DNA from: a virus
Strand: one strand, 5' to 3'
DNA length: 41,067 nt
IMG/VR virus record: IMGVR_UViG_3300007734_000686
Span: 1 to 41,067 of that record
Positions 1 through 41,067 of the stretch are shown here, one piece after another (position 1 is the stretch's first letter; each line of letters begins with the position of its first letter). The notes beneath the pieces were generated by a model that searched no databases, was not told the DNA's origin, and worked only from the letters and a program-made list of their open reading frames with translations. Made by a program: the position numbers and the translations under genes.

Positions 1-931
1 TAGCGTGTGCATCTGGGTTTTGAACCACTAGTGCATACTCTGCTGTGAGTAACCATTTTGTGCTGTCACCAGTTTTAGCTAGTTCTTCTTTAGCCATTGG
101 GCGTAATGAAGCTAAGCCAACATAACCAGGGTCAACAGCAAGAACAGCTTGGTCACGCATAAAGCGGTCAAGTTTAACTGTGTGGTTACCGAAGTCAGAA
201 ACGTAAACGTCTGCTGCGCCAGTAATTGTAGCTTGTGTTGTACCTTGTACATTGTTGAACTTAGTAGCAATACCACTGAAGCCTGAGAAGCGAGCTTTGT
301 TTGTAGCTGACATAAGGATTAATGATGGCTCGCCACCGTCTGTCCATGCCAATTGTAATGCTGATTTTAAGTCTGCTTCAATGAATGTTACTGAAGTACC
401 ATCTGTTGGAGCTGCAACTGTACCACCTGAGAAACCAGGAGTTGTACCTGCTGTAGAACCTGTAGCTAATACACGATTAACAATCCAAGACTCAATACCT
501 GCTGATGAACGAGCTGTAGCTGCGCCACCTGCTGATGATGCTTGGTTACGAACAATAGCATACTCCATGTCACGCTTAAGTTCTTTACCAGCTTTCATAA
601 GTTGGTAAGCAACTTCAGACTTACGACCATACTTACGTACAACGTCATAAGTGTTAGAAATTTGAACTGTTTTGCTTGAGATTTGAGTATAGTTACCTAA
701 TACTGTTGTAGCAGGTAATGTTGCGAATGATGAGTCATCACCTTCAATAGCACGGTTAGTAGCTGCTGCTGCTAATGCGTCTGTTTGCCATTGGTGATAA
801 GTTTGCGCAGCGCTCATACGCTTTGCGAGTGAAAGTAATGGTGTATCTTCTGGAGAAATATCAAAAATGATATCTTCAAATGATTCCGCTATACCTTTAC
901 CGGTATAACTATTGGTTGCTGATGCTGCCAT
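1..931 (-). CDS. Major capsid protein, SU10/DUF5309-like (3' end outside window)
   Basis: Major head protein. The reading frame opens at 931 and runs off the left edge after about 310 codons. The N-terminus has the pattern of the SU10 major capsid (DUF5309) family: a FEDIIFDISPEDTPLLSL stretch near residues 18-35, followed by YHQWQTD. The later EPSLILMSATNKARF and FGNHTVKLDRFM segments also fit that family. An AAGGA ribosome site lies about 10 bases before the ATG. It directly follows the scaffold gene in the transcript, the usual order. The intact frame here contrasts with the frameshifted copy at 37463..38414. In a circular map this gene would continue into 37485 and end at 37463. Confidence 0.88.
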   Translation of the reverse strand, partial: MAASATNSYTGKGIAESFEDIIFDISPEDTPLLSLAKRMSAAQTYHQWQTDALAAAATNRAIEGDDSSFATLPATTVLGNYTQISSKTVQISNTYDVVRKYGRKSEVAYQLMKAGKELKRDMEYAIVRNQASSAGGAATARSSAGIESWIVNRVLATGSTAGTTPGFSGGTVAAPTDGTSVTFIEADLKSALQLAWTDGGEPSLILMSATNKARFSGFSGIATKFNNVQGTTQATITGAADVYVSDFGNHTVKLDRFMRDQAVLAVDPGYVGLASLRPMAKEELAKTGDSTKWLLTAEYALVVQNPDAHA

Positions 932-952
932 GATGTTTTTTTCCTTTGTAAA

Positions 953-1954
953 TTAAAGCATGTTTTCTATAAGTTTTTGTGCTAAATCTGACTTACCTGT
1001 TTTACGTAATGAGTCACGTAATTGACGGTGGTTAGAATTAGCTTCCGCTTTGGAGTCTTTAGCACCAGGTTTCACTACTGGTTTAGCGCTAGACACCTTT
1101 TTCTTTACAATTGAGTCCTTTTGTTGTAGTTTGCGCCATTGCATAGCGTCATGCAAAACCTTCACGTGACGAGGGTCAACAATTGAGTTGAGTTCTGCAT
1201 CAGAAAAACCATAGTCTTTGCCAGTAGATAACAATGCTTGGTTAGTCTCAGGACTCCAATTTGGTATCTCTTTTGCTAAAACTTCTTTTCCTTTTGCTAT
1301 CTTCTCTGCCATCAATTGCGTTTGCTTCTGAACGACTTGTTGCTTTTTGGCTTCAAACTGTGAAACTAAATTACTACGTTCTTGCTGTAGTTGGTTATAT
1401 GTAAAGAAAAGTTTTTGCGCTTCTACAAAATCACTATCAGATAACTGCTGCCAATTCACGTTTGCATATTGGTTCAGTTGTTGGTCTAGTGCTGTAATTT
1501 TAGCTACATCTTCAATTAAGACGTTATTAAGTTGCATCTGTTCTTGAAAGGCTTGCTCTTGAGCTTTAATACTCTCAGCATAGGCTTCTAGCTCTTTACG
1601 TTGCTCTGCGACTTGTTGTGTCTTTTGTGTGTAGTCTAAGCCTTGTTGTGCTAATGCTACAACCTCTTCTAAAGGTTTTTCTACTTCTTCACCATTGACC
1701 TTTAGCTTTAAGATAGCAGGAACTTCATCTTCTTCAGACTGTTCTTCTTCTTCAGCTTGGTCATCTGGGTTATCATCTGTAGGTTCAGCGTCTGTATCTT
1801 CAGATGTTTCGTCTGTAGGTACTTCAGCTTCTTCTTGTGGTTCTTCTACTGGTTGCTCAGGAACATCTAGTTCTTTTACATCAGTTTGAATACTATCACC
1901 TAGCATAGCCTCTAATCGGCTTTGTGGTGACTGTTCTGCGACTTGGTCACTCAT
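953..1954 (-). CDS. Capsid scaffolding-type protein
   Basis: Probable scaffold for procapsid assembly, called from position (between portal and capsid) and composition. The first ~90 residues are extremely acidic (runs of E, D, P and T). Residues ~100-230 are Gln/Glu/Lys-rich and look like a long coiled coil. The C-terminus is basic and Ser/Lys-rich, as in scaffolds whose C-terminal tail docks on capsid. An upstream in-frame ATG at 1978 would add eight residues, but AAGGAAAA sits 5-9 bases before the ATG at 1954, so I use 1954 (333 aa). An intrinsic-terminator hairpin lies just upstream. No enzymatic domain is visible; the function is inferred from context. Confidence 0.75.
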   Translation of the reverse strand: MSDQVAEQSPQSRLEAMLGDSIQTDVKELDVPEQPVEEPQEEAEVPTDETSEDTDAEPTDDNPDDQAEEEEQSEEDEVPAILKLKVNGEEVEKPLEEVVALAQQGLDYTQKTQQVAEQRKELEAYAESIKAQEQAFQEQMQLNNVLIEDVAKITALDQQLNQYANVNWQQLSDSDFVEAQKLFFTYNQLQQERSNLVSQFEAKKQQVVQKQTQLMAEKIAKGKEVLAKEIPNWSPETNQALLSTGKDYGFSDAELNSIVDPRHVKVLHDAMQWRKLQQKDSIVKKKVSSAKPVVKPGAKDSKAEANSNHRQLRDSLRKTGKSDLAQKLIENML

Positions 1955-1979
1955 AATATTTTCCTTGAAATTAGACAAT

Positions 1980-2000
1980 AAAAAAACCTACCGAAGTAGG
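1980..2000 (-). terminator. Intrinsic terminator upstream of scaffold-capsid
   Basis: On the minus strand: stem CCTAC, loop TTCG, stem GTAGG, followed by seven T. It lies between the small gene ending at 2019 and the scaffold, inside the late operon. The other copy of this locus has a different stem at the same place (39459..39478) with the same T-run, which supports a conserved function. Confidence 0.75.
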
Positions 2001-2018
2001 ATTTAAGTGGGCTTGTCC

Positions 2019-2291
2019 TTACCCAAATATCTTAAACTTAGGTCTATCCGTTTGAATAGCTGCTAACTTACCTGTTTGCATAACGTCAGTAAGTTGCTTG
2101 TTAATTTGGTTTAGTAATTGTAGTGCTATAACTAATCTGTTATGAGTCTTTTCATCACCTAATGGACTGTTTGCCATACTAGCAATTAGACTATCTTTAA
2201 CTTTTTGTAATGCTTCTTGATAGATAGGGTTATCTAAAATAACTGCTGCTTGTTCACCACGCTTTACTTCTTCTAGTGTTTTATCCACCAT
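2019..2291 (-). CDS. Small protein between portal and scaffold, unknown
   Basis: 90 aa, not recognised. It opens MVDKTLEEVKRGEQAA and looks largely helical, with heptad-like leucines (LQLLNQINKQL) and a basic C-terminal end (DRPKFKIFG). It overlaps the end of the portal gene by 11 bases, so it is probably translationally coupled. Position suggests a head assembly or portal-associated role, but nothing in the sequence proves it. The right-hand copy (39567..39837) has lost two bases near the start codon. Conservation of the remaining protein in both copies supports it being a real gene. Confidence 0.72.
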   Translation of the reverse strand: MVDKTLEEVKRGEQAAVILDNPIYQEALQKVKDSLIASMANSPLGDEKTHNRLVIALQLLNQINKQLTDVMQTGKLAAIQTDRPKFKIFG

Positions 2292-4281
2292 AGTTTAATC
2301 CTGCCTGAGCTTTAATTTGTGCAATAGCTAAATCAGTTTCAGCTTTAAGTCTAGCTTTAAACTTCTCTAATTCAGCTTGTGCAATGATTTTTTCACGTTC
2401 AATAATTATATCATTCTTTGAACGTTCTTGCTCTTGCATCATTTGTGCTTGTGCTTTTTGTTGCTCAATAGCTAATTGACCTTGAACCATAATCTCTGCT
2501 TCAGATGGTTGTTTAGCACCTTCTTGTTCAGGTGTATTAGCTGGATTTACCCAGAACTCTTCAGGGTTTTTAAAGCCTGCGTTTTGTGTGAGTTTAGCTA
2601 ACGCATTATATATCTTCTCTGGTGAAGTAATACCAATTTGGATAGCTTCTTTTTGCATTTGTAGGATAGTAGTTAAGTGCATTAACTGTTGGTCTTTATT
2701 ACCTGCACCTAAACCTACAGAGATAGATAAGTCTTTACGAGCTTTCCATTCTCTTGGGTCTATTTCTACCCACTTGTTACGTAAACGGATAATATCAGGT
2801 TTAGTAAGTGTTGTTCTAACGAGATGATGCACTAACTTAAATAACTCTTTTACACCTGTTTCTGCAAATGTTCTAGCTACTAACTCTATACGTTGTTGAG
2901 CAGCAGACATAATTTGTGCTACGCCTGAAGCTGTTTTGTTAAGACTGTTAGAGTCTAAACCTTGGTTATATGCTGTGATACCTGTTCTCTTTTCTTTCAT
3001 AGAGTCCATGTATTCAACCATACCGAATGATGATGCTGGTAGTGGTGGATGTGATAAAGGCATAATGCCTGAACCTGGGTCACCTTCTACACGAACAATA
3101 CCACCTGGTCTTGACGTTAGCATATCGTCTAGGTTTACTCTGTCAGAGATAGCATAACGACCATTATTAGCTAGATACATGTTATCTAACTGACCACGAA
3201 TAAGTGTAGACTTGATAAGCTGGATGTCCATAGTCAAGTCAGCATAAGAACGACCAATATGTCTATGTGGCATTATCATTGGTGTAATACATGCAAATGG
3301 AACATACTCGCATGGTTCTTTATAGAGAATAGTATTGCCTAACACTACTACTCTATGTCTTTCACCATCTAACTTAATGTATGTGTCTTTAACAAGAGCT
3401 TCGTTAGACTCAATAGCTCTGTCATATTCTTCGTCATAAATATCACGTGCATTAGACTCTTCTTCAAAAGTATCACGAAGGTCTGACATGATAGATTTAA
3501 TGTATTCTAGTGGCTTATTAAATGTTTCTGCAATGTCAGCTAACTGCATGACTTCTCTATGCTGAACGAAACGTGCATCTTGTAAATTAGGACCATTAAC
3601 TTCTACAGATACCATCATGTTTTCAGGTGCTACGTTCTCAATGCAAATCTCAGTCTTTTTCTCTGTAACCTTGAGTTTAACATCATGAAGCATAGGTTGA
3701 ACAATAGTAGATGGGTCTTGTCCCATTGCCATAGCTTGTTGGATAAGTGCATCCATGTTCACAGATGGGTCAGGATAAGCTGTATGCTCTAATACTTCTG
3801 TCTTCTCATCTGACACTAACATTTGTAATTGTGCGTCTGTAAGACCTTTATACTCGTATTCTTCTACTTCTTCCTCTTCTTCGGCATATACTTTTACATA
3901 ACCGTTTTTAGAGAGTAATGCGTCTTTAAACCATACGTAGAATATCTTGAAGCCTTCGTTTTGCTCCATGACTACGTGGTTAATATAATCTGTTTCTTGT
4001 TCTGCTGCTTCTTGGTCTTCAGGACCTTTAGGGTCAAACTGAACAACCTTATCACCGGCTACAAATACTTTTAGGAGTTGTGGAAGTGCTGACTCAATCG
4101 TGTCTTGAACGTCATAAGATACAACTTGGCTACGACCTTCTTCTTCATTACCAAATGGTTGTCCTAAGTAGTAGTCAATCGCTTCTGCTCTATCATTAGA
4201 CAATGCACTATCATTTACACCATAGGCAATATTTTCTTCTGCCTCTATCTGTGCAATTATTTCCATGTCTTGTAGCTTCAT
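2281..4281 (-). CDS. Portal protein, P22-like
   Basis: 666 aa, the size of P22-type portals. It forms the dodecameric vertex channel for DNA packaging. Family-like features are the N-terminal YYLGQPFGNEEEGRSQVVSYD segment, then DTIESALPQLLKVF (residues ~60-75), and the later GRSYADLTMDIQ and GITAYNQGLDSNSLNKTASG segments. The C-terminal ~90 residues are a Gln/Glu/Lys-rich helix. The start overlaps the terminase stop (TAATG), and an AGAGGA ribosome site precedes it. The right copy (39827..41067) is collinear and also open, with scattered substitutions that mostly preserve the protein. Confidence 0.9.
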   Translation of the reverse strand: MKLQDMEIIAQIEAEENIAYGVNDSALSNDRAEAIDYYLGQPFGNEEEGRSQVVSYDVQDTIESALPQLLKVFVAGDKVVQFDPKGPEDQEAAEQETDYINHVVMEQNEGFKIFYVWFKDALLSKNGYVKVYAEEEEEVEEYEYKGLTDAQLQMLVSDEKTEVLEHTAYPDPSVNMDALIQQAMAMGQDPSTIVQPMLHDVKLKVTEKKTEICIENVAPENMMVSVEVNGPNLQDARFVQHREVMQLADIAETFNKPLEYIKSIMSDLRDTFEEESNARDIYDEEYDRAIESNEALVKDTYIKLDGERHRVVVLGNTILYKEPCEYVPFACITPMIMPHRHIGRSYADLTMDIQLIKSTLIRGQLDNMYLANNGRYAISDRVNLDDMLTSRPGGIVRVEGDPGSGIMPLSHPPLPASSFGMVEYMDSMKEKRTGITAYNQGLDSNSLNKTASGVAQIMSAAQQRIELVARTFAETGVKELFKLVHHLVRTTLTKPDIIRLRNKWVEIDPREWKARKDLSISVGLGAGNKDQQLMHLTTILQMQKEAIQIGITSPEKIYNALAKLTQNAGFKNPEEFWVNPANTPEQEGAKQPSEAEIMVQGQLAIEQQKAQAQMMQEQERSKNDIIIEREKIIAQAELEKFKARLKAETDLAIAQIKAQAGLNYGG

Positions 4282-5537
4282 TAAACAATTCCTCTGTTAT
4301 TGTATTGTATCTTCTCTTTAGACCATGACTCGTTCTTCATGTTTTCTATGGAAGTACATAAGTATCTAAATGCGTCTGCACCATGAGAGTATTCATCATG
4401 TAATGGCGCACCAGGTTCGTTAGTTGCAGAGTTTATACTTCTGCGATAATTCTTTAAACATTCAACAAGTCTATGTGCTGACTTGTCAAAGTATATACGG
4501 TGAAAGTTCATTCGTGCTAGTTTAATACCAGACTCTATATCTTGTTTAGGAACTATCCTTACGTCCCAACCAAGTTTACGCATAATATCTTCTGCTGATA
4601 TTCCATGCTTAAAGTCTTTAGACTGTCCGTCATGTGGTAAGAACATAGTTCCCCAATTGTATGACATATCTTTTAACTGTGCTGAATAACTATCTAATGT
4701 TCTGTGGTCATCTTCTATGTAACCAATCACACGTAAGTCTGATACACCTTTTTGACATAGGATAACTGACATGCTATCGTTCCAACCTAAGTCCATTACG
4801 ACATGAACCTTGAGCATTGGGTCATAAGGAACAGTAGTAATACGGTTATTCTCTTGTGCTTCACGTATTTCGTTAGCATAGATAGCACCATCTACAGCAG
4901 CTTTACATTCACCTTCCCAGATGTTTGCATAGTCAGGGTTAGTCTTTTCACTATGTTGACGTTCTATCTCTAGTACTTCAGGAAACCATGGGTTATCTGT
5001 ATAGTTTACCTTTACGACTTTAGCGTTCTCTGGTGGTTCTACGACAAACCTTTGGTATGTATCGTCTGTATCTATATTAGGGTTAAATGATACCCATATC
5101 TCTGAATTAGGTTTACGTATTGTAGGTATTAAAATATCCCACGACTTCTTGGATACTGTTTGTGCCTCTTCCACCCAGACAATATCACATCCTTCAAAAG
5201 ACTTAATGGACTCCACAGTATTAGTAGCCAACCCAGTAAAACTGAACGTGCTACCGTTAAGACCACGTATCTCTGCTTCCAATACTTCATAGAAAGCTCC
5301 TAGACCTAATGCTTGTATTTGGTCATTAAGTAATGTATGTACTGACTGCTTAATAGACTTTTGTATTTCACGTGCGCATAAGACACGTGTTGGCTCATTA
5401 GCTGCTTTTATAAGCAATGCTCTTGCCATAGACCATGACTTACCAGAACCTCTACCACCGTATGCTACTTTGTAACGGTGTGGTTCAAATAAGAAGTCTA
5501 GTTTACTCGGAAATTTTGCTATTGTCTGCGTTGACAA
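4281..5537 (-). CDS. terL: Terminase large subunit
   Basis: ATPase-nuclease motor that packages DNA into the prohead. Walker A GGRGSGKS is at residues 27-34 and Walker B IVWVEEA at about 119-125. The C-terminal RNase H-fold nuclease begins around VMDLGWND (Asp249), and an HGADAFRY segment lies near the end. The 418 aa length fits the PBSX/Terminase_3 group. The chosen start is a TTG, with AGGA upstream; the next ATG would cut into the ATPase domain. The start overlaps the small subunit gene by 35 bases and the stop overlaps the portal ATG, so the three genes are coupled. Confidence 0.93.
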   Translation of the reverse strand: MSTQTIAKFPSKLDFLFEPHRYKVAYGGRGSGKSWSMARALLIKAANEPTRVLCAREIQKSIKQSVHTLLNDQIQALGLGAFYEVLEAEIRGLNGSTFSFTGLATNTVESIKSFEGCDIVWVEEAQTVSKKSWDILIPTIRKPNSEIWVSFNPNIDTDDTYQRFVVEPPENAKVVKVNYTDNPWFPEVLEIERQHSEKTNPDYANIWEGECKAAVDGAIYANEIREAQENNRITTVPYDPMLKVHVVMDLGWNDSMSVILCQKGVSDLRVIGYIEDDHRTLDSYSAQLKDMSYNWGTMFLPHDGQSKDFKHGISAEDIMRKLGWDVRIVPKQDIESGIKLARMNFHRIYFDKSAHRLVECLKNYRRSINSATNEPGAPLHDEYSHGADAFRYLCTSIENMKNESWSKEKIQYNNRGIV

Positions 5538-5766
5538 AAGTAATTCCTACGCCAATAGGTATATCTCCACCATCTATACCACTTATCTCTGTAGATGATA
5601 GGTCAGGTAAAGCTTTACGTAATAGTATCTCTATTGCTTTCATGCGGCTTGGTGGTATCTCAGACTCACCATTAAGTGCATGATCTTGAAGTACATTTAT
5701 TAACTGACTAGTCTGTATTTTAGTCCTTACTTCATCTTGATGTCTTTTTCTTAATCGTTCTGCCAT
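5503..5766 (-). CDS. Terminase small subunit-like protein
   Basis: 87 aa protein directly upstream of and overlapping terL, the standard place for the DNA-recognition subunit. The N-terminus is basic (RLRKRHQDEVRTKIQTSQLI) and predicted helical. The middle PPSRMKAIEILLRKALPDLS segment is typical of small phage proteins that accompany terminases. It is shorter than well-studied small terminases, so the call rests on position plus sequence flavour. An AGGAG site lies about 10 bases before the ATG. Confidence 0.68.
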   Translation of the reverse strand: MAERLRKRHQDEVRTKIQTSQLINVLQDHALNGESEIPPSRMKAIEILLRKALPDLSSTEISGIDGGDIPIGVGITFVNADNSKISE

Positions 5767-5806
5767 AATATTGCAACTCCTTGTAGGTTGGTTGCCCTCT
5801 ATTTAT

Positions 5807-6118
5807 CTATTGGTTTAGTAAACCTTTGTAATACATCATTTCAATAATTCTTGGGTCAATATAGTTTTGTTGCATAGTCATACCTGGTTTTAATAGGTTT
5901 TGTCTATATTGGTCAGCCATTGCTCCTTGACCTGAAATAGGTGGTGTCATGTTACGTCTCATTTCAAGTATCATTTCTGGTGTCATTTTCATAGGTTCTG
6001 GCATTGGTCCTGCTTTTTGTGATAGCAAACCTTGCTGTGCCATTTTACGCATCTCTAGTTCTTGTGCGCTAGGTTGTCCACCTGTCATAGCATTAACTAA
6101 ATAGTCTAAAAAGTTCAT
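5807..6118 (-). CDS. Small late protein, unknown, Met/Gln/Pro-rich
   Basis: 103 aa, not recognised. It begins MNFLDYLVNAMTGGQPSAQE and contains many Met, Gln and Pro (MPEPMKMTPEMILEMRRNM), with little sign of a globular enzyme. It overlaps the preceding glycosyltransferase-like gene by four bases (ATGA), showing membership of the late operon. It sits just before the terminase pair; a minor virion or assembly role is possible but unproven. Confidence 0.65.
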   Translation of the reverse strand: MNFLDYLVNAMTGGQPSAQELEMRKMAQQGLLSQKAGPMPEPMKMTPEMILEMRRNMTPPISGQGAMADQYRQNLLKPGMTMQQNYIDPRIIEMMYYKGLLNQ

Positions 6119-6816
6119 AGTTCTGACTCTCTATTCTTTCCTTTAAGAGGATATATCATCCGTTGATAAGTTTCCCACCATTCTTGAGCATAATCTGTAG
6201 ACTGATAGTCTTTAAAACATGGTGTACCCAAAGTATGATGCACTAATTTAGCATCTTTATTATATTCGTATTCTGTTTCTAGCCAGTTCCATGTTTCGTC
6301 TAGCTTACCTACTTGTTCTTCAGGATACTTGAGCCATTCAAACCTGTGTAAGTATTTACCTGGTTTTTCCATAACAAACTTAGGAGTTAACTGTTTATTT
6401 AAGTGATGCGAACAATTCCATAACATAACTGAAGACCAATTCTTTTTAGGATAGTCTTCATTTTTAGAACCTAAGTATTTAATTGGATGTTTTGTTTGGT
6501 AATAATGTTTAACAACCTTAACAGCTTCGTCTTGGTCATGTTCCCATAGTATTTCGGCTATATCTGTGCGGCAAATCATATCGCCGTCTACAAATAATGC
6601 CATACCTTTAAAACCACATAAGTATGGTACTAAAAACCTTGAATAAATAAATGCATTACTACCGTCAGTATGTGTCTCGTTGTAGTCTGATAATGTATTT
6701 AACGCAAGCGGTGTAAAACTTACAGGTATTGATGACTTTTCTATAACTGACTGACAAAATACATGATATGCTACAGGTTCTACTTTGCCGTCAAAACCTA
6801 CAAATATTTTTAACAT
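6115..6816 (-). CDS. Glycosyltransferase, GT8-like
   Basis: 233 aa. The start MLKIFVGFDG and a DxD-type metal/nucleotide-sugar motif (FVDGDM, Asp77 and Asp79) match the GT-A fold of glycosyltransferase family 8-like proteins. Other supporting features are SRFLVPYLCGFKGMALF before the motif, and SSVMLWNCSHHL and HHTLGTPCF after it. Donor and acceptor cannot be told from sequence. Together with the TPR-glycosyltransferase at 35771..37093 it suggests sugar modification of virion proteins, DNA or host envelope during infection. Its start overlaps the stop of the tiny membrane protein gene upstream. Confidence 0.78.
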   Translation of the reverse strand: MLKIFVGFDGKVEPVAYHVFCQSVIEKSSIPVSFTPLALNTLSDYNETHTDGSNAFIYSRFLVPYLCGFKGMALFVDGDMICRTDIAEILWEHDQDEAVKVVKHYYQTKHPIKYLGSKNEDYPKKNWSSVMLWNCSHHLNKQLTPKFVMEKPGKYLHRFEWLKYPEEQVGKLDETWNWLETEYEYNKDAKLVHHTLGTPCFKDYQSTDYAQEWWETYQRMIYPLKGKNRESEL

Positions 6817-6929
6817 TACCAGTGATGTATTGCGTTTATAATTAGAGTGATATTAGCTGTAACTGCTAAGGCTATATAAAGCCATTTAGCATTTTTTACC
6901 TTTGCCCTTGCTACCTTTACCTTTTCCAT
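6816..6929 (-). CDS. Tiny single-pass membrane protein, unknown
   Basis: 37 aa: a basic N-terminus (MEKVKVARAKVKNAK), then one hydrophobic segment (WLYIALAVTANITLIINAI, residues ~16-34). Its TAA overlaps the ATG of the glycosyltransferase gene, the coupling style used across this genome. The ribosome site is weak. An alternative 17-codon Lys/Gly-rich frame (6886..6939) overlaps in another frame and could be translated instead or as well. Confidence 0.5.
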   Translation of the reverse strand: MEKVKVARAKVKNAKWLYIALAVTANITLIINAIHHW

Positions 6930-6943
6930 ATTTCTTCATTATA

Positions 6944-7195
6944 TCACCATTTAACCTTGTTGGCCCAGTAAGCAGCACTCATTTTACCTTTAGCGATATT
7001 CTTAGCATGTCTTGCTTTGAATGACTTTGCTCTTGCTGTATTTGTTTTGTCACCTGTTACACCTTTTTGACCAAAGCGTATAAGTTTTTCTTTGTCACCC
7101 TCTTTAACTAATACTGCGTGTGACTTAGTAGGATGACTAGGTGTTCTTTTTGGTTTGTTATAACCTGAGAATGTTTCTTTACCTTTTTTAATCAT
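6944..7195 (-). CDS. Small basic late protein, conserved-phage type
   Basis: 83 aa, very basic. The C-terminal pattern RAKSFKARHAKNIAKGKMSAAYWANKVKW, with an IRFGQKG stretch before it, is one I recognise from many uncultured podovirus and marine phage genomes, where it has no assigned function. It starts in a four-base ATGA overlap with the gene before it. The charge suggests nucleic acid contact, and the late position suggests a virion or packaging role; both are inference. Confidence 0.8.
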   Translation of the reverse strand: MIKKGKETFSGYNKPKRTPSHPTKSHAVLVKEGDKEKLIRFGQKGVTGDKTNTARAKSFKARHAKNIAKGKMSAAYWANKVKW

Positions 7196-7341
7196 TTCTT
7201 TTTCTTTGTTGCTGACTGTTTTAAGGCCATTGCAGTTGGTGCACCTTTAGAACCAACTTTACGCATCTTCTCGCCACTACCTGCAGCAATACGTTTACGT
7301 TTAGCATGGATGTTAGCCCATAAGCCTGGTTTAGTAGCCAC
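7192..7341 (-). CDS. Very small basic late protein (GTG start)
   Basis: 49 aa. The pattern KPGLWANIHAKRKRIAAGSG followed by EKMRKVGSKGAPTA is highly characteristic of small phage proteins of unknown role found near packaging genes. The GTG start at 7341 lies inside the end of the upstream gene (11-base overlap), and the stop overlaps the next ATG. It is Lys/Arg-rich throughout. Function unknown. Confidence 0.75.
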   Translation of the reverse strand: MATKPGLWANIHAKRKRIAAGSGEKMRKVGSKGAPTAMALKQSATKKKK

Positions 7342-7462
7342 GTTTTGCACCTTTTTTCATAGGCTTTGCTGCTACTTTCTTACCTGTTTTCTTTGCGTAT
7401 TCTTTAGCTTCTTTCTTACCTTTTTCTGTGTAAGCAAACTTTTTCATTCCGACCATTGGCAT
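7331..7462 (-). CDS. Very small Lys-rich late protein
   Basis: 43 aa, beginning MPMVGMKKFAYTEKGKKEAK and ending MKKGAKRGY. Nearly a third of the residues are Lys. Similar short KFxYTxKGxxxAKxYAKKTGKKV peptides occur in phage small-gene clusters without known function. It sits three bases downstream of the DUF6496-like gene, and its end overlaps the next gene. Confidence 0.68.
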   Translation of the reverse strand: MPMVGMKKFAYTEKGKKEAKEYAKKTGKKVAAKPMKKGAKRGY

Positions 7463-7464
7463 AA

Positions 7465-7638
7465 TTATTTACCTTTCTTTTTAGACATACCAGCTTCGCT
7501 TAGTGCGATAGCAATAGCTTGTTTAGGCGATTTAACTACTGGACCTTTTTTACCTGAATGTAATGAGCCTGTTTTAAACTCCTTCATCACTTTGCCCACT
7601 TTCGCCATCTTGCCTTTTTTTGTTGTTGGTTTCTTCAT
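7465..7638 (-). CDS. DUF6496-like small protein
   Basis: 57 aa. The KVGKVMKEFKTGSLHSG segment and the KSPKQAIAIALSEAGMSKK segment match the DUF6496 pattern of small basic proteins common in phages and some bacteria; the role is unknown. AAGGA lies 6-7 bases before the ATG. The gene overlaps the 3' part of the zinc-ribbon gene in another frame. Confidence 0.82.
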   Translation of the reverse strand: MKKPTTKKGKMAKVGKVMKEFKTGSLHSGKKGPVVKSPKQAIAIALSEAGMSKKKGK

Positions 7639-7741
7639 TAGGTATCCTTATAAACGTATGTTCAAATTGACAATCAGGGCAAACAGGATAACCGGTTGAG
7701 TCAAAGACATCGCCGCACTGTTCACACACATTAATATTCAT
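7574..7741 (-). CDS. Zinc-ribbon small protein, first gene of the late operon
   Basis: 55 aa with two CxxC pairs (Cys6-x2-Cys9 and Cys21-x2-Cys24), a compact zinc ribbon, followed by an acidic tail. It is the first open frame after the terminator at 7745..7769, and its ATG comes almost directly after the T-run, so there is no visible ribosome site. It might be poorly translated or read by leaderless-like initiation. The second half overlaps the DUF6496-like gene. Confidence 0.6.
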   Translation of the reverse strand: MNINVCEQCGDVFDSTGYPVCPDCQFEHTFIRIPNEETNNKKRQDGESGQSDEGV

Positions 7742-7744
7742 GAT

Positions 7745-7769
7745 AAAAAAAATCCCACCGAAGTGGGAT
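7745..7769 (-). terminator. Intrinsic terminator at head of late operon (tR'-like)
   Basis: On the minus strand: perfect 7-bp stem ATCCCAC/GTGGGAT with TTCG loop, followed by a run of T. It lies after the promoter at 7818..7846 and before the first late gene. This placement suits a terminator that must be overridden by the Q-like protein encoded just upstream. Confidence 0.85.
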
Positions 7770-7817
7770 AATGGGAGATTATATAAACGATGGAGACTAC
7801 TCGGCCATCAGCCTAGG

Positions 7818-7846
7818 ATTATACTACAACTTTTATTAAATGTAAA
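7818..7846 (-). promoter_or_regulatory. Late promoter (pR'-like), sigma70 consensus
   Basis: Read on the minus strand: -35 TTTACA (7841..7846), 17-base spacer, -10 TATAAT (7818..7823). This is one of the best sigma70 matches in the window. Transcription would start near 7811 and meet the terminator about 40 bases later, giving a short leader RNA. It is downstream of the Q-like gene and upstream of all late genes. Confidence 0.85.
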
Positions 7847-7851
7847 GTGTT

Positions 7852-8181
7852 TTATGCGTTTATTTTACGAGATGCTATAGTTAATAAATTGTCAATTGCA
7901 AGTTCCAATTTATATTCGTATGCAAATGGTTTTTTAGAACTTAAGTATCTATGATATAGAGCATCTTGCTGCTCAGGTGGTAAATTATGAATTATTGTAT
8001 CTATAATTCTAATATTGTCTTGGTCTTGAGTTGATATTAGTTCGTCAAATGAATCTTCAGTAGAAGCACCTCCAGAACTCATTACTAATGACCTAGACGG
8101 AAAACCTAATTTATGTGTAGGTCTTTTCATCCATTGTGCCCAACCATCTAAAATCTCTAATAATCTATTTGTATCTAACAT
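7852..8181 (-). CDS. Lambda Q-like late antiterminator
   Basis: 109 aa. The N-terminal pattern WAQWMKRPTHKLGFPSRS (residues ~14-31) resembles the W-xxWM...LGYPS core of the phage antitermination Q (Phage_antitermQ) family. The second half, IIDTIIHNLPPEQQDALYHRYL followed by a helix, fits the same family's sigma-region-4-like part. It is the last gene of the leftward early operon and lies immediately before a strong promoter plus terminator, exactly where Q sits in lambda. The protein is expected to bind near the promoter and make RNA polymerase ignore terminators. The family call is from pattern, not alignment. Confidence 0.75.
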   Translation of the reverse strand: MLDTNRLLEILDGWAQWMKRPTHKLGFPSRSLVMSSGGASTEDSFDELISTQDQDNIRIIDTIIHNLPPEQQDALYHRYLSSKKPFAYEYKLELAIDNLLTIASRKINA

Positions 8182-8504
8182 TATGAAACATCAACCTCCT
8201 TGACATGCCATCTGTTATTTTTCTTATACCAACCATGTACAATGATACGCCACTCAGCATCTCTTAAATGCTTTATAGATTCACTATTAGCTATTTTTTT
8301 GAGTCTCGCACCAACGTTAGTGAGCGTTGTAGTTTGAATCCCAACTGTTTCACCTGTTTCTGATATTGCTAATACATCAATAATACCAAATAAATCTACT
8401 CTTACTCTGCCCCAACTATTCCATTTTTCTACTACTTGCGACAATGGATAATTTTCTTTTTGTAATTTTTTTAAAGTTAACTGAGTTGGACTAGTTGCCA
8501 TCAT
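8181..8504 (-). CDS. PD-(D/E)XK-like nuclease-fold protein
   Basis: 107 aa. SPTQLTLKKLQKENYPLSQV near the start, RVRVDLFGIIDVLAI (residues ~33-47) and VGIQTTT fit a known group of small phage proteins with a restriction-endonuclease-like fold: a conserved Asp in the FGIIDVLAI strand, then QxT in place of ExK. It could be a resolvase-like or repair nuclease, or an inactive DNA binder. It lies between NinB/YbcO-type genes and the Q-like gene, where lambdoid phages keep such genes. The stop overlaps the Q-like start. It starts at 8504 or one codon later. Confidence 0.6.
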   Translation of the reverse strand: MMATSPTQLTLKKLQKENYPLSQVVEKWNSWGRVRVDLFGIIDVLAISETGETVGIQTTTLTNVGARLKKIANSESIKHLRDAEWRIIVHGWYKKNNRWHVKEVDVS

Positions 8505-8661
8505 CTACCTTTTGTAACTCACCTGTAGACTTATTAAGTTCGTATTCAACAAGGTGTGGTGATGTGTCGTCACTTTTCTTTTTCTTACTAAATATTTTGT
8601 CCCAATTATCTTCAAACGTAGGTCTATCTGTAAACGGTCTTGGTGCACTTCCTTTTCCCAT
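8491..8661 (-). CDS. Small early protein, conserved-phage type
   Basis: 56 aa. The start MGKGSAPRPFTDRPTFEDNW followed by DKIF resembles short phage proteins with the pattern GKGSxPRPxxxxxxxFxxNWDxIF, often next to YbcO-like genes; function unknown. Its ATG overlaps the stop of the YbcO-like gene (TAATG), and its end overlaps the next start by 14 bases. Confidence 0.72.
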   Translation of the reverse strand: MGKGSAPRPFTDRPTFEDNWDKIFSKKKKSDDTSPHLVEYELNKSTGELQKVDDGN

Positions 8662-8942
8662 TATATTATTCCTATCATTTCATGTTCCCAAAGATATTGC
8701 ATTGTAGTGATGTAAGCTCTATTCCACATATCACGTTTTTCTTCTTTGGTTAAATTTTTGCCCATATCTAATGTGTAATGGCATTCATAACATAATGCCG
8801 CAACTAACGCATCTGAAACTTTAATACCCATACCCTTACCTTCATTACGATGTGCAGCGCATACTGTTTCTGACTGTATACCGCAGTGTTGGCATGGTAT
8901 ATCTCTTACAAGTTTAATAAGTTTAGGGTTGCGATATATCAT
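8661..8942 (-). CDS. YbcO/DUF1364-like nuclease
   Basis: About 93 aa from the ATG at 8942 (frame open to a TTG at 8972). Zinc or metal ligands are visible: CQHC (Cys17, Cys20), AAHRNEGKGMG (His31) and CYECH (Cys51, Cys54, His55). The order NPKLxKLVRDxPC, AAHxNxGKGMGIK, DALVAALC fits the YbcO/DUF1364 HNH-like endonuclease family of lambdoid phages. It is probably a structure-specific nuclease acting in recombination together with NinB. The start overlaps the NinB-like gene by 20 bases. Confidence 0.78.
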   Translation of the reverse strand: MIYRNPKLIKLVRDIPCQHCGIQSETVCAAHRNEGKGMGIKVSDALVAALCYECHYTLDMGKNLTKEEKRDMWNRAYITTMQYLWEHEMIGII

Positions 8943-9294
8943 GGTTAAATTTAAATCCAAATTCATGCGCAAAACGTTCTACATTTCTATTATACTCTGA
9001 AAACTCTTCTGTATTTAATGAACTTGTAGACTTAATTACTACAACTGGTTGCCCAGCTATTTCTTTTTGCTCAGCTAAAAACTTGTATTTTAATAAGTCA
9101 TGAAGTTCAATATCAGTATAACCCAAGTACGAACCTAACTCTTTTAACATTAACCAATATCTATCATTTTGTGATAATGACCTTAAATGTTTTTGTTCAC
9201 TAATATTAACTCTCCAATTTTTACTTAAATCTAGTGTTTTTAATTTGTCTATTAAAATTGGCAAATTCAGTTTTGTTAAATTCCACCTTATCAT
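8923..9294 (-). CDS. ninB: NinB-like recombination protein
   Basis: About 123 aa. The core RSLSQNDRYWLMLKELGSYL, followed by ELHDLLKYKFL, matches the NinB (ORF family) pattern RSxxQNxxxWxxL plus LHxxxKxxFL. In lambda this protein binds ssDNA and loads annealing proteins. I start at 9294, where GGAGAGATT precedes the ATG; an upstream in-frame ATG at 9312 lacks that site. It is followed by the YbcO-like nuclease, a lambdoid ninR-like arrangement. Confidence 0.78.
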   Translation of the reverse strand: MIRWNLTKLNLPILIDKLKTLDLSKNWRVNISEQKHLRSLSQNDRYWLMLKELGSYLGYTDIELHDLLKYKFLAEQKEIAGQPVVVIKSTSSLNTEEFSEYNRNVERFAHEFGFKFNHDISQP

Positions 9295-9397
9295 AATCTC
9301 TCCATTTTTCACTTTTAATTACTTGACCATTGTTTAATGTAATTTTGTACTCACATGGACCAAATTGTTTATACCACTCTGTTTCTTCAAATTTCAT
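9221..9397 (-). CDS. Small early protein overlapping NinB start, unknown
   Basis: 58 aa, starting MKFEETEWYKQFGPCEYKIT. It begins in a four-base ATGA overlap with the helicase stop and extends 74 bases into the NinB-like gene in another frame. The overlap with the helicase and the lack of any other frame in the gap support it. It is not recognised: a small beta-rich N-terminal half (YKITLNNGQVIKSEKW) and a basic C-terminus. Confidence 0.55.
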   Translation of the reverse strand: MKFEETEWYKQFGPCEYKITLNNGQVIKSEKWRDYDKVEFNKTEFANFNRQIKNTRFK

Positions 9398-10308
9398 ATT
9401 GGTGTATCCTTATAACGTAAAGACTTTGGTTCAAACCATAATGGTATTCTTCCTTCCCATTCAAAATGTCTTTGTTTAGTTAAATTCATATAAGCATCAG
9501 GTGTAATTTTTATCTCATCTTCAGATAAATTATTAAATGCTATATCCTCTTCCTTCTTTTTATTTCTAAACACGCTGCAAACATTGTCGGCGAGGTTAGT
9601 TATATTACTACTACCCATAACATCAAATTTTGAAGGAGCTTGGTTTAATTCGTCCATTGTTTTTCTACTATGCGCTACAAGATGAATATGAATATTTAAA
9701 TCTCTTGCTGCAATAGCTAACTGGTCACAAAATTTCTTTTGTCCATTATAATCGTCTTCATTTATAGAGCACTTCATTAAACTATCAACAACAAAATGTT
9801 GTATACCTAATTGCTCAGCACCATAATAAATAACTGATAATACTTTATTAGCGTTTGTAGAACCTAACTGGTCGTATATCCATAGTTTATTATCTGCTCT
9901 ATTTAAAAACTCCTCAATATAACTATCTGTTGGCATATCGCTACCTAATGACTGACGAATAAACCTTGCTAGTGTTGCCTTTGGCGTCATCTCAAAACTA
10001 GCTATCAAACATTTATAATCCTTTAATAAATGTAAGATAATATAATTTAAAAGCATACTTTTTCCATGTCCTGAATATCCGGACCAAATTGTAAATTCGC
10101 CTAAACGTAACCTCCAAAGATCAAACGTTTTATTAAACGGTAAAGTCGCACCGCTTTGTATTTCACCATTAAAGTAACGTATCGTATGTTCCAAGTAAGT
10201 ACTAGGACTTTTAATCTTAAGATATTCATCTGACTCCCTTCTAAAAAAATAGTTTTTAACTTGGTCTTCATTTATAACTAATTTATTGACTGTGTCTTCT
10301 AATGACAT
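9394..10308 (-). CDS. DnaB/twinkle-type replicative helicase
   Basis: 304 aa RecA-fold helicase core. Walker A GYSGHGKS is at residues 77-84, and the H1a-like SFEMT segment at ~104-108. Walker B HFVVDSL has Asp175, a sensor-like VAHSRK follows, and a C-terminal basic stretch (NLTKQRHFEWEGRIPLWFEP) contains an arginine-finger candidate. It resembles the C-terminal half of T7 gp4/twinkle enzymes without an attached primase. The zinc-binding protein encoded just upstream (10-base overlap) may stand in for the primase N-terminal domain. It drives fork unwinding, with host polymerase presumably doing synthesis. Confidence 0.87.
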   Translation of the reverse strand: MSLEDTVNKLVINEDQVKNYFFRRESDEYLKIKSPSTYLEHTIRYFNGEIQSGATLPFNKTFDLWRLRLGEFTIWSGYSGHGKSMLLNYIILHLLKDYKCLIASFEMTPKATLARFIRQSLGSDMPTDSYIEEFLNRADNKLWIYDQLGSTNANKVLSVIYYGAEQLGIQHFVVDSLMKCSINEDDYNGQKKFCDQLAIAARDLNIHIHLVAHSRKTMDELNQAPSKFDVMGSSNITNLADNVCSVFRNKKKEEDIAFNNLSEDEIKITPDAYMNLTKQRHFEWEGRIPLWFEPKSLRYKDTPI

Positions 10309-10712
10309 AATATATAAGCATCCTTAATTCGTTGGTAAGCTACAATTAATCTTTGTTTGTCTTGTTCTTCTAACGTTTTGCCTTTAGATAATTCTAATGC
10401 GGCTAACGTACATAATAAAATTTCGTTAGATAAAGAAGATAAAACAGCATAAGGGTTAAATGCTCTTTTTAAAGGTTTCATATGGTCTTCAAGTTTATCA
10501 GGAAATAAATCATCAAAACTAAGACCTGCAGCATCTAAAATATCATTTGTACTACAACCAGAAAAACAATGAATTAAAATTCTTCCATCATTAACTAATT
10601 TAATACCAACGCTAGGTGATTTATCTTCGTGAACAGGGCATAAACATTGCCATTGGTAATTACCAGACTTATACACTTTTTGAAACCGAGAAAGTATTTC
10701 ATTTATTTCCAT
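10299..10712 (-). CDS. CHC2 zinc-finger protein (primase N-terminal-like, no TOPRIM)
   Basis: 137 aa. Zinc ligands are Cys25 and His28 (CPVHED) with Cys49 and Cys53 (HCFSGC), the CHC2 signature of DnaG/T7 primase N-termini. IKLVNDGRILIHCFSGCS and DDLFPD are typical of viral primase zinc domains. The remaining ~65 residues contain no TOPRIM motifs, so catalytic primase activity is not evident. It probably recognises template DNA and partners with the helicase it overlaps. A strong AAAAGGAGATTAT site precedes the ATG. Confidence 0.82.
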   Translation of the reverse strand: MEINEILSRFQKVYKSGNYQWQCLCPVHEDKSPSVGIKLVNDGRILIHCFSGCSTNDILDAAGLSFDDLFPDKLEDHMKPLKRAFNPYAVLSSLSNEILLCTLAALELSKGKTLEEQDKQRLIVAYQRIKDAYILCH

Positions 10713-10802
10713 ATAATCTCCTTTTATATAATCTCTTATCTTCTCTTATTATGTATTCTTATCTTATCTCTTCTCTTCTAGTAAATAGTTTGTATATAGA
10801 CA
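10713..10802 (-). other. Purine-rich spacer between early genes
   Basis: On the minus strand these 90 bases are mostly A and G with repeated AGAGA/AAGATAAG units, then the ribosome site of the zinc-finger gene. One 14-codon frame (MSIYKLFTRREEIR) starts in a TAATG overlap with the gene before it, but it is too short to support. The tract could be an unstructured leader, a loading site for replication proteins or nothing special. Confidence 0.4.
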
Positions 10803-11093
10803 TTATATACCAATTATATCCTCTTTTTCAAACCAATTATCTAATTCTTCTAACTTATTGATTATAAATTCTTTTGTTGTATGCAACCTGAATGCTATCT
10901 TACGCTCATCTGGCAACACACCATTTTTTTCAGAAGCTAAACACCATAGTTCAAAAAGCACTGCTTTTTGTTCATAAGTAAGGTCATGCCAGTCAGGGTC
11001 ATTTAAAATATCTCGACCATAAACCTTAAACCAAACCATAGAACTTTTATTTTTAAAGTGTTGAAACTTACTCCAATTTCTTACTTTCGTCAT
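10803..11093 (-). CDS. Replication initiator O/DnaD-like N-terminal domain protein
   Basis: 96 aa. VWFKVYGRDILNDPDWHDLTYEQKAVLFELWCLASEKNG, followed by a short winged-helix-like segment (IAFRLHTTKEFIINKLEEL), looks like the N-terminal DNA-binding domain of phage replication initiation proteins. Those usually continue into a helicase-interaction region, but this one stops after the domain. It is upstream of the zinc-finger and helicase genes, consistent with origin binding or helicase loading. GGAGATTAT lies directly before the ATG. Confidence 0.66.
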   Translation of the reverse strand: MTKVRNWSKFQHFKNKSSMVWFKVYGRDILNDPDWHDLTYEQKAVLFELWCLASEKNGVLPDERKIAFRLHTTKEFIINKLEELDNWFEKEDIIGI

Positions 11094-11108
11094 ATAATCT
11101 CCAAATTG

Positions 11109-11270
11109 TTATGCTTGTAAATATATTTTTACTTGGTTGATAATCCATTTAGAACCACCTAAGGATTTAATAATATTTTTATATTCTAACGGTAGTGTAT
11201 ATTTCACACCAACTGTTGGAATAGTATTTTTAGGTCTACCAGCACCTTTACGTTTGCCACCTCTTGCCAT
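11109..11270 (-). CDS. Small basic DNA-binding-like protein, first leftward early gene
   Basis: 53 aa. The N-terminus MARGGKRKGAGRPKNTIPTV is the AT-hook-like GRPK opening seen in many small phage and plasmid DNA-binding proteins, followed by a VKYTLPLEYKNIIKSLGG segment that could form a ribbon-helix-helix. As the first gene leftward of the divergent promoter region it may be an early regulator. GGAGAGAAAC precedes the ATG. Function is inferred from charge and place. Confidence 0.65.
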   Translation of the reverse strand: MARGGKRKGAGRPKNTIPTVGVKYTLPLEYKNIIKSLGGSKWIINQVKIYLQA

Positions 11271-11300
11271 GTTTCTCTCCTGTTAAATTGATAAAAAACA

Positions 11301-11333
11301 TTGTATCATACAATTTGAAAAAAAGTGTTTGCA
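11301..11333 (-). promoter_or_regulatory. Leftward early promoter with palindrome over -10
   Basis: On the minus strand, -10 TATGAT (11305..11310) lies inside the perfect inverted repeat TTGTATCATACAA (11301..11313). A weak -35 (TGCAAA) sits 17 bases upstream, overlapping the -35 of the rightward promoter. The palindrome could be an operator. It would drive the leftward early operon, whose first ATG is at 11270. Confidence 0.6.
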
Positions 11334-11357
11334 TTTCAGTAAAAAGTAATGTATGAT
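11329..11357 (+). promoter_or_regulatory. Rightward early promoter
   Basis: -35 TTGCAT (11329..11334), 17-base spacer, -10 TATGAT (11352..11357), about 30 bases ahead of the MazG-like gene. The upstream block TTTGAAAAAAAGTGT recurs at the second rightward promoter near 13001..13042, so the two look like copies of one promoter module. Confidence 0.8.
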
Positions 11358-11388
11358 ATTTGAGTAGTAAAACATTAAAGGGGATTAT

Positions 11389-11775
11389 ATGAATACAAAT
11401 TATCAAGATGTAGTAGACTTCCATAACAAATTTGGTTTGAAATATGAAGGCAAACCTATACCATTAGATAAATCAACGCAAGCATATAGAGCACATTTTT
11501 TAGAAGAAGAGTTGAAAGAGTTTATTTCTAGTGCTAATTTAGATGACGTAGTAGGTATGGCTGATGCACTTGTGGATATAGTATATGTTGCTATGGGTAC
11601 AGCTTATATGATGGGTTTACCTTGGCAGCAATTATGGGATGAGGTTCAACGTTCAAATATGGATAAAGTGAGAGCAACTGATGCATCACAATCAAAACGT
11701 AAAAATTCACTAGATGTTGTTAAACCACAAGGTTGGGTAGGTCCTGACTTAAAAAGTATTATTGAAAATGCCTAA
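11389..11775 (+). CDS. MazG-like nucleotide pyrophosphohydrolase
   Basis: 128 aa, all-alpha NTP-PPase type. The metal-binding helices show EEELKEF (residues 39-45) and DALVDIVYVAMG (59-70), the E-x-x-E...D-x-x-D arrangement of the MazG/HisE superfamily. It would hydrolyse (d)NTPs or a related nucleotide and may adjust pools or alarmone levels during infection. It is the first rightward early gene, with GGGGATTAT before the ATG, followed by two further nucleotide-metabolism genes. Confidence 0.82.
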   Translation: MNTNYQDVVDFHNKFGLKYEGKPIPLDKSTQAYRAHFLEEELKEFISSANLDDVVGMADALVDIVYVAMGTAYMMGLPWQQLWDEVQRSNMDKVRATDASQSKRKNSLDVVKPQGWVGPDLKSIIENA

Positions 11776-11786
11776 GGACATTTACT

Positions 11787-12554
11787 ATGAATGAAAAATT
11801 ACTATATACAAAAATTTATAGAGACTTATACGTTAGAGGTAAAGAACGTTCACCACGTGGTATGCTTACGAAAGAATTAGAAAATTATCATGTAGACTTT
11901 TTACCTAACCATAAATTTATAAATTTTGAATCACGCAAATTAAATATTAATTATATTAAAAAAGAAATTCAATGGTATTTTAAAGGCGACTTAGAAGACT
12001 TAAGTATTTGTAATGAAGCTGCAATTTGGAAGAAATGTGTTACTCATGGTAAGTTAAATAGTAATTATGGTTATTATTTATTTACTAAAGCAGGTCTTGG
12101 TTTTGTGGTAAATGAACTTGAAAAAGACCAAGATTCACGTCGAGCTTTAGTTTCTATATTTAATTCACATCAACATTTATTTTCTGATAACAATGATGTG
12201 CCTTGTACAGCAACGCTAGGTTTTAGGATTAGAGATGGTGTATTAAATATGACTGTGCATATGCGTAGTCAAGATGCTATATATGGTTTAGGTAATGACT
12301 TACCATTTTTTAATTTATGTTGGGAAATTGTTGCTGTAGCATTAAATGTACCACAAGGTAAATATCATCACTTCGTGGAGTCATTTCATGTATATGAACG
12401 TCATTTTGAAATGTTAGATACTATTCTACATGAAGATAATTTTTATGAAATACAAAGACCACGGATTGCATTAACCGATGCTAAACAGTTATTAAATGCT
12501 ATTTATCCAGCGCAAGGTAGTGACTTTATGAGGTGGTTACATGACGAGACCTAG
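11787..12554 (+). CDS. Thymidylate synthase-like enzyme, altered active-site region
   Basis: 255 aa. The ThyA-like order is clear: RRALVSIFN, then the catalytic cysteine in VPCTATLGF, RIRDGVLNMTVHMRSQD (phosphate-binding Arg, Ser and Asp) and FHVYERH (the His/Tyr pair that binds the nucleotide sugar). The usual LGLPFNIASY stretch reads GLGNDLPFFNLCWEI, so the Asn that reads the uracil ring in ThyA is replaced or shifted, and the His after the catalytic Cys is Thr. It may make dTMP from dUMP, or be a pyrimidine hydroxymethylase-type relative. It overlaps the dCMP deaminase start. Confidence 0.8.
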   Translation: MNEKLLYTKIYRDLYVRGKERSPRGMLTKELENYHVDFLPNHKFINFESRKLNINYIKKEIQWYFKGDLEDLSICNEAAIWKKCVTHGKLNSNYGYYLFTKAGLGFVVNELEKDQDSRRALVSIFNSHQHLFSDNNDVPCTATLGFRIRDGVLNMTVHMRSQDAIYGLGNDLPFFNLCWEIVAVALNVPQGKYHHFVESFHVYERHFEMLDTILHEDNFYEIQRPRIALTDAKQLLNAIYPAQGSDFMRWLHDET

Positions 12555-12981
12555 TATCGATGAATACTTTATAGACATGGCAAAACTTGCAGCATCGCGT
12601 GGTACATGTACTCGTCGTAAAGTAGGTTGTATACTAGTATCAAAAGAAAATCAAGTATTAGCTACTGGTTATAACGGCGTACCATCTGGATTTACACATT
12701 GCATAGATAAACCATGCGAAGGTGCCTTTTATGAGTCTGGTCAAGGTCTTGATAAGTGTGAATCAATACACGCTGAAATGAATGCTGTTATTAATTGTAA
12801 AGACGTAAAAGAAATATATACAGCATATTGTACAACAGCACCTTGTATACACTGTATTAAAGTATTACTAAATACAGGGTGCAAAAGACTGGTAACCGCT
12901 GAATCTTACCCTCATTCTGAGGTAAGTAAACGTCTATGGCAGCAGGGTGGTAGAATATGGGATACAATAAAAGTTGTTTAA
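12541..12981 (+). CDS. dCMP deaminase
   Basis: 146 aa, zinc-dependent deaminase that turns dCMP into dUMP. The active site is HAEMNAV (His77, Glu79) with PCIHC (Cys102, Cys105), and CTRRKVGCILV and GYNGVPSGFTHC are typical of the dCMP rather than tRNA or guanine deaminases. The start overlaps the thymidylate synthase-like gene by 14 bases, so the two are coupled and form a dCMP-to-dUMP-to-product route. Confidence 0.92.
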   Translation: MTRPSIDEYFIDMAKLAASRGTCTRRKVGCILVSKENQVLATGYNGVPSGFTHCIDKPCEGAFYESGQGLDKCESIHAEMNAVINCKDVKEIYTAYCTTAPCIHCIKVLLNTGCKRLVTAESYPHSEVSKRLWQQGGRIWDTIKVV

Positions 12982-12999
12982 AATCAATAACTTATAAAT

Positions 13000-13042
13000 A
13001 TTGAAAAAAAGTGTGTACATTTCAAAATAACAAGTGTAGAAT
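13000..13042 (+). promoter_or_regulatory. Second rightward early promoter
   Basis: -35 TGTACA (13014..13019), 17-base spacer, -10 TAGAAT (13037..13042). The block TTGAAAAAAAGTGT before it and CATTTCA after the -35 are shared with the promoter at 11329..11357. It drives the small-gene and recombination group; the first ATG is at 13073 with GGAGATTAT before it. Confidence 0.75.
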
Positions 13043-13072
13043 ATCTTTACGTTAATTAAATATGGAGATTAT

Positions 13073-13168
13073 ATGAAATTACGAACAATGATATTAAGCG
13101 CTGTGGCTTTCTGGCTTTATGTAGCTTTTTGTATATACATGATGGGTAAAGTGGAGGGTTTAATATGA
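13073..13168 (+). CDS. 31-residue membrane peptide, unknown
   Basis: MKLRT followed by one hydrophobic segment (MILSAVAFWLYVAFCIYMM) and a short polar tail. An excellent GGAGATTAT ribosome site and position right after a promoter support real translation. Four-base overlap with the next ATG. It could be an inhibitor or host-takeover peptide, but nothing proves this. Confidence 0.6.
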   Translation: MKLRTMILSAVAFWLYVAFCIYMMGKVEGLI

Positions 13169-13278
13169 GCGAACGCTGGTTAGACTATGACGAGTATTTA
13201 GATCAACAAGAATTTTGGCGTCAAAAAGAATTAGAAGAGCAACATCAACTTGAACAACAAGAGAAACATGATGGATAA
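13165..13278 (+). CDS. 37-residue acidic/Gln-rich peptide, unknown
   Basis: Starts MSERWLDYDEYLDQQEFWRQ and continues Glu/Gln-rich, probably one long helix. Overlaps the genes on both sides (ATGA at the front, 11 bases at the end), consistent with a coupled early mini-operon. No known family recognised. Confidence 0.58.
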   Translation: MSERWLDYDEYLDQQEFWRQKELEEQHQLEQQEKHDG

Positions 13279-13477
13279 CTGGGGATGGGATAAAGATAAA
13301 CACTATACGTGGTATAACCAATGGGACTTCAAAACACCTAGAACGTACCGCGAAAGATATGGTGTTGACTACAAACCAATGAAAGGTGAATTAGAAAAGC
13401 AACATGATTTTAAACAGAGTGTGTTATTATTTTTAATTGTAATATTATTTTTTGGAGTATTAGCATGGACGACTTAG
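13268..13477 (+). CDS. Small protein with C-terminal membrane anchor, unknown
   Basis: 69 aa. The N-terminal half is rich in Trp, Tyr and Asp (DNWGWDKDKHYTWYNQWD), and the end is a single hydrophobic anchor (SVLLFLIVILFFGVLAW). ATG at 13268 or one codon later. The tail-anchored layout would place the soluble part in the cytoplasm. Function unknown. Confidence 0.6.
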   Translation: MMDNWGWDKDKHYTWYNQWDFKTPRTYRERYGVDYKPMKGELEKQHDFKQSVLLFLIVILFFGVLAWTT

Positions 13478-13617
13478 ACGCGATAATTATGCAGATTCAA
13501 CTAGCTACTCAAGAGTTAAAAGATGATAATGACAGGTTTGAAAGACAACAACGAGCAATACAAAATTTAAGACAATCGGAGAATATAAATGAAATACACA
13601 GAACTACGCAAGATTAA
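13465..13617 (+). CDS. Small helical protein, unknown
   Basis: 50 aa, starting MDDLDAIIMQIQLATQELKD and continuing as a charged helix (DRFERQQRAIQNLRQ). Its start overlaps the preceding gene by 13 bases and its end overlaps the annealing-protein gene by 29 bases. TTTGGAG precedes the ATG. No family recognised. Confidence 0.55.
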   Translation: MDDLDAIIMQIQLATQELKDDNDRFERQQRAIQNLRQSENINEIHRTTQD

Positions 13618-14110
13618 TGTCAACGAACATATAGAAAAGAAAAATGGACTAAGTTATCTTTCATGGGCATGGGCCGTAGATACATTGCTGCAGCAAGACC
13701 CATCTGCTACATGGGACTATAAAGAACCAAAACAATTTGGCGATACTTTAATGGTGTTCTGTTCCGTTACAGCATTTGGCAAAACAATGACAGCACAACT
13801 ACCTGTACTTGACTTTAGAAATAAAGCTATTCCTAACCCTGATGCTATGGCAGTTAATACAGCTATGCAGCGTTGTTTAGCTAAAGCTATTGCATTACAT
13901 GGTATCGGTTTATATATCTACAGTGGTGAGGATATCCCTGAGTCTGAAAAAATTGAAGAAGTTATTTCTGACAAGGATATTGAACTTACTAAAGTTACAT
14001 TGTATACGGCAAATAACGAAGGTAAACTTAAAGAAGCATTTTTTAAACTTACGCCACAAATGCAAGAGAAAGTACGTGACTATGCTAACGAACTCAAGAA
14101 GTCTGCATGA
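13589..14110 (+). CDS. Single-strand annealing protein, DUF1071/Sak3-type
   Basis: 173 aa. The opening NVNEHIEKKNGLSYLSWAWA with DPSATWDY and the NTAMQRCLAKAIALHGIGLYIY segment match the DUF1071 (Sak3, Rad52-like) family of phage recombinases that anneal complementary single strands. It is followed with a four-base overlap by an exonuclease and then an SSB-like gene, a Red-type set for recombination-dependent replication or end joining. Confidence 0.83.
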   Translation: MKYTELRKINVNEHIEKKNGLSYLSWAWAVDTLLQQDPSATWDYKEPKQFGDTLMVFCSVTAFGKTMTAQLPVLDFRNKAIPNPDAMAVNTAMQRCLAKAIALHGIGLYIYSGEDIPESEKIEEVISDKDIELTKVTLYTANNEGKLKEAFFKLTPQMQEKVRDYANELKKSA

Positions 14111-14658
14111 GTCAACACTTACTAGATAATAGACGTCATAATGTTATTACTGCAAGTATCGCTTGGTCTGCAGTATATGAACGACAAAAATTATGGCGTC
14201 AAATGACTTTACGTGAACCGCCTTTTGATGGTAACGATATGACTGAGTATGGAAATACTCACGAACATATAGCATTATCAGCGTTAGAAAAAGAATTAAA
14301 TGACATTATAGAGTCTGGGAATAAATTTGTATTACATGATAGTTTACCTTTTGGTGCTAGTCCAGATGGGTACTATCAAGGTAATGTAGTTGAAATTAAA
14401 TGTCCATATAGTCAAGAAATTTATAAAGATATTCCTGAACGTTATTACTTTCAAATGCAAATGCAAATGGAAGTATGCAATATGCCGCAAGCGTATTTTT
14501 ATATATGGACACCAAATGAAACAAAATTACAAATAGTAGAAAGAAGTAAAACATGGCTTGAATGGTATACGCCATTAGCACTTGAGTTTATAAAATATGT
14601 TGAAGATGACATAGAACCTAAACGCTGGACTAAAAAACCAATTTTTAATAAGGAGTAA
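14107..14658 (+). CDS. YqaJ/lambda-exo-like 5'-3' exonuclease
   Basis: 183 aa PD-(D/E)XK nuclease. Conserved acidic and lysine residues are visible in ASPDGYY (Asp87) and VEIKCP (Glu96, Lys98), followed by the Gln-rich helix FQMQMQMEV (residues ~115-123) and a helix with Glu53 (NTHEHIAL). This order is standard for YqaJ-type viral recombinases. It resects DNA ends so that the annealing protein upstream can load. Confidence 0.86.
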   Translation: MSQHLLDNRRHNVITASIAWSAVYERQKLWRQMTLREPPFDGNDMTEYGNTHEHIALSALEKELNDIIESGNKFVLHDSLPFGASPDGYYQGNVVEIKCPYSQEIYKDIPERYYFQMQMQMEVCNMPQAYFYIWTPNETKLQIVERSKTWLEWYTPLALEFIKYVEDDIEPKRWTKKPIFNKE

Positions 14659-14661
14659 AGC

Positions 14662-14898
14662 ATGGCACAGTACGATAATACAAACACATTTACATTATTT
14701 GTTAATGATAAAGGTGATAACCCTAAACGTCCAGATTGGACTGGTAATATGAATGTTGATGGTATTGAATTTAGATTATCAGGTTGGATACGTGAAGGTG
14801 CAAAAGGTAAATTTGTATCTGGTTCAGTACAATTAAAAGAAAGTAAAAATACTGAATATAGCAAACCTGCTGCAGAAGGTGAGGACATGCCTTTTTAG
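14662..14898 (+). CDS. Small SSB-like protein with acidic tail
   Basis: 78 aa, predicted mostly beta (TFTLFVNDKG, RPDWTGNMNVDGIEFRLSGW, KFVSGSVQL). It ends EGEDMPF, very like the D-D-I-P-F tip with which bacterial SSB recruits partners. Similar short proteins accompany annealing protein/exonuclease pairs in phages, some annotated DUF736-like. A single-strand DNA-binding role is inferred from the tail and the neighbours. Its stop codon lies in a hairpin shared with the opposing pqqA end. Confidence 0.62.
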   Translation: MAQYDNTNTFTLFVNDKGDNPKRPDWTGNMNVDGIEFRLSGWIREGAKGKFVSGSVQLKESKNTEYSKPAAEGEDMPF

Positions 14899-14906
14899 GC
14901 ACGTCC
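14883..14906. terminator. Hairpin between converging SSB-like gene and pqqA
   Basis: GGACATGCCT, loop TTTT, AGGCACGTCC: a ten-base stem with one mismatch. No T-run follows on either strand, so it is not a classic intrinsic terminator, but it sits exactly where the two converging transcripts end. It may slow polymerase or protect 3' ends. Confidence 0.45.
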
Positions 14907-14917
14907 CCATAATACAA

Positions 14918-14989
14918 TTACTTGTTCATTACATACATTGTAACTTCGAAACCAAAACGCATTTCAGTAGCTGCTGGTGTTGTCCACAT
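14918..14989 (-). CDS. pqqA: PqqA, precursor peptide of pyrroloquinoline quinone
   Basis: 23 codons. The peptide begins MWTTPAATEM and ends RFGFEVTMYVMNK. It carries the PqqA signature R-x-G-x-E-V-T-x-Y with the Glu (15) and Tyr (19) that PqqE/PqqD link to build PQQ, and the MW-x-x-P start common in proteobacterial PqqA. From memory the sequence is closest to Methylophilaceae versions. AAAGGAG lies seven bases before the ATG and a TATAAT box about 50 bases upstream. It is antisense to its neighbours, like a moron. In methylotrophs PQQ is the cofactor of methanol dehydrogenase, so the phage could raise precursor supply in a host that has pqqBCDE. No other pqq gene is in the window. Confidence 0.9.
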   Translation of the reverse strand: MWTTPAATEMRFGFEVTMYVMNK

Positions 14990-15038
14990 AGTATTTCTCC
15001 TTTAGTGATGTATATGCGTAATTGCACAATACAGTAAG

Positions 15039-15044
15039 ATTATA
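15039..15044 (-). promoter_or_regulatory. Probable -10 box of the pqqA promoter
   Basis: Perfect TATAAT on the minus strand in an AT-rich gap, about 50 bases before the pqqA ATG. No convincing -35 at 16-18 bases. It suggests pqqA has its own transcription, independent of the plus-strand operon it interrupts. The rest of the gap 15045..15113 is AT-rich with no gene. Confidence 0.5.
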
Positions 15045-15113
15045 CAAAATATAAGGTTTGAAATATATTGTGAATATATTAAATAAATATAGGTAAAATG
15101 CTTAGGATAATTT

Positions 15114-15359
15114 ATGAAAAATATTGAATTTTGGACAAGGCAGTTAAATGGTGAAGTTGATTTAAGTCAATTAAATAAACCTACCCACGTACAGCAGCAA
15201 ATTGATATTGTAAAGGAATACAATTTAACATTGTTACCTGATGGCGGATGTAGATTTGTTATGACTAACTCACCAAGAGTTAAAACAGAATTACAAACAA
15301 ATGTAAGAGTTATATTTGATGCTGATTCATTTAAATTAAAAGAAGTGAGTATGTTATAG
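15114..15359 (+). CDS. Small protein, unknown
   Basis: 81 aa, not recognised. Starts MKNIEFWTRQLNGEVDLSQL, looks mixed alpha/beta, and contains LLPDGGCRFVMTNSPRV. AGGATAATTT precedes the ATG. The stop overlaps the GTG of the SleB-like hydrolase gene by one base, so the two are translated together. Confidence 0.6.
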   Translation: MKNIEFWTRQLNGEVDLSQLNKPTHVQQQIDIVKEYNLTLLPDGGCRFVMTNSPRVKTELQTNVRVIFDADSFKLKEVSML

Positions 15360-15733
15360 TGGATATTAATACATTAGATTTAAGTATGAGTTGCTATGCA
15401 CACGCTGCTTACCATGAAGCTTCTACACAGCAAGAAATTATTGCCGTGTTTAATGTGATACGTAATAGAATTAAAAGTAAAAATTATGGTAATGATTCTT
15501 GTGAAGTTGTATATGCTAGTGGTCAGTTTCAAGGCGTAACTGATGTTAACCATGATGAAGTAGATGCCAAAAGATATTTACAAATTAAATATGCGGCTAT
15601 AGATGCTATTTATTTTAATAAAATTAAAAACCCTATTGGCAACAAATTACATTTTTATGATGATAGTATTAATACCCCAATTGGTTGGAAAAATTGCAAT
15701 ATTAAAATAGGAAGGTTGGTGTTTTGTGACTAA
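15359..15733 (+). CDS. SleB/CwlJ-like cell wall hydrolase
   Basis: 124 aa. The pattern MSCYAHAAYHEAS (candidate catalytic Glu20), then IIAVFNVIRNRIKS, CEVVYASGQFQGV and a late HFYDD, follows the SleB Hydrolase_2 domain layout (CxxxxxYxEA...AVxxVxxNR...CxVVY...QF). It could act as the phage endolysin, yet it sits in the early operon and has no signal peptide, so timing is odd. GTG start overlapping the previous stop. Confidence 0.72.
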   Translation: MDINTLDLSMSCYAHAAYHEASTQQEIIAVFNVIRNRIKSKNYGNDSCEVVYASGQFQGVTDVNHDEVDAKRYLQIKYAAIDAIYFNKIKNPIGNKLHFYDDSINTPIGWKNCNIKIGRLVFCD

Positions 15734-15959
15734 ACCAGTAGCGTATTTGTTTGAAGAATTTGATGTTAGAACAGGTGATCTAATGAAATCTTATTTATGG
15801 TCGTTTCATCCAAATGAATTATCTTATTTAAGAGACCTTAAAGGTAAAACACATCATATTAAAATAACACCATTATTTCCTGGAGAACCTGTAGAGGAAT
15901 ATAAAGGCATGTCTAAATATGATAGTAAAAGACTAGTGGAGGCTAATAATGGACTCTAA
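15726..15959 (+). CDS. Small protein, unknown (GTG start)
   Basis: 77 aa. Starts with KPVAYLFEEFDVRTGDLMKS and contains HHIKITPLFPGEPVEEY, a KPVAY...ITPLF pattern seen in small phage proteins without known function. It overlaps the hydrolase gene by 8 bases and the next gene by 11. Confidence 0.6.
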   Translation: MTKPVAYLFEEFDVRTGDLMKSYLWSFHPNELSYLRDLKGKTHHIKITPLFPGEPVEEYKGMSKYDSKRLVEANNGL

Positions 15960-16155
15960 ATACGAAGGCAGTGGTTATCTACTTGTAGGAGTTATTATAG
16001 GTTCTTTAATTACATGGTCAATTATGTCATATAACAGCACCATGAATAAATACCACATGAATTTAAAATGTATTCAAGGTGAATTATACGAAGAAATTAA
16101 ACCTAATATCTTTGCAAAAAGTCACCTAGAATGTTTCGAGCAAACTAGACTATAG
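15949..16155 (+). CDS. Small membrane protein, unknown
   Basis: 68 aa. One membrane segment near the N-terminus (YLLVGVIIGSLITWSIM, residues ~10-26), then a polar domain with two Cys. The layout is compatible with an i-spanin-like subunit next to the hydrolase gene two places upstream, but no other spanin part was seen. Function is left open. Confidence 0.6.
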   Translation: MDSKYEGSGYLLVGVIIGSLITWSIMSYNSTMNKYHMNLKCIQGELYEEIKPNIFAKSHLECFEQTRL

Positions 16156-16163
16156 GAGAAATT

Positions 16164-16370
16164 ATGTATACTGAAATTGATGATTTAAAACATGCTGGCA
16201 TGATTAAAGAGTATTTAGAGAAAAACCCTGAAGCTACTAGAAAAGATTTAATATCTGTATTAAGATTTAATTATAGACGTTTAATTAAATTGGATAAATT
16301 GGGTGTTATTACATTACCTGCTGCAACACCACTTGGTAAAAGAAATAAACCTAAAACAGTTAGATTATAA
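16164..16370 (+). CDS. Small HTH-like DNA-binding protein
   Basis: 68 aa. IKEYLEKNPEATRKDLISVLRFNYRRLIKLDKLGVI has the spacing of a winged-helix or HTH recognition unit, followed by a basic Lys/Arg tail. It could be a phage regulator. AGGAGAAATT precedes the ATG. Confidence 0.6.
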   Translation: MYTEIDDLKHAGMIKEYLEKNPEATRKDLISVLRFNYRRLIKLDKLGVITLPAATPLGKRNKPKTVRL

Positions 16371-16430
16371 TACACTTTTTATCATTTATATGGTATTATA
16401 ATAATACTACATTTAACAAGGACTTATTTT

Positions 16431-16817
16431 ATGACAGAAATTAATAACATTTTAGATGAACGTGGTAACCGTTATGGCGACTTTGCATCTAATGCAACTA
16501 CTACACAACTTATTAAACAAGCTATAAACTTAGGTGATACAGCTGATAAGTTGGCATTCTATCAACGTGAGTCATTAGAAATGATAGCTCATAAGATAAG
16601 TCGTATTGTTAATGGTGATGCTAATTATATGGATTCATGGGTTGATATTGTAGGATATGCTCAACTTGTTATAGATAAATTACAACATGACAAAGATGAG
16701 ATACAACAGTTACTTAGTGATACAAATTATATTTTTCCAGAAAATGAAACAACAGAACAAAATGATGATATGCAAACTACGGCATTTTTAGAAAGGTTGG
16801 AAGAGCAAGATGACTAA
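16431..16817 (+). CDS. DUF6378-like protein
   Basis: 128 aa. ILDERGNRYGDFASNA at the start, MIAHKISRIVNGDANYMDSW and VDIVGYAQLVIDKL match the DUF6378 pattern found in many phages (RGxRYGxF...MIxxKIxRIxxGD...DxWxDIxGYA). It may be a MazG-related all-alpha fold; the role is unknown. A separate AT-rich gap with TATTATAAT-like sequence precedes it (16371..16430) and could hold a promoter. Confidence 0.78.
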   Translation: MTEINNILDERGNRYGDFASNATTTQLIKQAINLGDTADKLAFYQRESLEMIAHKISRIVNGDANYMDSWVDIVGYAQLVIDKLQHDKDEIQQLLSDTNYIFPENETTEQNDDMQTTAFLERLEEQDD

Positions 16818-16965
16818 AATATATTGGATATTTATTGTTGTAATGGCAGCATTAGCTATTTGGGGCACTGAAAAAGCTATTGGTCAGACTACAACTATAC
16901 TAGCACCAGATGGTTCGGTAACTATTTGTCAGGTAGGTTCTAACGGAATTGTTATTTGTGTCTAA
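16810..16965 (+). CDS. Small exported or membrane-anchored protein
   Basis: 51 aa. The N-terminal hydrophobic helix (IYWIFIVVMAALAIWG) is followed by a short external part with PDGSVTICQVGSNGIVICV, two Cys that could form a disulphide outside the cytoplasm. Small phage proteins with this PDG...C...C tail occur elsewhere without known function. It overlaps the DUF6378-like gene by eight bases. Confidence 0.62.
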   Translation: MTKIYWIFIVVMAALAIWGTEKAIGQTTTILAPDGSVTICQVGSNGIVICV

Positions 16966-16969
16966 CGGA

Positions 16970-17353
16970 ATGAGAAATGAGTTTGCAAGTCATACAGACT
17001 TTGGATTTTTAAGAGGTTTGTTTGATGAGAAACCAAATATTTTACCATCAAATGTAGACATGATATATGGCATGAATGGTCAGTTTTTATTAGCTGAGTG
17101 GAAACGTGAGAATGAAGAGATTTTATTAGGTCAACGTATATTATTAAAGTCACTTGCGCAGCAACCTAATTTTACTGTGTTAATTGTAAATGGTTATAGT
17201 GATAGTACAGGAACGCATGTTGATAGTTTTTATCAAGTCGCTAGTGATAAATTAATTTATATTGATAAGTCTGTTGATATGTTAAAAGAGTATATTAAGA
17301 CTTGGTTTACATTAGTTTTTAAAAAGGATAGTAAGGTATTGCTTAACCTTTAA
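16970..17353 (+). CDS. PD-(D/E)XK-like nuclease candidate
   Basis: About 127 aa from the ATG at 16970; a GTG at 16958 is also possible. ASHTDFGFLRGLFDEKPNIL leads to PSNVDMIYGMNG, then FLLAEWKRENEEILLGQRILLKSLA. The Asp (VDMIYG) and the E-W-K after a hydrophobic strand fit the D...ExK core of restriction-like nucleases and Holliday resolvases. Last plus-strand gene; its 3' end overlaps the converging minus gene by 42 bases. Confidence 0.62.
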   Translation: MRNEFASHTDFGFLRGLFDEKPNILPSNVDMIYGMNGQFLLAEWKRENEEILLGQRILLKSLAQQPNFTVLIVNGYSDSTGTHVDSFYQVASDKLIYIDKSVDMLKEYIKTWFTLVFKKDSKVLLNL

Positions 17354-17506
17354 AACCTCTTCTGGACGCTTTTCCTGCATCCTAGAGAGCCATTCTCTAC
17401 GATATTCTAAGTCTTTACTTAATAACCACTTAGCTTCGCAGTACATCCTATATTCAGGACTATAATTATCTACAACAGAACCATCCTTTAAAGTAACGTC
17501 AGTCAT
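17312..17506 (-). CDS. Small protein, DUF7696-like pattern
   Basis: 64 aa. DNYSPEYRMYCEAKWLL, followed by YRREWLSRMQEKRPEEVLKV, has the YSxEYRxxCEA...RRxWLxxxxxxRG pattern of small phage proteins sometimes filed as DUF7696. Role unknown. It is the last gene of the leftward unit, converging on the plus operon with a coding overlap. Confidence 0.65.
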   Translation of the reverse strand: MTDVTLKDGSVVDNYSPEYRMYCEAKWLLSKDLEYRREWLSRMQEKRPEEVLKVKQYLTILFKN

Positions 17507-17660
17507 CTAATTCTGGTACTTCTGAATATACACTATCACATGTAATTTCAATGTAAGTATCATCATCAAGTGTAATAATAAGTACAGATGGATCTATATA
17601 AGCTTCTGCTTCTACAATTGTCTTACCTATCATATGTTCACAGAGAGCGGTTATATTCAT
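17499..17660 (-). CDS. Small protein, unknown
   Basis: 53 aa from the ATG at 17660, which has AAGGAAAATT before it; the frame is open further upstream into the exonuclease gene but without a better start. MNITALCEHMIGKTIVEAEA and VLIITLDDDTYIEIT suggest a small beta-rich domain. It overlaps the following gene by eight bases. Confidence 0.62.
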   Translation of the reverse strand: MNITALCEHMIGKTIVEAEAYIDPSVLIITLDDDTYIEITCDSVYSEVPELDD

Positions 17661-17668
17661 AATTTTCC

Positions 17669-18406
17669 TTATATGCTGGTAACTAAGTCGTGGTTCACTT
17701 TTTCTGATTTCACTGACTTGCTCCATTTTCCACAGTCCTTACATTGGTAACGTTGATATTTACGAGAACTTGTAATAAAACTACCTTGTTTTGTAAGTCT
17801 TGTAGAATTACAATTAGGGCAAACAGTACTATTAGAAAATGAATTATGATTTGGATGGTTGCTTATCCACCCTTTAAATTTATCGTATATTTTTTCTAAG
17901 AGTATTACATCATTTTTGTTATACTCTTCCATACGTTTCCATGCTTTACGGTCATTATTCATAACCTTTAACCAGAGTTCATGACCCTCATGGTCTGTCT
18001 TTTTACCAAGACCTAAACGTTGCGCTACATAGTCTAGTTTATTAGATACAAATCTAAATTGACTTCTAGCAACTCTTAATAAGTCAATATGTTTTGCTGG
18101 GCTTGGTGGAGGCATACCTGACTGAAGAAATTCACCGTTTAACATTTTAATGTCAAACTGTAAACCATTGTAATGAACTATAGCATCTGCTTCATCCATT
18201 AACTTATGGATACCTTGCAGCATATGTTTTCTATTTGACTTATATACAGAGTCAAACATAATTTTTGATTCACCATACCATTTTGCTGCATAACAAAGTG
18301 TATATGATGATTCTAATAATTGGTTAAGTGCAATATTCTGTTGCCATATACCCCATACCGTTGCTAAATTTGGAGCACATTCAATGTCCAATAAAAGTAT
18401 TTTCAT
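17669..18406 (-). CDS. RNase H-fold 3'-5' exonuclease with zinc ribbon
   Basis: 245 aa. DEDD-type exonuclease residues: Asp7 and Glu9 in LLLDIECAP, Asp85 in HYNGLQFDIKML, and Asp166 in YNKNDVILL. The C-terminal part is a zinc ribbon (Cys196, Cys199, Cys222, Cys225) with a basic end. Such proteins appear in phages lacking a polymerase and may proofread, trim ends or degrade host DNA. It has its own upstream promoter-like sequence. Confidence 0.85.
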   Translation of the reverse strand: MKILLLDIECAPNLATVWGIWQQNIALNQLLESSYTLCYAAKWYGESKIMFDSVYKSNRKHMLQGIHKLMDEADAIVHYNGLQFDIKMLNGEFLQSGMPPPSPAKHIDLLRVARSQFRFVSNKLDYVAQRLGLGKKTDHEGHELWLKVMNNDRKAWKRMEEYNKNDVILLEKIYDKFKGWISNHPNHNSFSNSTVCPNCNSTRLTKQGSFITSSRKYQRYQCKDCGKWSKSVKSEKVNHDLVTSI

Positions 18407-18431
18407 AGGATTCTCGTTAATGAGATAATCT

Positions 18432-18461
18432 ATTATACATCAAATATACTATAAGAAACAA
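18432..18461 (-). promoter_or_regulatory. Promoter for the exonuclease group
   Basis: On the minus strand: -35-like TTGTTT (18456..18461), 18-base spacer, perfect -10 TATAAT (18432..18437), about 25 bases before the exonuclease ATG. It would let the last three genes be expressed apart from the late operon. No gene is seen in the rest of the 108-base gap. Confidence 0.65.
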
Positions 18462-18514
18462 TAACACGTATTTAAAGTGAGTAATAGCGCACAACATGTC
18501 GCAGATAAGATAAT

Positions 18515-18904
18515 CTAGCATATCTTAATTGTTGCTGTTTTAGCTGTCTTGAGCTTCTCAAATAGTTTGTTAAATGCTACTTTAGAATTACCAATAAAGT
18601 CTTTACCTGACCATGTAGTGCCTACTAATATACATCCTTCTGTATTGGCAGATGTGTTACCTGAATGAATACGAACACCGGTAAAGTTAGGCACGTTTTC
18701 TAGTAAAGGTAAATCCCTATTGAAACGATTGCTATGATTAATAATGACGTTATAAGTGCCAGTAGGAATAGCTGTTTGTCCATTTACTTTAGCTCCTGTT
18801 CTAACAACATCTTCTAACGTATAACACTCATATACACCATCTATATACATTTTGCCTATAGTATATGTATCTTTAAACTCAAACCTTTTTACTTCAATTA
18901 ACAT
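18515..18904 (-). CDS. DUF5675 protein, probable peptidoglycan-active lysis enzyme
   Basis: 129 aa. AIPTGTYNVIINHSNRFNRDLP and VRIHSGNTSANTEGCILVG match DUF5675. The HSGN...EGC arrangement (His80, Cys91) is reminiscent of the His/Cys pair of L,D-transpeptidases, which supports a cell-wall role, though activity is not proven. It follows two membrane proteins that look like holins, in a lysis-type cluster. Confidence 0.75.
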   Translation of the reverse strand: MLIEVKRFEFKDTYTIGKMYIDGVYECYTLEDVVRTGAKVNGQTAIPTGTYNVIINHSNRFNRDLPLLENVPNFTGVRIHSGNTSANTEGCILVGTTWSGKDFIGNSKVAFNKLFEKLKTAKTATIKIC

Positions 18905-19052
18905 TTTTGTCTATATAGGCTAGAGCTTGTGTAAGATATTGCATAGCATACATAAATAAAATAGAGAAACCCATAGCTACAAATAGCAAGGATACGACTA
19001 ATAATTTAAGTATAGCTAAACCGATAAAGTTAAGTATGTTTAAGACTATCAT
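18894..19052 (-). CDS. Small hydrophobic protein, second holin or antiholin candidate
   Basis: 52 aa, almost entirely hydrophobic: LNILNFIGLAILKLLVVSLL and a second helix to about residue 42, then a short polar tail. It starts in an ATGA overlap with the holin gene and overlaps the DUF5675 gene by 11 bases. Place and shape fit a holin-type protein. Confidence 0.65.
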   Translation of the reverse strand: MIVLNILNFIGLAILKLLVVSLLFVAMGFSILFMYAMQYLTQALAYIDKNVN

Positions 19053-19414
19053 TTCTTTTTAATGTAGAATAAACTACGTTCCCCAAAGAGATAGAAACCT
19101 ACAGCACTAGCAAAGTTATCTACTTCTTGTGTTGCGATACCTTGTAGGTGCATTGTAGCCCATGTTGCTAATACTAATAAACCAATAAGAGGTCGCATGA
19201 GTCTTACAATAGCTTCTACCCATGGATAGCTAGGATTACCACTACCAGCTTCATTCATTACTTTAAAGAACTCTAAGTCAATTTGTTTCATCTGAGCATA
19301 TTGTTCTATCGTAGCAGGTTTGAATTGGTCAGGTGCTACAAAGCGATTAATAAGTGATTTACCTAAGTCTACTGCTAATGGTCCTAATGCTGCTAGTATC
19401 GTAATAGGGTCTAT
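19049..19414 (-). CDS. Holin, 3TM type; no standard start codon for its N-terminus
   Basis: If started at 19414 it is 121 aa. LMRPLIGLLVLATWATMHLQ (from ~residue 72) and FASAVGFYLFGERSLFY fit the '3TM' phage holins. The frame continues upstream of its first ATG (19291) for 41 codons with sensible protein (DPITILAALGPLAVDLGKSL), and AAGGAG lies exactly seven bases before an ATA codon at 19414, where homologous proteins usually have the Met of an MDP start. Either ATA (or the ATC before it) starts translation, or an ATG was lost by mutation or base error. A start at 19291 would give only 80 aa and no visible ribosome site. Confidence 0.7.
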   Translation of the reverse strand: MDPITILAALGPLAVDLGKSLINRFVAPDQFKPATIEQYAQMKQIDLEFFKVMNEAGSGNPSYPWVEAIVRLMRPLIGLLVLATWATMHLQGIATQEVDNFASAVGFYLFGERSLFYIKKK

Positions 19415-19425
19415 GATATTACTCC

Positions 19426-19785
19426 TTATAATTCTTTAGGGTCATAGCCAAGTGTGTTAGCTACTCTCTTTTGTAGTTTTAAGAATAAACCTTTGTGACT
19501 TACATATTTATCTGTTTTAGGTGACTCTAAATAGCATATCATGTGGATAATTTCGTGACAGATGGTCTTAATCACAGTATCTAAATGTCCACACTTTGCA
19601 GTAGATATAGTAATGACATGTGGTTCACCTGCTTCTGGTGGTTCGTATTGTCCACAGATAGTATCGTCATGCACTACTACGAAGTCTACTTTAGATGCTG
19701 GTGGGAGTTTATACTCGTCAAACACAGGGAACTCTATTAAAGCTGAATATAAATTAGCTATGTTGTTCTCTGTAATGAATGTCAT
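19426..19785 (-). CDS. SprT-like zinc metallopeptidase
   Basis: 119 aa. HEIIH (residues 77-81) with a later His97 (SHKGLF) forms the zinc site of SprT-like/zincin proteins. Located inside the lysis group, between an XhlA-like protein and the holin, but similar small SprT-like proteins in phages have no proven role. Target protein unknown. ATGA overlap with the gene before it. Confidence 0.78.
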   Translation of the reverse strand: MTFITENNIANLYSALIEFPVFDEYKLPPASKVDFVVVHDDTICGQYEPPEAGEPHVITISTAKCGHLDTVIKTICHEIIHMICYLESPKTDKYVSHKGLFLKLQKRVANTLGYDPKEL

Positions 19786-19940
19786 TTTGTGAAGTGTGTT
19801 AATAAAAATACAATAACGAAACCTGCTGTTCCTAAAAGTATTTGTTCTAAGCGTTTGAGTCTTGCGTTTATTTGTTCATAACGAATAGCACAAACTTCTT
19901 CGTGTGTGCTTAAACGAGCATCTGTATCGTTCTTTACCAT
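19782..19940 (-). CDS. XhlA-like small membrane protein
   Basis: 52 aa: charged helix (HEEVCAIRYEQINARLKRLE) followed by one C-terminal membrane segment (GTAGFVIVFLLTHF). This is the layout of XhlA/holin-accessory proteins. First of the lysis-type genes after the virion proteins; its end overlaps the SprT-like start (ATGA). Confidence 0.66.
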   Translation of the reverse strand: MVKNDTDARLSTHEEVCAIRYEQINARLKRLEQILLGTAGFVIVFLLTHFTK

Positions 19941-19949
19941 TACTATTCC

Positions 19950-21554
19950 TTATTGTGAGAGAAGACCTTGTTGGTCTGTTCTATTTAATTGATATAAATA
20001 TGGATATGCTTGTTGTGCAGCATTTGTGCCAAGAGTTTGTTTAATACCTCTTGCTAATTGACCTGTTTTTAATGCAGTTTGACCAACTAAATAAGGAGAC
20101 TGAATTGCTGCTGTAGCTAAACCTAAAGGTATACCACCAACTAAACCAGCTCCTAATGCTGTTCCAGCACCTAAACCAGCTCCTGCTAAACCTCTAGGAA
20201 ATGCTGAACTTAATGCTTGACCAGCTAATGCAGGCATAATATCAGTTCCACCTTGTTGCATAAGTTGTTTAGCTAATTCTGCTCTACCACCATAATTTGT
20301 ATTTACATTATTACGCATAATTGATTGTAATTTACGTAATGAAGTATCAACAGATGCTTGTTTACCTAATGATAATGAACGTTCAATTTCTTTAATTAAA
20401 TCTGTAGCTTCTGCGTAGTCTTTCATTACATTTGCATAAGATGGCGCTTGTTTAACAATAGAATTTTTTACAGAATTATATAAAGTATTTCCTACTGTTT
20501 TTGCAGTTTTTTCATCTAATGGTATTTGTTCAACTACAGAACCAATACGTTGTTTTAATGCGTCAAAACCTTCTGGAGTATGATATTCAGTAGGATTTAA
20601 ACTTTTCCAAGCATTTACTTCACCAGAAATTTTATCATATACAGCTTTTGCAGCATCATTTTTAACAATATCTTTATATTTAACAACTTTATATACATCT
20701 TCAAATGATTTATCAATTGGAGCAAAGTCTAAAATAGTTTTATCTTTTGATACATTAACCATTCCAGCTTTATATGCTTCTCTTTTTGCTGAGGCAATAG
20801 TTTCTAAATTAGTTTTAGCTTGGTCTACAACCTCTGTAAAATTAACATCACCTTTTAAATTTTTAAGGAATGTTTCTTTGTTGCCTGTAAAACCAGCTTT
20901 TGCTGCTTGTTTAATAGCTTCTGCACCAGTATGAGTGCCTAAGTAGTCAACAACATTAGCTACTGCAGAACCAACTTTAGGAGCACCGTATTCAATAGCT
21001 TTTATTCCACCTGTAATAGGGTTTGTATAATTGCTTGCTTTTGCTAATGCTTCTCCTGTTTTAGTAACAATATTGCCTGCTTCACCAGCTTTACCAGCAC
21101 CTTTTAACAAAGCGCCTCCGCCACCTAATACTGTTGATACATCTAATAATGCACTTACAGGTCTTTCAGCTAAAGTTCTTTTAATGTCTTCTTTACTTCC
21201 ATAAGAGTCTTTATAACTTTGTATAACCGTATCAGCAACTTGTTCAGCTTCTTTTCTTTTGTTTTTGTCAGCATATTTCATAACTGACTCAGGAAGTGTT
21301 TTACTTAGCATTCCTGAACTTAATTTAATAAGGTTTTCCATTGTTTGAACAGGACTTGCAATAACATTAGCTAAACCAGATGCAATATTTGCAGCATCTT
21401 GTGGAGCGTTCATAATTGCTGCTTGAGGAATATCTGCAACATTATATTTTGCTTTTGTTGGTTTTATCTTTTCAGAAGAAACAATAGGTTTATCCCATGT
21501 AATGTCTTGTACATTAATTTCGTCCCAAGTAATATCATTTGCATTAATTGCCAT
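19950..21554 (-). CDS. Large internal virion/ejection-type protein
   Basis: 534 aa, not assigned to a known family. The N-terminus has a repeated ITWDEINVQDITWDKP motif. A long helical body follows and the C-terminal part is Ala/Gly-rich and hydrophobic (GAGLGAGTALGAGLVGG). Such repeats at the N-terminus and glycine-rich helices are typical of proteins ejected with the DNA in short-tailed phages. It is last in the row of virion genes. Its start overlaps the previous gene by 11 bases. Confidence 0.66.
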   Translation of the reverse strand: MAINANDITWDEINVQDITWDKPIVSSEKIKPTKAKYNVADIPQAAIMNAPQDAANIASGLANVIASPVQTMENLIKLSSGMLSKTLPESVMKYADKNKRKEAEQVADTVIQSYKDSYGSKEDIKRTLAERPVSALLDVSTVLGGGGALLKGAGKAGEAGNIVTKTGEALAKASNYTNPITGGIKAIEYGAPKVGSAVANVVDYLGTHTGAEAIKQAAKAGFTGNKETFLKNLKGDVNFTEVVDQAKTNLETIASAKREAYKAGMVNVSKDKTILDFAPIDKSFEDVYKVVKYKDIVKNDAAKAVYDKISGEVNAWKSLNPTEYHTPEGFDALKQRIGSVVEQIPLDEKTAKTVGNTLYNSVKNSIVKQAPSYANVMKDYAEATDLIKEIERSLSLGKQASVDTSLRKLQSIMRNNVNTNYGGRAELAKQLMQQGGTDIMPALAGQALSSAFPRGLAGAGLGAGTALGAGLVGGIPLGLATAAIQSPYLVGQTALKTGQLARGIKQTLGTNAAQQAYPYLYQLNRTDQQGLLSQ

Positions 21555-22761
21555 ACTCTAAACTCCCATCAGAATATTGAATTACTGTTCTTCCTGACTT
21601 ATCTTTACCAGTTCTTACAACATTTTTGCTTTGAGTTTTAGGTTGGTTTAATGGTTCATATTTTTGAACAATTTGTTTTACTGTTTCAAGAGCAGCTAAG
21701 CGTCTTTCAATTGGAAGAGTTGAGTCTCCAACACGACCAGCCATTTCTTTATAGTTTTGAACGTCATAGTCAGACTGTGGACCTTCCATACGTGGCATTT
21801 TTGATACAAGTTGACCACCAAGAGCTTTAAGTTTATCTGCTTCAGCAGAACCTTGTGGAGCTTTACCAAATACAGCACCACTAATATCAACTAATGTTCC
21901 AATGCCACTTTGTGTTGGTTTTGGAGCTGAAACTATTTGACCTTGTTCATTAACTTTTTGACCTTTTAATACCATTTCAGCTTGATTAATAATATCTGAA
22001 GCACCTTCCATGCCTGCTACTTTTTTAGCCTTTGAAGTTGCTGTAGCTTCTTCAGCTTTAATTGCGCCCTGTAATGTTGGTGAATATGCTGCAGGTAATA
22101 CTTGTTTACCTCCAACTATTAATGGTTCTAAATTACCAGTTCTTGCATTAAAACGTGCATAACCTTCTTCAGTTGGAACTGCTTGATAATAAGGAGCTGC
22201 TTGTAATTTAACATCTTGAACTTGTTTAAGAACATCTTTTTGTTCTGCAGAAGTTAATTTAGCAAATGTTTTTCCATAACTAGCCATAGCATAAGCGTCT
22301 CTATCTGTAGAAATAGGAGGTCTAATATATTCTAAACCTGTTTTAACTCCTCCAGCTAATATAGCTGCTTTAGCTACTGGGTCATTAGCAATTGTAGGGT
22401 CTTTTACTAATTCATTAATAGCTTCTCTTTCTATTTTAACTTTTTCTGCTTCTCTTGCTAATTCTGCTAATTTACCTTTAGTAAGTAAGTTTTGTGTAGC
22501 TGTATCATAAGCACCTTGTGATGCTTGCATACCACCAAGATATGCTTTACCTAAATAAGGTAATGCAGAGCCATATCCTTGGTTTTTAGGTTGTGCTAAA
22601 TATGTTGCAGCAGTTCCTAATACACCTTGTAACATAGCTTGGTTTTGAACTTTTTGTAATTCTTCAGGTGATAATAAACCACCTAAATAGTCAGGCTGTC
22701 TAGCACCAAATATATTCATGCCATCAAACAAACCACCTGTGCTTGTTGGGAAAAAAGCCAT
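21544..22761 (-). CDS. Virion-type protein, unknown (ejection module)
   Basis: 405 aa, not recognised. MAFFPTSTGGLFDGMNIFGA opens it, with a Gln/Ala-rich helical first third (SPEELQKVQNQAMLQGVL, then AELAREAEKVKIEREAI) and a short Gly/Ser tail. It sits between the Gly/Ala-rich protein and the large protein of 19950..21554, so all three are likely internal or tail-tip proteins. Function by position only. Confidence 0.65.
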   Translation of the reverse strand: MAFFPTSTGGLFDGMNIFGARQPDYLGGLLSPEELQKVQNQAMLQGVLGTAATYLAQPKNQGYGSALPYLGKAYLGGMQASQGAYDTATQNLLTKGKLAELAREAEKVKIEREAINELVKDPTIANDPVAKAAILAGGVKTGLEYIRPPISTDRDAYAMASYGKTFAKLTSAEQKDVLKQVQDVKLQAAPYYQAVPTEEGYARFNARTGNLEPLIVGGKQVLPAAYSPTLQGAIKAEEATATSKAKKVAGMEGASDIINQAEMVLKGQKVNEQGQIVSAPKPTQSGIGTLVDISGAVFGKAPQGSAEADKLKALGGQLVSKMPRMEGPQSDYDVQNYKEMAGRVGDSTLPIERRLAALETVKQIVQKYEPLNQPKTQSKNVVRTGKDKSGRTVIQYSDGSLEYGN

Positions 22762-22762
22762 G

Positions 22763-23485
22763 TTAGAAGCCTCCTCTAAATACTGAAGGATAAAGTTGTA
22801 ATTGAGTTGGTGTAATTTGCATACGTGTAGCTACTTTTTCATTTGGTCCCATACCTAAACTAGGTGCAGTATTATAAGTGCCACGAGTAATAGGAGGAAT
22901 TGCAGGTTGAACAGTTTGTTGAGCTTGTTCTTGTGGGCTTACTGCTTGAATAGCTTGACCTGTAGTAGACAATGCTTGCATAGGGTTAGCTTTAGCCCAG
23001 TCTGACAATGAACCATAACCTGACTCAAGACCTCTTTGAATACCACCCATAAATGATGGGTCATATCCACCACCACCCATAGCTGTTTGTTGACCAATAC
23101 CACCTAAAATTTGGTTTTGTGTTCCTGCTACATCAAACATACCTGTAGAACCTGTATATAAAGGTGCATTTTGTGCTGCCATTGCTGGAGCTGATACACC
23201 TAAACCTGTAATTGAACCTGTAAGACCTGGTGTCATTGTTTGTCCTGCGCCAAATACACCTGTAGGTGTAAATGGACTAATAGCTTCTGTAGTACCAAAT
23301 AAGCCTGTGCCACCTGTTGTTGTAGCACCTGCGCCTGCTCCTGCACCTGCTGCACCTGCTCCAAATAAACTTGAACCTACACCACCTAAAGCACCGCCCA
23401 TAGCTGCACCTAATAGTGGGTTTTTACCCATTGCTGCTGAACTAACAGCACCTATTGCTGCTGGAATTAATACTGGTGCGCCCAT
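22763..23485 (-). CDS. Gly/Ala-rich virion-type protein
   Basis: 240 aa. The first 60 residues are Gly/Ala-rich and mildly hydrophobic (GAAMGGALGGVGSSLFGAGA), suited to membrane insertion, followed by Pro/Gln/Thr-rich sequence. Similar proteins stand among ejection proteins in podoviruses. It begins right where the previous gene ends. Confidence 0.65.
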   Translation of the reverse strand: MGAPVLIPAAIGAVSSAAMGKNPLLGAAMGGALGGVGSSLFGAGAAGAGAGAGATTTGGTGLFGTTEAISPFTPTGVFGAGQTMTPGLTGSITGLGVSAPAMAAQNAPLYTGSTGMFDVAGTQNQILGGIGQQTAMGGGGYDPSFMGGIQRGLESGYGSLSDWAKANPMQALSTTGQAIQAVSPQEQAQQTVQPAIPPITRGTYNTAPSLGMGPNEKVATRMQITPTQLQLYPSVFRGGF

Positions 23486-24606
23486 TATTTACCTACCTTT
23501 CCTGCTAATAAGCAAAGTGGTTCTAATACTGCTCTGTAAATACGACCTAGTGTATCTCTACGTTTACCTTTCATTTCTAAGTAAATGTCAGATGTTCTAT
23601 GTCTTGCAATATGTTCTAATACCACTTTTACAAGTTTATTAAGTTTACCGTTACCTTTAGCAAAGTCTACTAATGGTAAGAATAGTTTGTGATAGCCTTT
23701 TTGGTATGTTTCTCTATTAGGCATATTTGCTGAATGTTTGAGCCATACTGCATTTCTGTATGAACCAAAGCCATAAGACTCGTTCATCATTGTACATACA
23801 ATTTTGCCACCACCTGATGACTGTTGTTGTGATGTAGAAACTTGACCCATTGGTGTACCATAAGCAGCACCAAGGTATGCAGAAAGTTTTTGATATGGTA
23901 AGTTTTGTTCGTAGTTATAACGGTCAATAGCTGACTGTAATGCTGTTTGTTGATAAGACTCTTGTGTTTTACCAACGTTAGCCAATTGTTGAATATCAGC
24001 ATATTTAGTTGCTTGTAGTGATGGTGCAAGACCTGCTGCTGCTTCTTGTCTTGCTCTTTCTTGTGCATAATTGGTGTAAGCCAATTCACCAGCTTTTCCT
24101 GCCAATGTATCTGCAAGTGTTTTACCAGCACGTGTTGTTAAGTCTGCCATAGCACCAGAGCCATAACGACCTGCCATAGATGATGTACCTAATGCACCTC
24201 TAATAGCATCATTATATGCAGTAGTAGCTGAAGTTACTGCAGGTTTCATTGCTGCTTCAAAATATGGGTTAGGAGCTAAATATTTACCTGTAAGCACATC
24301 ATATTGTTGACCCATTGCAGCGCCTGTAAGTGGGCTACCTGCTTTTGCTGCTGCTTCTGCTGCTTTTAATGACTCAGTTGTTTGAGTAGAAGGTCCAATA
24401 TATGTTGTGCCAGGATAGTAAGAAGGACCAGGTGTGCCATATAATGTTTTAGCTTCTTGTAAACCATATTCTACATAAGGTCTAACTGTAGGGTCTAATT
24501 CAGAAGTAGTTTTAGACGTAGTAGTGCCACCACCACCTGAACCACCACCACCATAAAATGTAAATGACTGTACTAATTCTTGTACCCAATTGTGTAACTT
24601 AAACAT
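23485..24606 (-). CDS. Ejection/tail-tip-type protein with Gly-rich start
   Basis: 373 aa. An N-terminal Gly run (YGGGGSGGGGTTTSKTT) is followed by TSELDPTVRPYVEYGLQEAK, a helical Ala/Gln-rich middle and a distinct C-terminal domain (SYGFGSYRNAVWLKHSANMP and onward) that is basic and has several Cys. The first two parts match a pattern I have seen in podovirus virion proteins of unknown function. Ejection or tail role is inferred. Confidence 0.66.
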   Translation of the reverse strand: MFKLHNWVQELVQSFTFYGGGGSGGGGTTTSKTTSELDPTVRPYVEYGLQEAKTLYGTPGPSYYPGTTYIGPSTQTTESLKAAEAAAKAGSPLTGAAMGQQYDVLTGKYLAPNPYFEAAMKPAVTSATTAYNDAIRGALGTSSMAGRYGSGAMADLTTRAGKTLADTLAGKAGELAYTNYAQERARQEAAAGLAPSLQATKYADIQQLANVGKTQESYQQTALQSAIDRYNYEQNLPYQKLSAYLGAAYGTPMGQVSTSQQQSSGGGKIVCTMMNESYGFGSYRNAVWLKHSANMPNRETYQKGYHKLFLPLVDFAKGNGKLNKLVKVVLEHIARHRTSDIYLEMKGKRRDTLGRIYRAVLEPLCLLAGKVGK

Positions 24607-24616
24607 ATCTATTTCC

Positions 24617-25015
24617 TTAAAGTGTATATTCCCATGTTTGAGGTTTAAAACCCATTTGTCTAGCCCTACGTTCCCATCCTTTTCTTTGTGAATTGAATGT
24701 AACTTTAGTCTTACCGCCTTGTTTTGCTATTTGTTGAATTTCTTGCCATGCTTGTTGAAAGAGTGTCATATCGTTAATAGTAGACCAAGAAGCCCATACA
24801 TGAAGTGTATCACCTAATGGTTGTAATACTACGAAACCTACTGCTTTGTTATTAATAATGCCTACAAATAACATAGACCTATTTTCATAACAGTCACAAT
24901 AAACATCTTCTACTATCCAAGATGTATGACCACGTTGTCTTACTAATTCAAGACCATGTTTTACATAGTCCCAATGTTGACGTAAATTATCTTTAGGTAT
25001 ATAGTGTAATATCAT
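24617..25015 (-). CDS. GNAT-like acetyltransferase
   Basis: 132 aa. The fold-like pattern includes LFVGIINNKAVGFVVLQPL (beta strands) and the C-terminal GWERRARQMGFKPQTWEYTL, the Q/RxxGxx-like ending of GNAT proteins, without a clear acetyl-CoA loop. Similar genes stand next to tail genes in many podoviruses, possibly modifying virion proteins. ATGA overlap with the gene before it. Confidence 0.66.
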   Translation of the reverse strand: MILHYIPKDNLRQHWDYVKHGLELVRQRGHTSWIVEDVYCDCYENRSMLFVGIINNKAVGFVVLQPLGDTLHVWASWSTINDMTLFQQAWQEIQQIAKQGGKTKVTFNSQRKGWERRARQMGFKPQTWEYTL

Positions 25016-25818
25016 CCTACTATTATATAACGATATACCTTGTTCGTGCCTGTATTTGCAGGGTGCGATATAACTGCTTGTCCCTTACTTTGTGAGCTAA
25101 TATAAGGTTCTGTAAATAAGTTAGTTGTATATGAGTTAGCACTTAAATACTGAATAGTTAAAATTGCACTTGGTGTTGCAGGTCTAGTAGGAGTTGTTTG
25201 TGCTGCTAAATGCTCTATTGTAACGTCTGTAGAAGTGGTAGCCCATGCTAAACTTACATAGTCATTTTTAGCTAGTTCTATATTAAAATTTAATGCTGCA
25301 ATAAGGTGACCATCTGTTCCACCATGACTATTAGGTACAGAAAACTTACTGTTAGAACCTGCTACATCTGAACCATTCTTTCTAAACCATACATCTACGT
25401 CTTGAATAGCTACGTTTGTATTATTAAACTGTAAACTAAATTGCACATTATAAAGACCAGAATAGTCTACTTTAACTTTATAACCATCTACAATACTTGT
25501 ACCTAAAGAATAGTCTGTAGTATTTAAAGTAATATTAGCTGTAGCAGTTGTCGTTGCTATACTTTGGTCAGTTGTATCTTGAAATGCACCGTATGGAAAG
25601 TATGTACTAGCTGCAGTTTGTGTAGTAGGTGATAAAGCAATATATGAGTTATAACCTATACGTTCATCATTAATAGTGGTAGAAGTAGCACCTGAAGCTA
25701 CTAATGTAATTTCACCTGTGTTATTAGACTTACCTTCTACTAAATTGTTTACTATTTCTGAAACTTCTCTTGGCGTACCACCTTGCCAATTCAGTTTACG
25801 ATACATGTCCCTAGACAT
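25012..25818 (-). CDS. Tail fibre/receptor-binding-like protein, jelly-roll type
   Basis: 268 aa. After a short helical start (PREVSEIVNNLVEG) the protein is rich in Thr, Ser, Asn and beta strands. DYSGLYNVQFSLQFNNTN and LAKNDYVSLAW resemble C1q/TNF-like jelly-roll domains used at fibre tips. Position between nozzle and acetyltransferase genes supports a tail protein. Confidence 0.65.
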   Translation of the reverse strand: MSRDMYRKLNWQGGTPREVSEIVNNLVEGKSNNTGEITLVASGATSTTINDERIGYNSYIALSPTTQTAASTYFPYGAFQDTTDQSIATTTATANITLNTTDYSLGTSIVDGYKVKVDYSGLYNVQFSLQFNNTNVAIQDVDVWFRKNGSDVAGSNSKFSVPNSHGGTDGHLIAALNFNIELAKNDYVSLAWATTSTDVTIEHLAAQTTPTRPATPSAILTIQYLSANSYTTNLFTEPYISSQSKGQAVISHPANTGTNKVYRYIIVG

Positions 25819-27239
25819 TATCTACCACCACTTTGTGTATAGTCTACGTCTATAGAAATAGCATGTGTCCATGTTCCTGTAGGTACAACTTTAATTCTGT
25901 GATAACGACCATAAGACCTTAATGGACATCTTCCATCTGAATTTTGTGTAACTGTAGCCTTATAAGTAACTGCATCATCTAATTCTTTACGAGATGCAAT
26001 GGCCATAGTCACAGCACCATTATCAACTTGCGCTCTACCATTAGTGACTACAGAGTTATATCCAAATTCCATTTCACCCACTACTATAGATGCTGTGGAG
26101 TTAGAACCAGTAAATGTAGCAATTTTAGCACCGTCTGCACCACCAAATAAGAACTTACCACCTGACCAAACACGTGAGTCTAAAGATGCAGGAAGTGAGT
26201 CTATAGTGCCATAAGCATCTAAACCTTCTAATGTGATAGAAGAAGACGCTAAAGATACAATGTATTCTACTGTAGTGTCAGCAGATGACCATTTCTTAAC
26301 TAACCAATTGTAAATAAGTAATGAACGACCACCGTTAGTATTAGGATAATTCCATACGACAATATTACGAATAGGGTCAATAGCAGCACTAATAGTGTCT
26401 TGTTGTGCTAAAGCCATGTTATCATAAAAGTATTCGTCTACTTTATCGTTGCCAATGTTATAGACATTAGTACCATCACACGCATAGAAACCGTCATCAG
26501 CTAAGAAGTATGTATTAGGTCCATATTGTGTAATAGAACCTGGTGTATTACAGCCTAAATTACGTGAGATAGCGTCAAATTGGAAGAATAATGGTGAACC
26601 AATATATGACATACGGTAAATAGCACGTTCTAGTAAGACGATACCAAATTCACCACCTGTAATACCGGTAATGTTTCCACCTTCTGCTAAAATTTGATAG
26701 TCAGCTTGTGATGCACCACCTGAAGTCCAGTCAGTCTCGTCATTAATGTCTGACCATTGTAGTTTATTAGGTGTACCACTAATGTTAGCAGCTACTACAA
26801 AGTCACGAATTACTGTAATATATTTAGCAATAGGAGCTGTAGCAGATACATCTGCAAAAGCAGTAGAAGTGCCTACATACCATGCTTGTATTTTAGACTG
26901 GTTATTAGAAGCTAATACAGCGTTACCAAATTGTGTAAAACTCCAACGGTCTGCACCACTATAGCCACCTGTTTTAGATACATTGTCTAAAGCTGCAGTA
27001 GATGGGTTAAACTTAAATAGTTTAGTAGTGCCGCCTGCAAATAATACTGTGCTTAATTCAAATTTAGCAGCAGTTACATTGTTTAGGTTTTCACTCGCAG
27101 CACCAGAATAGTCAGCAGATAATGGAAACGGACCATAACCTATCGTTAAAGGATAGACATTATTAGCTTCTAGCAAAGCTCCAGTAGTCGTAGGTTGGTC
27201 TGGTAACCATTCTGTAAATTGTATTCTTTGGGTAGCCAT
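25818..27239 (-). CDS. Tail nozzle/stabilisation protein, beta-propeller-like
   Basis: 473 aa. The start RIQFTEWLPDQPTTTGALLE followed by ANNVYPLTIGYGPFP, then repeated blades such as NLNNVTAAKFELSTVLFAGG and LQWSDINDETDWT, match the pattern of P22 gp10/phage nozzle-type proteins, which close the short tail. Blade-like repeats cover most of its length. The next gene starts at the same base where it stops. Confidence 0.74.
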   Translation of the reverse strand: MATQRIQFTEWLPDQPTTTGALLEANNVYPLTIGYGPFPLSADYSGAASENLNNVTAAKFELSTVLFAGGTTKLFKFNPSTAALDNVSKTGGYSGADRWSFTQFGNAVLASNNQSKIQAWYVGTSTAFADVSATAPIAKYITVIRDFVVAANISGTPNKLQWSDINDETDWTSGGASQADYQILAEGGNITGITGGEFGIVLLERAIYRMSYIGSPLFFQFDAISRNLGCNTPGSITQYGPNTYFLADDGFYACDGTNVYNIGNDKVDEYFYDNMALAQQDTISAAIDPIRNIVVWNYPNTNGGRSLLIYNWLVKKWSSADTTVEYIVSLASSSITLEGLDAYGTIDSLPASLDSRVWSGGKFLFGGADGAKIATFTGSNSTASIVVGEMEFGYNSVVTNGRAQVDNGAVTMAIASRKELDDAVTYKATVTQNSDGRCPLRSYGRYHRIKVVPTGTWTHAISIDVDYTQSGGR

Positions 27240-27248
27240 TCATTTTCC

Positions 27249-27611
27249 TTAAACTGTTACTTCGTCCCAAGATGTTGTTTCTTCATTCCAAGTATATCTC
27301 TTACCGTCTGTAGGATAGTCTACAGGTGCTTTCCATTGACAAGTTGCCTCATCTAAAGTCCATGAAGCAAATGGTTTTGGTGGAATGAAAGCGTCTAAAG
27401 TTTCATCATACTTGTAGCCAATACCAGCGTAGTTCTTACGGATGTTACCGTTGTAAGATGTTTGTTTCCAACGACCACCTAAAAGGTTAGTGCAAAATTC
27501 AGCTCCGATAGCTTCGTTCTCTACACCATCTTTATCTGCTGTATCTTGGTTCGCTACTACTATGACTTGCGTCACTATGTTTTCTTCGTTTAATTGTGCG
27601 AAATGTGCCAT
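27249..27611 (-). CDS. Virion/tail-associated protein of marine-phage type
   Basis: 120 aa. WKQTSYNGNIRKNYAGIGYK and PPKPFASWTLDEATCQWKAP followed by YTWNEET match a small protein very common in cyanophage and other aquatic phage genomes, where it is known only as a structural or fibre-associated protein. Confidence 0.8.
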   Translation of the reverse strand: MAHFAQLNEENIVTQVIVVANQDTADKDGVENEAIGAEFCTNLLGGRWKQTSYNGNIRKNYAGIGYKYDETLDAFIPPKPFASWTLDEATCQWKAPVDYPTDGKRYTWNEETTSWDEVTV

Positions 27612-27619
27612 ATTTTTCC

Positions 27620-28654
27620 TTATCTTGCGTTACTGTTTTTAAATGGATGCTCTGCAAATGCAGCAAATATTATAGCATTACCAGAACCATTAAGTTCTGT
27701 TCCTGTAGATGTTCTAATTTTGAAACCATTAGATAAGTAGTCTACAACAATGTTTGAGTCTGTATATTCAGCACCTGAAGTATTAGGGAATAACCATTGA
27801 GTCATTTTATTATTTGAGTCTCTTGCAGTATCCATAATTATCCAGTTTTGTGCTGTTGCTGTATTTTTAAACATAACAAATTTAGGTCTAAAACCACAAT
27901 ATACAAACGGACCATCACCATTTACACCATTACCTGTATAACTTCCAAATTTACTAAACCCTGCTATTTCTGACCAAGCATACGCTACATAAGTAGAGCC
28001 ACTACTATTTACAGAAACATCAACTCCAACAGAAAACACAGAACTTGTTGGTGATGTATTGTTAAAGTACCCTACATAAGTATCACCAGTATCTGCTTGG
28101 TTTAAAAAGTATGCTTTTGTATTTCCTATGGAAGCATGATAAGTTGTCCAAGAAGCTATTCCACTTCTGCGTTTAACAATAAACATTTTTGGAGCAACAC
28201 CCAAACCATGTCCTATAGTAGCACCAGCAGAACCATTACCTGTATAAGTCACCACACTAAACCCAGCAGTTGTGTTTACAGATACAGTAGATGTAATAGA
28301 GCCACTTGTGTTAGATGAACCAGCACCATTAGCTTTCCAGCACCAAGCTGTGTAAGTAGCACCACTTGTATTTAGTTTTGCTAAATTACCTATAGTAAAA
28401 CCACCATTAGTAAATGCAGTTAAACCTGTAGACTGTGTTGTTTCTGCTACTGTAGAGTTGGATACCAAGTCTTTAGTAGTTCCTCTTACAGCGTCATATA
28501 GAGCATGGTCTGTAGCACCACTTCTACCTTTTATCCAAACAAAGTCTGGAGTAAATGATACAGCGTTTGTGTCTACAACTGTTTTACTTGCAGCACCATC
28601 ACCTGTGTATGTTAATACACCAAAATAGTCACTACCTTTATTTATGGTCGGCAT
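27620..28654 (-). CDS. Tail fibre-type repeat protein
   Basis: 344 aa. Repeated WIKGRSG/IVKRRSG-like segments and TAWCWKANGAG, VVTYTGNGSAG and VAYAWSEIAG make at least two to three copies of a ~100-residue unit (FTPDFVWIKGRSG..., VAPKMFIVKRRSG..., FRPKFVMFKNT...). Similar proteins (DUF7483-like) occur as phage tail or receptor-binding proteins. Confidence 0.72.
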   Translation of the reverse strand: MPTINKGSDYFGVLTYTGDGAASKTVVDTNAVSFTPDFVWIKGRSGATDHALYDAVRGTTKDLVSNSTVAETTQSTGLTAFTNGGFTIGNLAKLNTSGATYTAWCWKANGAGSSNTSGSITSTVSVNTTAGFSVVTYTGNGSAGATIGHGLGVAPKMFIVKRRSGIASWTTYHASIGNTKAYFLNQADTGDTYVGYFNNTSPTSSVFSVGVDVSVNSSGSTYVAYAWSEIAGFSKFGSYTGNGVNGDGPFVYCGFRPKFVMFKNTATAQNWIIMDTARDSNNKMTQWLFPNTSGAEYTDSNIVVDYLSNGFKIRTSTGTELNGSGNAIIFAAFAEHPFKNSNAR

Positions 28655-29183
28655 CTAATTTAACCTTTCCTACATGTTGTTGTTTTTTCATATGCCATCC
28701 TAGTGAAGCTGGTCTATCTATTTTACCGCACTCAAGGCATTGCCATCTTTGGCTATTAGTTATCTTACTAGCTATCTTACCACCTACTTTGCCACCAAGA
28801 CTTTGTAGTTCTTTCCATTTACCTGTTTCAACAAGCATACGACCTACTTTAGAACCACCTTTTCTCATACCTTCAGGTGTTGCTATTGTATAAACATGTC
28901 CTGTTTCTTTACTCCATTTACCAATATGGTTACCAGTAGCATTTCTATTAGCACTAGCTATTGTTCCACCTTTTTTAGCACCTTCTAATTGTGCTAACTT
29001 TTTTGCTTCTGTCATGGTTACTTGACCACTTAAACCACGGTAGGCAATTAAGTCAAACTCATTACCATGTTCTTCATATAACTTTTTATGAGCTTCTGCA
29101 TGTTCTTCTACAGTAAGTTCTACTAAATTATCTGGGTCATCTGTTCCACCCATATGTTTAGGTATAATGTGATGTAAGTGCAT
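28638..29183 (-). CDS. HNH endonuclease with zinc finger
   Basis: 181 aa. HHIIPKHMGGTDDPDNLVEL, then EEHAEAH, gives the HNH active site (His4, His5, Asn19, His28). The C-terminal Cys149, Cys152, His164, His170 form a C2H2-like zinc finger that could bind DNA. Between them lies a basic helical linker with NUMOD-like repeats. Nested among tail fibre genes with overlaps at both ends, it looks like a free-standing homing endonuclease. Confidence 0.8.
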   Translation of the reverse strand: MHLHHIIPKHMGGTDDPDNLVELTVEEHAEAHKKLYEEHGNEFDLIAYRGLSGQVTMTEAKKLAQLEGAKKGGTIASANRNATGNHIGKWSKETGHVYTIATPEGMRKGGSKVGRMLVETGKWKELQSLGGKVGGKIASKITNSQRWQCLECGKIDRPASLGWHMKKQQHVGKVKLDADHK

Positions 29184-32100
29184 TATGGTAAATTATATGT
29201 ATTCAAAGGTAAGAAACCACTTGGTGCTGAATACTGGAATGGTCTTTGACCAAAGTTCCAAGCTCCTCCGCCTGTGTTTGTTTGGTTTCCTGTTGCAAAT
29301 ACCCATTCAATACCTGAAGTAAGACCTGTAATAACACCTTGTGATGTATTGTTTTTATAAAATGTAATTTGATTGTTTACTGTATCAACAGCAATACCAA
29401 TAACATCACCAATAGTTCCCCATGAAGAACCATAAGCAGTTGAGCCACCACCCAATACAAATTTATTTCCATTTGTTGAATAGTATGTAACAGAATTAGA
29501 ACCAAACATATCTGCTTGACTTATAACCCCACTATAAGCATTTGCAGCTTTTAAAATACCAACACCTTGATTACCTTCTGTTGCAGTAACAGTAAACTCT
29601 GCATAAAATTTAGAATTGGTTGGAATAGTAAGTGTAGAGAAACCTCCATAATTACCATTAGAAACATCTAAATTTCCTTGAGCTATTACAGTTGTTCCAT
29701 CTTTCCATAATGGGTTCATTACAGCATAATTCGCCACAGTCGCACTTGTATTAGTAGGCACATCTGTCATAGCATCATAAGTGATACCTGCAGTTAAGCT
29801 AATATTGTTACAAGTCCAATTATTGCCATTAGGTGATGAGTCATAGCCTAATGTTGTAGTGGATGTTGTGTTGCCAAATGTTAGGTAGAAACCGTTAGTT
29901 CCGTATGTGCCTTTATATAGGATAGGTTTCCATACACCATTAGCGTCATTGTTCCCAAAGTAATATGGTTCTAGTGCTTGACCGTCAATTAAATAAACAT
30001 CTGTTAAATAATTATCTGCATAACTTCCTGATGTGGAAGCTCTACGACAAAATTGTTGTGAAACAGTATTGTTAATAGCTTGTGACTCATTTAAAGTTGG
30101 GTTTGTGCCTGTTAATGTTTGTTGATTACCATTTACATATAATTTAAACCTATTTCCAGCAGTAGCTTGAGTTGAGTCATAAGCCATAACAATATGATAC
30201 CAAGCTGAAGGGTCTCTAAATACAGCAGAAGTGGTTAAGTTAGCATTTGTTCCACCAAATGTTTGAAATTGTAATGTATCTGCAGCATTAATTCTTAACC
30301 ATGTTTCATTAGCACCTGAAGTATCAGCAGAAACTATATATTGTTCTGATGAAATTGAACCTCTTTTCCACCAAAATGATATAGTCCAAGTTTGTCTATT
30401 TCCAGCAACAGTTGGAGTTCTAGATAAATAAGCACTCGCACTACTTCTAAACCTTAAAGAGTTGTTTAGGTTATTTGTTAATGGTGTTAAAGCACCTGTA
30501 GAAGTAAATGTGTGGATAGTGTTTCCACCTGATGATGTGACTAGACCACCATTAAATGCTTGTGAGCCAGCGTATGAGATGATAACGATACCGCTACCGC
30601 CATTACCACCAGCATTAGTTCCTCCAGATGCACCTCCACCACCACCACCTAAATTAGCTGTGCCAGGATTTCCAACAGACCTCCATGTTCCTCCAGCACC
30701 TCCACCACCAGAACCTCCTGTGCCTGCTGTGTAGCCTGTATAACATCCACCACCTCCGCCACCAGCATAAGTGACAGACGAACCATTAATAGATGATGCA
30801 GTTCCTGCTCCGCCATTACCACCATTATTACTTACAGTAGAACCATTTTGACCAGCTGCACTAGAGCCACCTCCGCCACCACCTGCATAACTTGCTACTC
30901 CTGTAGTTCCTGAATTTCCTCCAGCAAAGCCTTGCCCTGTTGTGCCTGTGCCTCCTGTGCCTGTAACACTAGAACCACCAGCACCGCCACCACCAGAACC
31001 TCCAGAGCCACCATTTTGTGATGTTTGATAAGTTGCACCAAAACCACCACCAGTAGTTGAAATTGTAGTTAAACCTGTTCCTGATACAGATGATGATGAC
31101 CCTTGAGAACCTACATTAGACCCAGCAGCTCCACCTCCACCACCAGCTCCTACAGTAACCACATAAGTAGCACCTGAATATAAAGTTGTAGATGAAGTTA
31201 AAAGACCACCAGCACCACCACCACCATTACCAACATCGTAAGTTAATGATGATGCTCCACCTCCACCACCACCAGCTACTACTAAATAACTAGCTGTAAT
31301 AGGTGTAATAGGGCTTAATGTGCCTGAAGATGTGAATGTGTGTATTTGTTTACCACCAGAAGTAGTAATTGTGCCACCTACGAATTTAGGTGTAGCAGAT
31401 GTGTAAGATATGATGACTATGCCTGAACCGCCTGCTCCGCCATAAACTGTAGCACCATTTGAGCCACCGCCACCACCGCCACCTGTGTTAGCAGTTCCTG
31501 CTGTTCCGTTACCATTAGCTGCAGCACCATTGCCTCCACCTCCTGAACCACCTGTGCCTGCACCGCTAGCACCTTCTTTACCACCTCCACCTCCACCTGC
31601 ATAAGTTACAGATGAACCTGAAATAGCTACAGCAACGCCAGCACCGCCATTGCCTGATGTAGAGCCTGATGCGTTTCCACCAACTGCTCCTGCACCGCCA
31701 CCTCCACCTGCAATAAACGTGGCATTTGAGTCACCACCTTTGTAACCTTGATTAGTTGTTCCAGCACCGCCTGTTTTGCTTCCTGTTCCTGCTGCTCCAC
31801 TACCTGAACCACCGCTAACACCATTATTATCAGGGTTTAATCCACGACCACCGCCTGTTGATGTAATAGTAGATAGACCTGTGCCTGATATACTTGAGTT
31901 TGTTCCATTTGTAGATACTGGAGTTCCTGTTGTTGAGCCAAAACTACCACCAGCACCAACAGTAATAGAATATGTATTTAATGTAGATAAAGTAATTGCA
32001 GACTCTAAAGAACCGCCTCCTCCTGTGGCTGTTACAGTAGAACGAAGTCCACCTGCACCTCCACCACCGCCAGCATTAGCACCACCGCCACCACCTCCTG

Positions 32101-32200
32101 CAACTACAAGGTAGTCAGCTACTACTTTAGTTTTATCTGCGGCTGATAGAATACCATAAGCTCTTGCGGCTTGTACGGCTAGTCTTGACAATAATGACAT
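29183..32200 (-). CDS. Long tail fibre/adhesin with glycine-rich blocks and LamG-like domain
   Basis: 1005 aa. After a short helical start come two long Gly-rich blocks (about residues 28-285 and 303-560), each opening with YLVVAGGGGGG and ending in a SGIVIISY strand. They resemble the polyglycine-II sheets of T4-like gp38 adhesins. From about 587 a concanavalin/LamG-like domain follows (WTISFWWKRGS, YHIVMAYDS, FKLYVNGNQQ), then a SPRY-like C-terminal region (FYAEFTVTA, ITFYKNNTSQG). Probable host-recognition protein. Confidence 0.78.
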   Translation of the reverse strand: MSLLSRLAVQAARAYGILSAADKTKVVADYLVVAGGGGGGANAGGGGGAGGLRSTVTATGGGGSLESAITLSTLNTYSITVGAGGSFGSTTGTPVSTNGTNSSISGTGLSTITSTGGGRGLNPDNNGVSGGSGSGAAGTGSKTGGAGTTNQGYKGGDSNATFIAGGGGGAGAVGGNASGSTSGNGGAGVAVAISGSSVTYAGGGGGGKEGASGAGTGGSGGGGNGAAANGNGTAGTANTGGGGGGGSNGATVYGGAGGSGIVIISYTSATPKFVGGTITTSGGKQIHTFTSSGTLSPITPITASYLVVAGGGGGGASSLTYDVGNGGGGAGGLLTSSTTLYSGATYVVTVGAGGGGGAAGSNVGSQGSSSSVSGTGLTTISTTGGGFGATYQTSQNGGSGGSGGGGAGGSSVTGTGGTGTTGQGFAGGNSGTTGVASYAGGGGGGSSAAGQNGSTVSNNGGNGGAGTASSINGSSVTYAGGGGGGCYTGYTAGTGGSGGGGAGGTWRSVGNPGTANLGGGGGGASGGTNAGGNGGSGIVIISYAGSQAFNGGLVTSSGGNTIHTFTSTGALTPLTNNLNNSLRFRSSASAYLSRTPTVAGNRQTWTISFWWKRGSISSEQYIVSADTSGANETWLRINAADTLQFQTFGGTNANLTTSAVFRDPSAWYHIVMAYDSTQATAGNRFKLYVNGNQQTLTGTNPTLNESQAINNTVSQQFCRRASTSGSYADNYLTDVYLIDGQALEPYYFGNNDANGVWKPILYKGTYGTNGFYLTFGNTTSTTTLGYDSSPNGNNWTCNNISLTAGITYDAMTDVPTNTSATVANYAVMNPLWKDGTTVIAQGNLDVSNGNYGGFSTLTIPTNSKFYAEFTVTATEGNQGVGILKAANAYSGVISQADMFGSNSVTYYSTNGNKFVLGGGSTAYGSSWGTIGDVIGIAVDTVNNQITFYKNNTSQGVITGLTSGIEWVFATGNQTNTGGGAWNFGQRPFQYSAPSGFLPLNTYNLP

Positions 32201-32209
32201 TGTTAATTC

Positions 32210-33013
32210 CTATTTGAATTGTGTTTGAGCTGCGAATACAGAGAATGTTGCTGAACCTGTTTTAATAATGGTATATGAGTAAGCATCTACACCAGAAGCA
32301 TTACCGCTAGACCATGCTGTGCCACCTTGATATTTAGGTGTGACAGATGTACCGTCTACAGTAACAGCGTTGTTATAGTATGCTGTAGCACCTTGTGATA
32401 CTAAAAATACTAGTGTAATAGCTTGACCTGTAGACATGATAGTATTTAAAGATGTTGAACTATTACCTCTAAAGTTTACTGTCCAGTTAGCTGAAGCGTT
32501 AGTTGTATAGTATAACACAGACTGTGTTGTAGCATCATAGTTAATAGTACCTGTAGCTGCTGTTGCAGATACGGTTGCTACTTCTGCTGCGTCTTGGAAT
32601 ACTGCAGCAATAGCTGTTGTTGAACCTGTAAATGTTTGTGTGGCAGTAAAGTTTGTAGCTGTTGCTGGAGCTACATAATCTGTACCTGCTGTAGCATTTG
32701 CTAATGCACCACCACTATTAGCTTTTAGAATAGCTGTGCCTGAAGGAGGTGCTAATACGTCTGTACCGATAGCAAGACCTAGAGCAGTTCTAGCTGAAGA
32801 TGCAGTAGTAGAACCTGTACCACCTGCACCAATAGGGATAGAGTCTCCACTTTCTGCTGACTGTAGGTCACGAATTTGTGCCATTAGGGTTCTAATAGCA
32901 TTGTTAATATTAGAAGGTGCGCAACCCTCGTCAATATTAATACCTGCAATGTCTGTGTTTAAATTTGCGCCAGCACTTGTAGATGCGTACTGACTTATCT
33001 TATTTTTTGGCAT
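32210..33013 (-). CDS. Tail fibre protein
   Basis: 267 aa. The NKISQYASTSAGANLNTDIA start, followed by EGCAPSNINNAIRTLMAQIRDLQ, is a standard N-terminal module of aquatic phage tail fibres, and IPIGAGGTGSTTASSARTAL is the shaft repeat found in many fibres. The C-terminal half is beta-rich. Confidence 0.78.
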   Translation of the reverse strand: MPKNKISQYASTSAGANLNTDIAGINIDEGCAPSNINNAIRTLMAQIRDLQSAESGDSIPIGAGGTGSTTASSARTALGLAIGTDVLAPPSGTAILKANSGGALANATAGTDYVAPATATNFTATQTFTGSTTAIAAVFQDAAEVATVSATAATGTINYDATTQSVLYYTTNASANWTVNFRGNSSTSLNTIMSTGQAITLVFLVSQGATAYYNNAVTVDGTSVTPKYQGGTAWSSGNASGVDAYSYTIIKTGSATFSVFAAQTQFK

Positions 33014-33027
33014 AATTCTTCCTTAAA

Positions 33028-34242
33028 TTAACTATTTACCCATGTATTGCTACTTGAACTTGATGCTGTCCATGTGTCTGAACTTGGAGTAATATCAGTC
33101 CATGAACTTGCACCTGCTGTTATTTCTGTCCAAGTATCGCTACTTGGTGTTACATCACTCCATGACTCTGAACCAGGTGTGACTGGTGACCATTCTTCAC
33201 CGATAATATAACCATTTGCTACGACTGTAGCGTTGCCTGTAATACTTCCTAAACCATACCATATTGCATTTGGGTCTGCTGTGACTGTTGCTTCACAAGT
33301 AATATCACCATTACCTGAATATTGAACACCACCTAACCCTGCTAATAAAGCATAGCCTTCTATAGAACCATCAAATGTTCTAATTCTATTTGCACTACCT
33401 GATACTGTAGCGTCTGCTGTAATATCACCTGAAGATAGTCTGTAACGGATACCGTCACCTGATACTGTAGCTTCAGAAACTATGTCTCCAGAGCTTGTAT
33501 AAATAGCTGTAGGACTTCCAGAAACGCTTGCTAACGCATTTATTTCACCTTGCCCTACTAATACCCTTATTGCGTCACCAGATAGTGTTGCAAAGCCTGT
33601 AATATCTCCACTACTAAATGTAATTTTAGTAGCTTCACCTTCTAATTGAGCATTAGCAGTAATAGCACCATCACCGGTAGCTATTAAATTACCATCACCT
33701 GTAATAATTGCACTAGATGTAATTGAACCATCATTAAGTCTTATTCTTGTATTATTTCCTACAAGTTCAGCATTAGCAGTAATATCGCCTGATGATGTTG
33801 CTATTTTAGTTCCATCACCAGATACAGTTGCATCTGCATTAATAACACCATCATTTAATCTTATTCTAGTATTATTGCCTACAACTGTAGCATCTGCTGT
33901 AATGTCACCTGATGATGTAGCTACTCTTGTTCCATCACCTGCAACTGTAGCGTCTGCTGTAATAGCGCCTGTACTTTGTCTAACTCTTACATCATTACCA
34001 ACTAAACTTGCTTCAGAAGTAATTGCACCTGTAGCTAAATTTATACAAGCAGCAGTAGTCCATAATGGACTATCTAAAGATATAGCTAAATTATCTAATG
34101 TGCCAAATGCGTCTAATTGGTCTAGTGTCCAAGGACCACAAACTATAGTGCCATTTTCATAAAATGTATTATCTAAACTATATGGTACATTTTCTAAACT
34201 ACCAAATACGTCTAGTTCTTCTAACGTCATTGGTACTGGCAT
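33028..34242 (-). CDS. Repeat-rich tail/virion protein (beta-solenoid-like)
   Basis: 404 aa. The N-terminus has two LxxLDxFGxLxNxxxSLD motifs. Residues ~75-340 hold a dozen or so copies of a ~20-residue unit based on SSGDITADATVVGNNTRIR. The C-terminus has five W repeats of the type SDTWTEITAG. Such tandem units fit a fibrous spine. It lies between the fibre and Gp80-like genes. Confidence 0.72.
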   Translation of the reverse strand: MPVPMTLEELDVFGSLENVPYSLDNTFYENGTIVCGPWTLDQLDAFGTLDNLAISLDSPLWTTAACINLATGAITSEASLVGNDVRVRQSTGAITADATVAGDGTRVATSSGDITADATVVGNNTRIRLNDGVINADATVSGDGTKIATSSGDITANAELVGNNTRIRLNDGSITSSAIITGDGNLIATGDGAITANAQLEGEATKITFSSGDITGFATLSGDAIRVLVGQGEINALASVSGSPTAIYTSSGDIVSEATVSGDGIRYRLSSGDITADATVSGSANRIRTFDGSIEGYALLAGLGGVQYSGNGDITCEATVTADPNAIWYGLGSITGNATVVANGYIIGEEWSPVTPGSESWSDVTPSSDTWTEITAGASSWTDITPSSDTWTASSSSSNTWVNS

Positions 34243-34250
34243 AATTTACC

Positions 34251-34643
34251 TTAGGCTAATGTTACAGAGATAGCACCACTTGCAAATTTGAATATATCAC
34301 CTGTATCAATTGTTTTAGATGTTGTAACTGGTGAGTGATATAAAAGGTTACCACCTGTAGAAGCATCATTGATACCAAAATATGCAACTGTTCCCCATGA
34401 AGCTGTAGCTTGTGGAAACTCTACTGCAGCACTATTTGTAGTTACACCATTAGAAGGTGCGCCAAATGTTACTGCTGTTCTAGCATAGCTTGTACCAACT
34501 GTGCTAACTTCTGTACCACTACCTGCATCTGTAGGGTCAGTTGTCCATAGTGATACATAAACTGTTGCTGGTGATGTGTATGTTGTTGCTCTTAGAGTAG
34601 CGTTAATTAACGCATTTTCTAAAAAGTTACTCATTTCTGCCAT
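34251..34643 (-). CDS. Gp80-like tail/fibre protein
   Basis: 130 aa. LENALINATLRATTYTSPAT, VYVSLWTTDPTDAGSGTEV and SKTIDTGDIFKFASGAI match the Gp80-like virion protein pattern widespread in podoviruses. Beta-rich small domain. In the tail gene row. Confidence 0.78.
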   Translation of the reverse strand: MAEMSNFLENALINATLRATTYTSPATVYVSLWTTDPTDAGSGTEVSTVGTSYARTAVTFGAPSNGVTTNSAAVEFPQATASWGTVAYFGINDASTGGNLLYHSPVTTSKTIDTGDIFKFASGAISVTLA

Positions 34644-34653
34644 AATATTGTCC

Positions 34654-35268
34654 TTATCTTGGTGTTACGTTTAGTGAAGTGTATGGGTATGTTTGACCCA
34701 AGTCGCTTGTCTTAATGTTTGCAATTGCTCTGTCGTATAAACCTGACCATGTTTGAATACGTGCATCATTTAACAAGTATGGTTCAGCTTCTGCTAGAGT
34801 TGCATATAATAAAGCGTCTGGGTAATTAGCTAGATATAAGTTACTAGCTGTTGTTGTTGATATAAATGTAGGTTGTGCATAGTATAGAATTTGTGCTGTA
34901 AAACTACCATTAGGTGTTGGCGCAAATTGGAACTCTGAACCTAGCATTGTAAAAAAGTGTGGTCTACCTGATAATGATGTTTGACCATTTTTAAAGAATA
35001 AGTCTGGTGACTGATATTCTAAAATAACAGGTGGGTTACCTTGTAAGTGTATTTCCCTTACTTCTAATATATCTGTGGGTAAAGATACTGTGCCATCACC
35101 TGAAGTAATTGCAGCAGTCGCTACCTTTAACATCTTTTCAGTTCTTAAGTCACGTGACATTCTTGTTTGTGCTAACTGAATGAAGTCAGGTATCTGTGAT
35201 GACAAGTCTGTTCGTGCAAGGTAATTCTCTACCACAGTCACAAAACTGGTATAGTTGGTAAAAGCCAT
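34654..35268 (-). CDS. Head-tail adaptor, SU10/P22 gp4-like
   Basis: 204 aa. The start YTSFVTVVENYLARTDLSSQ followed by IPDFIQLAQTRMSRDLRTEK, the SLPTDILEVREIHLQGN stretch and a YYAQPTFISTTTASNLYLAN segment follow the SU10-type adaptor/P22 gp4 pattern. It would sit below the portal and start the tail. Its presence alongside the SU10-like capsid and P22-like portal is coherent. Confidence 0.78.
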   Translation of the reverse strand: MAFTNYTSFVTVVENYLARTDLSSQIPDFIQLAQTRMSRDLRTEKMLKVATAAITSGDGTVSLPTDILEVREIHLQGNPPVILEYQSPDLFFKNGQTSLSGRPHFFTMLGSEFQFAPTPNGSFTAQILYYAQPTFISTTTASNLYLANYPDALLYATLAEAEPYLLNDARIQTWSGLYDRAIANIKTSDLGQTYPYTSLNVTPR

Positions 35269-35277
35269 GTAATATCC

Positions 35278-35790
35278 TTAAAGTTTTTTCAGAAAGACAA
35301 TGCACCCATTACCTATGGATACTTGCTTTAGAATAGTGAAACGCTTAATTAATTTCTCACTCCACCATGATAATGGTTGTTGAATTAAGTGAGCATTACG
35401 ACCATCTGGTAAAGTTTTTTGTGCTGGACCTGTGTGTATTGTAAACAGTCCATATTTATCTACGACTCTTTGTAAGTCATCTAATACATTATCTAGTAAT
35501 TCAGGTTCTATGTGTTCAAGAACGTCTATACATGTGACAAACTCACAAGGTTCTGGTGTTTGACTCCATAATTCGTTACTTGGTTCATAAGGTGTGTAAT
35601 TTACTACACATTTTATTGCATCTTTTAGCCTACATTTACCTGCACCGTAGTCTAATAAGTTAGTAATGTTATGGTTCTTGATAATTTCATCAACAATTGG
35701 TGCATAAGCGACACTTGCTACACCATATTCAGGGTTTTCATGCAGTTTTGACTGCATTTCCCTATATTCTTTAGATATTAAGTTGCTCAA
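35278..35790 (-). CDS. SAM-dependent methyltransferase, class I
   Basis: 170 aa. Motif I LLDYGAGKC (residues 45-53) and the VTCIDVLEHIEP segment (about 85-95) identify a Rossmann-type methyltransferase. The target is unknown; it lies in the head/tail operon, next to the TPR-glycosyltransferase, and the two overlap by 20 bases. It may finish or methylate the sugar placed by that enzyme, or modify DNA or virion protein. Confidence 0.8.
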   Translation of the reverse strand: MSNLISKEYREMQSKLHENPEYGVASVAYAPIVDEIIKNHNITNLLDYGAGKCRLKDAIKCVVNYTPYEPSNELWSQTPEPCEFVTCIDVLEHIEPELLDNVLDDLQRVVDKYGLFTIHTGPAQKTLPDGRNAHLIQQPLSWWSEKLIKRFTILKQVSIGNGCIVFLKKL

Positions 35791-37093
35791 TGACTTCTTT
35801 CCACGTTCTATCGTCTTGGTAAATTAGTCTCATGTGGCGATACCATGGCATACTTGGTTGAGCATAACGCCATTGGTGATATTTAGGTACTAAGCACCAT
35901 GTTTTAACGCCCATAGCAGCACTACAATGTAATGCAGTAGTGTTTACTCCTAAATTCATGTCACAAGCAGCTATTAAATTAGCTGTAACGTCATAATCTT
36001 TTGCGTCTGTTGCAAATTCAAAGTACTTAATACCGTCAATTTTGCGTTCTACGCTATAGTCTAAGCTAACTAACTGTATATCTTTGCGTCTTAATAGTGG
36101 CTGTAAGTCTTCTTCTGTGAGTTGACGACCTTTAGAGTTAGTTCTAAATGTACCACCTTTAGTTGTGATACCAATGACTGTCTTACCCCATGTCTTAAAC
36201 ATGGACTTCCACATATTTACTTGTTCAGTATCAGGAACTAGAAAAGGAGTCCCAGGAAAGCTCTTGCTTGTTGTTCTGAAAAACTGAGGTAAACCGCCAA
36301 TTCCACACCTTGCGTCAAAGCTAAGACCATCTAACCACCTCACATTATCTTGTTTACGAGTGCCATGCACTTCTGCTTTAGGAAAACTACGTTTAAATAG
36401 TGTTTCTAAGCGTTCATCACAGTCTATATAGACTTGTTTGCTAATGTCTATAGCGTCAGGAATACATGAAGCATAAAATATCTCATCACCTAAACCTTGT
36501 TCACCATAGATAACTATAGTTTTGTCTTTAGAACCGTCCCATCTATGTTCATTACCATAAACTAATTCTTTACGGAACTTGCCACCTAGTGACTTATCCC
36601 ATTCTTTCCAACCTTCTACCCATTGTCCTTTAGCTAAGTAACTATGAGCTAGGTTTAACTGTGCATGTAATTCGTTAGGGTCACATTCTAAAGCCATCTT
36701 TGCAGCTTTTTCTGCATCTTCCCATCTTGACGTTTGAACAAGTGATGCTGAAGCATTAGAATATGCCATAGCATAGTTAGGGTCTAGTTCTGCAGACTTT
36801 AGAAAGTATTTAATAGCGTCTTCAAAGTTATCCATTTCGTGACATGCACGACCTAGAGAAGTCCATAACGCTTTATTGCCTGGTTGTTCTTGTAATGCTC
36901 TACGGAAGTATTGGTAAGCAAATGCAGGTTTATCACCCATAAGCCAAATATAACCTAAGAAGTTTAATGTAGCAGCATCATTAGGATATACCATTAACAC
37001 TTCATTAATGATAGGCATTGCTGTGTCATACTGTTCCTTAGTGATAAGGTCATGTATGGCTAACTGTACTTTCTTTAATTCGTCTTTATCCAT
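35771..37093 (-). CDS. TPR-containing glycosyltransferase
   Basis: 440 aa. Residues ~1-180 are TPR repeats (LNFLGYIWLMGDKPAFAYQY, LWTSLGRACHEMDNFEDAIK, AYSNASASLVQTSRWEDAEK). The second half begins with IVIYGEQGLGDEIFYASCIP and contains CDMNLGVNTTALHCSAAMGV, as in TPR-fused GT9/GT41-like glycosyltransferases. It lies directly in the late operon after the gene that follows capsid. Sugar donor and acceptor unknown. Confidence 0.83.
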   Translation of the reverse strand: MDKDELKKVQLAIHDLITKEQYDTAMPIINEVLMVYPNDAATLNFLGYIWLMGDKPAFAYQYFRRALQEQPGNKALWTSLGRACHEMDNFEDAIKYFLKSAELDPNYAMAYSNASASLVQTSRWEDAEKAAKMALECDPNELHAQLNLAHSYLAKGQWVEGWKEWDKSLGGKFRKELVYGNEHRWDGSKDKTIVIYGEQGLGDEIFYASCIPDAIDISKQVYIDCDERLETLFKRSFPKAEVHGTRKQDNVRWLDGLSFDARCGIGGLPQFFRTTSKSFPGTPFLVPDTEQVNMWKSMFKTWGKTVIGITTKGGTFRTNSKGRQLTEEDLQPLLRRKDIQLVSLDYSVERKIDGIKYFEFATDAKDYDVTANLIAACDMNLGVNTTALHCSAAMGVKTWCLVPKYHQWRYAQPSMPWYRHMRLIYQDDRTWKEVIEQLNI

Positions 37094-37409
37094 TCTTTGT
37101 TGTCAACTTGAGATATGGATAGTTTTCGTTTATTTCTTTTATTAGAGCTTTTGTATGGTCAGGGTTATATATGTCTATCCCCTTTTGCTTTAACTGCATT
37201 TCCACTACAGGTGGAATACTAGCAAAGTGCGCCCATTCTTGTTTAACGCCTTTATTCCAAACTTCAGGGTTATCTCTGGACTGTTTAATCTTGTCTAACA
37301 TGCCACTCAAGTCTTGAGTAGAAGTTAGGTAGTATGTATCTTTAGCTGGGTCATAGTCAAAGTACTGACTTACACCTGTTACGCTATTGTGGTCAAATAA
37401 TATTGGCAT
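37086..37409 (-). CDS. Small late protein, conserved-phage type
   Basis: 107 aa from the ATG at 37409. MPILFDHNSVTGVSQYFDYD and EWAHFASIPPVVEMQLKQKG, then YNPDHTKALIKEINENYPYL, are a known pattern of small phage proteins found after capsid genes. An upstream in-frame ATG (37445) would start inside the terminator hairpin and is less likely. Function unknown. Confidence 0.78.
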   Translation of the reverse strand: MPILFDHNSVTGVSQYFDYDPAKDTYYLTSTQDLSGMLDKIKQSRDNPEVWNKGVKQEWAHFASIPPVVEMQLKQKGIDIYNPDHTKALIKEINENYPYLKLTTKNG

Positions 37410-37410
37410 A

Positions 37411-37442
37411 TAAAAATAAACAGAGGGAGAATTAACTCCCTC
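37411..37442 (-). terminator. Intrinsic terminator after the capsid gene
   Basis: On the minus strand: stem GAGGGAG, loop TTAATT, stem CTCCCTC, then TGTTTATTTTTA. It is 20 bases past the capsid stop. Like the post-capsid terminator of T7, it could raise the share of transcripts ending with capsid; a Q-like protein would allow read-through. Confidence 0.78.
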
Positions 37443-37462
37443 CATTATATCACGTCTAGTTA

Positions 37463-38414
37463 CTAAGCACCTACGTTTTGAACTTTAGCGTGTGCATCTG
37501 GGTTTTGAACCACAAGTGCATACTCTGCAGTTAAGAGCCATTTTGTGCTGTCACCAGTTTTAGCTAATTCTTCTTTAGACATAGGTCTGAGAGAAGCTAA
37601 GCCAACATAGCCTGGGTCTACGCAAAGAACAGCTTGGTCACGCATGAAGCGGTCAAGTTTTACAGTGTGGTTACCGAAATCTGACACATATACGTCAGCT
37701 GCTCCTGTAATGGTTGCTTGTGTTGTACCTTGAACGTTGTTGAACTTAGTAGCAATACCAGCAAAGCCTGAGAAACGAGCTTTGTTTGTAGCTGACATAA
37801 GGATTAATGATGGCTCGCCACCGTCTGTCCATGCCAATTGTAATGCTGATTTTAAGTCTGCTTCAATAAATGTTACTGATGTACCATCTGTTGGAGTTGC
37901 AACTGTACCGCCTGAAACCAGGAGTTGTACCTGCTGTAGAACCTGTTGCTAATACACGATTAACAATCCAAGACTCAATACCTGCTGTTGAACGAGCTGT
38001 TGCTGCGCCACCTGCTGATGATGCTTGGTTACGAACAATTGCATACTCCATATCACGCTTAAGTTCTTTACCAGCTTTCATAAGTTGGTAAGCAACTTCA
38101 GACTTACGACCATATTTTTTAACTACGTCATAAGTGTTTGAAATTTGAACTGTTTTGCTTGAGATTTGAGTATAGTTACCTAATACTGTTGTTGCTGGTA
38201 ATGTTGCGAATGATGAGTCATCACCTTCAATAGCTCTGTTAGTACCTGCTGCTGCAAGTGCGTCTGTTTGCCATTGATGGTATGTTTGACCTGCTGACAT
38301 TCTTTTTGCTAATGAAAGCAATGGTGTATCTTCTGGAGAAATATCAAAAATGATATCTTCAAATGATTCCGCTATACCTTTACCGGTATAACTATTGGTT
38401 GCTGATGCTGCCAT
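37463..38414 (-). pseudogene. Major capsid protein, right copy, frameshifted
   Basis: Same protein as 1..931, almost identical at the N-terminus, but two bases are missing around 37914 (CTGAGAAAC in the other copy reads CTGAAAC). The frame breaks after about residue 166. The 3' half continues in another frame and ends with a TAG at 37463, so this region also shows the true C-terminus (...VQNVGA). It is likely an assembly or base-calling artefact or a strain variant, because all other parts are conserved. Confidence 0.85.
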
Positions 38415-38435
38415 GTTATCTTTTCCTTTTGTAAA

Positions 38436-39433
38436 TTAAAGCATGTTTTCTATAAGTTTTGCTGCCATATCTGACTTACCTGTTTTACGTAATTGGTCAC
38501 GTAATTGACGGTGAGCAGAATTAGCTTCCGCTTTTGTATCTTTAGCTCCAGGCTTCACTACTGGTTTTGCGCTTGATACCTTTTTCTTTACAATTGAATC
38601 CTTTTGTTGAAGTTTGCGCCATTGCATAGCGTCATGCAACACCTTCACGTGACGAGGGTCAACAATTGAATTGAGTTCTGCATCTGTAAAGCCATAATCC
38701 TTGCCAGTAGATAACAATGCTTGGTTAGTCTCAGGACTCCAATTTGGTATCTCTTTTGCTAGAATCTCTTTACCTTTAGCTATCTTCTCAGCCATCAATT
38801 GCGTTTGCTTATTAACGACTTCTTGCTTTTTGGCTTCAAACTGTGAAACGAGTTGACTACGTTCTTGCTGTAGTTGGTTATATGTAAAGAAAAGTTTTTG
38901 CGCTTCTACAAAATCACTATCAGATAACTGTTGCCAATTCACGTTTGCATATTGGTTCAGTTGTTGGTCTAGTGCTGTAATTTTAGCTACATCTTCAATT
39001 AACACGTTATTAAGTTGCATCTGTTCTTGAAAGGCTTGCTCTTGAGCTTTAATACTCTCAGCATAGGCTTCTAGCTCTTTACGTTGCTCTGCAACTTGTT
39101 GTGTCTTTTGTGTGTAGTCTAAGCCTTGTTGTGCTAATGCTACAACCTCTTCTAAAGGTTTTTCTACTTCTTCACCATTGACCTTTAACTTTAAGATAGC
39201 AGGAACTTCATCTTCTTCAGACTGTTCTTCTTCTTCAACTTGGTCTTCTGATCTTCTGTAGGTTCAGCGTCTGTATCTTCAGATGTTTCGTCTGTAGGTA
39301 CTTCAGCTTCTTCTTGTGGTTCTTCTACTGGTTGCTCAGGAACATCTAGTTCTTTTACATCAGTTTGAATACTATCACCTAGCATAGCCTCTAATCGGCT
39401 TTGTGGTGACTGTTCTGCGACTTGGTCACTCAT
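38436..39433 (-). pseudogene. Scaffold protein, right copy, frameshifted
   Basis: Matches 953..1954 throughout. Four bases are missing near 39250 (the other copy reads TCATCTGGGTTATCATC, here TCTTCTGATCTTC), so the protein leaves frame after the acidic N-terminal ~60 residues. The remaining frame (from about 39240 down to 38436) is intact and its translation follows the left copy with a few substitutions. Start and ribosome site are as in the left copy. Confidence 0.85.
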
Positions 39434-39458
39434 AATATTTTCCTTGAAATTAGACAAT

Positions 39459-39478
39459 AAAAAAGACTCATAAGAGTC
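39459..39478 (-). terminator. Intrinsic terminator upstream of right scaffold copy
   Basis: On the minus strand: stem GACTC, loop TTAT, stem GAGTC, then six T. Same place as 1980..2000 but both stem arms differ in a way that keeps pairing. Confidence 0.72.
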
Positions 39479-39566
39479 CTAAGTAGGCTTGTCCTTACCT
39501 AAATTCTTTTGCATGTCAAAACGGTTTTCACTCAAAATACTGACAAATTGCTTTTGAATGAAACAC

Positions 39567-39837
39567 TTACCCAAATATTTTAAATTTAGGTCTGTCCGTT
39601 TGAATAGCTGCGAGCTTACCTGTTTGCATAACGTCAGTAAGTTGCTTGTTAATTTGGTTTAGTAATTGTAATGCGATAACTAATTTGTTATGGGTCTTTT
39701 CGTCACCTAGTGGGCTGTTAGCCATAGTAGATACAATGTTCTCTTTTACCTTAGCAATAGCTTCTTGGTAAATAGGGTTATCTAATATGACTGCTGCTTG
39801 TTCACCACGTTTTACTTCTTCTAAACTTATCCACCAT
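39567..39837 (-). pseudogene. Small protein between portal and scaffold, right copy, frameshifted
   Basis: Same protein as 2019..2291, but two bases are missing after the fourth codon (ATG GTG GAT AA...), so translation from the usual ATG ends after 11 codons. The body from about codon 6 on is intact in the shifted frame. Likely the same kind of end-of-contig error or strain variation as in the neighbouring scaffold and capsid copies. Confidence 0.78.
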
Positions 39838-41067
39838 ATACCATTCCTGATTGTGCCTTTATTTGTGCGATAGCTAAATCTGTTTCAGCTTTGAGTTGAG
39901 CTTTAAACTTCTCTAACTCAGCTTGTGCAATTATTTTTTCACGTTCAATTATTATATCATTCTTTGAACGTTCTTGCTCTTGTTGTAATTGAGCTTTAGC
40001 TTTCTCTTGTTCAATTTGTAATTGACCTTGAACCATAATTTCTGCTTCAGTAGGTGCTTTCTGACCTTCTTGTTCAGGTGTATTAGCTGGGTTTATCCAG
40101 AACTCATCAGGGTTTTTAAAGCCTGCGTTCTGTGTCAATTTAGCTAACGCATTGTATATCTTTTCAGGTGAAGTAATACCAATTTGAATAGCTTCTTTTT
40201 GAGCTTGTAGAATTGTATTTAAGTGCATAAGTTGTTGGTCTTTATTACCTGCACCTAAACCTACAGAGATAGATAAGTCTTTTCTATCGTCCCATTCTCT
40301 TGGGTCTACTTCTACCCATTTGTTTCTAATACGAACAATGTCAGGTTTAGTAAGTGTAATTCTTACAAGTCTGTGAACAAGTTTAAATAGTTCTTTTACA
40401 CCTGTCTCTGCAAATGTTCTAGCTACTAACTCTATACGTTGTTGCGAAGCGTTCATTATTTGTGATACGCCTGTTGCTGTCTTATTAAGACTGTTAGAGT
40501 CTAAACCTTGGTTATATGCTGTGATACCTGTTCTCTTCTCTTTCATAGAGTCCATGTATTCAACCATACCGAATGATGATGCTGGTAATGGTGGATGTGA
40601 TAAAGGCATAATGCCTGCACCTGGGTCACCTTCTACACGAACAATACCACCTGGACGTGATGTAAGCATATCGTCTAGGTTTACTCTATCGCTAATTGCA
40701 TAACGACCATTGTTAGCTAGATACATGTTATCTAACTGACCACGAATAAGTGTAGACTTGATAAGCTGAATGTCCATAGTCAAGTCAGCATAAGAACGAC
40801 CAATATGTCTATGTGGCATTATCATTGGAGTGATACATGCGAAAGGAACATACTCGCATTTCTCTTTGTAGAGAATAGTATTGCCTAACACTACTACTCT
40901 ATGTCTTTCACCATCTAACTTAATGTATGTGTCTTTAACAAGAGCTTCGTTAGACTCAATAGCTCTATCATATTCTTCGTCATAAATATCACGTGCATTA
41001 GACTCTTCTTCAAATGTATCACGAAGGTCTGACATGATAGACTTAATGTATTCTAGTGGCTTGTGTG
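39827..41067 (-). CDS. Portal protein, right copy (5' end outside window)
   Basis: Collinear with the C-terminal ~410 residues of the portal at 2281..4281. The frame is open to the right edge, and the substitutions are mostly silent or conservative. Some C-terminal residues differ (IQIEQEKAKAQLQQEQ-type changes in the helix). Only portal in this copy remains unbroken. Confidence 0.9.
   Translation of the reverse strand, partial: HKPLEYIKSIMSDLRDTFEEESNARDIYDEEYDRAIESNEALVKDTYIKLDGERHRVVVLGNTILYKEKCEYVPFACITPMIMPHRHIGRSYADLTMDIQLIKSTLIRGQLDNMYLANNGRYAISDRVNLDDMLTSRPGGIVRVEGDPGAGIMPLSHPPLPASSFGMVEYMDSMKEKRTGITAYNQGLDSNSLNKTATGVSQIMNASQQRIELVARTFAETGVKELFKLVHRLVRITLTKPDIVRIRNKWVEVDPREWDDRKDLSISVGLGAGNKDQQLMHLNTILQAQKEAIQIGITSPEKIYNALAKLTQNAGFKNPDEFWINPANTPEQEGQKAPTEAEIMVQGQLQIEQEKAKAQLQQEQERSKNDIIIEREKIIAQAELEKFKAQLKAETDLAIAQIKAQSGMVYGG

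Follow-up and report, generated by a model that had tools for sequence, protein, structure and literature searches.

What is encoded by a very short frame that runs against the direction of a phage operon, and why would a virus carry it? The window analysed here is a whole IMG/VR record of 41,067 bases, in which a sequence-only reading had picked out a 23-codon minus-strand frame as pqqA, the gene of the PQQ precursor peptide. The frame and the phage genes to which it was related are as follows.

14918..14989 (−): pqqA, 23-aa PQQ precursor peptide MWTTPAATEMRFGFEVTMYVMNK; profile matches, synteny, pN/pS about 0.055
14662..14898 (+): SSB-like gene, converging neighbour of pqqA; PHROG 18154, E 4.7e-15
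14107..14658 (+): RecE/YqaJ-like exonuclease, synteny anchor; PHROG 434, E 4e-19; 80 relatives
13589..14110 (+): Sak-like ssDNA annealing protein; PHROG 659, E 1.5e-44
4281..5537 (−): terminase large subunit (TerL), viral hallmark and second anchor; PHROG 3717, E 7.6e-67
2281..4281 (−): portal protein, viral hallmark; PHROG 1216, E 1.9e-147

Identity of the gene and its phage context

The frame at 14918-14989 consists of 72 bases on the minus strand (23 codons, ATG start, TAA stop), and its coordinates are exactly those first proposed. The peptide MWTTPAATEMRFGFEVTMYVMNK was matched by the Pfam PqqA family PF08042 (E 3e-10; 40.3 bits, cut-off 21.1; 19 of 19 profile positions) and by the NCBIfam equivalog TIGR02107 (38.8 bits, cut-off 20), and the spacing of E-V-T-x-Y is kept, with Glu15 and Tyr19 as the residues that become PQQ. 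The full PqqA signature described from the letters is thus confirmed by two scores above cut-off, and the possibility that no PqqA profile would match is excluded. A profile search of the whole record found one PqqA copy, and the same profile gave 0 matches in 14 control genomes. There was no Rfam match at 13000-18000, which leaves a reading of the frame as an RNA feature unsupported, and no tRNA was found in the window. No PHROG family matches the peptide, so that PHROG-based annotation cannot find pqqA. The analysis supports the conclusion that 14918-14989 is a genuine phage pqqA, kept by selection and missed by annotation.

The surroundings are, as had been claimed, phage recombination and small genes, all on the plus strand: the Sak-like, exonuclease and SSB genes lie upstream on that strand, and beyond pqqA come an endolysin-like gene and small ORFs. 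MazG-like, thymidylate synthase and dCMP deaminase genes are further phage neighbours, and a scaffold gene lies elsewhere in the window. When other pqq and methanol genes were searched for, none besides pqqA was found in the window, and neither PqqE nor a PQQ alcohol dehydrogenase was found in the window or in the isolates described below. The two ends of the window (1-3516 and 37486-41062, portal and scaffold) repeat each other at 89-93% identity, so that the contig seems to overrun one genome length of ~37.5 kb into a related strain; pqqA is located outside this end repeat.

Synteny of pqqA in related viruses

Contigs in IMG/VR can be chimeric and the ends of this window are strain-mixed, and it might be supposed that host DNA was wrongly joined to a phage contig. 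The test of synteny was anchored on the neighbouring exonuclease rather than on pqqA itself and comprised 80 IMG/VR loci. It can be seen that pqqA lies downstream of the exonuclease and on the opposite strand in 76 of them; in the remaining four (L279, L286, L295 and L298) the contig breaks off no more than about 360 bases from the exonuclease. Of the 47 loci that were measured, 46 have 246-358 bases between the exonuclease and pqqA. With TerL as anchor, pqqA was present in 10 of 12 long records, and the other two gave no Sak, exonuclease or SSB match, which indicates that the region is missing or too diverged to be seen. A chance match is ruled out, since 76 relatives have the gene in this very position. 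Because these syntenic loci and phages grown in culture carry pqqA, the joining of host DNA, which the sequence-only reading had itself named as a danger, is refuted and keeps a vanishingly small probability: the pqqA of the window is not host contamination but part of a real virus genome.

pqqA in cultured phages

The peptide was searched by tblastn against 50,697 phage records. Matches were obtained in nine cultured methylophage records, namely P19250A (100%), Venkman, MEP301, MEP401, MEP402 and four Melnitz isolates; in P19250A the gene for this identical peptide lies at 28085-28153. MEP431-434, HIM624-A and Venkman EXVC038S, which are named in the NCBI taxonomy, are not among the matches, being either without pqqA or outside the collection. 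The non-isolate matches were one metagenomic phage of the same synteny and two contigs filed as 'Acinetobacter phage MD-2021a'. One of these two (CAKLQF020000010.1) was read and rejected as phage evidence; it appears to be bacterial chromosome, since ppk, fur, entB and pqqBCDE are present. The cultured relatives of the window lineage infect methylotrophic Methylophilaceae/OM43, and a host of this kind is predicted for the window phage.

The expectation that gene callers would miss so short a gene was borne out, as it was never annotated as PqqA in the cultured-phage records read. In P19250A, MEP301, Venkman, MEP401 and MEP402 no annotated feature lies over pqqA, and in Melnitz and the Manatee Spring phage a hypothetical protein is annotated over it on the opposite strand. 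In Melnitz this wrong-strand hypothetical protein (76100-76205) adjoins a tRNA gene.

Carriage in the MEP401-like lineage is patchy, with pqqA in 2 of 10 records. One complete-looking relative of MEP401, G149 (L538-L540, 42,780 bp), has matching ends and keeps the gp67 neighbour, and pqqA is absent from it; G149 and MEP401 thus form a natural pair for the presence and absence of pqqA.

Selection on the peptide

A degenerate DNA pattern search fixes the residues GFEVTMY by construction, and selection was therefore measured only on the exonuclease-anchored set. Across 37 distinct pqqA alleles of this set pS was 0.39 and pN 0.021, and residues 9-23, including Glu15 and Tyr19, were invariant. PqqA averages 97% identity to the peptide of the window even where the exonuclease drops to 60-69%. 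Variation falls on positions 4, 6 and 7 in phage and host PqqA alike, a comparison in which residues 13-19 of the host peptide are fixed by the search pattern. These results indicate that pqqA is maintained by strong purifying selection on its product.

The same data bear on whether the stretch is an unexpressed feature at the DNA level, i.e. a site for integration or a seed for recombination that it has in common with host pqqA. Phage attachment sites can mimic host genes, and one phage pqqA is identical in DNA to one host pqqA. Yet synonymous sites differ by 39% while the peptide is kept, a combination that points to selection on the peptide and against a role of the DNA. Moreover, tyrosine integrase (PF00589) was absent from 23 of 23 records in a profile search that covers the tyrosine type and was positive in 14 of 14 controls; on visual inspection the sequences up- and downstream of pqqA seem unrelated between host and phage; and pqqA has a ribosome-binding site and −10 box of its own. 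The attachment-site mimic, for which conserved DNA and an integrase were looked for, was rejected on the synonymous difference and the lack of PF00589, and a DNA-level role as a whole is very unlikely. Nearest-neighbour distances of the 72-base DNA did not reveal a donor.

Expression signals

The signals around the gene are the following.

14997..15003 (−): ribosome-binding site AAAGGAG, ending 7 nt before the pqqA ATG
15039..15044 (−): −10 promoter element TATAAT; ATAAT conserved among relatives
14880..14909 (−): hairpin directly 3' of pqqA, probably a terminator where the two genes converge; extends into the final ssb codons

The AAAGGAG site that had been noticed is present (CTCCTTT on the plus strand), and all 72 syntenic loci whose upstream sequence is long enough have an RBS-like motif before pqqA. 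ATAAT is invariant in 34 diverse aligned loci and is found at −75 to −25 of pqqA in 72 of 72. No good −35 hexamer was found as a partner for the −10 box, and a generic promoter scan did not list TATAAT. Of 42 distinct relatives, 39 were predicted to form a stable hairpin after the stop codon, with a median z of −5.3 relative to mononucleotide shuffles; coding constraint contributes to its conservation because the hairpin partly overlaps the end of the SSB gene. A few relatives show a classic stem followed by a T-run, and the hairpin of the window was not called terminator-like by a generic terminator scan. With its RBS, −10 box and 3' hairpin, pqqA looks like an independent transcription unit that converges on the recombination genes.

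Breadth among environmental viruses

pqqA was found in at least 160 viral contigs, 46 of them of methanotroph type; these counts are of contigs, not of independent viruses, and for most the viral status rests on IMG/VR. The GFEVTMY DNA pattern alone was found in at least 120 viral contigs, with PqqA encoded by each match listed. The 46 contigs of the methanotroph-type pattern all encode PqqA, most with purine-rich upstream sequences. A Pseudomonas/Acinetobacter-type pattern gave only two Methylophilaceae-like variants, and Alphaproteobacterial (Methylobacterium)-type PqqA was found in only two viral contigs from the same sample, L326 (G017, 265,895 bp) and L327. At these two loci four neighbours had no Pfam match. 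In addition, one viral contig of 52,362 bp (G012, L294) carries two copies of pqqA.

The 207 pqqA loci taken from the pattern matches, the exonuclease set and the isolates fall into 29 local contexts, with isolates in four; in some contexts pqqA adjoins capsid or terminase genes. Methanotroph-type pqqA occurs together with pmoC on two large contigs, G160 (372,173 bp, with a terminase) and G161 (171,592 bp), at loci L579 and L567. A further contig, G007 (L361, IMGVR_UViG_3300025120_009955:26001-45900), carries pqqA together with a XoxF-type methanol dehydrogenase, whose best match is the lanthanide XoxF 6oc5 and in which the D-Y-D motif is present. On G007 phage-type RNR, GroEL and curli families were found, and no capsid gene was seen. 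The same contig also carries a formate-dehydrogenase-like protein, SoxYZ, curli genes and adenylate cyclase.

Host PqqA and the proposed function of the phage gene

A search of the peptide in Methylophilaceae and viral metagenomes, and by tblastn in phages, had been proposed at the outset; run here, it returned identical host peptides as well as the phage matches. MWTTPAATEMRFGFEVTMYVMNK is identical to PqqA of Methylotenera, OM43 and many other Methylophilaceae, and all 120 genomes that were sampled from the family to which an OM43-type isolate belongs have pqqA, in 1-12 copies. It was reported previously that Methylophilaceae have 3-12 pqqA genes, with the remaining pqq genes usually present as one set, and that they possess pqqBCDE and xoxF (PMC4109929). 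In a PQQ producer strain five pqqA copies are unequally expressed, and cross-linking of PqqA by PqqE/PqqD is cited in the same work (PMC9851590). Since hosts have many pqqA genes beside one set of the others, extra pqqA alone is a change of dose that they use themselves. For the same reason, i.e. the several copies already in the host, a phage pqqA may not be needed.

The best-supported reading is that phage pqqA would feed the PqqBCDE enzymes of the host. Host RNA polymerase would transcribe the gene during infection; host PqqD/PqqE would join Glu15 to Tyr19 by a cross-link, after which PQQ would be completed by proteases together with PqqB and PqqC. One PqqA is consumed per PQQ, PqqB to PqqE being enzymes. 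After shut-off of host expression PqqA may therefore become the limiting part and run short first, while the catalytic PqqB-E can persist. The added PQQ would keep XoxF/MxaF methanol dehydrogenase loaded, and methanol oxidation could thereby continue through a long latent period, which is 17-20 h in MEP401 (PMC10580990).

In favour of this supply are the identity of PqqA, the selection, the signals, the match to host peptides and the breadth within the lineage; transcription, processing, a gain of PQQ and a benefit are predicted from them. Against it stand the patchy carriage in the MEP401-like lineage, the lack of any other pqq or methanol gene in the window and the lack of a clear −35. As judged from sequence, phage pqqA is quite likely a functional auxiliary metabolic gene that would supply a substrate of the pathway rather than an enzyme, and viruses probably keep methanol oxidation running by supplying the raw material of a cofactor pathway.

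Two other uses of the peptide were considered. PQQ has uses besides methanol dehydrogenase, and the peptide may be made and its PQQ serve another quinoprotein, protection from oxidative damage or neighbouring cells. No PQQ alcohol dehydrogenase was found in 23 of 24 pqqA-bearing records searched, which leaves small phages without a direct tie to methanol dehydrogenase. On the other hand, among the peptide types that were scanned, viruses carry almost none except methylotroph- and methanotroph-type PqqA, and pqqA is paired with XoxF on one contig and with pmoC on two; such a use is unlikely. Alternatively, the peptide might act as a decoy, tying up PqqD/PqqE or a regulator so that PQQ synthesis is lowered or redirected, as phages often inhibit host functions through tiny proteins and a 23-aa substrate analogue could compete for PqqD/PqqE. 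This seems improbable for a peptide whose Glu15, Tyr19 and entire EVTMY motif never vary in the unbiased set of loci; being often identical to the host's as well, phage PqqA would be a substrate, not a decoy.

Returning to the supply of PqqA, we lean slightly towards a wider claim, that pqqA is near-universal but hidden in phages of one-carbon-eating bacteria, and that unrelated lineages (at least four isolate contexts), with Methylophilaceae and methanotroph-type hosts, would have taken it up separately because PqqA supply limits methanol oxidation during infection. If so, phages would control a cofactor pathway through nothing more than the supply of the peptide that it consumes. Large carbon fluxes are governed by methanol and methane oxidizers, whose phages are abundant. 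Should the 72-bp pqqA be present in most of these phages, then a gene that ranks among the commonest viral metabolic genes has escaped the surveys. The phage-host pairs already in culture permit a direct test of whether the supply of PQQ precursor limits methylotrophy.

Comparison with known systems

It had been left in doubt whether viral pqqA was already reported. It was, once: the Lake Baikal viral contig VP_266 carries PqqA, for which a boost of PQQ for methanol dehydrogenase in Methylophilaceae was proposed, and viral methanol dehydrogenase was described for VP_139/VP_266 (PMC7678222). Viral PqqA as such, with the same hypothesis, is thus already known. VP_266 is one metagenomic T4-like contig that also has the dehydrogenase, whereas pqqA of the window stands alone in a phage of ~37 kb. 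The same paper states that P19250A is without PqqA or methanol dehydrogenase genes (PMC7678222); for pqqA this is wrong, as shown by the identical peptide in that phage. PqqA is also listed among viral genes in PMC13188868. Phage pqqA is unmentioned in the main texts on cultured OM43 phages and pmoC phages: in PMC9004378 PQQ appears only as a supplement to the medium, and PQQ is unmentioned in the main text of PMC7674155. The near-universality in the lineage, the cultured phages including P19250A and the methanotroph set appear to be new, in a literature scope without preprints, supplements and most subscription journals.

Host Methylophilaceae pqqA (PF08042/TIGR02107) shares with the phage gene an identical 23-aa peptide, with its R-x-G-x-E-V-T-x-Y core, and an RBS of its own, the hosts carrying several copies. 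Unlike the host's, the phage gene adjoins recombination genes, has no pqqE in its record and lies in different flanking DNA. The pmoC gene of large methanotroph phages is likewise a phage gene that feeds one-carbon oxidation, but pmoC encodes an enzyme subunit and PqqA is a consumed substrate (PMC7674155). By analogy with cyanophage psbA, which encodes a turned-over reaction-centre protein, the phage may supply only the fastest-consumed component of a host energy system; unlike psbA, phage PqqA is the peptide precursor of a cofactor and is known here from its sequence.
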